Assembly (NCBI GenBank): GCA_949152475.1
Contig: OX424562.1
Span: forward strand, 26,102,209 to 26,166,208
Origin: Terebella lapidaria
Taxonomy: Eukaryota > Annelida > Polychaeta > Terebellida > Terebellidae
Reading direction: 5' to 3'
Length of the DNA stretch: 64,000 bases
Made by a program: the position numbers and the translations under genes. Below the pieces are notes generated by a model that saw nothing but the letters and a program-made list of their open reading frames with translations, had not been told where the DNA came from and ran no database searches. Below, one piece after another: positions 1 through 64,000 of this stretch (positions are counted from its first letter, which is position 1; each line of letters starts with the position of its first letter).

Positions 1-439
1 TACTATCGTTTGTAATATTCCTGAACATTTCATAACATGTACATTAACGAACGAAATGCTCCAATTTGAAAGTCTGTGCACAACTATTTAGCGGCGAATG
101 CTTTCCTGGGTTTCCCCTGTTGTGGGTTTTTCCACATTTTAACCTCGGACACCCATTCCGGGTTTATCGTAAAAGAACCTCTATACGGAAGCTGTGAATT
201 CTGAAACGAAATGAGTACAAAAATGATGCTACATCATTCACTTGCGCATTTGAAAAACGGATAGCTACCTTACTATAATTTGTAAATACTATGATAAACA
301 GAAGGTAATTGTTTTTCACTTTTGAAAGTTTATCGGGAAATGCAAATATATATATAAATCCTTAAACGAAATTATGATATTCCCCGAGATAATATGGCAA
401 TATCATCTTAAAGCCATTATTCACTACAAATCACTGATA

Positions 440-3400
440 TTAGCCGTCCCGTACCATGAAGCAGGCGGCCTGGTGGGTCTCCTGGGGCTGGTATTTGTTG
501 TAGCGTACTCGGGGGCTCTGCTGACGCGCGGGTCCGCGATAAAACGCATCGGGATCCGGCCTACAACGTGAAACCGAGGCCAGATTGTCAGGAAACAACA
601 TTTAGGATCAAGACGTGAATAATTAAACCCAGATAAGGAAATGAATTTGACAATTTTGAAATGTGAATGAGAAAGAAAGCAATTCGAAATCGTTTCATTT
701 TTTTGTTTTTTTTTCTTGTTAAGACTCCAAACTATACTTTTCAAACTATACTCGAATTACTTTTTGTTCCGTACTCGCTGGTGACTATACCACCCACTTA
801 CACTGAGCTTGTGACGTACTGGTCGGGAGCCTGTTCTGTGGCGTACAGCGGTTGCCAGGCAGGTCGTGACGTCACCACCCCCGCCGTTCGCGGGACATTA
901 CGGCGTGTACCTGCCGCCAGTCGGCCCAGGGGTGCAGGGCCGCCTGGGGGTACAGGGCCGCCTGGGGGTGCGGCATTGCGAGGATAGGGGCGGGGAGGGG
1001 CATATCCTGGCGCTCCGGTACTTGTGCTCAGGATCTGCATCAAGTTGAAAGCCACGTCCCTTTCTGGTTCGGGATAGAGTTAGCAGAGAGGTAGTGTGTT
1101 ATTCGATTTTACTATGAATCAATATACATGCACATATTTAAATTTCAGTGGAATTTATCGCGAGCTCTCACCATATTCGTCAGCGTCCGCCAGCCACGAT
1201 TTCAGAGCGGGAATATACGCCGGGTTTGTCTGCATGTGATGATAAAAATCAAGAAAATTAATACAGTGGTAATCGATAGATGTTTGTTATTTTTCTCGCG
1301 AATTTTGCAAGACACAAATATGTATGTCACAATTCCAAGGCCGTGTTTATCACACATTCATGACCACTAGTGTGAGAGATAGGCAGGCCTTCAGCAATAA
1401 TTCAACCTCGCCCCAGACTGACTGTCAAGTGTAAAGCATATATATTCAATGTTGCGGGTAGAGATATGACAGACACAGAAATCTTGTTGAAGTTGACTTC
1501 TCCGGTGACTGGACACGCTTATTGACGGAAGACATGACAGGGTCACCATCAGGACCCGAGTAGAGTTTTGGCAAATTGTTTGTTAATACGTGCAGATTTG
1601 CAGTCTGGTGGATTTTGAACGCGATGAAAATTTGAACATAGAGCCAGTGTAACCGGAGACTAGTCAAATACACTCTCTCAGGTTGACATACAAGGGTGTG
1701 TTTCCAGTGTTTTTGACTAGTACGTGAGTGGTTTGTTTGATTGGATGTCCATGTGGTTGCAATGTTACCCAATCGCTAAAACCAAAAAAAAAAGAACACC
1801 TGCAAACCTTGCGAGATTTTGGTACTTATTTGCAACAACAGATATGCTTGTCGGAAAGTGATCTTTGAAAACGTTTGCCTTATCTGAAATAACACCGGCA
1901 AAAATCATATTGGCAATGAGTGGAAGTTTAGCACTGCGTGACCAATAGCTCGATCACTGTATAAAAGTCACTGTATAAAAGACAAACCCGCGGCCTATTA
2001 CAGACAACACAACCATGGATCATAGAGCACTACCCAGTAGAAGACCGTATTCTGGATCCTCATCGTCGAGATCTACATCAAGTCTCGCACAGACGGGATC
2101 TCGCCCAAGTACCGCCAAGACGAGATCTTCACCGAATAAATTTCAAACGAGAGCTTTGGCGTGGTTGTACTGCCAAGGAAAGGGAATAAAACCCACGGCA
2201 GATAAACATGATGTCATGAAAAGGGCATGTACTTACGGTGAATGGAACGCTCTGAATAATGATAATAATGAAACCACGACGAACCAGATGCATTCTACAT
2301 ATGACGCTGATGAGTGCGCAGATTACAATCCTGAAAGAACGAACACCCCAGATTCCGCGTATGGAGGGGAACTCTTCATTCCTGGCGACGACAACTGGTG
2401 GAGTACTAAAGAATATTTGGACTATTGGTTAAAAAAGGTGAGCCTTTTTCAGACGGATTTTAGAAACTCCTTCCTAAATGGAGGTAACAAGCAGTGGGGT
2501 ATATATAATCACTTAACTGATTTTAAGTAAAATATGCATGCTTCAACGAGTTATGTACATCTACACAACAATGTATTTGTATTGCAAAGTGGCCATTGAC
2601 CTATGTTTAGTCAAATTATATCACTATATGCTCAACCATAAATTACTGAAATATGTGAAAATTTTACAATGCTCGCTTGACAAGACATGATGCTGAAACA
2701 TTTAATACTGCCAAATACAAAGTACATGAATGTAGTTAAATAGTGAAATATAGTTTTAAGATTGAGTATCGAGCACGATCCACGCAATTTCAATGGTTTC
2801 ATACTACGTGCAATGATGGTTCATATCTCAGCCGTTTCTTGACCAACTTACAGGAAATTTGGAATATATATTCTGTATATATCTATGAAGCTGACTTGAA
2901 TAAGAGATTGAAGATTTCATTGATAACTTAGTATATAAATGGAGTTGAATGTTGCTTGAACAAATGTAACTTACGTTGCGTACACGAAGCATTACATGGT
3001 GTAGTTTCTTAACTGCAGCGAGTGCACATATCCGTGATCAATAACCTACCCTTAAATTTTAAGTATCCCATCGATAATCATGTCGAATTGATGCGCAAAT
3101 GTGTATATCTATTGCAATCCCGCAAAAATGTCTTGTGCCGCTGATCAGTGAAGCGCTAAGTACAGATCAGCGGATTATTCGTATGGCAAATACCGTCAAT
3201 GCTCAGCTGTCGAGAACGTTGTACTCAGGAGTGAGATGTTGTTGTGATTTCGGTTCTATACTGCACTTAGAAAATATTAGAGTCGCTGAATTCTTGATTT
3301 TGTTTGCGGTTGAGTTCACAATGCCAACGGATATAGACATTATTAATACGATTGACAATCAATTTCTTTTGCCCAGTGTATTTTCAATGCGGATGGTACA

Positions 3401-4443
3401 TAACATGCTATTTTCACCATCAAACTCTCATCAAGTGTTTAGGTAAATCCCAAAACAGGCAGTAGGTTATTGTTCTATGATAGGTAATCTAACCATAGTC
3501 AAGGAACTGTACCCTAAAACGCTGTCAGTTTTCTATGTAAGTTACATTTGATTGGCGGTGTATAACGTTCAGGATCAGTATTGATATCGACTGGGTCTTC
3601 AATATGGCCATTGGACAAGCATTGTAGTCGTGGATAGAACCTACACAACAATTTTCAGCGCAATCCATTACCAAACTGCAGAGTTATAGGCCAAACAAAA
3701 CATACCAGAATTCTGCTGATAAGGCATGGATCCTGACTGATAAGCATCCTTAAAGCAATGAACCCCGAGAACGTTATGATATTGATGCCACTGATTGCAC
3801 GTACCGGTTTGGGTGGATGTGGGTTGTATGTATCACGGATCCCCTCCACCTGTCTGATGTCACCTGTCCCTGGCGTCTGGATCCGGTTGACTCCCGGTGT
3901 CTGGATCCGAGTGACTCCAGGCGTCTGGATCCGCGCGGGGCCGGGTGTGATATTCCGGGCCGCGGCACTGGGCGGTCTCCCCGCAAGGGACGGGGTCTTA
4001 GCCGTGGGGAGCTGGACGCTGCTGACGGCGCTTGGAGGTCGGGAGATGACGCTTGGGGCCCTGGGCGCGGCGGCGGCGACGCTGGGGGCACGTGCTCCCA
4101 AGTCGATGATCTCGACGTCTGGGGTCTGCGGGAGTCGGGCGGCTGGCGTTGCGGTCCTAGCGGCGATGGAAGCTGCCGTGGCTGGTCTGGAGACGGCTGA
4201 GGACGGGGGCCGTGGTACGTACTCCTCAGGGGCCGGAGTGTTGCCCGTCTTCCACGTCAGCCAGTGGGGCTCTCGCTTGGGTCCGGACGGAGCCTTCTGC
4301 CCCCGACTGTTCGTTGGCTTTCGGCTGTTGCTCTTGGTCCCATCCCGTTTCGTGGTGACATGATCTGTAAGGGATGTGTTGTTTCTCAGAATTTCATTCA
4401 GCCATTGCAGCCCTGAAGACTTTCTCTCAATTGTTTTCGTCAT
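440..4443 (-). CDS. Disordered Pro/Ala/Arg-rich protein of unknown function (4-exon model)
   Basis: My model is complement(join(440..560, 802..1063, 1172..1229, 3805..4443)), 359 aa, phases 0, 1 and 2 at the three introns, all GT-AG, ending in TAA at 440. Exon 1 holds a basic start, runs of RPPSAVSS-like and RAPSV-like text and three tandem copies of RIQTPGV/T near residues 170-190. The middle exons read TNPAYIPALKSWLADADEY then ERDVAFNLMQIL, an acidic/helical stretch, followed by Pro/Gly-rich text (PPGGP repeated) and a Tyr- and Gln-rich C-terminus ending CFMVRDG. No signal peptide or membrane segment. I do not recognise the family. The phase match across three introns and the loss of stops only in this reading are the main support. 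The frame stays open upstream of the ATG to about 4569, so an upstream exon or start is possible. Extra exons inside the 2.6-kb intron cannot be excluded. Confidence 0.6.
1942..1981 (+). promoter_or_regulatory. CCAAT box and tandemly duplicated TATA box
   Basis: CCAAT at 1942-1946 is followed by two exact tandem copies of the 14-mer TCACTGTATAAAAG (1954-1967 and 1968-1981). Each copy carries a consensus TATAAAAG. The ATG at 2015 lies 55 and 41 bases from the two TATA starts, so transcription would begin near 1990-2005 with a very short leader. Seen directly; promoter activity is inferred. Confidence 0.65.
2015..2437 (+). CDS. First coding exon of an unrecognised small protein gene
   Basis: ATG at 2015 sits in a good Kozak context (ACCATGG) just below a TATA box. 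The exon encodes 141 residues: a Ser/Arg-rich basic N-terminus (about residues 1-45, with SRPSTAK), then a more ordered part reading ALAWLYCQGKGIKP and TYGEWNALN, then an acidic Asn/Thr-rich stretch and a Trp/Tyr-rich end (NWWSTKEYLDYWLKK). A strong donor (AAAAAG/GTGAGC) at 2437/2438 is in phase 0. Without splicing the frame would run to a stop at 2528-2530. I could not place the following exon with confidence. The gene lies wholly inside the large intron of the minus-strand gene around it, so the two are nested in opposite directions. Family not recognised. Confidence 0.55.
2438..3804. other. Intronic/intergenic AT-rich stretch without clear exons
   Basis: This lies inside the large intron of the minus-strand gene. 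I see AT-rich unique-looking sequence and no exon on either strand that I can support by both frame and splice signals. Confidence 0.4.
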
Positions 4444-6872
4444 TTTCTCTATGGTCTTTTCACCAACGTTATATTTGTCCTTTCTGAGAAACCGGGTAGG
4501 CTTACAGTCTCTCTTCGAAACAAGAGCCTCTTTTTGAACAATCCAATAAATATCTTTACGTATTGCGTATTACAGCATGGGACATCCAAAGAACCAAATG
4601 ACTTCGTGTGGTTGGCTGCTCTGTAAATAACGCGAGTGTCTGCCAGGTACGCCAGACACAAATCATTGTGCGAAAAAAATGGATCATCCATGCATATAAT
4701 AGGCTACAAGTATTAAGAGTATTAAGCTTATGGAGAACGCGATCCTGTCTCGTTTATTGACTGTTACAAGCGGCACAGGGGGCGTTCAATTCCGTTGTTA
4801 AGAACATGTCAAGCTTAGCAACAGGGCCTTGTCTTGAACGAATCACACCATACATACAATCTTGTTATGTAGTCTTAAAGTGTGTAAAAATGGGGATCCC
4901 AATCTATCTGCACCCTGAGTTATGTGTGCATTGAACGACATTTGACATGCGTTCAGCCGGATATTAAATAACCCTGGTTAAGGAGTTTATTGACAAAGAC
5001 ACACAACTTAGACGGCTATTGGTGACATATACACTGCGCCTGTATAACAGAACATATACCCACTTCAAAGGCCCTAAACGCCTCCAGTATACAATACCAC
5101 ATAGGGTTCCATCTTTTTTTTGTAGTTGCCGACAAAAATCAGCGACCCAGTTCATGCTGAGAGTCAGAATATTTATGACGTTAATGAAATCGATATTTTT
5201 GAAAATAAAACTTACCAAGTTCAAATCTGCAAAAATAATATGGTTATCGACAACAATCCAATTTCACTTTTAACAACGATAACAGTGAGTTATTATTTAG
5301 TTAACATGGAACCGTTATATTTAATATTCGGAGTTCCTTCCTAATACACCGACACACATTAAGGTCTTTTATGTGTGTGTATATCGCATACAGTGTAACA
5401 TTTTCTCACCTGCTGGTGCCTCGTTGTATGTTTGTATCAACTGCACGCCTGGTCTCAAATAGCTTGAACTCAACTCCGCCAAGTAAGCTGTATGGGACAC
5501 AAAACCCAATAGCGATTACACGATAGAATATTTCAATGTGTCAATATAATTTCTTTTATTTGTATATGTACAAATATAATATATTGATATCACTTGAAAT
5601 TTGAATGATAAAGGGACAAAAGCGATGTGCCTGCTTTTGATTATTACGGATATATACAATATGCATATATCAATAATAATCAAATTACATTTAGTAGCAT
5701 ATTCGATGAAGTAGATTAAAAAAAACTAATAATTTCAACATTTGAACAATTGAATTTGCGAGTTGTCCAAAAAAATATAAAATATCTGGTTTTGAAATAT
5801 ACTTTTTCAACATTTTAATCAACTTCCATGCAGTTTCATTCCAACATTTCCTCTATTCCAGCACAAACGTATCAACGTCACTTATAAAGTGTATCACTTA
5901 GGATAGACTCGTATCGATCGAAAGGCCCAAAATGTGACCCAAAATGCTACTTTTCAGTAACAAAACGATTTAAGAAGAGCTATTAGAATGTTTTATATGC
6001 ATGCATGAAATTGTATGTGGTGGATTTTTGGCGACCAAGGACTTGCCCCAGACGACACTGAGTGGTTAAGTTCAATTGAATTCAGTTTAATTTTATTTCA
6101 TTTTGGGCCAAATGGAAGACAGCTAACTAAAGCTAATTTGGCCCCTCAATTTTCAACACAATTTATAGTTTTCCCATTCCATCATGTCATCATTGTGTAT
6201 AACCTTATTGATACTGTGTGAATAAATTGCTACTAGTATTCTATCCTATCCAGACCTGGAATGTGTCAATAATCTTCTTACACATGGTTGTAGGAATGCT
6301 TGTAGGAACAACTTAAGAATGTACTATGAGCATATAAGACATCAAGCATTATAAGGTTGAGCTTTTAGTGAAATGGATTCGTTCTCGAGCTTGACCTCAG
6401 ACGACCTTGACTGCTGATTTCTAAGTCACATTTGAAAAAAATACGTAAATTCGCCTCTGCAGACGATAGACTTGAATTTTAATGTATTTTGAATATGCAC
6501 TGTATATGAAGTCATATATGGATATGGTGGATTTTCTGGTGATCTTGAGCTTGAGCTCGGATAAACTTGAGTGATAGATTCAATATCATAATCAACATGA
6601 CTTTCACAACAGTTTGAGACACAAAATCTCCAACACGATCGACCTTTAATCTTTTCGATTTCTATGAGCTAATAGTTCTATCGGAAATTGGGTTTAAGCC
6701 ATTGGGCTATTTTTAAGGATAAACTGATTCAATCATGCGGATCAAACTGAACCTGGTCCACGACGTAAATCATGAACGTTAGTATGTCGTCGGCTTATCA
6801 GACGTGACACGAGCCCTAATCATTGGGTCGCTACGACCGTGTGACTCCCTGCCTCACTTGCTTGAACCCTCA
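4444..6872. other. Gene-poor AT-rich spacer
   Basis: Only short spurious open frames are present. Between about 6015 and 6600 three degenerate copies of a motif resembling GTGGATTTT-n-GATCTTGAGCTTGA recur, probably the remains of an old repeat. The part just right of 4443 may hold the 5' leader of the minus-strand gene. Nothing else is recognisable. Confidence 0.4.
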
Positions 6873-6986
6873 CCTGCGCCTAGCCCCAAAAGTGGCTCTT
6901 TCAACCTGGTGATCTACATGGGTGGTTGATCAACCGCCCATATCGATCACCAGGTTGAAGAACCACTTTTGGGGCTAACCTGCGTC
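6873..6986. repeat. Near-perfect 114-bp palindrome
   Basis: Two arms of about 57 bases meet at TTGATCAA (6926-6933). TTCAACCTGGTGATC on the left is answered exactly by GATCACCAGGTTGAA on the right, the inner ATGGGTGGTTGATCAACCGCCCAT differs from its complement at one base pair, and the outer GCCCCAAAAGTGG pairs with CCACTTTTGGGGC. The right arm continues into the 216-bp tandem duplication, so the palindrome looks like an inverted copy of the edge of that repeat. Confidence 0.85.
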
Positions 6987-7394
6987 CGCCCAACCCACTC
7001 ATCCCCCCCCCCCCCCTTTCCACCCCCCTCCTACTTTTCCACGCTCTCCATCCCTGACACCCACCGTTCTGTCCCGCCATCCGGGCCGCCGTCATCAGGT
7101 CACCCGCGCTGACGGCCATGCCTCTCCCGGGCCCCGTCCGCTCCTGGATCAGCTGGTCAACGTAGTCCTTGACCGCCGCCACTTTTGGGGCTAACCTGCG
7201 TCCGCCCAACCCACTCATCCCCCCCCCCCCCCTTTCCACCCCCCTCCTACTTTTCCACGCTCTCCATCCCTGACACCCACCGTTCTGTCCCGCCATCCGG
7301 GCCGCCGTCATCAGGTCACCCGCGCTGACGGCCATGCCTCTCCCGGGCCCCGTCCGCTCCTGGATCAGCTGGTCAACGTAGTCCTTGACAGCCG
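6963..7394 (-). repeat. 216-bp tandem duplication, two copies
   Basis: Units start at 6963 and 7179. The two appear identical by eye, including a run of 14 C residues in each (7003-7016, 7219-7232). The unit is a multiple of three, so a minus-strand reading frame passes through both. It contains the end of a possible exon with its splice donor. The GC-rich composition contrasts with the AT-rich surroundings. The near-identity points to a recent duplication. Confidence 0.9.
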
Positions 7395-7443
7395 TCCGGA
7401 TCTCCTTCTCGACTCCGGGCTTCATCCCCCTCGGTGTCAATTG
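7281..7443 (-). CDS. Possible internal exon, weakly ENY2-like
   Basis: Minus strand. After a possible acceptor (CTAGCGTAG/CAATTG) at 7444 the frame reads QLTPRGMKPGVEKEIRTAVK and continues DYVDQLIQERTGPGRG to a donor (AACG/GTGGGT) at 7281. The spacing of TPRG, a Pro-Val-Lys-Lys-Glu-like stretch and a hydrophobic helix resembles the C-terminal part of ENY2 (a SAGA/TREX-2 subunit), from memory only. The exon's second half, donor included, is repeated at 7065-7178. I found no matching upstream or downstream exon, so this could be a pseudogene piece or a chance open frame in GC-rich DNA. Confidence 0.25.
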
Positions 7444-8398
7444 CTACGCTAGAAGGGAAATATCGTCAATATGTATACTGTGCCATGTATAACATGAGAA
7501 GAGTCAGCATTTTGTGACAAGTTGTGTTTGTTCATTTTTCCCACTCTTAAATTTTATGGTTCATTAAAATATATTGATTGTATTAAAACTAGAAAAGGTG
7601 TCACATGACGGAACACAGGGTACCTACTGGTGTAGTACGATTTAGTTATCCACCAACAGGGAGCAAATCATCTAAACAATTACTACGTCTTGAAAATGTA
7701 TCAATTTTACGCCGTCATTCACTGTCATGGTGAAAGCCATTGTTCCGTATAGTATTATATTAGTATTATCCTTTATATGACATAGAACATAACCGGATTA
7801 GCCTGTGTATGTTCTCTGTACGTGTAAATACCTGACTGATGGAATCGTGTCACAGACACGCCCACGCGTAATAATCAGTTTGGTTATTAGGTGCAGGGTA
7901 GGAATATATAAGTCGGTTACTTTGAGTTCACATAGTGGGTAGATTATCTTCAACTCTAACGGCACTTTCAACACTTCAGAGGGCATTATTGTGAAGTGTT
8001 TGCTACCGGTGAAAGGCGTTTCAGCACGGTAAATTGCCAATAACAGTATCCCCTGCCTGGCGACAATTTAGCAATCCCGTTGCTTGGAAATATGTGTTTC
8101 AAATTTCGATGTGATATATTCCACAACCAGGTCGAGGTCCTGGTAAATTATATATTATAGTGATATTGCTTTGTGAAATAAGTTACACATTATTTGACAA
8201 GCTCATAAAACGCATCCCTATCTATTGAATCAACATATGCTGATGTTTTTTTTCGTAAGATATAGAAACAGTGAATATGCAGAAAAAAAAGTTGTTATAT
8301 ACTGCTTAGACATTCATTTTGGACGATTTGTTTCCATTTGTTTGCTATGACCACTACATGCCTAAGTCTATGAGAAGTTTAAATATCGTATATGTAAT
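7444..8398. other. AT-rich spacer
   Basis: No exon, RNA gene or repeat that I can support on either strand. Confidence 0.4.
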
Positions 8399-8634
8399 AG
8401 AGAAAGTACGAGTAACTGTCCATTCGTAGATCTGAAAGGCCGAGGCCCGAAGGGCCGAGGCTTTTCAGATCTACGAATGGACAGTTTACGAGTGCTTTCT
8501 CTGACTTAAAATACACCCCCAGACTGTCCATTCTTAGACTCAATAAGAATGGACTACATTCTTTTATTTCTGTCCATTCCTGAAAAAGAATGGAGGGAAC
8601 AAACAATAGTGTGACGTCACAGGTGTATTTTAAA
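8399..8634. repeat. Cluster of nested hairpins built on GTCCATTC
   Basis: 8399-8502 is a near-perfect palindrome of 104 bp: AGAGAAAG...TGTCCATTCGTAGATCT on the left, AGATCTACGAATGGACA...CTTTCTCT on the right, with a GC-rich GGCCGAGGCCCGAAGGGCC centre. Next to it, GTCCATTCTTA at 8525 pairs with TAAGAATGGAC near 8553, and a third TGTCCATTC near 8571 faces GAATGGA near 8588. All of these lie between inverted TTAAAATACACC (about 8506) and GGTGTATTTTAA (about 8622). Probably a fold-back or MITE-like mobile sequence; I could not define target duplications. Confidence 0.75.
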
Positions 8635-10002
8635 AGTTCATTTTGGTTTTTGGCACGTCATGATGGTACCATGCATGTGAGACCATATGTGAATGTTGGA
8701 CAACTAAGTATGTGATAATAGTTCCATTATTGTATGTCGTCAAGAACGAAACAATCCATAGCTAGCAAAGTTCTAAACTCAAATAGTGTTTTATATACTG
8801 TAAAGCTCTAGAACATGAGAACTTCCAAACAGAAAACAAACTTATAGGAAACTAAGATGAGGTCTTGGTTTACAAGGTATAGGCCTATAATACAGAATAG
8901 AAACACTCGCGTAGGTTATCTCATATATACCACCTATATATTAACAAATCAATAAAATAGCATGACATAACAGTATTACAAGAATGTACTCACCTAGGCA
9001 CTGTGATGTCGGCTTATGACCTTGGAGGTCTTTCTTTTGTTGTCAAACTTGTCAAATTCTTATCACAAATTCGTCTCACTGTATCCATTGGTAGACGTAG
9101 GATCCATCATAATTTCCGAAATGAATGAAAAAATACTTCAATATATATCGGTATCCATACGCGCGCCTACCAGGCTGCCCCCTAGGGTCGGTTCCCAACT
9201 CACATAGACAAGTGTCAGGCGAACGACTGTCTCATGGCCTGATCGATATTTCGAGTTGGGTTGTAGGTGATCGGAAACCAAACAGCGAACGGAAGGCTTT
9301 TGTCGCGTCCGCTCTGTCGTGCTTTTTTTTCTTTTGCGTGTGTAGACCCCCGCGCGTCCACACACTGCAAATGAGGGGCGGATTTCGTCAGTAGATGACG
9401 GCTGGCGGTGAAAATTTCTTTGACGGTCTACTTGCATTGATATTTGTCAATTACAAGACTTGTTGACAATATTGCCAGCGAGGTGACCAAGCAGTCGTCG
9501 CGGCCAGGGCGGTAATGGGTCAGAAGTGGCTGGGGTATAGACAGAACTCTTGACCTCATGACACTTTATATATAAAGTTTTTAAAAAAGTGTATAAAAAA
9601 AAATAGCCAGTCCACTGGAATCAATCAATGTCCGTATTTGTTGTGACAGAAAACATCATCCGTTTTATAAATGTGGTAAAATAAATTAAAATGAATAAAT
9701 AAACCATTGATTGGGTTTCAGAGAAAATTTCTCAAACGATTTCTCTCTTTTATTTTATAGACTATGCATGATACATGTTCATAATACGTTTCACCGATTT
9801 CGTTAACGAAAGTGTAACGTTATTATACCTACATTTTATTATGCCACAGATGCATAATTGATTTCGTTCTCAACTCTCACTCTGTGCATGATATTTCGAT
9901 GTTCATCTATTTTCTTTGCCAAGCTAAGTACACCGAACGTGCCTTCGTCATAGGAACCCTCCGTTATGTAATTCTAGACAACGGGATATAACTGCAACCA
10001 TA
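8635..10002. other. Spacer left of the LTR retrotransposon
   Basis: AT-rich with a GC-richer island near 9160-9400. A 99-codon open frame on the minus strand (9138-9437) has no recognisable features and is not annotated. Confidence 0.4.
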
Positions 10003-10755
10003 TGTGAAGAATATCGTTCACGGCCGATATTAAGCCGGTTTAACTGGGTCGTCGTGTGATACAATGAGCCGGCAGTTTCAATTTAACTGTTTATTGTGGT
10101 GATAAAGACTGATGATCAATCACTCACAATCAGGGTCGCACTCTCACCTACGTCGGGTGATATCCCAGTCTATATTTCTATATCCCTAGTATAGTCCTTT
10201 ATACAACTTGCACATATATCCGATAGATTATATATCACTTGAATTCAGTTCGTATATTAATATCGACAGTCTCACAGGAACTTTTGTATATACGTCCTGT
10301 CACTGGGATTTACACTACACTTCTGCGCAGAAGACCGGGGCCGAGGGACCATGTGGCTGTGTAATTTCCCGCCAAGTGTAAGCGGTGTTGTGATAGGTTG
10401 AATGTGTGGTGCAATGCGCTGATGTCACCGGGAAAGTGGGTTTCCCCGGCTCGTGTCAATACTTGGAATGTCTGTATGTGTGCACGTGATGTATGGAGTA
10501 TGTGTGTCAAGTTCTATGTTTAGAAGTCAGTGCATGTGAAGGTCAAGGTCGAGTAAACGGGGCCGAGTGTACTGAGCTAGCGGGGCCGCAGGTGCGTGGT
10601 TTGACCTGTGTATGTAACCATGACTACATGGAGTTTATGCTTGTGATCGTATAGTGTGTACTTGTCCTGTATGTAAGTCATGTAGAATGAATGTTTGTTG
10701 TGGAAATGTGTAGTGCGCGGGAGGGACGGGAGTAACAGTCGCTAAAATTACTACA
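10003..10755 (-). repeat. 3' LTR of the Gypsy element
   Basis: 753 bp, identical by eye to 22694-23446. In the sense direction a TATAAAGG near 10201 precedes an AATAAA at 10090-10095, which fits a U3-R-U5 layout. The polypurine tract (GAAGGGG in sense) lies at 10761-10767, just before the LTR. Confidence 0.95.
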
Positions 10756-11272
10756 TAACACCCCTTCATTAATCCTACGCCCTCGGGATTACCCTCCCCG
10801 GACCCTACCGTCGCCAAAAACTAAACAATAAAAAGCTAAAAAGTCCTAAAGGTCAAACCCAAAAACACTCACACACACACGCCGCGCGAAATGCGAAAAC
10901 ACTTCATACAATAAAAATTCCTAACTGTCAAAATAAACGTCAGCAGTCAGTCCGTCAGCAGTCTCTACGATGATACATATACAAATACATTCATAACAAT
11001 GACTGATGAGGAATGGAATGTTAAAGATGGAATGATAAACAAAACTCCTCGACGTTTCAAAGCGAAACGGAACTATAACTTTAAGAGTCTATTGAACTGA
11101 AATAAAATGTAGATTAAATTTAACTAAATTACATGTATAAAAACAAAAAGCCATGACTAGGATATTAAATGTATATGTACAACTATTTACAATATATATG
11201 TGCCGTGACCAGAATTGTTTGGTCACTCGGTGGGGGCCGCGTTCAAGGGGCCGAACAGTTCAGGGACGAATT

Positions 11273-14071
11273 TCACTTGTCCTCCCGTTCACGCCTGCTG
11301 GCGGGAGGAGGCGGGGCCGCTGGCGATGCCTGCCGCATCAGCTGTAGCTGTTCGTCCGGGGGCAGTCTAGGCAGGATGGACACGATCGTGGCCAACAACT
11401 CCCCCGGGATGGTCGGTGTGGTCGGGGTCGACGGAGCTTGTGCCTCCGATGGCGTCGGGGTCGAAGTCGCTCGAAGCCGAGTGATTTCCTGTCGTTGGTG
11501 GGCGACTTGGTCCTCCAACTGAGTCACACGGACTCGAAGCCGTAGATTCTCTTCGGACAGGGCGTCCGGGAACGTGGGCTGGTGGCGCTCGTGCAGAGCA
11601 CCCATCCCAAAGCCGACAGACAGGCCGTTATATTCTGCCTGCCTGATGTGGTGATCCAGGGCCGACAGGTACTCCCGACGAATCAGTCGCAAGTACTGGT
11701 GCGCTAAATCATCAGCGCGGGCGAGTGACAGGGTCGGAAGGTGCTCCTCCGGTTCTGACGGCAGGAGCAAGGGGTCGGCATTATGGGCGGCCTGTTCGAG
11801 ACGAGCCGTCCAAAAGTCCTCGTGAAATCCGAGGTAGTTCGGGAGCCGCTGGGCGTCCTCATCCCGTAGAAAGTCTGTGAGGTCGGGATTCTGGCCGGGT
11901 AGTGCCTGCAGGCCGGGAAGCGAGCGGGTCGCCAAACGTCTGCCGTGTTGCCGCAGGAACTGGAAATCGGCCGCGAACTCGCCGGATCCATGAAGCGGCA
12001 GACGCTCGTCGAGGTCTCTGTGGAGTGACTCGAGCTGCTCTGGGTCGTCCACTTGGAGTCGGGGCCGGTCTCTATCGGTGCCGCGTGTCGGAACGGAACG
12101 CAGAGGTTCCACTTCCTCCGTGAGGTACGGCGGGAGCGGGACGGGTTCCACCATCCGTCGTGAAGGCTCCGGTGAAGATTCCGGGGTCGAAAACGGTGTC
12201 GGGGTCGCACGTACAGGAGATCCGGGTGCAATCTCCCTGAGTGGAGGTGGCCGATCCTCAACTGGACTCTTCGGCTCGGGAGTCTCCTTGCCGGTTGATG
12301 ACGATACCGGTGTGGTATTCAGGGGTCGACTTGGGAGTGGCGGATACTCCTCAGGTGGAGGGACCAATCCCTCACGGACTCGGTAGTCCGTGACGTTAGA
12401 GGCCGTGGGTCGTTCCACAACCATCCGCCGGGGTATGATATCCGACGGGCGCGCTCTAGACGGGGTCGAGGATGTCACTGTGGTGACCGGTCGAGTTGTC
12501 GCTGGCGACACCACTGTCGCGAACGAAGCCGTCGTGACGACTGCCGAGGCCGAAACACCGGTGGTCGTTGTCGGGACCTCCTCCGCCGTGCTCACCGATG
12601 TCGTCTGGTAGTTTATGGGCCGAACGAAGAAGATCGTACTGGGTCGTCGAATTCGAACCCGCGTGTTCATGGTCTCGATGTCACTGACCATGCGGGTAAG
12701 CCGAATCTCGTCTGCCGGGGTCGAAGCACGATTGTACTCCAGTCGACGGAGTACCTGTTGCACTTCCGGGGCCGAGTTGGGCGGATACTGTTCAAAGAGC
12801 TCTGGCGCCATGTGCCAGATGCCGAACGTCAGGACGGTGTTGACATCCCTCCTGAAAATCGGGATGTTGGCCGGAACTCTTGGGGGTCGATAATTCGGGT
12901 TCGGCTGCATGTCGACTCTGCAGCGTAGCGCGAACCTGACGAGCATGGGGCCGGATGCCGATAGTCGTCCCTCCTGGTAGAAGGGGAACGACGTCACGTG
13001 TTGCGGGGTCGCTTGAGACAGATGCCGGAACATCTCCTCCTGGGCCAATGTCCGGAAGCCGTCGCGGGCCGGACACACGAAGTAGCGCAGGAATGGAAAA
13101 TGATACGCTAGCACGTGCGCATCAAGACTCTGGGCCGTCCGAAAAGGTCCGCGTCGTGGCACGGAGGACCACTGTCGCTCTCCTGCTCCTTCCTCTTCGC
13201 CGATGCAGAAGGGGCACTCGAATCGACCGTCTCCACGCTGCAGCGGGGCCAATGTGAGGAGGTTTCCCTCCGACAGGGTCGACTGCTCATCGAAGTTATG
13301 GATGTGGCCGTATCCAGCGCTTCGATTTCGCTTATTGAGTGGAACCTTGTTCCAGTCTATGGGCCGAGTTCCGTAGGGTGTCACGGGAGGTGGCACCAAT
13401 TCCATTAATTCCGCCACTTGCCGACGGAAAGTCGAGGTCGGGGCCGTAATAGCAGATCCGCCGCTGGAGCGTGACGAACTGCTGGAGGTCGATCGGGCTC
13501 CCGCTCCATGCTTCTTCTTGAAAGAAGTATAAGTTCTCTTGTTTGGAGAACGGGAGGCCGCAGGTCGTGCTACCGCTGAACCGGAAGCGGGTGAAGTCGG
13601 GGCCGGAGCGATCGGGGCGATCACCTGATTTGCTGGGTCGGGTTGGCGGCTCGCGGTAGCGACTCGTTGAGCTTCTTGGGCCGCTTGTCGTGCTTCAATT
13701 GCACGCTGGACGATACTTCCGCCCTCCTCGAGTCGGCGGAAGCGTTCGGGGTCGATGTTGAAGATATCGTCCGGAGTCGGGCTCGGTGTATGGCGCTCTC
13801 CTCGTTGCGCCAGCTTGCTCCGGGCCGTTTTGGGTCGCGCTCCCTTTTCCGATCCACTTGCCGTGTCACTGAGCGTGACTGGATCGCGCTGTTCAGGCTG
13901 CGAGTCGGGGCCGGACGAACCTTCGTTGTCGGGGACGACTATAGGATGATCCGATTCATCCCCGGTGTCGATCACTTGGACGGTGATGTTATCGCCGTCC
14001 AACTTAACTGTGCGGGGCCGATTATCACCTGGGTCGCCATTTTCCCGGTCGTCTCCGGGTTTGTCAGCCAT
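11273..14071 (-). CDS. Third ORF of the Gypsy element, non-envelope, 932 codons
   Basis: This lies downstream of pol, separated by a 1.45-kb spacer. The N-terminal third is disordered and acidic then basic (Ser/Ala/Pro-rich). About residue 280 begins a possible zinc-binding segment: CPFC followed about 40 residues later by DAHVLAYH, then a second Cys/His stretch (FVCPARDG...FRHL). The middle is Thr/Ser/Pro-rich. The C-terminus is predicted helical, with an SEENLRLRVRVTQLEDQV coiled-coil-like stretch. There is no signal peptide, membrane segment or furin site, so it does not look like an envelope protein. Function unknown; a nucleic-acid-binding or assembly accessory is an inference from the zinc-finger-like spacing. 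Confidence 0.8.
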   Translation of the reverse strand: MADKPGDDRENGDPGDNRPRTVKLDGDNITVQVIDTGDESDHPIVVPDNEGSSGPDSQPEQRDPVTLSDTASGSEKGARPKTARSKLAQRGERHTPSPTPDDIFNIDPERFRRLEEGGSIVQRAIEARQAAQEAQRVATASRQPDPANQVIAPIAPAPTSPASGSAVARPAASRSPNKRTYTSFKKKHGAGARSTSSSSSRSSGGSAITAPTSTFRRQVAELMELVPPPVTPYGTRPIDWNKVPLNKRNRSAGYGHIHNFDEQSTLSEGNLLTLAPLQRGDGRFECPFCIGEEEGAGERQWSSVPRRGPFRTAQSLDAHVLAYHFPFLRYFVCPARDGFRTLAQEEMFRHLSQATPQHVTSFPFYQEGRLSASGPMLVRFALRCRVDMQPNPNYRPPRVPANIPIFRRDVNTVLTFGIWHMAPELFEQYPPNSAPEVQQVLRRLEYNRASTPADEIRLTRMVSDIETMNTRVRIRRPSTIFFVRPINYQTTSVSTAEEVPTTTTGVSASAVVTTASFATVVSPATTRPVTTVTSSTPSRARPSDIIPRRMVVERPTASNVTDYRVREGLVPPPEEYPPLPSRPLNTTPVSSSTGKETPEPKSPVEDRPPPLREIAPGSPVRATPTPFSTPESSPEPSRRMVEPVPLPPYLTEEVEPLRSVPTRGTDRDRPRLQVDDPEQLESLHRDLDERLPLHGSGEFAADFQFLRQHGRRLATRSLPGLQALPGQNPDLTDFLRDEDAQRLPNYLGFHEDFWTARLEQAAHNADPLLLPSEPEEHLPTLSLARADDLAHQYLRLIRREYLSALDHHIRQAEYNGLSVGFGMGALHERHQPTFPDALSEENLRLRVRVTQLEDQVAHQRQEITRLRATSTPTPSEAQAPSTPTTPTIPGELLATIVSILPRLPPDEQLQLMRQASPAAPPPPASRREREDK

Positions 14072-15520
14072 GCTGACGGGCCGAAATCAAGCCGAAGTAC
14101 TTCCCAAGTACTGACTAGGCTGGTTGTAACAGAGTCTGGATTTCTTCAAAACCAGCCTAGTTCAAATGCCGATAATACAAGCCGAATTAACTCCAAAGTC
14201 TTGTGACCAGGATTTCAATGATATCACAGTCTATAGGCCGATAAATATTGTTCGATTAGCACAGTTTCTATAACAATAGTCTGTATCTCAATAGCCGAAA
14301 CTTCTGACAATAGTCCTTCTCCTCCAAAGTCTCAGGCACAAGTGACCTGATTGCCGCTAATCTTCAATGCCGTACACAAAGATGCTGACAGCATCTCGAT
14401 TCTTAGAACTGGGCCGGGGGGCGCTCTCTATATGTATAGAAAACGTCTTTACGCTATGTATCATTGTTCCAAGCGTACACACAGCAAGGCGGGGCCGTCG
14501 TCAAGGAAACGCGGGGCGATCCTTCTCTGACCTCTTGGGTCAGTCCATTACGACAGTAGGGGTGTCCTCACACTGTCCAGATTTCCGTATGTCCATCTGC
14601 CGTCCCCTGGATAACTCGTGCCGAATCATTGTCTTTTTATACTAGTCGACTGTTCAGATTACTGGGCTCTTTTTGCCCGACGACTCACTATTGTAATTAT
14701 TAGGGGCGACTTCATGTAGGTGCTGTAAACAGCTAAAATGTTTATTAGCGCTCGTGCGTGCCTTGTGAACTTTATCAGTTTATCGTTCCTTCTCCCACAA
14801 GTTAGCGCACAATAAACTACGGGGTCGAGTTGCTGTTTCACAGACGACACACAGTTATTAAAGGCTGAGATATGAATATCAATCGCTCACAGGGGCGGAC
14901 ATCGTTCCATTCATTTTCAGCCAGTTCACAGGACGACGGGGCCGCAAATATTGTAGGGGTCGAAATTGCAATGAACTGGGTCGGTCACACCGCGGCGCTT
15001 TGAATATTTTGGGTGATGAATTTGATGACAGGCCGCATCTTGGCATGATAGCTATGTAGTGACTGGTTCACGTACCACTGGGCCGTTCCTCCGAATATTA
15101 CATGGAGTGAGTAGAGGCTCTGTCGACGCATACTCCAGAACGAATCACACTATCACCTCTTCGACAACTAAGTGGCCTTACTCACGGTGTGACTGGTTAT
15201 TATCCCCTTCGGCTGGCACATGGATTGAAGCTTTACATGATAATCTTAGTCATTGCGTAACATACGCCTTGATCAATGGTACATGTTATACGGGGTCGAA
15301 ACACATATCATAATGCAACCAATTTTTCACCAGCATCATAATTATAATATCATATCTAGTGTGTATATATCGAATTTGCCTCACTGACATCTTGTACATG
15401 TTAAATGCATATATTGTTATTGTAATATAATATATTATTATTGGGAAAGACATGATATCATAGTCCATTAGACATGCATAATTCATCATCAATGATATCA
15501 ATCAGATAACAAGGCCGGGG
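14072..15520 (-). other. Spacer between pol and the third ORF of the Gypsy element
   Basis: 1.45 kb of more AT-rich, apparently non-coding DNA. I counted about 12 GGYCG on the plus strand (CGRCC in sense) and none of the reverse complement. It could hold a splice acceptor or promoter for the third ORF; none is certain by eye. Confidence 0.6.
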
Positions 15521-18500
15521 TTATCTGTAGCGGGCCGGTCTGCGGGCATTGCGTCTGGGTCGATTTGGTCGTGCAGGCGGGGGCGTAGCCTCGCTTGTCT
15601 CAGGGTCGGAAGATACCACAGGCTTTTGCCTGCGCGTCTTGCGTGCCGGTTTTGGAGTGTCGGAACTTGATCTGTGTGATCTTTTCCGTTGCCGATGTCG
15701 ACTTGAGCCGGATGAAGTCGGAGATCGCGATTGACGATCCGGGGTCGTTTGCGAATCAGACTCTGCTGTTTGGTCTGAATCGGTATGTCGATCTTGGACT
15801 GTTACCTCCCAAGGGTAATAGAACTCCTTGAGAAGTCCCATGGGGTCGGGTGACTGTTCTGGGTCGGACTTGCTTGACGACGACGTGGGTCGTACAGGGT
15901 CGGAGTAGATGTGGGCCGCTTGGTTGTCACCTTCGTATGGCTTGAGCACATCCAGATGAACAACACGAGTGTTCCGAGGGTTGGAAACCAGGGCGATTCG
16001 GTAATCCACCTCGGTTACACGGTCGATGATCCTCCAGGGACCAGTCCAGGGCCGAGCGAACTTATTATTCTGCGTGAGTGGCAGATAATAATACCGGACC
16101 AGTTCGCCTGGTTGAAACTGGGGTCGTGGTTTCGCGTGGGCGTCATAACCCATCTTTTGCCGAATTGCCGCTTTCTCGAGATGGTCTTGGGCGAAACCGT
16201 GGGCCGTTCTGATGGCTTGCCGCAAATACTCCACATACTCCGGACCACACGGAGGTAGAGGTTCAGGGTCGTAGGTCGGAAACATGAGGTCGACTGGCAA
16301 GTTACACTCGTGTCCATACACCATCAGATGCGGGGTGCATCCCGTGGACGAGTGTACTGAGGTTCGATAGGCCATTAACACATATGGCAAGTGCAAGTCC
16401 CAATCGTTTGCACGATCGCTGACGAACGCACTCAGCATGTTGAGCAATGTCCTGTTGAATCGCTCAACCTGGCCGTCGCTCTGGGGTCGGTATGGGGTCG
16501 TACGAATCTTCTTAGCGCCCAGTAGACGCACAACATGCCGGAACAGGGACGACTCAAACTCAGTACCTTGATCGCTATGGACCGCTTTGGGGACACCGTG
16601 GTAGACTATCCACCGATTCACCAGGGTGTCGGCAACATTTTTGGCCGTATGTCGCCGTAGCGGAAAAGCGTCAGTGTACTTCGTAAAGTAGTCCGACACG
16701 ACTAGTACATACCGATAGCCTCTTCCCGTGACCTTGTGGGTGTCGAGGATGTCCATCGCTATTCTGTCGAACGGCGCTCCTGTCGGTAGCTGTGTCAGGG
16801 GCGATCTTTTTGGGGCCGGTTTACCCTTGCGGGTCACACATTGCGGGCAGCGGGCACACCAGCGGGCGACGTCCAGCGCCAAGCCGGGCCAGTAGAATCG
16901 GCGCCTGACTCTCTCGATGGTACGCTGTATGCCGAGATGTCCGACAATCTTGAGGTCGTGTAGTTGGTGCAAAACTTGTGTCCTGAGTGCTACGGGGAGC
17001 ACGGTTTGCACCACGGGCCGTCCAGCAGGGTCGGGTTTTATATGTCGAACCAGCACACCGTCTTGTAGCGCCAGGAGGTTCCAGCGAGAAACAAGTGTCT
17101 TTACCTCCTCTCCTTGGCGGGCGACTTCTCGTGAGTCGGGCTTGGTGCCGGCTAGTATCCATTGCCGCACTTTTCCGACGCTGGGGTCGGCTTGCTGTGC
17201 CGCGACAATGTCCTGGGCCGAATAGTCCGAAAGCCACTTTTGTCCATCAAGTGTGGCGTCCAAAGCACGGACTCGAACAACTTGGCGTGCCGAAACTAGC
17301 TGGGGCAAGACCGGTGATGTTATCGAATCACTGTCCAGGAGGTCTGCCCTTGTCTGGGTCGGAACAACAGTTATCCGACGAACTGGAAGTTCTCCGGAAC
17401 TTGTTTCTGGGTCGGTCGGAGGTGTGACGAGTCGTCCGGGACAGTCTTGGTGTTTACAACTGTGGCACCGTGACAAGCCGTCGGCGTTACCGTGTAATTT
17501 TCCGGGTCGATGCTCTATCCGAAAGTCATACTGCTGTAGCTTGGCGAGCCACCTAGCGAGCATGCCGTCGGCGTCGCTGTAGTTTTTCAGCCACCTTAGC
17601 GAGCTATGGTCGGTTCGGAGGAGGAATTTCCTACCCCAGAGGTAGTGCCGATAGTGTTGCACCATCTCAACTACTGCCAGTAGTTCCCGATAGGTGGTGC
17701 AATAGTTCCGCTGGGTCCGGGACAGGGTCTTGCTGGCGAACCCGATGGGGATCTCCTTCCCGTTAACCCTTTGTGAGAGGGCTCCTCCCACAGCAAAGCC
17801 GCTTGCATCCGTATCGAGGATGAAGTAGTCCTCCGGATTCTGGGTCGGATGAGCGAGCTTGGGCGCCTTGATGAGGGCGTCGCGGAGTCGCTGGAAAGCT
17901 CGTCGCTGGGCCGGTCCCCAAGTGAAGTGGCATTCACCTCGGGTAAGCGCTACGAGAGGTTCAGCGATCTCAGCGTAGTCCTTGATGAATCGCCTGTGGT
18001 AGTTGGCGAAACCAAGGAAAGCCCTGACGTCGGTGATCTCGCACGGGGTCGGCCATTCTCTGATGGCTTTGACTTTGTTGGGGTCGACTCGGATTCCTTG
18101 GCCGCTCACTATGAACCCCAAGTACAAGATTTCCCGTTGGAACAACTCGCACTTCTTGGGCTGAAGTTTCAGGCCTGCCGATCTGATTCGATCCAGGACC
18201 GCTTCCAGGTTTGCGAGTGCCTGATCGAATGTTCTGCCGTAAGCTATCACGTCGTCGAGATAGCAAATACACCGGGTCCACAAGTAACCACGGAGTATGG
18301 TCTCCATAAGCCGTTCGAAGGTTGCCGGGGCGTTGCTAAGGCCGAATGGCATGACCTTAAACTGATAGAGTCCCTTCCTTGTGGCGAAGGCAGTCTTCGG
18401 TCTGTCGCTGGGGTCGACTTCAACCTGCCAGTAGCCAGAGGCCAGGTCTAGGGCCGAGAAGTAGTTGGCGCCTGCCAAGGCGTCATGAGTGTCCTGAATG

Positions 18501-19906
18501 TTGGGCAAGGGATACGAATCCTTGCGGGTGACGTCATTCAGGAGCCGATAGTCGACACAGAAGCGTACTTGTCCGTTCTTCTTCCGCACGAGCACTACCT
18601 GTGCGCTCCAGGGCGAATCGGACGGCTCAATACACCCCAAGCGGAGCATCTTGTCGATCTCCTCGTCGATGATGCTTTGCTGTGCCTGAGGGACGCGTCG
18701 CTGTCGTTGTCGAATTGGGGCCGAGTTGCCGGTGTCGATTCTATGCTGGACGACTTGGGTCCGTCCCAGTTGGCCGTCTGGGTGCATAAATGTGTCCTGG
18801 TATTGGTGAACCAGGTTGGCGCAACGCCGATGCTGTTCCGGCGCTAGTCCGGCGCGATCCACCATTTCTTGTAGATGTGGCGGTAGGTCGCGGTAGTGAC
18901 TGGCGTCTACCGTGGCCGAGTCGGGCTCCTCTCCGGGTCGTGGCAGGGCTCCGACGACACTTTCGACAGGGCTTGCTATGGCGACAGGGTCGGAACGGGT
19001 GAGCGTAATGCCGGTATCTGCTGGATTGACTACCGACACCTTTACGCACTGCCGATTCAGGGTCGTAAGTGTTCTCCCCATGATGAGGTCGGTTTCCTCG
19101 GGAAAGGTCGTAAGTGGCTGGACTATCCTCGGGTGTTGTCGAACTCGAACTCGGGAAGTCGGGACCAGCTCCACTATTGCTTCGCTGCGTGCGGGGACGG
19201 TGACAGCTCGTCGCACGGCCATTCTGACAACATTGGCCTCAATGTCTTTATGTGCGAACAGGATTTCTTTGTGTACCTGTATCGTCCCTTCACCGTAATT
19301 CACTACAGCGTGAGCTTGCCGAAAAAAGTTCATGCCGAGAATCATGTCGTCATGTATGTCAGCCACACAAAAGGTTACGACCATATGGTTAGTTCCGACC
19401 TGTATTGAGAGGTCGATCAGTCCATCGATCGGGCTTGACTGTCCGGTGACGTCACGAATAATAGCCGAAGTAGACCGCAAATGTCGCTGGTCAGCGGGGA
19501 CGTGACGTAGCTGATCGCGTCGGAGCAGGGAGATCTGCGCTCCGGAGTCGAGTACAGCCTTTATCGTCTTGTTTCCGACGTGTACCGGCAACTTCCAGCA
19601 TTTGTGATTGGTGGCGCTGGAGTTGTTGATGACAGCCGGAATTTCGGGGTCGTCTAGCGGTGGCCGGAAGAGTGTGTGCAGAGGCGGCAGTTTGGATTCC
19701 GGTCCACTCGGAAAAGCGTAGAATCCTCCATCGTCGGAGATCCACTCGATCTCGGACATGCTGTCCGTTCCGGTGCCGTTGGCGGTCGGGGGTGACACCC
19801 CTTCAGGACGACGGTCTCCACGTGGTGGTCGCTGTGGCCGCGGTGCGGACACCCCTTCATGAAAAGAGGCCGATTTCGGGGTCGGAGCTTGACATTTTGT
19901 ACACAC
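15521..19906 (-). CDS. pol: Pol polyprotein of the Gypsy element (PR-RT-RNaseH-IN)
   Basis: 1461 codons. Domains in order: aspartic protease with VLDSGAQISLL near residue 115; reverse transcriptase with the YLDDV catalytic motif near residue 540; RNase H with an LDTDASGFAVGG start near residue 680; integrase with an HHCC zinc domain ending CARCPQC, then the DDE core (MDILD, SDQGTEF, SDGQVERF) and a GPWR module. The C-terminal tail is Arg/Ser/Pro-rich and basic. The frame differs from that of gag upstream. The combination is diagnostic of Ty3/Gypsy pol. Confidence 0.97.
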   Translation of the reverse strand: MCTKCQAPTPKSASFHEGVSAPRPQRPPRGDRRPEGVSPPTANGTGTDSMSEIEWISDDGGFYAFPSGPESKLPPLHTLFRPPLDDPEIPAVINNSSATNHKCWKLPVHVGNKTIKAVLDSGAQISLLRRDQLRHVPADQRHLRSTSAIIRDVTGQSSPIDGLIDLSIQVGTNHMVVTFCVADIHDDMILGMNFFRQAHAVVNYGEGTIQVHKEILFAHKDIEANVVRMAVRRAVTVPARSEAIVELVPTSRVRVRQHPRIVQPLTTFPEETDLIMGRTLTTLNRQCVKVSVVNPADTGITLTRSDPVAIASPVESVVGALPRPGEEPDSATVDASHYRDLPPHLQEMVDRAGLAPEQHRRCANLVHQYQDTFMHPDGQLGRTQVVQHRIDTGNSAPIRQRQRRVPQAQQSIIDEEIDKMLRLGCIEPSDSPWSAQVVLVRKKNGQVRFCVDYRLLNDVTRKDSYPLPNIQDTHDALAGANYFSALDLASGYWQVEVDPSDRPKTAFATRKGLYQFKVMPFGLSNAPATFERLMETILRGYLWTRCICYLDDVIAYGRTFDQALANLEAVLDRIRSAGLKLQPKKCELFQREILYLGFIVSGQGIRVDPNKVKAIREWPTPCEITDVRAFLGFANYHRRFIKDYAEIAEPLVALTRGECHFTWGPAQRRAFQRLRDALIKAPKLAHPTQNPEDYFILDTDASGFAVGGALSQRVNGKEIPIGFASKTLSRTQRNYCTTYRELLAVVEMVQHYRHYLWGRKFLLRTDHSSLRWLKNYSDADGMLARWLAKLQQYDFRIEHRPGKLHGNADGLSRCHSCKHQDCPGRLVTPPTDPETSSGELPVRRITVVPTQTRADLLDSDSITSPVLPQLVSARQVVRVRALDATLDGQKWLSDYSAQDIVAAQQADPSVGKVRQWILAGTKPDSREVARQGEEVKTLVSRWNLLALQDGVLVRHIKPDPAGRPVVQTVLPVALRTQVLHQLHDLKIVGHLGIQRTIERVRRRFYWPGLALDVARWCARCPQCVTRKGKPAPKRSPLTQLPTGAPFDRIAMDILDTHKVTGRGYRYVLVVSDYFTKYTDAFPLRRHTAKNVADTLVNRWIVYHGVPKAVHSDQGTEFESSLFRHVVRLLGAKKIRTTPYRPQSDGQVERFNRTLLNMLSAFVSDRANDWDLHLPYVLMAYRTSVHSSTGCTPHLMVYGHECNLPVDLMFPTYDPEPLPPCGPEYVEYLRQAIRTAHGFAQDHLEKAAIRQKMGYDAHAKPRPQFQPGELVRYYYLPLTQNNKFARPWTGPWRIIDRVTEVDYRIALVSNPRNTRVVHLDVLKPYEGDNQAAHIYSDPVRPTSSSSKSDPEQSPDPMGLLKEFYYPWEVTVQDRHTDSDQTAESDSQTTPDRQSRSPTSSGSSRHRQRKRSHRSSSDTPKPARKTRRQKPVVSSDPETSEATPPPARPNRPRRNARRPARYR

Positions 19907-20052
19907 CCCTTCGAGGAGTTGAGGTGTGGGCTGGGCCGGCTGCGGGGTCGTTATTGGTGTCGTTACCGGTACAGTAGTCGTGACAACCGCAGATGTGGAG
20001 CGGGGAACGTTGTCCTGTTGTCTGGAAGGTCCTTGCTCCTCAGCACCTTCCC

Positions 20053-22632
20053 CTACTGGTTTGACGACGGGGTCGGAGGTGTTGGTGGGGCCGGTTTGGT
20101 TTGGTTACCGGTTTGGTTAGGTACTGACAACACTTGAGCTGTCCTTCTGTCAGTACCGGGACCATTGGGCCGAAATGCTAGCGGTTTCATGCCGTTACGT
20201 ACTAGCACATCCTTAAGCCGAAAGCACCGCATCCAGCGATGGCCGGGCTTCTTGCAAAAGAAGCAAACCATGGGTCGTCCGGGTTGCGGGGGTCGATCAC
20301 CTTTCATCGGGGCCGTTGTTCGTAGGACAGAGAAGATAGCCGTTTCCTCGCACAGTCCATTCTCGTCACTAAGGACGCACTGGAAGGCTTCAGCCACCCA
20401 CTCGCGTGAGCTGGTTGGCACTGAGTGTTCGTCGCAACCTTGTAGGCCGGTAGTGTCACTGTCCGCGGGGTCGTAGTAGGCCGCAATTTGCTCTGGGGTT
20501 AGTGTTTCCCCCTGAGTGACTTGTCCCATGGCACAGGACAGTTCCTCATTGACAGGGTCGTCTTCCGCGTATCCGCTTGCGGAAATGTCAGCACGTCGTG
20601 TGCCTCGATGTCGATCTCTGGCTGTCCTCTGTTGACGACTCTCTACCTTGAGAACGGCCGTAAGTGCCTCACTGTAACTGTTAAAAGTGAGGGCACACAG
20701 TTTATCGGCAATGGGGTCGGGTTGGCCGTTCACGAATTGCGCAATTACAGTTCGTTGCCGCGACGTTGGCGTAACGTCATCGAACACTTGCTCCGCCAGG
20801 GCCTGGAGTCGCTCCATGTAGTGTTCCGCGTCCTCTTTTCGTTCCCGCTTGAGGAACGGGAAATCGTCCCGTTTGGACTGTCGACGGGGCTCGGGTTCCC
20901 AGCCCTCTAGGAGTTGGCGACGGAACTCTCCCCAGGGAGTTGCGACCGGGATATTTAGAGCTAGCGCTTCAGCGCGGCCGCGTAGCGTGCTCCGGAAGGT
21001 CGTCGTCTTGTTGAGGTCGGAGTAAGTGAAGGCCGCAGCGAATTGTTCGAAACTCCGAACGTATTGAGTGAGATTGCCCTCCTTAAAGGTCGCACGCCAT
21101 TGAGCCATTTTAGCCGTAGCCAACGTTTGGGGCTCAGACGTGAGTCTCTGTGGCGTGGGCGTGTCAACACTCACCGCAACTGGTGTAGTCGCTGTAGTGG
21201 CCGTCGGAGTCGGAACAGCCGAAGTCGCCGGAGCCGTCGTATCTGGGCCGATCGGGGTCGCGTTAGCGGGGGCGGTCGGTGCTGTCGTCGCGGAGACGGC
21301 GAGCGATGCGGCGGGTGGTGCCGTCGTGTGGCTGGGGTCGTGTGGTGCTTGTGCAGCGGGGGCCGGTTGACTGTATGGAGGCGTCACCCATGGTATCCCG
21401 ACTGAGGGTGGGAATACAGCCGGTGGTGGATATCGGTATACCGATCCATCCGGGCATACACCATGGTACACTAATCCGGGTTGTGTACCATGATAGCCGG
21501 TGTCAGCGATCACGCTGGGAACGCCACCATATCCAGGCGGTGGGTTCGCGTAGCCGACATGCGGTGAATAGTATCCGACAGCTACTCCATTTGGAACACC
21601 GCTTGTTGCGCCAGGGTATCCGACTGGCGGTACACCATATCCGTTGGTGTTTCCGACTGATTGTGAGATCGGAGGTCCGATCATTTGCACAACACTTTCT
21701 GCCGGAGCAGACACAACTTGATCTTGCGACGGATCGAAGCGCGGTTGTTCTCCGGTAGTCGGCGATGGTCGGTGCGTAGTCGGCGCGGGAGCGCGTGTGT
21801 CGGAAGTCGGCGTGTCGGGGTCGCAGGGTCGGCGACTTGATGTCGAGGGTGCTTGTCGGGGTCGCGCTTGTCGCATGGTGGCGCGAGGTTCCGCCATTGT
21901 GTCGCTGGGTCGTTGTTGTCGTAGCGGTGTCGCGATCCGGGTAGCGGTCGTCATCAGGATGTCTTCGGATGTCGCTCCCGTCTGGCTGGGTCGTGTGTAC
22001 TCTACCACCGTAGGCTCGGTCGGTATGCGTGAGTACATTTCTGGCGCGGGGCCGTGTTGTCTCGGCGTCATGGACGGCGCCAGGGGTCGATTGGCCGAAT
22101 AAGCGTTCGGCGGGGTCGATTCCGGAACATTGTCAGACTGACAAACCCACTGTCGTATCCGAGAGTTACTTGGTGGGTGCGTAACCATTGACGTGTCTAT
22201 GGTTACCGGCCGAACGTCCACTGCTAATTGTTCTGGGTCGATATCACAATCTACGCTCGCTCTTTGACGTGAGCGCGTATAGTTTCTGTCGGCAAAGTCA
22301 CTTTTCTGGGTCGCTCTAGCGGGCGTGGCCGAGTACGCTCTAGCGTGTGCACGCAGAATGTCACTTACTGTATGTGACGGCGCGAGCGGGTCTTCGTCTA
22401 GGAACTCCTGCACCAGGTCGGTAGGCGGCGAAAACGATCTCAGGGACGAATGGTCGCCAATGGAGTCGAAAAGGCCGGACGGTTGTTGCTCCTGCGACAG
22501 TGGAACTGTATCGCTCATGGCAACTGAGCGAGGGCCGGAAGGTCGGAAGGCCGGATTCGGATTGATCGTCACTTCATCATCCGTAGGGTCGAGTGGCTCA
22601 CCGCGGGAGGCTCCCGGGGCCAATGCCATCAA
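20053..22632 (-). CDS. gag: Gag protein of the Gypsy element
   Basis: 859 codons, beginning 62 bases inside the 5' LTR boundary. The first 500 or so residues are disordered: Pro/Thr/Ser/Ala-rich with a Gly/Tyr/Pro segment (GYPGATSG, PPGYGG). A helical capsid-like region follows (from about residue 510, KMAQWRATFKEG onward). Near the C-terminus one CCHC zinc knuckle reads CFFCKKPGHRWMRC. The very long disordered N-terminus is unusual for this family. Confidence 0.93.
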   Translation of the reverse strand: MMALAPGASRGEPLDPTDDEVTINPNPAFRPSGPRSVAMSDTVPLSQEQQPSGLFDSIGDHSSLRSFSPPTDLVQEFLDEDPLAPSHTVSDILRAHARAYSATPARATQKSDFADRNYTRSRQRASVDCDIDPEQLAVDVRPVTIDTSMVTHPPSNSRIRQWVCQSDNVPESTPPNAYSANRPLAPSMTPRQHGPAPEMYSRIPTEPTVVEYTRPSQTGATSEDILMTTATRIATPLRQQRPSDTMAEPRATMRQARPRQAPSTSSRRPCDPDTPTSDTRAPAPTTHRPSPTTGEQPRFDPSQDQVVSAPAESVVQMIGPPISQSVGNTNGYGVPPVGYPGATSGVPNGVAVGYYSPHVGYANPPPGYGGVPSVIADTGYHGTQPGLVYHGVCPDGSVYRYPPPAVFPPSVGIPWVTPPYSQPAPAAQAPHDPSHTTAPPAASLAVSATTAPTAPANATPIGPDTTAPATSAVPTPTATTATTPVAVSVDTPTPQRLTSEPQTLATAKMAQWRATFKEGNLTQYVRSFEQFAAAFTYSDLNKTTTFRSTLRGRAEALALNIPVATPWGEFRRQLLEGWEPEPRRQSKRDDFPFLKRERKEDAEHYMERLQALAEQVFDDVTPTSRQRTVIAQFVNGQPDPIADKLCALTFNSYSEALTAVLKVESRQQRTARDRHRGTRRADISASGYAEDDPVNEELSCAMGQVTQGETLTPEQIAAYYDPADSDTTGLQGCDEHSVPTSSREWVAEAFQCVLSDENGLCEETAIFSVLRTTAPMKGDRPPQPGRPMVCFFCKKPGHRWMRCFRLKDVLVRNGMKPLAFRPNGPGTDRRTAQVLSVPNQTGNQTKPAPPTPPTPSSNQ

Positions 22633-22673
22633 TGCCGGTCAGGTCTGGGTCGATAATCCGAGACTAGCTCAGA

Positions 22674-22692
22674 TCCTGGTCGAACGGCGCCA
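22674..22692 (-). promoter_or_regulatory. Primer-binding site of the Gypsy element
   Basis: In sense the sequence one base after the 5' LTR reads TGGCGCCGTTCGACCAGGA, a TGGCGCC-type tRNA primer site. The matching tRNA is not assigned here. Confidence 0.75.
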
Positions 22693-22693
22693 A

Positions 22694-23446
22694 TGTGAAG
22701 AATATCGTTCACGGCCGATATTAAGCCGGTTTAACTGGGTCGTCGTGTGATACAATGAGCCGGCAGTTTCAATTTAACTGTTTATTGTGGTGATAAAGAC
22801 TGATGATCAATCACTCACAATCAGGGTCGCACTCTCACCTACGTCGGGTGATATCCCAGTCTATATTTCTATATCCCTAGTATAGTCCTTTATACAACTT
22901 GCACATATATCCGATAGATTATATATCACTTGAATTCAGTTCGTATATTAATATCGACAGTCTCACAGGAACTTTTGTATATACGTCCTGTCACTGGGAT
23001 TTACACTACACTTCTGCGCAGAAGACCGGGGCCGAGGGACCATGTGGCTGTGTAATTTCCCGCCAAGTGTAAGCGGTGTTGTGATAGGTTGAATGTGTGG
23101 TGCAATGCGCTGATGTCACCGGGAAAGTGGGTTTCCCCGGCTCGTGTCAATACTTGGAATGTCTGTATGTGTGCACGTGATGTATGGAGTATGTGTGTCA
23201 AGTTCTATGTTTAGAAGTCAGTGCATGTGAAGGTCAAGGTCGAGTAAACGGGGCCGAGTGTACTGAGCTAGCGGGGCCGCAGGTGCGTGGTTTGACCTGT
23301 GTATGTAACCATGACTACATGGAGTTTATGCTTGTGATCGTATAGTGTGTACTTGTCCTGTATGTAAGTCATGTAGAATGAATGTTTGTTGTGGAAATGT
23401 GTAGTGCGCGGGAGGGACGGGAGTAACAGTCGCTAAAATTACTACA
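22694..23446 (-). repeat. 5' LTR of the Gypsy element
   Basis: 753 bp, exactly 12691 bases from its partner at 10003-10755 and identical to it by eye. It carries the same TATA and AATAAA signals in sense orientation. Confidence 0.95.
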
Positions 23447-24149
23447 CATATTTGTGTAAACAATCCCCCGTCCGTCCGTTTGTTTCAATCGAATCTGTTT
23501 GACAACGCAGCACGACGCAACGTAAAAATATAAACATGGAAATATCGAACGATTTGTGTAATATGTTTATTTTTTATAATATGTTTTTTTTTATATAGCG
23601 AGTTTTACATCATAATTGTCGATGAAGGAGTATCATAACGTATTGTTGGTTCAGAAATAGTATTAGCTTGTATTGACGAGGTATCATTATGATTTTCGTT
23701 CTTGGTAATTAAGAGCATGCTAGAATGCTAATTATAGCTAGCGTACAGTCTGACAACGATTTAGGTGGACCCACTCAGAGAGGCTAAAATTTGTAATTCG
23801 TTTGATGACTTTCAGACTCTTAAACAATCATCAATATGACACTGTGCATTAAAAAACATAAATTTGGAATCAAATATTCTCTTTAATGTGGAATTATGGG
23901 TAATTTCACTCCATAAATACCTGAGAATGGTCATTTTTGTCCATTTTTGCTCAAATCAACCTAACAATTAATGCAAAATAAAATCTGAATTTTTTTGCGA
24001 AAATATAAGGGGGTCTTTTATGCTAATTTTTCCATTTTATATTGTGAAATATAAAATAGAGCAATCTCTACCCCCAAAATAATTATTGTTGAATTATCTA
24101 TCCATTCACAAAATACTAATTGTGTGGGGTTTTTTTTTCAAAAAATTTT
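23447..24149. other. AT-rich spacer right of the LTR element
   Basis: No gene or clear repeat. The first bases repeat the CATA target site. Confidence 0.4.
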
Positions 24150-25080
24150 AATTGAATCGTTTTTGCCGGTTCGACGGCCATTTTTAACGAAAAAAATGCC
24201 AATTATTTACTTTGGTGGCCATTTTCTCAAAAACTGTCTGATCAGTTTTGAGATTTTTTTTTTCAAAACATTACTCTCATGTACCTCTATGACGTGTATA
24301 AGTTTTGTTGCCCTTGAATCGCCAGTCTGCGACTCTGTGTGTGGCGGCCATTTTCATTTTTTGACGTATCGACGAAAAAACTTTTTTTGTCCCAATCGAG
24401 TCACTATTTGTCTTGAGCCATTTCCAGCAAAATATATATATATATTTTGGCCATTGGAAAAGTTTTTGGACTTGGAAAATTTCGCCCAATTTTTCCTTCA
24501 TAATGCGAGCTGTGAGGAGTAAACTCATAGAACACTTCAAGATAATGCCTAAGTATTGGCACATTCGAATGAGAAATAATATATTGTGGTTTGGGTGATG
24601 ACCTTGATTTTGACCTGCAATGACCTTGGAAGGTCATAACGACCTTTTTGTCGAAAAAACCAATGATTTTTGTCTTTGGTGGCCATTTTTTCAAAATCTA
24701 TTCACATAGTTTTCCTCATAATCATGCATAGGATTCTCCTTATGTACCTTTGTGATGTTTATAAGTTTTGATTCCTTTGAAATGACGGTCTGCGTGTGGC
24801 GGCCATTTTCATTTTTTGACGGGTCGACAAAAAAAAATGTCCCAAAACGAGTCAATATTCATTTTGAGTGATTCCCAGCAAATAATAAAAAAAAATTTGG
24901 CCATAAAAAAGTTTTTTGGCCTTAACATACCTGCATAATTTGAGCTGTGTGTAGTAAACTCCTACAACACTTAAAGATAGAGTCTAAGTATTGGCACGTT
25001 CAAATGGGAAATCTTATGTTGCGGGTTGAAGGGTGACCTTTAATTTGACCTTCAATGACTTGGGAAATCCCCCCCCCCCC
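24150..25080. repeat. Two tandem copies of a roughly 460-bp repeat
   Basis: Landmarks recur at 455-465 bp: GGTGGCCATTTT at 24214 and 24679, and GTGGCGGCCATTTTCATTTT at 24341 and 24796. Copies are diverged and include the words TGACCTT and AAGGTCA found in other repeats of this window. The second copy ends in a run of 16 C residues (25069-25084). Open frames here are by-products of low complexity. Confidence 0.7.
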
Positions 25081-27220
25081 CCCCACCCCGTGAATAGTGA
25101 ATATCTGTCATTAACGAAGAAAACCTTTCAAGGTGTAACTTGTTTCCGTATTATAGTCGATACCGAAAATGTGTGTTTGGCAATTTACGAACATGTTTTG
25201 ACAATAAAGTTGAAAATCAGTATAACAATTAATATTTTGGAAAATTAATACGCAAGTCGCATGATATGCCGGAACGCATTGGTACTATGTTTGTCGAAAT
25301 ATTGAAAAACTTTGTTACATATCTACACAAATATAAAACAGCTAAATGGAACAATATGCCAGCAAAGCTTTGAGGTTTAGGGGAGTATCTATAGACCGCT
25401 TTCTTGGAACTGACAGACATCAACCAATCAGTTTCTTAAAGCTATTTGTTGACATATCGAATTGTAGAGTATTCAAAATACGAGAAATGAAAAAGTTTTT
25501 GTGTGTGTGGGTTTTTCTCTTTCAACAGCAGCTTTTGTATAGCATTTAGCTCTCAATATACGATTACTCTCAGCTCCACTGTTCAGAGTACCTGATAGTT
25601 TATTTAGTATGGTAGCGTTATAGTTATATCGACCTATATATATATATAGCAAACGTATTGAGAGAGAAAATCGCGATCGAGATTTTCGTGAGCGGTGCAA
25701 GAAAAAGCTTTTGAACGGAGCTCGTGATTTTTCTGCGTTTTTATTGCCTGTGGTCGGTATTTTGTGAGTTTAATCAATGGATCATATAAATAACATTTGG
25801 AATACATAGGTGAGAAAAATTAAAAGCGACAAATGCGACATATTGACGGAGATGACACGCCTAGCACACATTTCATTCATAGTTTTATATGCACATAACC
25901 TTTATCAGCTTATTATGGTATTTGAGACCATTGAGGGCAATACATAGGCACAGGTGCATGTAATAATACAAGTGTATATCCTACTGCACTGAGGAAACGT
26001 CTACAGATATTTCATTCTTTTTTACCTGGATTATACTCTGCAAATCACCGATGATCGACAATGATATATCGATTTTGGAATAATGATTACATAAGGCGTC
26101 TCAAGTTCGGCTGGTTAGCGACGGTGACAATGTCGTACAGAAAACACGTGGCCATGCCTTGCATACGGGGTATACCCGCCGGTATAACAAGTGGACAGCA
26201 CTAAATTTGGGCTGCTTATGGAGTGACAGATCGTACATGGATTGACCTGCCATGTCCGACAACGCTGCACGGTGATCATTTGCTATAACTAGCGCTTACA
26301 CGAGGCATATTAAATATGTCAGTTATCATATTATAGAATACTTTGATTGATGATTTGGAAATGTTGGATAAGTGGATTGCTCAAGTGATTTACTTGGAGT
26401 GACATGTCGGAGAAATACAGCGGAGATTTGTGCAAATACAGCGTCTATGGATATTTGTCAAAAGCCGGTGTTTGTTTTCAGTTGTTGTTTATTGGCATTC
26501 AGTAGGCGATGATTATTTGTCGCTTGTCGGCAGTGTTATTTCGCCTCTTGGCCTCCATCTTTGATTTCTGTTCTAGGTCCTGGCAGTGATTTCAGTGTTG
26601 ATTTCTATTTGTATTCGAATCGATAATGGATAAGTTTGTGAACGAGGGTATACCAACTATAATCATAGCTAATTAGAGCTTTTCGTTTGCAATTTGATCT
26701 CCACAAATAACTTTGATGGTTTTACATTCTTCCGTTAAAATAGGAATCGCATAAAAATTAATGCTCTTGAGAAATAGAGCCAGCAGTGTTTAAATTGTTT
26801 CGAGTCTGCACCCCTTCCATGTGATAAAGTTTTGACAAAGCCCGCAAGCTCCACGTGTATGTAACCTCGATACATAGTTTTATTTCCTCTCCTGGAGAGA
26901 GTAGGCTCTAAATGCCGTATTGACTCAGGCGAGCCGGCAAGCAAGTGGCCATGGTGACAACATGTCATATGTGGCGAGACAATATCCAGCACATAATTGA
27001 GAAGAAAGTGCGACATGTTCCATTGTGATCCCAGATACCCCGCGTTTTATGGCTGTTATCGACTATGACCACAGTAATACCGGCGGTCTCCGGGTCAATA
27101 TACAAAACCCCCGTCGCGTGGCTGTAGCCTGTAGGTAGGCGTCGATGTTTTTTGTTCTTTGCTGAGATCCACTACACTGAAATAAAAAAAAAGGTATTCT
27201 TGCTAGTAAGAGTGTTAGTG
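25081..27220. other. Spacer, no gene seen
   Basis: AT-rich. A (TA)n run lies near 25637-25650, and AAAATCGCGATCGAGATTTT near 25668 is close to a perfect palindrome. No exons supported. Confidence 0.4.
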
Positions 27221-27469
27221 TCACTTCACATGATTTCGATGCTGGGCCAGGAAAGTGTAAACTGCTGTGATTCCATTGAGCGGAGGAAAGCGTGCGTCAA
27301 CAGGACGGCTCTTTCGAGGGTAGTTTGAGAGTAGCTTCGGACGCTGGGTGGACAACGCCCCCTCGCGGGATCTGTTGACACTTTCAGGCTTGGATTGATC
27401 CATGTAGTGTTTGGATTTCATCTTGTCGTATTTGTTCCATTGATGCGTAGAGTGTTGAAAGTTGCTCAT
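27221..27469 (-). CDS. Possible small basic protein, head-to-head with the next gene
   Basis: An 82-codon open frame begins at 27469, 224 bases from the ATG of the plus-strand gene at 27694, an arrangement typical of a shared promoter. The product is basic and polar (SKPESVNRSREGALSTQRPK) with no signal peptide or membrane segment. I do not recognise it and saw no supporting splice signals, so it may be a chance frame. Confidence 0.3.
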   Translation of the reverse strand: MSNFQHSTHQWNKYDKMKSKHYMDQSKPESVNRSREGALSTQRPKLLSNYPRKSRPVDARFPPLNGITAVYTFLAQHRNHVK

Positions 27470-27693
27470 TCCGACGGCGGATTACCAATCTAGAAGCGAA
27501 GTTCGATAGTCCTGACAAAATTGTTTCAGATTCGCTACATCGAATGCTCCATCGTCAACACGCCTCATGAGCGCAAACATACAACATGACGACATATTGC
27601 AAAAACTATTCGAACTGGATTAAATGGACATTATTGTTTTGAATAGATATCAATTGAAATAAAAGGTGGATCTATCTCACTCGACATACCAAG

Positions 27694-28914
27694 ATGCCGC
27701 ACAAAACAGACAAGAAAAAATCCCACGGGCACAAGAAAAAGACTCGACCGAAGTCCCCAAAGCGCCGGAAGTCAAGTCCGAGCCGGAAACGGGGATCCCT
27801 GAAACAGCTTGAAGATTATCGCAACGTCGCGGTTCCAGATATCACACTCTACAAACCGAACTCAGAGGATACCGAAAGCGAAGACACAGTTGTGCTGGAT
27901 GCAACAAAAATCGTGTCGCCCGAATCATACAAGGAATTCGCGAGAACCTCACTAAAATCACAATACGACAAAACTCGACACGAGTCTCAACATCTTAAGC
28001 AGCGACTTCAGCGTCAGATCTCAGGCGATAAAGTTTTCAAGTTAGATGACGCTCAGATGATTGGGAAAACCCCGTGGAATAGCGAAGCTGGGAGTGACAA
28101 GTTCGATTCCGGGTGTGACTCCAGACAAGTGTCGGAAGTTGATGACTGGCTCGATTCCGACTTCCCAACTAATGATAGCATCCTCATGGAGAAACCTGAA
28201 TCCGGTAGTCGTGATTCGCTGTTGGGTCCTCAGTCAGATGAAGTGGACGATTTATCAAACAATTTCAGCTCGGAGGCCATATCACTCTCGGACCAAGGAA
28301 GCGAGTGTGACTCAGATGGAACGCTATTGGCTGAACAGTCGGATGACGTCATCAGCCAGACGTCAAGTGAGGCTTGGAGGGAGAGGATCCCTTTCGAGCA
28401 AGGTCGAACTGAGTCAAAGTCTTTTTCAAAAGGTGCCGAAGAAGAGTCAGTGACAAAACATGAAGTTCAACATCAGTCACAGAACAGACACAAGTTATCA
28501 GTTGTGATAACGAACTACTCGGGTAACGTGATTTCCGAGAACGCACGAGATATTTCGTGGCCTGGCGACGATGAACGTGCAAAAATTGAGCAAACGTCAG
28601 TCAGCCAAAACTCAGAAGGACTTACAGTCCAGACATCTGAACGTCCTTACCACAACGTTTCAAACTCACCACTGTCTTATACCACCGAGTCAAATGCATC
28701 AACCACTCTGTCGGAAAGCAAAGGGCGATCCCAACCCACAAGGAAGAGGTGTCAGTCGGCCAAAGAAAGAATAAACGTGGATCTGGTGAGGCAGACAGAG
28801 CGCCTGCTACATAATAAGAAGTATCTACAGAGATGGGGCGTCCCGTCCATGGATGATGAGCAATTCAGTGACCTCTTCGTCATTAACTCCATAAGAGATG
28901 CTCTCCACAGTTCG
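27694..28914 (+). CDS. First coding exon of a disordered basic/acidic protein
   Basis: ATG at 27694. The exon gives 407 codons and ends at the donor TCG/GTGAGT in phase 0. The N-terminus (residues 1-40) is a dense Lys/Arg/Ser tract like a nuclear or microtubule-binding signal. Residues 70-115 are helical (ESYKEFARTSLKSQYDK). Residues 130-260 are Ser/Asp/Glu-rich. The last 50 residues are ordered (VDLVRQTERLLHNKKYLQRW, then DEQFSDLFVINSIRDAL). It probably splices to the exon near 31293, which begins in phase 0. The reading frame is long and compositionally consistent, so the exon is well supported, but the family is unknown to me. Confidence 0.75.
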
Positions 28915-31292
28915 GTGAGTAAAAGTTGCCAATTGTGATGACGTTGGTAAATTATAATAATTTTATGTCAATGTAGTTTTTGAGTCTATCGTTGATATAA
29001 GAGTGTATGGGTTTCAACAGCGAAACTAGAATGGGAAAATGGCTTTGGGTAGAAACTGAAACAAAATGATGATAGTATGTAAGTTTTGAATAATAAATAG
29101 CAACACCTACAAGTTTATACATGATATTCCCCTTCAATCAATCATTGATCCCAAATCAATTTTTTTTCAGACTACGTAGACTGTTGCTCTTCTATTATAT
29201 GTACATGAAATGTTTCTAAGTTGATACATGCGAGGTGAACAGGAGAATGGTTACGTGAATATTCATTCATATTTTGCCAAAATTTACATTGAAATGCAAA
29301 CCTTCAATATTTCACTGATTGTATATAAATACAAATGAGACTGGCCATTAACAATCAGTATTGGAGTGTTAATGTACAATAGCAAAATCCTACACCTAGG
29401 ATTTTTTTCTCATCTCGACATATCAAGTAATGACACATTTATATCCGTGTATAGAATGGTATTTCGACCCCATGGCATTGAAGTTACCATCTCTTCCCAA
29501 ATCAAAAATATATATATATACGTTAAGTTCCGTTGATGGAGTTTTTTTTTTCTGACCTAATGAATATTTTAGAGATCCAAAAAATATTATAAAATAAATA
29601 ATATATGACTGCCAGAGTGTGAAACAGATACACCAACGGTACCTTTATGAATAAAACATTTTTTTGCAAAAACGTTTTGGTTTTTTTTTTATCACACCAT
29701 GTGTCCGATGTGATCCTGTGTGGGTAAAATTGCATCTCTATTCATAATGTTAAGAAAATTATGGACATACACTATGAATAACATGTTCATATAGTTACTT
29801 GCCAATTTTATTACCCCCTGGTGGGGATACAATCGAACCAGTTCATTTGTTGTTTTTGTGTAATATAAATATACTTATTACACTTAGCTTAGCTACAGTC
29901 AAAGTCTGTATCACAAACAGTACTCATAGTTGTAAGAACGACTGGGGACACAGTCTCTGTGCCAGGGTTTGGTTGTGTCGGCCAGTTCCTAAGTGTGAGA
30001 CTATTGATCACACAGTCGATATTTGATATTAGCGGCCATGACCAAAAGACGGTGAAAAGGTGTATTATACAGACGCAATGAATGCTGGACAGATACAAAC
30101 CAGCAGTCGAGCTTTGTTATTCGCATTCTGGGGTGCCATTCATAGATCTTCAGTGTAACCAACGAAGAGGATTTCTTTTGAAAGAACGTTCAAAGACATT
30201 GTACTGGGTATTGTTTGTGTGGCTTTTCGCTCAAGTTGAACGGGTTCTTCAACACTCACCGCTATTATTGTACTTTTAATGTATGCGGAGCACGCTAATG
30301 GCCTGAGAGTCTTCATGAAATTTGCTGGATAAATACGTTTTTGAATTGGCATTATTTGATAGCTGACTCGGAATCGATGCCGCATCAAACATTAGAAAGA
30401 GATTGCTGGAGAAGACCCGTTTAGAGCCATCCTACGGACCCAACTAAATGTTAATGTTCGTCTTTTCTTCATGAAAATATGGCTGGAACTATCTAAGAGC
30501 CATTGGAAATCGTGAAATTCCGTCTGCAGGTGATTTTTGTCGTGAAAATAATCAGGGAGGCGACATCGATCATGTTGGAAAAATTTGGATTTGCAATTCC
30601 ACTACAGACATCGTGAAACATTCCGAGAAACAGACGGACTGTTGTGTATTCACTATTCAGTAATAACAGCATCGGTCTCCCGGTGTTGAAAGGAGCTCTC
30701 AGCTATTGAAGTATAGTTCTCCGTTAATTTGACACTGAAACCATTGATCACTTACTGGTTTATTGATGTTACATTCGGTCCAAGGGTCAATAGAGCCGCT
30801 TGTCTCGGTCAAATGACTTGGCCACTTGTTATATCGACCCAGTGGTCTCTCTTTGTGCCCTCCTGAGGCGATTCATAATTACATGTTACATTTCAAGTGA
30901 TGTCATTAGTTGTTTGTGCATGAAGCCCTTTACATCGTATTAAATAGTGGCTCCAAGCTACTTTACAGGGAATTCATTGCCAAGTGGTAGTGTTTAAAAC
31001 ACAGGATGTTCCGGTTGTTATGCTTGTTTCGGCCCAACTCGGTGTGTATTTCACGGGTAGCTGTGAAAAAAATTGACGATGTGTGGAACTTGCTGAATAT
31101 ATGACCTATTGGAACTTCCAAGGACACTGAACAGCTGAAAAGGTTCTACTAGTATTCGAAGCCCATTGCAGAGGAGGCAATATATGGTGGTTATTTCTTT
31201 ATGCTGGATGATGAAGGGTGTGTCGTCGTGCACCTTTTGTGTACAGTGAAAATAAAACGATTGACAAAAATTGGAGAGGCTAGGAATATCAG
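28915..31292 (+). other. Probable intron, 2.4 kb
   Basis: AT-rich, with short T- and A-runs and no supported exon. It lies between a strong donor at 28915 and the next long open frame. Confidence 0.5.
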
Positions 31293-31301
31293 AAGAGCAA
31301 A

Positions 31302-31977
31302 ATGTCGTTTCCGCGGGCTTTTCCAAAGAGGAAAAAGCGACTCTTTCTGTCGAAGTCTCCGTACTTCGAAGTTGTGATTGAACCCGAAGTCGAGGATTCT
31401 GATGCACATGTACAGGAAACCCAGCCCGATACAGAGAAGTCGATTATCGAGTCAAGATCTGAGGCCGATACTGGTATCTCAACACCCGTGAAATGTTCCA
31501 CACAAATATTGGTATTGAATTGTCCCAAAAATCCACCAATTGCGTCATCTGGAAATCAACCTTATGACCTACAGCAGTTCAAATATGTGACTCTCGCCAA
31601 AACGGTGGATTCTATTCACAATCTATCACATGATCTCGGACATAGTGAAGATATTATTAGTGTATCTAATACTTGTAATATTCCCGAACTTGAATGTATG
31701 AGTGAATCGGGATTAACAATTTCACACGAAGATCTAGGAGACTCGCTAAATATTGCTTCTTGTACGAACGAAACGTCACGAAACGAGAAAGTGGTGACAG
31801 ATCCTGGACAGCTCGGTGTACAGAGTAACAATGAAAGGAACTTTAATTTTACTGACAGCAACATTGACCAATCAGAAAACAGATCTGTAAGTGACGTCAT
31901 TGTCATTCCACAGGCCCAACAGCGAGATGTTCCGGAACCTGCGGTGTTCAAAACTGTTCCCATGGCAACCAGCTACG
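31302..31977 (+). CDS. Exon of the same or an adjoining gene; acidic linker region
   Basis: The open frame starts at an ATG (31302) that could be an alternative start. If spliced from 28914, a weak acceptor at 31292 (ATATCAG/AAG) or one at 31316 (TTTTCCAAAG/AGG) keeps phase 0. The exon reads RKKRLFLSKSPYFEVVIEPE and then a Ser/Asp/Asn-rich acidic stretch. It ends AGCTACG/GTAGG at 31977 in phase 1, which matches the next exon at 33605. Family not recognised. Whether this is an internal exon or the first exon of a shorter transcript is open. Confidence 0.6.
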
Positions 31978-33604
31978 GTAGGATTCTCAATACTAATATT
32001 TTGCTATGGAGCGTTTATCGCTTCTAAATATGTGTTAAATTATATAAATTCTATCAACGTTGTATCATTGTAATTAATGTTTGTTTGATGGCACTTTCAA
32101 TGTTTTGTTTCATTTTTTAATGTACTCGATAAGCTAACTTTGAGCAAATGGGTAGACAATGAAGCTATAATGATACATTTTCAACGAACCTTGTATACTG
32201 GCTACCAGATAATAGATCTGAAAGTTGTGCTATTGATCAGAGTTGTACATTCAGTGCAACAAAGTGCAACCCAGACAATGTGGAACGTAATAGTATATTG
32301 TCTAGTCTTAGGCTACACACCGTCTATAGAGAGAATATTGATGACTGAATTTGCTCGCAGATGTTGTGCAAATAACGAAATATCCCTGTACAAATATCAA
32401 TTGGTAGCACGTCAGTAGATGTAGGTCTATCTAGAATTTGAACATTTATTATCCATGACATATATATCTATCATATATAATTACATAATGTCATACTTTT
32501 GCAATAGCAGCACACGGAATTCGAACCCGGGTTGAAAAACACCAAAATATATGGAAATAGGTGCCAGATGGAGATGACAATTTTCCGTTACAACATTCAG
32601 TAGTTAGGTTAATCTTTGTGACTCACGATCTTTAATACCGTGTTGTGTCACGTCTCTCCACCTGGCGATTGACCGTGCAATTACCGCTTGCCATCTGGCG
32701 ACTTTTGGGGGAGACATGAGTGAGACACTTAATTCCCTCGGGGGATGCTTGCCTCTTGCTGGAGTCATTGACTGCTCTGCCCAATCAATGCAATAGCATC
32801 ACCCCTCGTCCGCACCCCCCCCCGCTCCCCCCCCCCCCCCCCGCCGTCATTGCCCCGGTCGTATTAGCTATGACCGAGATCGGTGCCACGGTTAATACAA
32901 TAGCCGCCATGTCTGGCACAACCGGGGCATCCCTGGATCGATAGAGATTCCAATTTGGGACAGTAAGCTCTGGTGAAGGCTATTGAAGCAATCGCTGCTT
33001 GGTGCACGTTACGTTATGTTGAGCGAGCGAACCAACCAATTGGACAAAGCTGTTCCAGTGTTTTATTCCCCTGCAGCAACAGCAGCAGCAGTAGTGGTTA
33101 AGCAATAAGCATCCGCTGTGGATCGATAAGGTGCAAAACTAACACAGACGTCCTGGATTTCGATTGTCTGTAGTGGAGTTGTATTGGTCGGCGGCGGCAG
33201 ACATTTCACTGACACTGAGAAGGTGACATTATAAGGCCGCAGTGGCGTGTTCGGCGGCTAATGAATATGATAATGAGGGAGCAAAAAGAGGACAACCGAT
33301 GAAAAATTTGCTACGTCGTCTTGGGCGGATACTTAACGGTCTTGAGTAGTCGACAACATCGGTAGTCGTGGTGGGGTTGTTATTGCTGTTGGCCTTTGGT
33401 GTGCTCTGAGCAATATGGCGGAGACTGGATATTGACATATTACACTTCGGGCATTGCATTTGATGGATTAGCGTGGATATTTATTGTGTGGCACGTGACA
33501 ATTTACGTGATATCATGTCTTCGATAGTGGGATAATGCAGTGAATCAAATTGAAAGGTGAGTGTCAAAAGTGTGTTGATGTTTTTGCATGATTTTCGTTT
33601 TCAG
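31978..33604 (+). other. Probable intron, 1.6 kb
   Basis: It includes a C-rich tract around 32812-32842 and a short CAG repeat near 33073. Short open frames at 32720 and 33229 have no support. Confidence 0.5.
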
Positions 33605-34115
33605 ATGTGGACTCCGAACACGCCTACATCATGGCCAAGGCCTTGCGGGCTTACAGGGAGCATGTACACGGGCCGAGCGACCCGGCCAGAGACGTGGGCA
33701 CTCTCCGCATGGGCAGCCCTCTACCGTCACAGACTAAACCCTCCGACCCACCCAAAAATATCCCTGTCGTTGAACTGTCAAGCCACACCCTGGGCGACAT
33801 GACACCGGCCAGTGCACAGAGACCGAACCGTCCCCGGGCACAGAGTGCACGGCCATCTTACCAAAGCCCCACGGTGTCGCACCAAATGCATACGAACAGT
33901 ATTGATGTCAATATTCACCCTGAGCGGGTCGCGCAGACCCCTCACTCTCGGCCCATGTCAAGTCACGGTGCCCCCTCCCTAAGACGCCCTAGAGGCCTGT
34001 CCCATACCCCCTCCGCCCCTTCTACCCCCACACCCCCTGCATCAAGGTCAAAGGTCACGGGTCATACCGGCCTCGTGCGTGATGTCGACCGGTCCAATGG
34101 ATTAGAATCCTGCAA
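33605..34115 (+). CDS. Internal exon with SARP and IHPE motifs
   Basis: The acceptor TTCGTTTTCAG/ATGTGG at 33604 and phase 1 join it to 31977, giving DVDSEHAYIMAKALRAYREH at the start: a short helical segment. The rest is Pro/Ser/Arg-rich with RPRAQSARPSYQS and VNIHPERVAQ. The latter resembles the IHPEWVSE found in both downstream last exons. The donor TGCAA/GTAGGT at 34115 leaves phase 2, which fits both of those exons. Confidence 0.75.
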
Positions 34116-34474
34116 GTAGGTCTGAAACATAACAACGTCGATAGATAGTGTAACCTCATCCAACAATGTGTGTCATATATAACAAATGTCACGTGCTGTG
34201 GCCACAAGACCGCAGAGTTGTGGTCGTGAAAGACGATACAATAAAAACCATTGTTGATGAGTGGAGAAAACCTTTATGCACTAGTCTGTAACTTGACAAG
34301 TGCTGCTAAACAACAAGTAGCACATTCTGTGTCTGGTGTTAAATAGCCATACAATACTTCTCAATTTCAACATTTACTCGGTGCAAAGCAATATGCACGC
34401 AATATGTACATGAACATGTCAATCCTGTATCAATATTGAAGGTAAGTCACACCTTTGACGTACGTATGTTGCAG

Positions 34475-34793
34475 GAGTTATCGCCCGGTGTCGCGGACGT
34501 CACGTGTGTGTGTCTCTATGGACAGATCGAGTAAGGATCCCAAGCGCAAAGGTCAAGGTCACCAGCAAGTCGAGGTCTCATTCTTCAATAACACGCGACC
34601 CAAGCGCCAGTACTTCAGCATTCACCCTGAGTGGGTCTCGGAAAACCTCAGCGTTCAATCTATGAGTATCTCCAACCGGATGCACACCTCGGCCACGTTT
34701 CCGCCGCCACAGCGCAGGTGCAAGAGCGCCCCGCCCCCTGGGTCTCGAAACCCGATCACCTGGGAAAACCCAGACATGACGGAAGTCCGGTAG
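34475..34793 (+). CDS. Alternative last exon A (IHPEWVSE / SAPP / ITWENPD)
   Basis: The acceptor ATGTTGCAG/GAG at 34474 in phase 2 opens a frame of 106 codons ending TAG. After a basic linker it reads RQYFSIHPEWVSEN, then RRCKSAPPPGSRNPITWENP and a short tail. The exon at 36135 encodes a homologous C-terminus in the same phase, so the two are likely mutually exclusive 3' ends. An AATAAA at 35663-35668 could serve this exon. RxSAP-type motifs are common in cilium and microtubule proteins, which is only a hint. Confidence 0.75.
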
Positions 34794-36134
34794 GGCGCGT
34801 TGCATTCTGCCTGCCCTCTCGATTGATGTTGTCATCCACGTGACTTAATACTCATGCAAGCGATATATATATACTCCGGACGAAAATAGACTTTTACGTT
34901 CATGTTATGTGTTATTGATTGACCTATTATTGTGTACCATATAATCGACCTGGCGCTTCCAGTCTTTGTGTGGGATTTTCGTTTCGCATTGCGATGTTTA
35001 ATTTAGTCGCAATTGTGATGGAGCATGCAGTGCATGACGTTTACATGTAATATTTGTGTTATCAGATCATATTTGTGTGATTTTCCTATCGTTCGCAATC
35101 GAGTACAAGTTATAGCTGTATAAGTTAATCAGCCGGTCCTAGGATCCAGATGCTCTGTGGCAGCCAGTGAGAGGGTTGATCCAGACAACAGATTAACGTC
35201 TACAGTACGGTGGGTTTTATGTCTGTTTGTGCCGCCTTTTAATTTATTCCTGTGTATATTGTTTTAATAATCCACATCGACCTCCAGAGATGGAGAAATT
35301 TCTTCTCTCTTCTCATAGTTTATGCTTCTAGATAGCATATCCATACATGTAATCCTACATCCGCTGCATTAGAAGCCATTTTTGCAATTTTTTTTATTTA
35401 CTGTTATCGCAAGACTGTACATGTACATGGTATGATACCATTACTACATGTTATCCATATCAACGTAGTGAATTTTATCGGAATACCTATGCTATTATTA
35501 TCATTAGTCTACTAGTATTATCTAGTAATCACTGTCTCTGACTTTTGAATTCCTTCAAACCCCCATGTAGTAGGGAACTTTCCTGTGCAGTCATTGTCTC
35601 AATCGTCGATGTTAGTTATGTTCATAATTATTTTACTGACCCCAGTCTAATATTGTGCTTTCAATAAATAACAGTATCACCAAGCAACAAAAATCAAAAG
35701 TCACTGTTCATGTACTGTAGATGAATATACACACAACAGTATGGAAAATTCAAAGTAGGGCCTAGGCCAAATTGAATAACCACATCGACCTTGGTCTAAC
35801 AACTATTTACCAATACTCTGCACAGTAACAGCTGCTCAGTCGATAATTGGCATCTGGGTCACAGGCAGATGGACAAACACACAATAGAACATGACACATG
35901 GCCAATATATCTGATATTATCCGTGATGTCCCTCTTCCGCCCATGCAGTTTGTAGGCTATATATGATGACAAACAGAATGCTTCGGGTGTTGTTATATTT
36001 GGTGTAGATAAGGTTGTTTTTCTGATAAGCGCATTTTGGTTCAGATGATTGTGCGATTGTATCTTTAATTTTCAGTGTGTTTATTATCGTTTCATGGCAA
36101 ATTTTAATTTCAAGCTTCGCTTTATTACTTCCAG
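34794..36134 (+). other. 3' UTR / intron between the two last exons
   Basis: AT-rich. AATAAA at 35663 is a candidate poly(A) signal. There are no further exons between the two. Confidence 0.45.
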
Positions 36135-36450
36135 CTTACGCCAATCGAAAAAGAACTCGAAACCTCGTCCCAAGTCGGAGGTCATGGATTCCATCGGGAA
36201 CAAACCGAAGGAAGAGCGCGTTCCCAAGATCAAGTTTGACGGGACGTTTTTCGCGGCGACTAGCTCCCCGCGGAAGCAATACTTCACGATACATCCGGAA
36301 TGGGTGTCTGAGGCGTCCACGGGGCGTTCTAAGCCAATCAGCTACGAACAGAGGGCTATGACGTTCCCGCCAAGGCGGTGCAAGAGCGCCCCACCCCGAA
36401 CTAGAAACCCTATCACGTGGGAGAATCCGGACATTCCAGACAGGAGATAG
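36135..36450 (+). CDS. Alternative last exon B, paralogous to the one at 34475
   Basis: The acceptor TTATTACTTCCAG/CTT at 36134, phase 2 with respect to 34115, gives 105 codons and TAG. It reads RKQYFTIHPEWVSEAS, then RRCKSAPPRTRNPITWENPD and IPDRR. Over the last 60 or so residues it closely matches exon A, while the first 40 are unrelated (QSKKNSKPRPKSEVMDS). This is the signature of a tandem exon duplication. It could instead be a neighbouring paralogous gene whose upstream exons were lost. Confidence 0.75.
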
Positions 36451-39194
36451 AATTCGCAGTGCATAGGGGAGAAATTAAGGAATTAAATTATACAAGTAGT
36501 GGCTGATATCCAATGAAATTTCCTCGCAGCATTCACGTAATTTTTTTTTTTTTTCGCGTCAGCCGTGTACGTTGTGGATTTTTGTGGATGTAATTGTCTA
36601 GAATTTCTCCATTCCCTGCGCTGTTCGGTTCATCCGAAGATCCCGACAGCACTGACATGTGGAATCTCAACATGAACATTTCTGCAAACAAATCTCGCTT
36701 CCCACGTGCTTCAATTATTTTGGATGATTTGCGTTGTCCTTAAATGGGCGCCTGTGGGCCTATTGCAAAGAGACGGCGCAATCTTGGACAGATTGGATTG
36801 GAATATCTGCTGTGCTTACCATACTAGTCATGAAGCAAATGGTGTTAATATATCGACGATAATTGGTGAATTGTGCTTAAAATACTCGTGGTTTATGAGT
36901 TGGCTCTCATAGTCGGCATTACAATGTGTGAATATGTATTGATTCAGAACAATGATATGGCTGTAATGTTCATGAATGTGTATGTATTGTGTAATATCAT
37001 TTTCATGTATCAGCGTATTCATTGATATCCGCTCGACAGATCTGCACATAAATGTCATGTCGCTTTGCTATGCATACTGCCTTATTTTCTCAATAGGCCT
37101 GACACAATAGGTGTATCTTTTTTATGGTGCCAGTTCCTTTGGTTGAGAGTTATCATACGTTCGCTCCGCATCTTGGCATCTATGCAGCTTAGAAAAAAAT
37201 TAACTCAGATATATTATCAACTGTATAGACGTCTTACATCTAGAAATCAGATCGATTCATTCCATTCACCATCCATACTCTAGTTTGTAGTAGTAAGAAA
37301 AACCCAAGGCGACGCCTCCTTTAACTTACGAGACATCCATGGCGTTATAATTTCCGTGGTAGAAATCGATTAAATCAACAGGCCCAGTCTGATTCTGTCA
37401 GTGGGTTTTGCTGTATTTACCAGGGCTACGCTGGTGTTCACACGCGTGGGATGGCCGAGTGGCAAGAGATATCTTGGCGGTTGTTATTTTCTTTCGGTCT
37501 GGTAAGAAACATTGCCAAAATGCATCTTTCCTGATGCAGGGCCAGTAATATTCAAAATATTCTGAGTGAAAATCGGCTATTTAATTTATAATGCTCCACA
37601 AAAATGTGAATATTAAATAACGATAAAAATAAATGTAGTTACCATATTTCGCGGAAGAATGGTTGTACCAGATATGTCAGGTGGATAAGATATATATTCA
37701 ACCAGCACTGTTCTAATGCACATATAAATCTACCCCGTATCCTTCCAGTATGTTGTACTCCGGTACAAGAGCTATACAGTATTGGTTGGTAAACAATACC
37801 ACAATATTGCAAGATTGCGTGACCTTGTAATTCCTGGCGCCCACCACAAAAAAAAGAGGCAGACAGAACAAGGTTGTCTATTTTTACGTTGTCTTCCAAG
37901 CATATTTTTGTATGGCCTTGGTAAATTTTAGATATTGCTTCGTGGTGCCCATTATGGCGTGTTTTGTGTATGTCTATTGCTTCTTAAACATATCGTTAGC
38001 AATCATAGTTGAGTTACATATTTCCATTGGAGAATGAAGATATATATGTAAATTATTACTCAATCGAAAGATACTAATAAATATGTATAAAATGCATGAA
38101 GATGGACAGATACATGTATGCTAGGGAAGTTAACATTGAATTAAATTTGAAAACAACGGTGCCACATATTGAAATCCACTTTAGTTGATTATGATCTCAA
38201 AATTTCGCCTTCACATGTCTGTATAGGTTCGGTGCAGTAATCAATACACTTGATAAATAACAAATACATGTATAGCCACATGTCTGGGCGCATGTGGATG
38301 TATGGTTGATATTATTCATAAACAACGGAAATTATGTCTATACATTTACCATCTCGAAGCTTGAAAGCAGTGTTTTAACGTGTGATAATGTTATGATAAT
38401 GATTAATGTATGAATACCACCTAAGACACGTGTTTTGCGAGGGACCAATGGCACCACAGTAACAAAACAATGATTAATATGTAACGAAGTGTGGCGTCCA
38501 CGTGTTCAATCATACATGGCATGTGGATGATAAAGAAACACCAACTTGAGAAACAGTACATTCTGAGTAGGTGTGTGTAATAGCTCTAGATGTAGCTATG
38601 CTTAGCCATGTTTAGACGGCACGTTATGGTTGTTACAATAACTGAAAGAAAATCGAGCTGATATGGTGAGATATACAGAATACCACTTCTCGTCAACATA
38701 CCGTACTTTTTTTCAGGTCAGACAACTTGAAGCCTGATAATGCTAGATGTGGTGGTACCTGGAGTTATATTGCAATGATAATGTATATGCGCGTTTGGTT
38801 ATGTTTGATTGCAGGTGTGTGTGTGTGTGTCGTTGAAATTTGTCATTATTGTCCAAAATATTTCACATTGAATAAAGAGCATTGTGCAAACATACTTGAT
38901 TTTGACTACATGACAAATCATGAACCGGTTACAAAAATATACCGGTCTCGCACACAATATAACATATATACTACATAAATTATCGCACGAAAAAAAAATG
39001 TTTCAAATAGTTCGGTTGTGATAACCCATCATCAACCTGATATAGACGATGCAAGATCGAGAGAGAGAAAAATTTAGCATTCCCACACACAAGTAGCCAG
39101 GTATTTACGGTCTATGCTGTTCAGTACAACACATTATGTGCAAAAACATCCTCTTGCAATATGTAAGATGTACTTCCTGCCGTGATAAGATTTG
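36451..39194. other. Gene-poor spacer
   Basis: AT-rich; no exons, RNA genes or clear repeats. A stretch at 37449 resembles the first 20 bases of a tRNA but has no partner B box. Confidence 0.4.
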
Positions 39195-39286
39195 TACGGA
39201 AGCGTATTAGGGCCACATGGGGTTTTTTTTAAATTCAATTTGTCGACTTATTATATCGATAAATCGAGTTAGTTATCTCGATAAAT
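39195..39286 (+). repeat. Left terminal inverted repeat
   Basis: It starts TACGGAAGCGTATTAGGG after the GATTTG target copy. It pairs with 45444-45555 on the opposite strand. Confidence 0.8.
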
Positions 39287-40229
39287 ACCATTTCATTGGT
39301 TACATTGGCAACAATAGGACAAAGAAAATATACTGATTACTCATATTGAAAACTATATGGAGTATATGATAAACAGTCATTACATTAATCTCTGAAATAA
39401 TACCAAACTATCCAATTGGACAAGCCGCTACAGATAACTTTACGAATATACCTCATTCCATATTCAATAGCTAAATAATTTTTTTTTAAAATAATTATAC
39501 CATTATCATTCATGAACATATTGCATCTTTCTAAGAGATAGTGAATATAGCAACTTCAGTATTGTTTTTAATCCGGTAGTTTGGTCTGTATTATTCAATA
39601 TTTAACGTTATTATGGTCGAACATATAAGCCTATTCAACATAATGTTATATTCATAATCATTATATTATTATTATAATAAGGATCGTACCCATAAAAGGC
39701 GACCTCTCCTAAAAATTGTTATAACTCCCTCAGATTGTAAACTTTGTCAACAAATATGACATATATTATTGTTCTTGCATAGTTTTAGATGGCTACTGGT
39801 TCAAACTTGTTTTCATTTTTGGAGTTTCTGAGATAACTCTCAAAAAGTCTTACGAAACGGGGCATGTCATGCATTGTGATGAAATACCTTTGTGATGTGC
39901 GGGTTTCAAATATATTTCAGCATAGAAACATTATTTGGGTGTCAATAATTTTCATTAACAGCATTTCTCATTATCTACAGCAAGAAAAAAGTTGAAATTT
40001 CCGAATTTGAGAACATGCGGTTCCGGGGTAGTATTTGAATCACACTCGAAAGCTTCCGTTGACACGCAAATGTTGTTTAGAACAAAGACATCTATTTACC
40101 CTTGACCGATTCACTTTTCATGCACATGAGTGAGTATATACATATGTTCCATACCTAGAGAAGCGGTAATGATGATCATAGGCACTTGGGTGCATTAACA
40201 TCATTAAAATCTGCATGTTTGGAAAATGG

Positions 40230-40440
40230 GTACAGGATTCCAGCCGCAGGTGGGGTATGTAAACCAGCCTCGGAAGGGGTATGTAAGCCCACCTGAGGAG
40301 GGATATTGGCATGTATGACATGGAACAAGGTGGAAAGATCGACATTTCGTGCACGTAAATCAATATATACATACAACACATGCCAAGACAAGCACATTTA
40401 ATGACCCTAGACCCTTGCATTTAATATCATGCCCCCTCGG
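40230..40440 (+). repeat. Module copy 1 (GGGGTATGTAAGCC type)
   Basis: It shares, in order, TATTGGCATGTATGAC, AAGATCGACATTT, TGCACGTAAAT, ATGCC-AGACAAGCA and TTTAATGACCCTAGAC with copies at about 43620 and 43800-44250. It keeps an uninterrupted TTTAATG site that the third copy has lost to an insertion. Confidence 0.75.
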
Positions 40441-40487
40441 CAGGGGTATGTAAGCCAGCCCAAGGAAGTGTATAGCTGCTAAGGAGG

Positions 40488-43400
40488 GTAGTTGACTCAC
40501 GCCAGGAGGCCTAAGTATTGGAGTTGACCCATGCCTAAGGAGGCCTAAGGTGGGGAGGTGACCCATGCCTAAGGAGGCCTAAGGCGTGGAGGTGACCCAT
40601 GCCTAAGGAGGCCTAAGGTGGGGAGGTGACCCATGCCTAAGGAGGCCTAAGGAGGGGAGGTGACACATGCCTAAGGAGGCCTAAGGTGGGGGTGAACAAT
40701 GCTTAAGGAGGCCTAAGGCGGGGAGGTGACCCATGCCTAAGGAGGCCTAAGGTGGGGAGGTGACCCATGCCTAAGGAGGCCTAAGGTGGGGACGTGACCC
40801 ATGCCTAAGGAGGCCTAAGGTGGGGAGGTGACCCAAGCCTAAGGAGGCCTAAGGCGTGGAGGTGACCCATGCCTAAGGAGGCCTAAGGCGTGGAGGTGAC
40901 ACATGCCTAAGGAGGCCTAAGGTGGGGAGGTGACCCATGCCTAAGGAGGCCTAAGGTGGGGAGGTGACCCATGCCTAAGGAGGCCTAAGGTGGGGAGGTG
41001 ACCCATGCCTAAGGAGGCCTAAGGAGGGGAGGTGACACATGCCTAAGGAGGCCTAAGGGGGGGGGTGACCAATGCTTAAGGAGGCCTAAGGTGGGGAGGT
41101 GACCCATGCCCAAGGAGGCCTAAGGTGGGGAGGTGACCCATGCCTAAGGAGGCCTAAGGTGTGGAGGTGACCCATGCCTAAGGAGGCCTAAGGTGGGGAG
41201 GTGACCCATGCCTGAGGAGGCCTAAGGAGGGGAGGTGACACATGCCTAAGGAGGCCTAAGGTGGGGAGGTGACCCATGCCTATGGAGGCCTAAGGTGGGG
41301 AGGTGACCCATGCCTAAGGAGGCCTAAGGCGTGGAGGTGACCCATGCCTAAGGAGGCCTAAGGTGGGGACGTGACCCATGCCTAAGGAGGCCTAAGGTGG
41401 GGAGGTGACCCATGCCTAAGGAGGCCTAAGGTGGAGAGGTGACCCATGCCTAAGGAGGCCTAACGCGTGGAGGTGACCCATGCCTAAGGAGGCCTAAGGT
41501 GGGGTGGTGACCCATGCCTAAAGAGGCCTAAGGTGGGGAGGTGACCCATGCCTAAGGAGGCCTAAGGAGGGGAGGTGACACATGCCTAAGGAGGCCTAAG
41601 GTGGGGGTGACCAATGCTTAAGGAGGCCTAAGGTGGGGAGGTGACCCATGCCTAAGGAGGCCTAAGGTGGGAAGGTGACCCATGCCTAAGGAGGCCTAAG
41701 GTGGGGACGTGACCCATGCCTAAGGAGGCCTAAGGTGGGGAGGTGACCCATGCCTAAGGAGGCCTAAGGCGTGGAGGTGACCCATGCCTAAGGAGGCCTA
41801 AGTTGGGGAGGTGACCCATGCCTAAGGAGGCCTAAGGCGTGGAAGTGACCCATGCCTAAGGAGGCCTAAGGTGGGGAGGTGACCCATGCCTAAGGAGGCC
41901 TAAGGTGGGGAGGTGACCCATGCCTAAGGAGGCCTAAGGTCTGGAGGTGACCCATGCCTAAGGAGGCCTAAGGAGGGGAGGTGACACATGCCTAAGGAGG
42001 CCTAAGGTGGGGGTGACCAATGCTTAAGGAGGCCTAAGGTGGGAAGGTGACCCATGCCTAAGGAGGCCTAAGGTGGGGAGGTGACCCATGCCTAAGGAGG
42101 CCTAAGGTGGGGAGGTGACCCATGCCTAAAGAGGCCTAAGGTGGGGAGGTGACCCATGCCTAAGGAGGCCTGAGGCATGGAGGTGACCCATGCCTAAGGA
42201 GGCCTAAGGTGGGGAGGTGACCCATGCCTAAGGAGGCCTAAGGAGGGGAGGTGACACATGCCTAAGGAGGCCTAAGATGGGGGTGACCAACGCTTAAGGA
42301 GGCCTAAGGTGGGGAGGTGACCCATGCCTAAGGGGGCCTAAGGTGGAGAGGTGACCCATGCCTAAGGAGGCCTAAGGAGGGGAGGTGACACATGCCTAAG
42401 GAGGCCTAAGGTGGGGGTGAACAATGCTTATCGAGGCCTAAGGTGGGGAGGTGACCCATGCCTAAGGAGGCCTAAGGTGGGGACGTGACCCATGCCTAAG
42501 GAGGCCTAAGGTGGGGAGGTGACCCATGCCTAAGGAGGCCTAAGGCGTGGAGGTGACCCATGCCTAAGGAGGCCTAAGTTGGGGAGGTGACCCATGCCTA
42601 AGGAGGCCTTGGGCGTGGAAGTGACCCATGCCCAAGGAGGCCTAAGGTGGGGAGGTGACCCATGCCTAAGGAGGCCTAAGGTGGGGAGGTGACCCATGCC
42701 TAAGGAGGCCTAAGGTGGGGAGGTGACCCATGCCTAAGGAGGCCTAAGGTGGGGAGGTGACCCATGCCCAAGGAGGCCTAAGGAGGGGAGGTGACACATG
42801 CCTAAGGAGGCCTAAGGTGGGGGTGACCAATGCTTAAGGAGGCCTAAGGTGGGGAGGTGACCCATGCCTAAGGAGGCCTAAGGTGGGGAGGTGACCCATG
42901 CCTAAGGAGGCCTAAGGTGGGGAGGTGACCCATGCCTAAGGAGGCCTAAGGCGTGGAGGTGACCCATGCCTAAGGAGGCCTAATGTGGGGAGGTGACCCA
43001 TGCCTAAGGAGGCCTAAGGAGGGGAGGTGACCCATGCCTAAGGAGGCCTAAGGTGGGGAGGTGACCCATGACTAAGGAGGCCTAAGGTGGGGAGGTGACC
43101 CATGCCTAAGGAGGCCTAAGGAGGGGAGGTGACACATGCCTAAGGAGGCCTAAGGTGGGGAGGTGACCCATGCCTAAGGAGGCCTAAGGTGGGGAGGTGA
43201 CCCATGCCTAAGGAGGCCTAATGCGTGGAGGTGACCCATGCCTAAGGGGGCCTAAGGTGGGGAGGTGACCCATGCCTAAGGAGGCCTAAGGTGGGGAGGT
43301 GACCCATGCCTAAGGAGGCCTAAGGTGGGGAGGTGACCCATGCCTAAGGAGGCCTAAGGAGGGGAGGTGGCACATGCCTAAGGAGGCCTAAGGTGGGGGG

Positions 43401-43612
43401 TGACCAATGCTTAAGGAGGCCTAAGGTGGGGAGGTGACCCATGCCTAAGAAGGCCGAGGTGGGGAGGTGACCCATGCCTAAGGAGGCCTAAGGTGGGGAC
43501 GTGACCCAGGCCTAAGCAGGCCTAAGGTGGGAACGTGACCCATGCCTAAGGAGGCTTAAGATGGATAGGTGACCCATGCCTCAGGAGGCCTAAGGACAGG
43601 AGGTGACCCATG
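40488..43612 (+). repeat. Minisatellite, 34-bp unit, about 90 copies
   Basis: The unit reads CCTAAGGTGGGGAGGTGA followed by CCCATGCCTAAGGAGG. Each unit holds two CCTAAGG words around an AGG. Variants are not random: a GACACATG unit followed by a short GACCAATGCTTAAGG unit recurs about nine times, and the variants GGACGTG, AAGTTGGGG and GCGTGGAAGTG recur in the same order near 41700-41840 and 42480-42610, showing block duplications of roughly 400 bp. Confidence 0.97.
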
Positions 43613-43800
43613 CGTATACGGATGCGTAAGGAGGTGACCAATATGTAAGCCGGCATAAGGATTGGCATTGGTATGTATGACCTGAAAGGTGGGAAGATCG
43701 GCACTTCAAGCACGTAAATGGATATAGACATACGTTAATACATGCCTAGACAAGCAGATTTAATGATCCTAGACTCTTGGGTGCATCTGATATTATGAAA
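43613..43800 (+). repeat. Module copy 2
   Basis: Diverged copy of the module at 40230, with GATTTAATGATCCTAGAC intact near 43757. It borders the right end of the minisatellite. Confidence 0.7.
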
Positions 43801-43875
43801 AATAGTGGACTAGTAGGCCTAAGTTGGGATGACGGGGTATCTAAGCCAGCCTAAGGAGGTGTATTGGCATATATA

Positions 43876-44028
43876 ATAATAATAATAATACTTTATTTTT
43901 ATATAGCGCATACAAATTAAAATTCTCGATGCGCTTAACAATAAAACCACAAGTTAAACAACACAAAAGTGTACAAAACATTATTAAATAACACAAAAGT
44001 GAGTAAAATAGATTAAAATATGCTAGTG
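43876..44028 (-). mobile_element. SINE/LINE 3'-tail-like insertion ending in an AAT repeat
   Basis: In the minus direction it reads AAGCGCATCGAGAATTTT, then GCGCTATATAAAAATAAAG followed by (TATTAT)n, a tail type widespread in marine animal SINEs and L2/CR1-like LINEs. It interrupts module copy 3 between GGCATATAT and TATATGACC. The other copies read straight through here, so a short TATAT-like duplication is likely. Confidence 0.65.
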
Positions 44029-44122
44029 GATTATATGACCTGGAGGTGGTAAGATCAACTTTTCAGGCGCGTTAATGAATATATACATACATTAGACTAC
44101 ATGCCTAGGCAACCAGATTTAA

Positions 44123-44217
44123 AGCTGACGGAGCCGTATATAAGGGGGGCCCTCCCCCCGCCCACTGCAGAGCATGGGCTGGGGGGACGCCTCCCCTTAT
44201 ATACGGCTACGGCTGCT
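44123..44217. mobile_element. 95-bp fold-back element flanked by TTAA
   Basis: The arms read AGCCGTATATAAGGGG and, inverted, CCCCTTATATACGGCT, with 15 bases (44133-44147, 44193-44207) perfect and the rest of the element nearly self-complementary around a 10-base loop. TTAA stands on each side. The module copies at about 40394 and 43757 carry a single TTAA at the same place, which amounts to two empty sites. Confidence 0.8.
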
Positions 44218-44309
44218 TTAATGTTCCTAGGGATGATGGGATATGTAAGTCCCAATTGTGCCTGCTGTGCCAGGGCATCAATGGAAAGAAGCATATTATC
44301 TCCATGTAG

Positions 44310-44803
44310 GGGAGAGACGTGTAATATGGACCGGTGTGTAATATGGACCACCCCAGGTAGAAGCAGCAGGACTGCATATATATCCATGGTGATTGACGTA
44401 ATTATGACACTCATCAATTGTGTCTTTTTGTCATCGAGGAGAACAACATCACAGAAGGCATGGTGTATTTAATGAAATTTGAGTGAAAATCGCTAAAAAT
44501 GATGTTATTTTTTAATCGTAAGTATTATCATCTGGTCAACTATTGTTTATCCCAAGGGCTACGTTGTGATTCCTTATTACATGTCATTAAATATAGTATT
44601 TCGAAGGTTAGTTGTGATTATGCCTTCAATTCGTTAGAAACCAAATTACACGAGACGTGGTCCATTATCACTACATTGTGGTCCGGACGAGAGACGTGTA
44701 ATATGGACCGGTGTGTAATATGGACCACCCCTGGTAGAAGCAGCAGGACGGTATATATATTCATGGCGATTGACGTAGTTATGACACTCATCAATTTTAT
44801 GGA
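44310..44803 (+). repeat. 115-bp direct repeat, two copies
   Basis: 44310-44425 and 44688-44803 share GAGACGTGTAATATGGACC, GTAGAAGCAGCAGGAC and ATTGACGTA-TTATGACAC. The copies are about 94 percent alike and separated by unique DNA. GTGTAATATGGACC occurs twice within each. Confidence 0.85.
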
Positions 44804-44929
44804 CATAACACAAATTAGTCTCTTTCCAGTATGCCTAACCAGTACATACAACTAGTAATGTGGTTAGAGTTGGTTTGTATGTTAATCGTAGCCTGCGATT
44901 CGAGCTCAGTTGGTTTGCTTTGATCTTCC

Positions 44930-45290
44930 CAAATAAGTATATCAGTCCCTTTTGATGGGTAAGTAGTACCCTCAGTAGGGGTATGTAGCACCCCCCGATG
45001 GGTATGTCAGGCTTTCAAAGGGGGTATGTATCTCCTTGTATGGGGTATCTCTAACTTTCGAAGGGGTATGTCGGGCCCTGAAATGGGCATGTCATGCCTT
45101 CAATGGGGGTATGTCTGTCTTGAGAAGGGTATGTCTGACCCTCCGATGGGGTATATCCTGCCTTGCCAGGGGTATATATGACTTTCGTGTGGGGCATGCC
45201 CGACCTTCATGTACCCTCATGGGTGGGGTATGTGCGGCCCTTACTTGGAGACCATGGGGTAGTTCAAGATAATCTGTCGTACATACCCCC
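44930..45290 (+). repeat. Degenerate minisatellite, GGGGTATGT core
   Basis: About eleven diverged units of 25-30 bp share GGGGTATGTC and a CCTTC(A/G)A-like word. The same core opens the module copies to the left. Confidence 0.7.
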
Positions 45291-45293
45291 ACA

Positions 45294-45297
45294 ATTA

Positions 45298-45379
<82 letters not shown>
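45294..45379 (+). repeat. (ATT)n microsatellite
   Basis: An almost pure run of TTA/ATT triplets over about 85 bases. The long Leu or Ile open frames here are artefacts of it. Confidence 0.95.
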
Positions 45380-45443
45380 GAATAATGTGACTCGAAACAT
45401 ATTTCCATTTCACTTGAACTTTAAATGTCTAAGACATAAGTCG

Positions 45444-45555
45444 ATTTATCGAGATAACTAACTCGATTTATCGATATAATATCTCGATTTATCGAGATAA
45501 TAAGTCGACAAATTGAGTTGAAAAAAAACTCATATGACCCTGATACACTTCCGTA
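45444..45555 (-). repeat. Right terminal inverted repeat
   Basis: It ends CTTCCGTA before the second GATTTG. Relative to the left repeat it carries one additional CTCGATAAATCGAGATATTAT-like subunit of about 20 bases. Confidence 0.8.
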
Positions 45556-48500
45556 GATTTGATATACGTACCGCTGTTTTTTTTTTTATTCAAAACACCG
45601 TTTGTATATTCCGTGCGTATCCATATTCAAGATATCAATAGATGCATTTCAAGTGCATGTCTAAATATATGAAAAGGGGTATGTCCCACATAATTTACAG
45701 GTCGTGGGGAGTTTTACCTAAAATTACCCCCTTATTATATGTTATTGCTCTCTATCAGCCATGGGGTATTACATCTCTCCTTCAGTAAATATAGTTGTAA
45801 TCGCGAGTGAATTGTGACAAGGATATTTTAAAAAGACAGATGTTCATCGGAGCGTGGAGAGGTTTGATCGCGAGCAAAGAATTTAGCCCGAGGGCCGAGA
45901 AAGGTTACCAGAGAAAATGTACAGTGTGCGACATAGAACTATTTTTCAAAGAAATTGCTGCTTTGACATATCAAAATCACTGAAGGTCAAATTCAAGGTC
46001 ACCAAAAATAAGCACCTGATGTGACTGCACATATTCTCATAATAGGAATCTAAGCTTCACCTACGAGCACCTGTCTGCATTTGTCATTTTACATTTTTCA
46101 CGTAGAATGTTACTTTGACAATTGTCACTCAAGGTCATGTTAGGTCAAGTTCAAGGTCACAAAAAGATGCTCTATTTCTTATGTGCTTATATTACAAACC
46201 TGAGGTCTGTACAATCGTTTCAGCTCCAGATGCCAATTTCTGCATTTAGGCCTAATGCCATTTTGGGCCTTTCTGCCCTATATATCGGGCCTTATGGGGA
46301 GTTTAAGGCGCTCCATCTTTCATTGCAACATCAAACATCCCAATAGACGGGGTTCTGAAATAAAATCTTGAAATTGATCATATAGTTTTTAAGAAAAGAC
46401 AGATAAAATGCAAATTTGGATATTTTTTACCCAAGAATGGCTGTGTTGACCTTTCGAATGTCAAATTCAACGTCATCACAAAAATCGCCATATATAATTT
46501 CTCATTCGAAAGTGCCAATATCTAAGCTCTATTTTCAGGCATTCTAGGAGTAGGGCCTACAGTTGTGGCAGCTCCCATTTATGAAGGGAATTTAAAAGTG
46601 GCTAAAATTTTCTAGGTAAAATTGTTTTCTTAGGGTGCATTTTTTATGCCTAGAAATGGCCCAAAATGGATAGTACGTGATATAGGACACAGAACATTTT
46701 ACCGACTCGCCAAAAAAAACCAAAATGGCTTCCGCATGCAGCCCAGCGATTTGAGAGCAACAAAATTGACCATATACACGTCTCAACGGTACACGTATGA
46801 TGGAAGTCTACTGCATAAATTAGAATAAAAAACATGTTACTGAACAGATTTTGAGAAAATGACTGTCAGAGTACAAAAATAAATCAGCATCTTTAGTTGA
46901 AAACGGCCGCCATTTTGAAAAACACGCGCAAATGAAAAAAAAAAACTAAAAACGAAACTCTTCTAGGAATATTTTGAGCATTTTTGTGCAAAATTTCAGA
47001 GGAATTCGACCGTAAATTTCCAAGAAAATAATGTGATTGGATCGGTGACCTAAAAAAAAAAGACGGATTTTTCTCCCATGATTACGATTTTAAGGAGAAA
47101 TTAAAAGGTGTTTTTGTACAGGTGTTATTCCCCGTTTGCAAACAGTTTGTCCAAAGGTTATATCGTCAAAACAGCAGGGTGCAGATTTTGAGTATGCTAA
47201 GTATTGTTTCCACGAATAAACTATTTTTATATTTCTTCAAGCTTGAAAATAATCTGGAAACGATGATAATTCATCGGTATTAAAGATATATTCGCGTTAG
47301 AACAGAAATAAGCCACCGTGTTTACCTCCACTGGCAAATTCATACCGTACACATATCTGTGGCACACCGCCAGTTTACTTCGCAAGGTCGTCCGGACACA
47401 AGGTCAAGGTCACCAATCGTACTGGATTTTTAAAATTCCGTATACTCATAATACAAACTTAAGGTGTTGCTAAATTTGGCCCCAGAGCCTAATAAACATA
47501 TTGTAAGGTTGACAGACACATCGGAGAGTTTGGTCATTCAGTGTCATCTGGGATCAGGGTCAAGGTCACCGAGAGATGCACCATATATTATGTATTACTT
47601 CCACATTCCGACACTGAAGCGGGTATATTACATTAGATCTATTAGTGTTACTATTACATTGACGTCTGTAATAGACTATTTCTGTTGTGATTATTCGGTA
47701 GGCCTATTTAAAGTTATTACTGTTTTATTCAGTGTTACATCCAGCTTTATTGTTGTTATTTTTCTTTTCCGGTAAACTGAGTAAAAGCTAAGCATATTTT
47801 ATCGAAAAATGCATCGCACAACAATTATCTGTTTTTTGGGGGGAGAGTCAACACATTGAGACTGCCTAATATCTACTGTGTTGAGATAATTTCAACAGGA
47901 AAATAGTAGCACCAAAAGTTGACGCATCAACGTGTGTTGCCCTATGGAGTGGATCAATCCGCGTGCATATTAAGAAAAACTACAAAACAACATCAAAACA
48001 GCTAACAACATGGTAAAAGACACATGAAAATTCATCTGAAATGACTTTTACAACAGAACATACGTTACTGTCTTCGGCTCATATCTGCTTACAATATGTT
48101 GATTTGAACATATCCATCTTAAACAGTTGAACTCCTACTGTCAAGCCAATATAAGGACCTACACATTTCGAGGTATACCCAGCATAAGACAGGACAGTCT
48201 TACCCAAGGTCGAGATCACCGATTGATGCTCCTTGGATGCTCATGATACAAAAGAACAAGCTTTGTGTGTTCAGAACACATTTTTCACCCTCGTTTGTTA
48301 TTTTTCTCAAAATATATAACGGTATTCAGTAATTTTTTCTTCTTTTTTCAACACTGAATGTTTTGAAGTCATTTGTGTACATTTGCACATTTCGGGTTTA
48401 CAGATTGGGCTTTTTGAGCGATTCAAACAAAATCATCTCCATGCATGAGTTGAAAGGTGCAGAATATCATATTGGCATGAGATACGAAAAAGAAAACTAG

Positions 48501-49020
48501 ATAGATATGAGGAAAAATAACACAAGAAATTGAAGAATATGTTCTGAATGTCTTTAAATTTAAATGCCCGCCAAAGAAACCAAAAATTTTCCAAAATAAA
48601 AAGAGGTTTATAGTGGAAAGTTTACAGGAAAATCCATTTAGCTACACAAGATAACTATGCTAGACGGGCGATGGACTGAAGCCAGTCGGATAGACGACAA
48701 GCCACGACAATGGTTGGTGAGACGGTAGGTTCGTAAAGGGGAATTACGCAGCCCGTGCTTTACCTCGGCAAAGCAACTTATGTCAATGTAGTTAGTTTTC
48801 AGTCTGGACTGGCTCTCAGAGATTGCCCCACGTGGTGTCGCGCATCGGTGACTAGAGGCCAAGAGGAAGTGATACCTCAATATAAAAATACATTTATCTC
48901 ATTTTTTTCTATTCCATTATCCAATAAAACCCCCCTTGGGTATGCGATTTATTTAATGGCAGTCTTTTCATTACTACCGTATACCAGACATTCCAACTTG
49001 TCAACGGTATGGAGAGTGTT
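45556..49020. other. Spacer rich in AAGGTCA dispersed repeats
   Basis: At about 45990, 46125, 46460, 47400, 47555 and 48205 the words TCAAGGTCAC or close variants are followed 30-60 bases later by CATAATACAAAC-like text. These are diverged copies of one family also seen at 51.95-52.48 kb. No gene is supported. Confidence 0.5.
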
Positions 49021-49021
49021 A

Positions 49022-49029
49022 TATATAAA
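49022..49029 (+). promoter_or_regulatory. TATA box of the IL-17-like gene
   Basis: TATATAAA lies 161 bases before the start codon triplet at 49190, so the leader would be about 130 bases. Confidence 0.55.
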
Positions 49030-49189
49030 AGATACGTAACTTACTCGTGTGGTAGTTGCATGAAGCGTTCGACACAGTGTCAGCGTCGATACTGAAAGCA
49101 ATAGTTGGTCGCCGAAATCATTGTCGAATCTTCGAATAACTAAATACCTGTGATATCAACATTGAATGTGCATACAATATATTTGAAAT

Positions 49190-51005
49190 ATGGTAAGTAG
49201 GCTACTGTCTGGCAATTATGTTGGTCGTGTTATTGTTGTTTAAGTTGCTAATGTAAATGTCCAGCAGTTAGGTTCATTGGCGGAATCTTTTACTGTGTTT
49301 GACTTTATTTCATTAGTACACGATGTAATATGAAGAGACGAACTTCTTCCCCCCCCCCCCCCCCCCCCCTTTGCAGACACTCCAGGTATCCCTGCTGCTG
49401 CTGGTCGCGTCTCTCCTTCTAGCTGCCGACGTCCAAGCGGGTGTTCTGCCGGTCGCGGGCACACACGGCGGCCGCGCCCGGTCCACAACCCCATCTCCCG
49501 AGCTTCCGACTCCCTGCGCGCTCCCGCGGGACCTCTCGACCCTGGTGGCCAACCACGCCGTTGGCTCCATGCACGCCGACGTCGGCCGTGTCAACGCCAC
49601 TTGTGAAGGCGGGTGCATAATGGAAACCACGCCGAACCCCGGGGGCAGTGGGGAAAGTAGCGATGGAGAGGACCCCGCATGGCCGAGCAAGGAAGGAGGT
49701 AGGCTAGCCGCCCCTGATCCACTGATGTGGGTAGTGCCGGCCGTGTATGAATATGATTATGCAGATCAAGTATCGGATCTTGACGTTGCTGTACACAACC
49801 TGGAGACTGTTGGGCCGTCCGACACAGCCAAGGTGAGCTCAACACAACAAACGTCGACAAAACAACTCTCCACTTCACAGCAAACGTCGACAGAACAACT
49901 CTCCACTTCACAGCCAACGTCGACAGAACAAATCTCCACTTCACAGCAAACGTCGACAAAACAACTCCCCACTTCGCAACAAACGTCGACAGAACAACTC
50001 TCCACTTCACAGCAAACGTCGACAGAACAGCTCTCCACTTCACAGCGAACGTCGACAAAACAACTCTCCAGTTCACAGCAAATGTCGACAGAACAACTCT
50101 CCGCATCACAACAAACGTCGACAGAACAACTCTCCACTTCACAACAAATGTCGATAAATGATCGCGTGAGTACCACTAATCCGTTGAATCCATATTATAC
50201 AAGTGTATCTTCCTCAAGCGGTTATTCTACCGGTGCCAGTACCACTGAGATCCTCCCCCAGGCGCCTTCAGAGACAGACACCCGAGGTTCGAACGTTGAT
50301 TACGCTGGAGACGCCGATATTGAACACATCTCGAGTGTCATCACCACGGACACAAACACCGCTGCGGCTACAGAACTTGATGGTACGACGAATCCAGAAG
50401 GCGTCATACAAGCAACGGAAACAACAGAAGAAGAGAGAACTCGTACTGAGGAGCCACATACAACCGTATCATACGTACCAATTGTGAGTACTGGTCGCAA
50501 ATCGGCATCTCGTTTCGATTTCGAAGTCCTTAGGAACCCAGAGCAGAAATTCTTATCTCGACTGTCCTCCACGTTACAGGACCCGCCGTCGAAAATCGAA
50601 AACGAAAGCAACGATCACCTGCCCGAAGAGTTGAAAGCAATTCTTGAAAATCCCCACTTGAACGAGGAATATGACACGGAGCCCACTTTCGGGAGTCAAT
50701 CCTGGGAGGACTTTCACTCGCCCGTCATGCAACCCGACTCGGCGTGCCCGTGGAAATACGACCAAGATACCGTCCCGTCCCGCTACCCGGCCACTCTACT
50801 GAAGGCTTATTGCGTGAGTGAGGGGCCCAAGTTTCTAGGCGACAGCGACATGGATGTGGGGTGCGAGCTCGTGTACCGCGCGGTCCCGGTGCTGCTTCTC
50901 TCGAGCGGCGAGTGCGATCCGGTCACGGGGGACGCACGGTACGTGAGGCATGAGGAACGCGTCCCCGTCGGGTGCACGGCTGCTGTGCGTCGCGTGTCTG
51001 ACTGA
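49190..51005 (+). CDS. Secreted mucin-like protein with C-terminal IL-17-type domain
   Basis: Model join(49190..49192, 49377..51005), 543 aa. The first coding exon is just ATG, ending at ATG/GTAAGT. Exon 2 follows a C21-TTTGCAG acceptor and gives MTLQVSLLLLVASLLLAADV, a clear signal peptide cleaved near VQA. Residues about 150-262 are nine copies of an 11-residue repeat, TSTEQLSTSQQ, likely O-glycosylated. From Cys458 the protein reads CPWKYDQD-RYP-LLKAYC, then GCELVYRAVPVLL, GEC and EERVPVGCTA. This is the IL-17 pattern: an N-terminal C-P-W, R-P, A-x-C, V-P-V region and a closing VGCT. IL-17 proteins are secreted dimeric cytokines acting through SEFIR-domain receptors. The final Cys-x-Cys pair of many family members is VGCTA here. 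The family call comes from motif memory, not a search. Confidence 0.75.
49349..49369 (+). repeat. Poly(C)21 forming a splice-acceptor pyrimidine tract
   Basis: Twenty-one C residues followed by TTTGCAG and exon 2 of the IL-17-like gene. Confidence 0.9.
49846..50160 (+). repeat. 33-bp coding minisatellite, nine copies
   Basis: The unit ACGTCGACAGAACAACTCTC plus CACTTCACAGCAA encodes TSTEQLSTSQQ. Copies differ by single bases, mostly Glu/Lys at position 4. The minus-strand open frames here are shadows of the repeat. Confidence 0.95.
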
Positions 51006-51058
51006 GGAGCATGGTGTGTGATAGAATATTAGTTGTAGTTTATATTTATGATTATACA

Positions 51059-51064
51059 ATAAAT
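51059..51064 (+). terminator. Poly(A) signal of the IL-17-like gene
   Basis: AATAAA, 54 bases after the stop codon. Confidence 0.7.
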
Positions 51065-51949
51065 TATTGAGTTATTTAATGCATGGCACGTATGTTTTAT
51101 TTTCACTATTGAAATAGGTTATATGGTAATTGATTTATTTATATCTCATTGTGCTATATGTGTAGTTATATGTATGTAGTTATGATCGACTGTAGGCTAT
51201 TCATAGAAAAAATATAGGTGATGCAATTTTAGACGTAGCGTACAACTAATATACCGCATCATGGCATGTGTCCGTATTTATATCAAAACATCCGTGCAAT
51301 GATTATCTAGTCATTTCGTGTATCATGGTTCTGATTTTTTGGCACCAGTTATGGACCGTGAACATGCGATCGTCAATTCACAGATAGACTCATCACAGTA
51401 GTATATGTGACGTGTTATTTGGATCAAACGGCATGGTATCTCACACAAGTTGGTCTCAGGACACGTTGTAATCACCAAGCGATAATTTGTAGTATTTTGT
51501 ACGATATTGTAAAATATTATGACCTGGATATCACTCATAATTTAGCAATTGGGTTCATAGTTTAACTTTAATGGTTAATTTATAGTCAACATTTATTTTT
51601 CATTTATTTCTCATTTTTATAACTTAAACTTGTTGTTGCTAAACAGAAATATATATAGCATACAATAAACATATACTACACGTCACGGGCAAGCTGGAAG
51701 ACCGTAAACTTTACTAAGCATTTCCATCATTTCCATTCGAATAACTCCGCTTGTTGAATTATGTTCAAATGTATCATGAAATTTTAAATTGGGAATGAAA
51801 ATAAAGATTCATTCATTCATGGTATTTTCGTCTATGTTTTTGTTTTTTACAGAGAATCGACAACATTACGACTTAAAAAAAAAAACTTTTGACAATTGAT
51901 CAACATATAAGCTATAAGTGTGCTGTAAATATCATTGTGTTTGAACATT
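51065..51949. other. AT-rich spacer
   Basis: No gene or clear repeat seen. Confidence 0.4.
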
Positions 51950-52480
51950 CAAGGTCTTGTTAGGTCAAGTTCATTGTCAGAAAAAGATGCACAACATATC
52001 ATACCGGGGTTTATCTTTGGTCAACTTCAACAAAATATACACTATATACGACTCCATATTCATACCTATATATTTTGATCCCTTTTGAATTGATTTTGTC
52101 ATATTTAACGAGAAATAACATATACGACTTCTTATATTCATAATACAAATCCATAACTTTTGAGCTCTCGCGTTAATCTTTGGTCCAGTTCAACAAAAGA
52201 TACAACATATATGACTCGATATTCATAGTACCGGTACACATATGAATTTTAAGCTCTCAAACTAATCATTGGTCAAGTTCAACACATGACACACCATATG
52301 ACTATATTCATAGTACAAACCCATAAATTTTGAGCTCTCAATTTAATCCTTGGTTAAGTTTAACAAAAGATACGCCACACAAGACATCCTGTATTCGTCG
52401 CACATACCTTTTGGATTTTGAGCTCTTTCGAGTTAATCTTAGGTCATGTTCAACGAAAGATATAAAGGAGACATTATATA
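51950..52480 (+). repeat. Diverged tandem repeat, about 86-bp period
   Basis: TTTTGAGCTCT or variants recur at 52162, 52251, 52332 and 52420, each followed by GTTAATC-TTGGTCA-GTTCAAC and ATACNACATAT-GAC. Five or more copies. Related by wording to the AAGGTCA repeats at 46-48 kb. Confidence 0.75.
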
Positions 52481-54076
52481 CCAGAATGTGACGGAGGTTT
52501 CAAACCAAATTGACTGACAAAACGCATGGTCGATATTTTACGATCTTGACATAGTTTCGGTTTTGGAGACACAGAGCCAAGAGCAAATGCTTTTTTTGAG
52601 ATAATTTATTGCATCCAGTGAGTTACATAATTCAAAGTACACATCATTGTCAAGGTCATTTTCTCTCACAATTTTGATTACATATAGTAGGGTGTGTGGT
52701 TCCGGTGAATATTTTACACCAATGACAAATGTACAGTATAGTGCAAAAAGTACAACCAAATATTCAACATTTTCGTTCTGTGAATATATATTACTGAACA
52801 ATCATTCAAGTATTTATCATATCACATTAATATGTATGAAGTCACCATGTCCTTAAAAATGAAAAATTTGATGAAATTTTATTACAACAAATGCTTTACA
52901 AGTCACAATTTCTTCGATGAATATACAGCAAACACTTTCATAAACTTGTTCACAAGATGGTGATCATAATGAATAACTAATACTATTTAACATCGATACT
53001 TGCAGTGTGCACACAACTACAACACAGTGCTGGCTTTCTATATACAAACCACATTACAAAAACACATTCTAGACATCTGTGTATGAGGCAATTCAGTGCA
53101 AAAAATTTACCTTCAAAATTTCAAATTTTTCACTTCCACACCTATGCATTTTTTTAGTTTGTTTGATGTCACGAACATAGTTGGTCAATTAGCTCTATTA
53201 ACACATTTGCATCAAGTTGTAATGATGGTGGTATGACATGTAGTTACTTAGTTTGTATAATACTTCATCATTAGTTGCCCGACAATATCACGCCGTATTT
53301 GGTGACCTGCGATGCAACCCCACAATATTTTCTGTATTGTGGGCTTCAGGCGGGTAATACGGAAAGACCTTTCGGAGAGTTCCATATAATCCAATGGTAA
53401 AACTTTATCATCGACCTCAGACCCGTATACGGCATGATATCTGCCTTCATCCTGTGACCTCGTGGGCTATGGTGACTTCAGACAGATACATTACCATATT
53501 GGGGTCTGAAGACCATGATAACGTATAGTATCATCAACCACATTATGATCATGCTGATTGAAACATTTGATAATACTCATTAGAAAAGAATAATATACAA
53601 TTGTTTCCACAGCAATAAGAACAAATCCGGATACATCATTTTTGCATGCTATGAATGTTTCATGAAACAATATAATTATTCACTTTTTCTTTACACATGA
53701 ATCTAAATTCAGAAAAAACACTTGTTTAGCAGAAAACACATTGTTAAATGAAATGAACGCATATCAACACACACACTAAAGATTACAGTAGTACATTATA
53801 AATAGGGTTTGCTTGAAAAGGACACACACAATATGAGTGACTGTGAAGCAGAGATCCATCTGCTGATTCCCTGGCTGCTTGTTCGAAGATTCTGGACATA
53901 GTTCCTGGACTTGGGACAGCACATCTTTCAAGGTGGGATTGATGGTGACTTTCTGGAAGAGGGAATACATGCGATACACACTATAAATTGCTCTAAAAAC
54001 AATGTAAGTTCAACCGGGATCAACTGGTTATTGATAGATATCGAAAGATCACCTGACTGAGCCGATGTGTCGAGCA
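52481..54076. other. Spacer and probable NCLN 3' UTR
   Basis: The right part should hold the 3' UTR of the minus-strand NCLN gene. CCCACAATA (53318) and TATTGTGGG (53335) form a perfect 9-bp hairpin, and TTCAGAC/GTCTGAA words near 53477-53515 suggest a small fold-back sequence. No exons. Confidence 0.4.
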
Positions 54077-57000
54077 TCACTGATTCTTGACTTTCTCTAT
54101 GCTGGAGAAATTTCTGAGCAGAGTCAACACCATCCCGAAGTGCTGCAAAAGCCAAAAAGAGATACATGGCCATTAGTACAACAGTAGATTGCTGATATAT
54201 AGTGGTCCTTCCCCCGAGATACATTAAGGTGCACCCCACTGAAACTTCTTTTCGTAGAAAGACATTTGTGTGGCACTAAAACTGCATAAACCACTTCAAT
54301 AAGACCCATTCTGTCTTCTTTAAGGCCATAGCATTGTTTTGGCGGAAGGGCAAGTCCTATCTGATGACAAATTTGATGACAAGTGTATTATTTCACGCAC
54401 CTGTGAGACCAGAAAGATGACGGCAAGATAGGAGCCGATTCCCAGGGCCAGGAACAGGTCAAACACCGCTGGCTTCACACTGATGGGCAGGAGATAATTT
54501 TGTTACATGTACGATAATAATGCTGGCGATTTCTATGATCACGCAAATTATGAAAACTGTTATGTGTGCGATAGACATCTTCCACCACTATAATGATTCT
54601 GTGCACAACAATGTGGATCTGCATAAGCAATGCATAATGAGCGAATGTTCAAACCAGAGAGTGAATACGGATAAATGATAAACATGTGCACTCACTTGTA
54701 AGCACTCATATTGTACTCTGCTCCATCATAAAACACAAATTCTGGATCCCTGCAACACAAAAGTCCTTCATAGTTAATATAGTGTACCAAAAATTCAAAA
54801 CAGAATGACATTGAATTTCAACTTTTTTCGTCACAAGTACAAAATTTGAACAGTACAAAATCTCCTCCATTCTACTTATGAGAGAAGAATGGAAATCCAA
54901 CTGATGAAGCAAGATGACATAAATCATACACTATGGCAAAACAATTTCATGTGTATTGGACCCAAGCACATACATTTGTGTACTGATAACTGACAATTAC
55001 AGACCTTTTGTCAGCCTTGAACGAGTGTCGTTTGACCTCCTTGAGGTAGCGGGACATGATCTGCTCTAGGGAGGAGATAATGTGGCTGTCTTTGGTTAGG
55101 AGCTGTGCTGACCGCGGCTCAGTACTCAGGTAGTCCAGCCAGGACTCTAGGACATCCCCCTCTACCTGCTGTAGATTATAAAGCACAGGTTACAATAATT
55201 GCCAAGGGGGTAGTCTCTCTTGAAGAGAGTTCTTGGGCACCCTCCAATGAACAGGCTTAGTATGTGCTGAACGATTGGAACTATGGTGAGTTGGCACTCT
55301 GAAGTATTTACCAGCCCATCTGTGAACACTTGTGGGCTTCCACTGCTGCTCAGGTTGAATATGTGTCGAGCCAGTGTCTCAGCCAACAACTTGACGTTTC
55401 TTTTCAGCGCTGCCGAGTCTATTTTGTCTCTGTCAATTAAACATATCCCATGAATCTTCCAATTCAATTTCTTTAGCAGAAATACATACATATGATTCGC
55501 AACATAACACTGTATTTTCGAAGTTAAAATCAGCCAATTCTAAAGTTTGAGAACCATCACTGAGATTGGTCCCTATTTACCGAGTATCCAGGACGGAGTT
55601 TCTAATGAGCTGTTTTGGACTGTCGAGGTGTGACAGGGTGAATGCTGGCAGCCTCTTCATGCTGAAGCGCTCGTGTTCCCAGGACAGGTAATCCTCCGCG
55701 AGGTTGATCTTCTTGTGAACCTGTCCCACGGTCAGGTCGGGGTACAGCTCCGCGGCCAGGTCCACCAAGTTCTACAAGCAAGACAAGTTTTTCATTAAAT
55801 TATTCAATAATTTTATTCTTCCTTTTATCCTAGATGTTTTTTGTTTGTTTATTTGGATGATAAGTTGTACCTTTGGATTATATATTTAGTTTCCTTTTTT
55901 TTTCATTAAATCAGCAGAACAATTCACACTACAAATTTCACAATCAACGAGGCTTGAACTCAGGTAAATCATATGAGCATCGTGAATATAGATTTCACAC
56001 TAGAATCTGACCTGGTAGAAGATGAAGCCTGCCGTGTCCTCTTTCGGTGGTTTAGAGACGTGTAGATATAAGTTGTCTCCACTCCCGATAGCATCCAGAC
56101 ACAGAATATAGGCGGCGTCCGAGAGTAAAGTGTTTTCTGTAAAAAATATGGAAGAATCATCAATGACATCATACCATAAACACAGACAATTGTCACACAT
56201 GAATAACAAATCTGAATGAACCTTGTAACCACCATGATCCAAGGCTTCTTATAGCTAACTCTATATAGTTGATAAATACATTTATATGCACTATAAATGT
56301 ACATAACATCTCACCTGTACTCTCCACTTGGTCCTCTATCCACCGTCTTGTGCCTTGGTAGTTAAACTTGCCAGCGCCAGACAGCAGGAACATCATGTTG
56401 AATCTTACAAATCAGGAGTCAAGGACAAATCTGCCAATTATGCGTATGTCATACATGGAATTCATCACACAACCCATATGAATGAAACATATAAACACTC
56501 TGGTATAAACTGTGTGTGGGTAAACGGTTTACTTGATTATGAGCAAGGATACTTTGCGTGTGTGCGGGAGCTTGTGTACAGTTTGGAGAAGAGTCTAGCC
56601 AACTCAAGCAGAGTCACTACACCACTGCCATTGGAATCTGCTCCATGGGACATGCTCTGTGAAAGGGAAAAAATTAATCCAATTAATTGTTTGAGTCCTA
56701 GTAAGGCCTAAAAAAATAAATGCTGTGTTTAGGGTCAAGTGCTCAAAAAAAATTAGAGTAGGTAGGTAGGGATTTTTTTTTATTTTATGAAATATTTTTA
56801 TTCTTTAACATCCGAAGATGGACATGCCTAAAGGCAGAAAAGAGGGACCATGTTTATAAAATATTATAATAAACAGTTCCAAATATGCTATGTCTAGTGC
56901 AAAAAAAGTATGAAGAAGATATATTGAATGAAACAACGACTTCAATGAAATAAATTGATGTAAATCTGGGAATCAATGGCAACGACTTGGCCATTATAGC

Positions 57001-59749
57001 TGATCTACATGTAGGTCCACAACCACAGTGAACTGGCTGTTCTGGATATATGCATCTCCCGTGGAAGCAGCGCTAAACTGCTAAACCCTCCCTCAGACTA
57101 GTCAAGACTCGAAGAGTCTACAGTGTAGTGGTGTATCCAATGCCACTGCCACTGCAGAGTGCCCCCCACCCCCCCACACCCCACTTGTTGATGACTTTTC
57201 CAGTCAAGCTGTATGAAAAAAAACACACACATGTTCCAACATACAGTACTCTGCCGGCAGATGAGAAATTTATGTTTTGTATTCATTTGACTTGCCACCA
57301 AATTAAATTAACCGTAAAATGCCAGAACAGGTGGCTGCCAGGCTGATGCAGATCAGTCAGTTTCCCACCGGGGAGGCCACTATCATAGATGGGGAGTCAA
57401 CTTTCCCATTTCTTGAAAAACATTTTATGCATGATATTCCAACATGATACTAGTATGTTACTACATGTATTTGTGACTGTTGATTGCTTTCGTCAGTAAT
57501 CAGTGTCAGGGGAAAGCTGTGTTCATGTTCACACATGTGTACTGGGAAACACTGGACAAGGCACCAGACAGTAATTGAGTGGGTGTGACACCCCCAGAGA
57601 AAGCTCTATGATTTTACGACTTGTGATGGAGCTGATTGTTGACATTGGGTTAAACATGCCAAAATTGTTTTTGCTCCCGATAGTGACAGGCTGCAAAATT
57701 CTCCTTGACTGATCCAGTTAAATGTATTCATGGAAAAAAAAATAAATAAAAAGTTTAGAGTCGGGTGCTATCAGCTAGAGTCGGTCGGACGACCCTAAAC
57801 ACAGCATTTTTTTTTTTAGGCCTAACCAATAACGAAACGGAAACTAATGGAATGTATACATGGTTTACTTACAGGAGCCACTCCAAACGCATCGTAGTGA
57901 GCAACCACAGCAATTGTGGGCAGCTGTTCCTCAATCCCATAACCTGCCAGCTTGCCCTTCAACATTCAAATAGAGAGGATCACACCCAAATGAAGATCGT
58001 TAAGAAGAAATACCTCAACTGTATTACACATTACAGTACTTATAAATGTATCATTATTTTATGATGACTGAGGCGCTACTTACCTGTAAGTTGACGACTT
58101 GGAAGTCATTGAGGGCCTTCGACTGGGAGCCAGATACAATGAGCTGGAACCCATTCGCCAGAGCTGAGTCCATCAACGCTGTGAAGGGACATGATAGTAA
58201 TAATATAATCTAACATTCACATACATGTATGATTTGGCTATGTTATAATATGGTGATTAAAAATTGCCAACTAACTGTATCCTACATGTGATCCCATCCC
58301 TCCCTAGATCTACCCTGATTTATCCATAATTGCGTACCCTGAGTAGCCGATGGCGCCTGGTCGCTGGTGACGGACGTCCGGACGTTCTCGTAGATGTCGA
58401 GAAGCTCCGGAGTTTCTGGCGTGAAGTAGACAGGGAGCTGCGTCTCCTCCTGTAAAAGCTCCTGCTCCAGCTCAAGTACATGCTGGGGGGGGGGGGGGGG
58501 GGGGGGGGAATAGGATGAATATAGTACTATCTAGTAGACTGCTGATAGTAGAACTAATTGTACCTGTAGGCTTTGAAGATGGCAAAAGAATTTTAGCAAG
58601 CCGTCACTCTGGACAATGGCGAGGTGGTTATGAAGGAGGATCAAGTTCTATTATCATGCAATTCACATATAATATAACCCATCTCTGAGGTAGTTAGCTA
58701 CAATACTATTGCATGAACAAACAACTCTAGTATGTGTGTATATTGCATAACTGCCAATCCATGAGTATAGTTACCTCTTTCTCCTCCGCAGAGAGTTGAG
58801 TCATGTCTGCTGGCGTGAGAATCAGGACGCCCGAGGCACTCTGGGACACAAGCTCCTTGTACTTGTCCACCGTGAACTCCATCAGCTTCGTGATGAGACA
58901 TCTCCTTGTGAACGTGGTGGCATCGAGGGGGCGGGCTTCAACATTGACCAGGGCATTGCGACATCCTGCGAGACATAAATGTCAAGTGCAGTGTAGAAAA
59001 TCAAGATAGAACTACACTCTGATTTCTAACTCGTTTACACCATTTTAGTGCTAATATTTTTATGATGCTGAATGGCATTCTCAATTCTCAATATTCCCGA
59101 TTGAAGTCTGAAATCTGGAAGAAAATTGCCGTTTGACTCCCAGGTGAAGTATGCCAAGTTATAGAACGATACTATTTAGCATAGCAAAAATATCAGCGAA
59201 AAACAGTGTAACGAGTTAGAAAAATCTTAGTATAGATCTAAATTGTTAAAAAAATTCTTTCTTACCGTTGCTGATTGATGGATTAACTCTGAACTGATTA
59301 CAGCTATCAGGCACTTTCGTAACAAAGAACTGGGCTATAAAGATAAATGGAGTCTTTTCCCTCATCCCCCCCCCCCCCCCCCCCCCCCCGGCCCGGAGAA
59401 CAAATTTATATATCTTATGAAATATGTAGCAGAGGGACATGTGTTTACTTACTTACGATAAATTAACTAAGTGGCATTTGAAACTTCAAGCATAGGCATG
59501 CTAGATGTAGCGTCTAGGCCTATAGAATACATCTCCAAACTCACCATAATATGAACCATGAAGATCGTATTGTTGCATTCGGTAAACGGCGAAATCATGC
59601 GCAGCGCCGACTGGGGAAGCCGGCGAAATAATGATCAGAAACGGGACAAAAAACAGCATCGACAACGGGAAACTGGTCTTGAACATTTCCAAAACCTCTC
59701 CTGCTTCGTCGAACAACATTTTGCCGTCTTTTTTGGACAATCTAGACAC
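54077..59749 (-). CDS. NCLN: Nicalin, complete
   Basis: complement(join(54077..54142, 54401..54479, 54696..54749, 55005..55168, 55312..55429, 55581..55771, 56012..56136, 56315..56403, 56553..56656, 57873..57956, 58084..58178, 58338..58482, 58775..58965, 59545..59749)): 569 aa against about 563 in human, all junctions GT-AG and in phase. The N-terminus carries a hydrophobic signal/anchor, then AAHDFAVYRMQQYDL. An M28-peptidase-like fold follows (VAHYDAFGVAP, HGADSNGSGV, GKFNYQGTRRW, LHVSKPP, INLAEDYLSWEHERF, LPAFTLSHLDS, RYLKEVKRHSFKADKR). One membrane helix near the C-terminus reads VFDLFLALGIGSYLAVIFLV. Nicalin partners NOMO and TMEM147 in the ER back-of-Sec61 complex for multipass membrane proteins and is not thought to be proteolytic. 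The human start aligns with Met11 (59719), so the true start may be there. Confidence 0.97.
56705..57822. mobile_element. Harbinger-like MITE, 1.1 kb, in an NCLN intron
   Basis: The ends read GGCCTAAAAAAATAAATGCT and, inverted, GGCCTAAAAAAAAAAATGCT, continuing through GTGTTTAGGGTC, giving terminal repeats of about 32 bp. TAA stands on both sides (56702-56704, 57823-57825). GGCC ends with a 3-bp TAA duplication suit the PIF/Harbinger superfamily. No transposase frame is present, so it is non-autonomous. It sits between NCLN exons 5 and 6 (coding order: 57873-57956 and 56553-56656) and leaves both splice sites intact. Confidence 0.75.
58485..58508 (-). repeat. Poly(G)24, the NCLN acceptor tract in sense
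   Basis: On the gene's strand this is 24 C residues running directly into AG/CATGTAC, the start of coding exon 3. It thus replaces the usual mixed pyrimidine tract. Confidence 0.9.
59366..59389. repeat. Poly(C)24 in NCLN intron 1
   Basis: Twenty-four C residues followed by GGCCCGG. Not next to a splice site. Confidence 0.9.
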
Positions 59750-61126
59750 AGTAATTGGAGTTCTTGCGACTGAAATAAGAAGCGTGGAACATTGACCGCA
59801 CAGCTGTGCCCGACCTTGACCCTGGCTTGGGTTTCACAGCGCCCCCTAGCGAATAACTCATCTGAAGTAAATTAGAGTCAATGGTCCTGTTGGTAATGAA
59901 TTTTTTTCATGCAATTCCAAAAATGACCCTAACTTATGTTGCTTCGTGGGTTTAACTACCCATGGTAGTGTTCATGATTCATGCTGATTATGTGGTTATA
60001 AGATTTATAATCTCATATCTGAAGTTCAATTTGATGTGAACGCCTCATAAAACCAGTAGTTTTAATCGAATAAATTCACAGAACTTTTCCTTGTTGCAGA
60101 TATTTTATTACCCGACTAGTGTACATTTAATGTGAGATACAAATTGTCGTGGAATGCATAAAAATTTGATAATCAAAAACATAACAATACTGATTTAAAT
60201 GATCAAGTTTACTACATTTGGTACCGAGATCATGTATCACTATTAAAATCCCACTTACAAGTCTACTACAATGTAAGCACATAATCAACTGGTTTCCCTT
60301 GTATTGAAGTCACACCAAATTGCAGAGTTAGTCAATGGTTTTTCAGTTGAAATTTTCTGTATGGAGGCAAGAAAAAATTGTCTTTTTACGAAAAAAACTT
60401 TCAAAGCAGGATTTTTCTGTTCCGAGATATTATTTTACACAAAGTTCCAATAAAAAAAGTTCATTGAAGGGATTCAGTTTATTTTACAGAAAATTTATTT
60501 AAACAAAGATTTTCTACAAAGAAAAGTTATAAACAACTTTTTTTCTAAAAGGAATTTTTTTGTAGCAGGCGATTATATAGACCAACTCAACAATTTGGTG
60601 TAGCCTATTGGTACAAGAAGATGTTCCACACAATCTCACAATATATTACCATTTATCCAATGACCAGAAAATGAGTAATACACATGGCATTGTAGTGAAC
60701 AGTAATGAATAAATATATATCTTAGACATCACAGTTGTTATATTCTGATATCTTAATAATCCTATTCAGGTACAGTGCTGCAACACAAATACTTAGTAAC
60801 AATACTTTATATAGATAATGTCATTTCTCAGACAAACATTACCAGTAACAGATACTGGTATACATGCTCCAAAAAGACACAATCTCAACAAATGACACAA
60901 TATACGCCATCTTAAATATTGCACATAACTGAATAAAAAATATGAATAGAACAAAGCACCATAGTTCTCAAGAAATTGACTAATGAATTCAATTGAATGA
61001 CTGAAATTTTCCCACTGGAATGCCCTTGGTCATCAGTTCAGGTTTGGTCTTCATATCAAATACATGATGAATTTCACAAATTTCGAAACTATAACTCTCT
61101 GGGAACATGTGTCTGCTATAAATATG
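59750..61126. other. NCLN 5' flank and GBA 3' UTR/flank
   Basis: The left part (59750-59860) should hold the NCLN promoter; I see no TATA box. Two minus-strand AATAAA signals near 60478 and 60493 could end GBA transcripts. The rest is AT-rich. Confidence 0.45.
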
Positions 61127-63398
61127 TTACCACCAGATCACTGTCATCAGTGACTTCGGTGGTGCTGTAACCTTGATGACTCCTCTATCTGCATCCCTCA
61201 GGCTGAAGGACATTGTCCTCTTTCCGCTGTAAGAACAAAAAGTACAGATTCACAACACACAATATTCATCTAAAAACGTATCAATCACAAAAAGATAAAG
61301 ATTATTGATGTCTTGTTATTGTTAGAGCACAATTTTTTATATTCATTACCTGTTTTTGATTTCGACAACAGTGGAATCATCAGGACACGTGAATGCGAGG
61401 ACTTTCAGAGTTGAACCATAGTCATGATTACTCTCCAGACCAACCCGAACACAACCAGATGGAAGGAATTTACTGTGGAATGTCAGGTTACATCCCTTTC
61501 ATGAAGGTATGATTTAAATCAATATTACAAATTATGCTTCATGAAATTATTACAGTGATGCATGTAAGCTAAAACTTCATGTTTTGCAGAGAAAATTATG
61601 TCTGATCTGACATAATGTTCTATTTCACAGGTTCATTCAATCTTTGGAAAATACCTAAAAATCTTTACTGACCTGGGAATATCATTTCAGAGTGGTCTTT
61701 TGTTACAGTGATTACTGATAACACATTTATTCCGAAAGTATACGTATTGTCAAGACCTACCTGAAGTGTCCAAGGGCATAGAACATGGGCTGTTTGTAGA
61801 ACTCGTCCTTGTCTTTGTTGACGATGATCGGGCTGTCCACAAAGTTCTTGACCCAGTTAGGTCCCCCCTCCATGTTTAGAGCCATGTTCCAATCTGTCCA
61901 GCCACTGACCCAGTTACCCAAGTCCTGCAAGTATTATGTTGACAATCGGTGAAACTGTGTGGAGTACTTTATGGTAATTTTATGTTGATGCCTGAATTAC
62001 AAAATCACTCACTATATCTATACAACACAAAAAAACAAAATATTGTGAAAATCCATACCACATCAGCCATAAAATGATATTTGAATACAGCATCAATGAA
62101 ACAGCTGCATGTCCCGAGAAGAACAGTGAATAATACACACGTCCATGATGTTGTTGGCGTATGTCTCGAAACGGTCCCACTCTCCCAGTAGCACAGGCTT
62201 GACCCCAGCCCACTTTTGATATCCCTCGCAGGCTTCCGTGTAGAGCAGGAACCAGTCTGGAATCTGATCGTGAGTCTCTGACAGCACCGACGCTGGGTAT
62301 ATGAAGTCCGCGTACCAGTGAACCGCGACCCCTGACACATACTTGGCTGCCTCTGGGGACTCTAGGATCTGTGGGTGAGGAAATACAACACATTCAAATT
62401 TATGCACTGTAATGTACCGGGTAAGCACTTTTTTCACTGATAATTGAATGTACATGGCAACCCAAGCTCACAGTTTTAGGCCAGTTGGGCAGGTTGATTC
62501 GCTGGTCATCGAGCACCATGAGTTTCACATGACTGAAGCCATTTCTCTCAAGCAGGGGTCCCAGGTCCTTGGCTATGAAATCCCGCTGGGTCGCAGCCGT
62601 AAAGCCCAGGGCCTGGAAGGGGTAGTTGGGTATGTTCCCCATCGTTGGCTCATTCTCTGCCGTGAGGCCCCAGATAGATATATTCTGTTTCTTGTACTCT
62701 TCCAAAAACCTGGAGAAAGGCAGAGAAAAAAGGAATAGTATTTCATGACTCTTTCAATTGAAACACATCTTCGCTAAATTACTGTACAGGTCTAAGAGTT
62801 GATAACATTCAGCTAAAGGTTACATGTATTTATTCTAACAGCCAAGAATATTTACTTGATAAAGTAGTAGGCCCAGGTGTCATAGTACAAGCCACCAGGT
62901 TGTCCAATCAGAGTTCCATTCCCTGCCATCTGACCACCCTCCTTCAGCCAGCCGGGTGGACCCCAGGGACTCCCAAACAGGCGAATGGGACGGTCACTCA
63001 TAGCCTCAGCAGCATGGATGTAATTGATCTGTCAGTCGAAATATCACCAACACAGCTCGAATCAGTTATGACATTTCAAACTGTTATCACTATTGCCTCT
63101 AATTTTTGTATTTGCATTTAGTCAATGTATAGTAGTCTTCTTGAGCTCACCACAAAGGAGCATACAATCATGTATAAGACACTTACACAATACATGTACA
63201 AATTGACATTACACAAATGTATAAACATGAGATATCAGAATTTACATCACATATATTACGGGACCTTGTATTTGTGATCTTCCGGAGCTAATGCAAAATG
63301 ATCTAGCAGGAAATCGTCTGGGACATCATCGTAGGAATAAACTCTTGTTGAGAAATCACAACTGGCCATAGGGATCCTTCCGAGTGTATACTGCAGCC
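61127..63398 (-). CDS. GBA: Lysosomal glucosylceramidase, 3' seven exons (partial)
   Basis: complement(join(61127..61226, 61350..61472, 61761..61924, 62141..62368, 62472..62709, 62856..63028, 63265..63398)): 385 codons plus stop, all in phase. It cleaves glucosylceramide to glucose and ceramide in the lysosome (glycoside hydrolase family 30). The catalytic pair is present: the acid/base Glu in TAENEP and the nucleophile Glu in LYTEACEG. Other family blocks are [38 protein letters not shown]-like [37 protein letters not shown] and FYALGHFSKF, then the C-terminal beta domain ending VIWW. The donor after HKYK is a weak GTCCCG. The missing N-terminal quarter, with the signal peptide, must lie beyond 64000. 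Same strand as NCLN, 1.4 kb apart. Confidence 0.96.
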
Positions 63399-63529
63399 CT
63401 ACATTCATAAATATTCATTATCGTCCATCAATGGTAAATTTTGACTAAGTTATTTTTCTTTGCTTGATAAATGGTCATTCATCAAAATTATGGACATAAA
63501 TATGTCATAGTTATGAAGAACACACAGGG

Positions 63530-64000
63530 CATTACATTAACTTTTTATTCCACTTGCCCCATGGGCAAGTGAGCATCAGTTTTCACTTGCCCTGACCAAC
63601 TTTCACTTGCCCCGACTTTTTGACTTGTTCGCACGCATCACACGCGATCACACGCTTGTTTCATAGTCATTCTTAGTTTGAACGGACTTTGATCTGCCGC
63701 TTCCTGTTGTTGTTATCATCTCCTAGCCTTTGCTAGAGCACATCCACTCACAGTCACCATAGTGATACCACAAGATCTGATCTGACACGCGCTGTGATTG
63801 AGTGACTGACTTGACCTCAGTGCTCACGTTCTGAACAGCTACACGGCCCAGTATGGGTGCTTTTCATCACTGCCGTGAAACAGATTTGTCCAAGATATAT
63901 TGTAGATAGATTTTTTTCACTTGCCCAATCGGGCAAACACACTGAAATTCCACTTGCCCGTACCTAATTTTCACTTGCCTCGGGCAATCAGGCAAGTGTT
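63530..64000. repeat. CACTTGCCC / GGGCAAGTG dispersed repeat
   Basis: TTTCACTTGCC(C) recurs at about 63575, 63600, 63918, 63950 and 63970, with inverted partners (GGGCAAGTG at about 63563, GGGCAA near 63932 and 63983). CTTGCCCCATGGGCAAG and CTTGCCTCGGGCAATCAGGC are short palindromes. Between them lies unique-looking DNA. In one minus frame the right-hand group reads CPRQVKIRYGQVEFQCVCPI, so a decayed protein-coding repeat is possible. This lies in the GBA intron that leaves the window. Confidence 0.6.

Follow-up and report, generated by a model that had tools for sequence, protein, structure and literature searches.

A C-terminal IL-17 domain on a long Ser/Thr/Gln-rich extension: a putative secreted protein of the annelid Terebella lapidaria

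A single gene at 49190..51005 in a 64,000-nucleotide stretch of Terebella lapidaria DNA (hereafter the window) raises the question of what kind of protein carries an IL-17 domain behind a long, partly repetitive extension, namely a signaling ligand, a drifting duplicate, a ligand with an optional stalk or a structural secretion. We consider it somewhat probable, on the evidence of the sequence, that the locus encodes a secreted annelid IL-17-family ligand with a long Ser/Thr/Gln-rich extension. The coordinates and the product of 543 residues had been proposed in a sequence-only reading of this DNA, and both proved right when the ATG, the splice sites and the stop were read directly. The features of the gene, in window coordinates, are as follows:

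49020..49030, + strand: candidate promoter, TATA-box-like tatatataaaa (by reading)
49190..49192, + strand: start codon; exon 1 is Met only (ATG, then GTAAGT directly)
49193..49376, + strand: intron 1, with a C homopolymer run inside (acceptor ...TTTGCAG ends at 49376)
49377..51005, + strand: exon 2, residues 2-543 and stop (open frame)
49377..49439, + strand: putative signal peptide, residues 2-22, hydrophobic run with VQA/G site (inspection, -3/-1 rule)
49440..49853, + strand: N-terminal region with Cys48, Cys77 and Cys81 (translation; paralog module not detected)
49854..50150, + strand: nine 33-nt / 11-aa repeats, consensus STEQLSTSQQT, residues 161-259 (TRF, translation)
50151..50654, + strand: non-repetitive stalk, Ser/Thr/acidic, then charged linker to the domain (coding signal in part)
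49833..50579, + strand: possible optional intron, 747 nt = 249 codons, removal of which would give a 294-aa stalkless protein (splice scores)
50742..50996, + strand: IL-17 domain, CPW to near the C-terminus, with Cys 458, 480, 497, 514 and 534 (homology)
51058..51063, + strand: polyadenylation signal aataaa (by reading)

The 543 residues arise when the ATG-only exon 1 is joined to the exon 2 frame, whose 542 codons stayed open in none of 2000 dinucleotide shuffles. Intron 1 scores 5.9 bits at its donor and 10.0 bits at its acceptor, and sites scoring as high occur at 0.17 (donor) and 0.02 (acceptor) per kb of the window, as measured with a matrix that was not trained on T. lapidaria. Signal peptide cleavage sites follow the -3/-1 rule, by which the hydrophobic run at the start of exon 2 would be cut at VQA/G, and we infer that the protein is secreted. 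A first exon that encodes Met only may seem odd, yet it is paralleled in sea urchin IL17 genes, in which exon 1 encodes one or two residues (PMC5457136).

That the C-terminus holds an IL-17-type domain, as the sequence-only reading had it, was borne out by a profile search, in which Pfam PF06083 (IL17) matched the 542-aa translation of exon 2 over residues 455-536 (46.3 bits, E 5.9e-12; cut-off 24 bits). The domain alone (last 116 residues) matched the PDB weakly (best E 0.21), and 15 of the 15 listed matches were IL-17A or IL-17F; a profile built from the window domain and nine same-genome paralogs reached IL-17A at 3.5e-10, IL-17F at 2.8e-9 and IL-25 at 5.7e-9, the next family in the same search being PTTH (E 0.004). 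With a profile built from 11 same-genome paralogs alone, the window domain reached 52.4 bits, compared with 8.6 bits for the highest-scoring of 5000 shuffled versions of residues 441-543. The motifs CPW, RYP, GCE..Y, PVL and VGC are kept in alignment with the paralogs, CPW/SPW being an IL-17 motif (PMC8353272). A protein search with residues 440-542 matched none of 34 candidates and found no orthologue from another species, and a protein search with the paralog profile gave two overlapping matches (P0002 and P0003), both of which also have VGCTQ instead of VGCxC. AlphaFold, run once with three sequences and once with a single sequence, returned pLDDT values of 36 and 39 and pTM values of 0.20 and 0.26, too low for the models to inform on the fold. 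The assignment of the IL-17 domain, judged from the sequence comparisons, is firm and close to certain.

Invertebrate IL-17s have four core cysteines and two more at positions that are Ser in chordates (PMC4517768, PMC8353272). The window domain has core cysteines II and V as well as I and IV, the cysteines of the invertebrate third disulfide (C458 and C497, by sequence and alignment), and is without III and VI, defined as the positions that align with 'LGC' of IL-17A and with the last C of its 'VGCTC', and also without the middle cysteine of C.C..C. At the 11 distinct other loci of the genome, III and CxC are present in every case (11/11) and the middle cysteine of C.C..C in ten (10/11), so that the III/VI pair is missing at only one of 12 distinct IL-17 loci, the window locus (the CPW of paralog L048 lies in its upstream frame). 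In human IL-17F, III pairs with VI. Both halves of one predicted knot disulfide are lost here, with I/IV and II/V kept, whereas vertebrate IL-17 has Ser at I and IV and keeps III and VI, the window domain being its complement. With its odd count of five cysteines, the domain cannot pair all of them internally, and C514 (of 'GEC') is the spare one. The full cystine knot foreseen from the sequence alone is not encoded, as the III/VI pair is missing. Loss of III and VI marks a variant rather than exclusion from the IL-17 family, because published members also vary: sea urchin IL17 subfamilies 3 and 9 are without the two C-terminal conserved cysteines (PMC5457136), and mussel IL-17 isoforms 18 and 21 have four conserved cysteines (PMC8353272).

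The genome searched (761.6 Mb, 438 contigs) has 14 places that match the Pfam IL17 model, 13 of them over the cut-off, including the window locus; L016, whose domain letters equal those of L015, and L022, which is below the cut-off, were left out of the comparison, giving the 11 distinct others (L048 and L049 are the wider regions around L013 and L015). SEFIR domains were found at three loci. A start could be read in seven precursors, which measure 162 to 277 residues from the first Met used, and most paralogs carry a module, C..(E/D)L...H.S(F/Y), between signal and CPW, which leave-one-out runs recovered in seven of the seven paralogs tested (0-1 of 1000 shuffles as good) and which is not evident in the short L011 and L020. 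The identical domain letters of L015 and L016 (C1:59964460 and C1:60014069) lie 50 kb apart and could reflect a recent duplication or an assembly artefact, and at L050 (C17:11349500-11354500; the same as L017) module and domain are in different frames, suggesting a possible pseudogene or a small intron.

In the domain tree, the window domain groups with L048 (support 96/89) on the longest branch of the 12 (3.98 changes per column), although only one of the nine inner branches of this 12-row tree is starred and the program warns on the placement of long rows. The nearest paralog (C1:60746643-60751428; L013/L048, L054) is 43% identical to the window domain over 69 columns, has an intron just before RYP and, unlike the window domain, keeps the C.C..C and CxC cysteines. 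A compact frame upstream of it, presumed to belong to the same gene, has the module (by eye) and CPW. Neither of the two exons seen holds a stalk, which makes an origin of the stalk on the window branch probable.

Insertion of the stalk inside a conserved two-part IL-17, with CALPRDLSTLVANH... as the counterpart of the paralog N-terminal module, was tested and is not supported. A 7-paralog profile scored on the window N-terminal region was equalled or bettered by 2447 of 5000 shuffles, and the summed pairwise scores of this region against the seven paralogs by 211 of 1000, the lowest single pair of the seven being L010, nominally low at 19 of 1000. Compared with the nearest paralog at two gap costs, residues 23-156 were matched by 198 and 339 of 2000 shuffles and residues 40-100 by 76 and 128 of 2000; an eight-paralog profile either gave no match or, with residues 40-100, was equalled by 554 of 2000 shuffles. 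For the segment just before the domain, the sum over the paralogs was reached in 256 of 1000 shuffles (lowest single pair L018, 45 of 1000), and the N-terminal region alone had no match in the PDB up to E 10.

The count of nine repeats made earlier agrees with the nine complete 11-residue units found here, which have a mean pairwise identity of 0.90 (TRF: 9.5 copies, 89% matches). The repeats do not adjoin the IL-17 domain, the gap between them being ~200 residues. Their stretch is Ser/Thr/Gln-rich and nearly proline-free (S+T 50%, P 2%, with S+T at 25.6% in the whole protein) and makes up ~18% of the protein, so that the label 'mucin-like' is only partly justified. Mucins are defined by at least four Ser/Thr-rich tandem repeats, and there are nine units here; they are further defined by proline in the repeats, which is nearly absent here, and by repeats that span one third or more of the protein, which these do not. 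In a scheme published for Drosophila, a protein whose repeats lack proline or span less than one third of it counts as 'mucin-related' (PMC2515642), and the window protein falls into that class. It had also been suggested that the stalk could hold the cytokine until cleaved, but residues 1-456, before the IL-17 domain, contain neither an R-X-[KR]-R nor an RXXR motif; paralogs L009 and L010 have the furin-type R-X-[KR]-R motif. Because a furin site is absent, the extension probably stays attached.

The somewhat probable reading of the locus as a secreted ligand would work as follows. The C-terminal IL-17 domain would dimerise, probably through the spare 'GEC' cysteine or the N-terminal ones, and would signal through SEFIR receptors, while the long, Ser/Thr/Gln-rich extension that takes the place of the paralog N-terminal module is probably disordered and probably O-glycosylated. 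The stalk could retain the ligand within mucus or matrix, or space it from a surface; the receptor-binding core would be displayed on a long flexible arm, and this arm could simply enlarge the ligand. Against the ligand reading, the longest branch and the lost disulfide pair leave reduced function or decay possible.

Such decay would make the gene a drifting IL-17 duplicate whose role as a ligand is fading while its knot decays and its simple repeat expands, and which by now serves as a decoy or is nearly functionless; we regard this as rather unlikely. Drift would account for the branch length, for the three conserved cysteines lost and for the changes among the repeat units, which fall on the three codon positions as 6, 5 and 6 and comprise 11 nonsynonymous and 5 synonymous codon changes, close to the 74:25 of random change. 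The repeat units thus show no purifying selection, from which it follows that length and composition, and not exact sequence, seem to matter, or that nothing does; the unit of 33 nt is a multiple of three, so a change in copy number would keep the frame. However, the reading frame is open over 542 codons, GC at third positions is 0.77 over 50655-51002, the core IL-17 motifs are kept, and the TATA-like box, splice sites and polyadenylation signal are all in place, which speaks against drift.

Within the stalk, the unique part at 50158-50579 stayed open in 6 of 2000 shuffles, and its period-3 signal was reached by none of 500. The stalk is accordingly taken as probable coding sequence, and a constitutive intron in its place is disfavored by the same openness and periodicity of the unique part. 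An optional stalk, in the form of an in-frame exitron by which the gene makes both the 543-aa stalked protein and a compact 294-aa IL-17, is distinctly unlikely. The donor of this exitron, AAG/GTGAGC, is the best-scoring one in exon 2 (7.4 bits, 0.06 per kb), its 747 nt are divisible by three with both ends between codons, and the spliced 294-aa product would come near the longest paralog (277 aa from the first Met in frame). The exitron has a weak acceptor, however (3.9 bits, with 0.67 sites per kb scoring as high), the splice scores come from a matrix that is not species-trained, and the unique part of the segment behaves as coding by the shuffle figures just given.

The closest DNA to the stalk repeat elsewhere in the genome belongs to an array of 33-nt units on contig C12 (C12:3034000-3053800; L046, L047), where all seven non-self DNA matches fall (68-71% identity, best E 5.2e-9). 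The array fills the 20 kb read, has open stretches of at most 996 codons, cut by stops in three forward frames, and its forward-frame peptides are unlike the stalk. Array and stalk unit share the period of 33, and the C12 consensus agrees with the unit in 22 of 33 positions, most of which fall within a single block of 20 bases. No base shuffle out of 20,000 did as well, and with 3-base blocks shuffled 31 of 20,000 did, figures that are uncorrected for the choice of the C12 array as the best of the whole genome. A pattern written to fit both cores, with one mismatch allowed, had 435 forward matches and none in the reversed control, and among the matches listed only the window gene and C12 occur. 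To dismiss the C12 match as chance would thus go too far, and the stalk is possibly descended from satellite DNA read in frame. At the peptide level, the 117 weak matches listed (E of 10 or less, the gene itself counted) involve only the stalk portion of the query, and they look like low-complexity Ser/Thr/Gln sequence.

Gel-forming mucins have a cystine-knot domain at the end, after a Ser/Thr-rich stretch. By convergence with them, the IL-17 knot could be the C-terminal dimerisation unit of a structural secretion, such as a mucus or tube protein, which is very unlikely. The order of a stalk and then a C-terminal knot-type domain would fit this, as would the odd number of domain cysteines, the Ser/Thr/Gln repeats, the absence of a cleavage motif and the long branch, but the protein is short, its repeats cover only ~18% of the length, and IL-17 motifs beyond the cysteines are kept. 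Hardly probable, too, is the full course of events in which a duplicated IL-17 left signaling, lost a knot disulfide, gained a glycosylated (perhaps satellite-derived) arm and turned into a secretion with a structural or adhesive role in mucus or tube.

Several other features of the window and the genome were recorded. Ty3-like LTR-type retroelement frames lie at window 11276-22638 (- strand), where a single frame of 1527 aa covers protease, reverse transcriptase, RNase H and integrase; Pfam matched neither of two more long frames next to it. A satellite-like array at window 40479-43613 consists of a 34-bp unit in ~93 copies (91% matches), and a 216-bp unit is tandem-duplicated at 6963-7394 (99% matches) inside a minus-strand open frame. 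Long open frames at 3655-4569 (- strand) and 27658-34119 (+ strand), some of them Ser/Pro-rich, have no Pfam match and are possible exons. The mitochondrial contig of 15,973 bases has long frames that are open with TGA as Trp, COX1 as identified by Pfam, two trnM genes side by side and 22 tRNAs listed by ARAGORN; its gene order, with genes other than COX1 named from their frames, reads as the common annelid order. Among terebellids, Loimia is reported to have two adjacent trnM genes and Neoamphitrite also to have two, and the contig thus points to a terebelliform annelid. A second COX1-like sequence at C417:44633-46450, in two pieces with an internal TGA and off the mitochondrial contig, is either a nuclear copy or another organism's mitochondrion.

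Known IL-17 proteins had been described as small in the sequence-only reading, which does not agree with published members of 344-537 residues, including an annelid one of 366: lengths of 366 and 348 residues are given for C. teleta and of 434 and 470 for amphioxus (PMC4517768, Table 1), and the sea urchin IL-17s of 344, 379 and 537 residues include multi-domain members, the longest of these having three IL-17 domains (PMC4517768). The window protein shares the C-terminal IL-17 domain and the CPW motif with invertebrate IL-17s (PF06083; PMC8353272), and its domain is linked to human IL-17A/F and IL-25 by profile matches of 3.5e-10 to 5.7e-9. In Capitella teleta 198235 (366 aa), a signal peptide and a long N-terminal region are encoded by a gene with one intron (PMC4517768); the window protein, by comparison, has 543 aa, a single domain, a tandem Ser/Thr/Gln repeat and no III/VI cysteines. 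In the sea urchin, SpIL17-1 has its IL-17 domain in the second exon, as in the window gene, whereas the first part of section 7 of the same source mentions no repeat stalk for SpIL17 (PMC5457136). Mucins and mucin-related proteins resemble the stalk in their Ser/Thr-rich tandem repeats of ~ten residues, from which it departs in the near absence of proline (2%) and the share of the protein that the repeats take up (~18%) (PMC2515642).

A tandem-repeat stalk on an IL-17 was not found among the titles and abstract starts listed in searches of open-licence PMC papers, and in a 2022 review the function of annelid IL-17 is unassigned (PMC9756803). Long IL-17 precursors are already known, and what differs here is the tandem-repeat stalk together with the loss of III and VI; with a pre-domain stretch of more than 430 residues and a cysteine core trimmed opposite to that of vertebrates, the protein offers a natural test of the roles of this region and of the individual disulfides.
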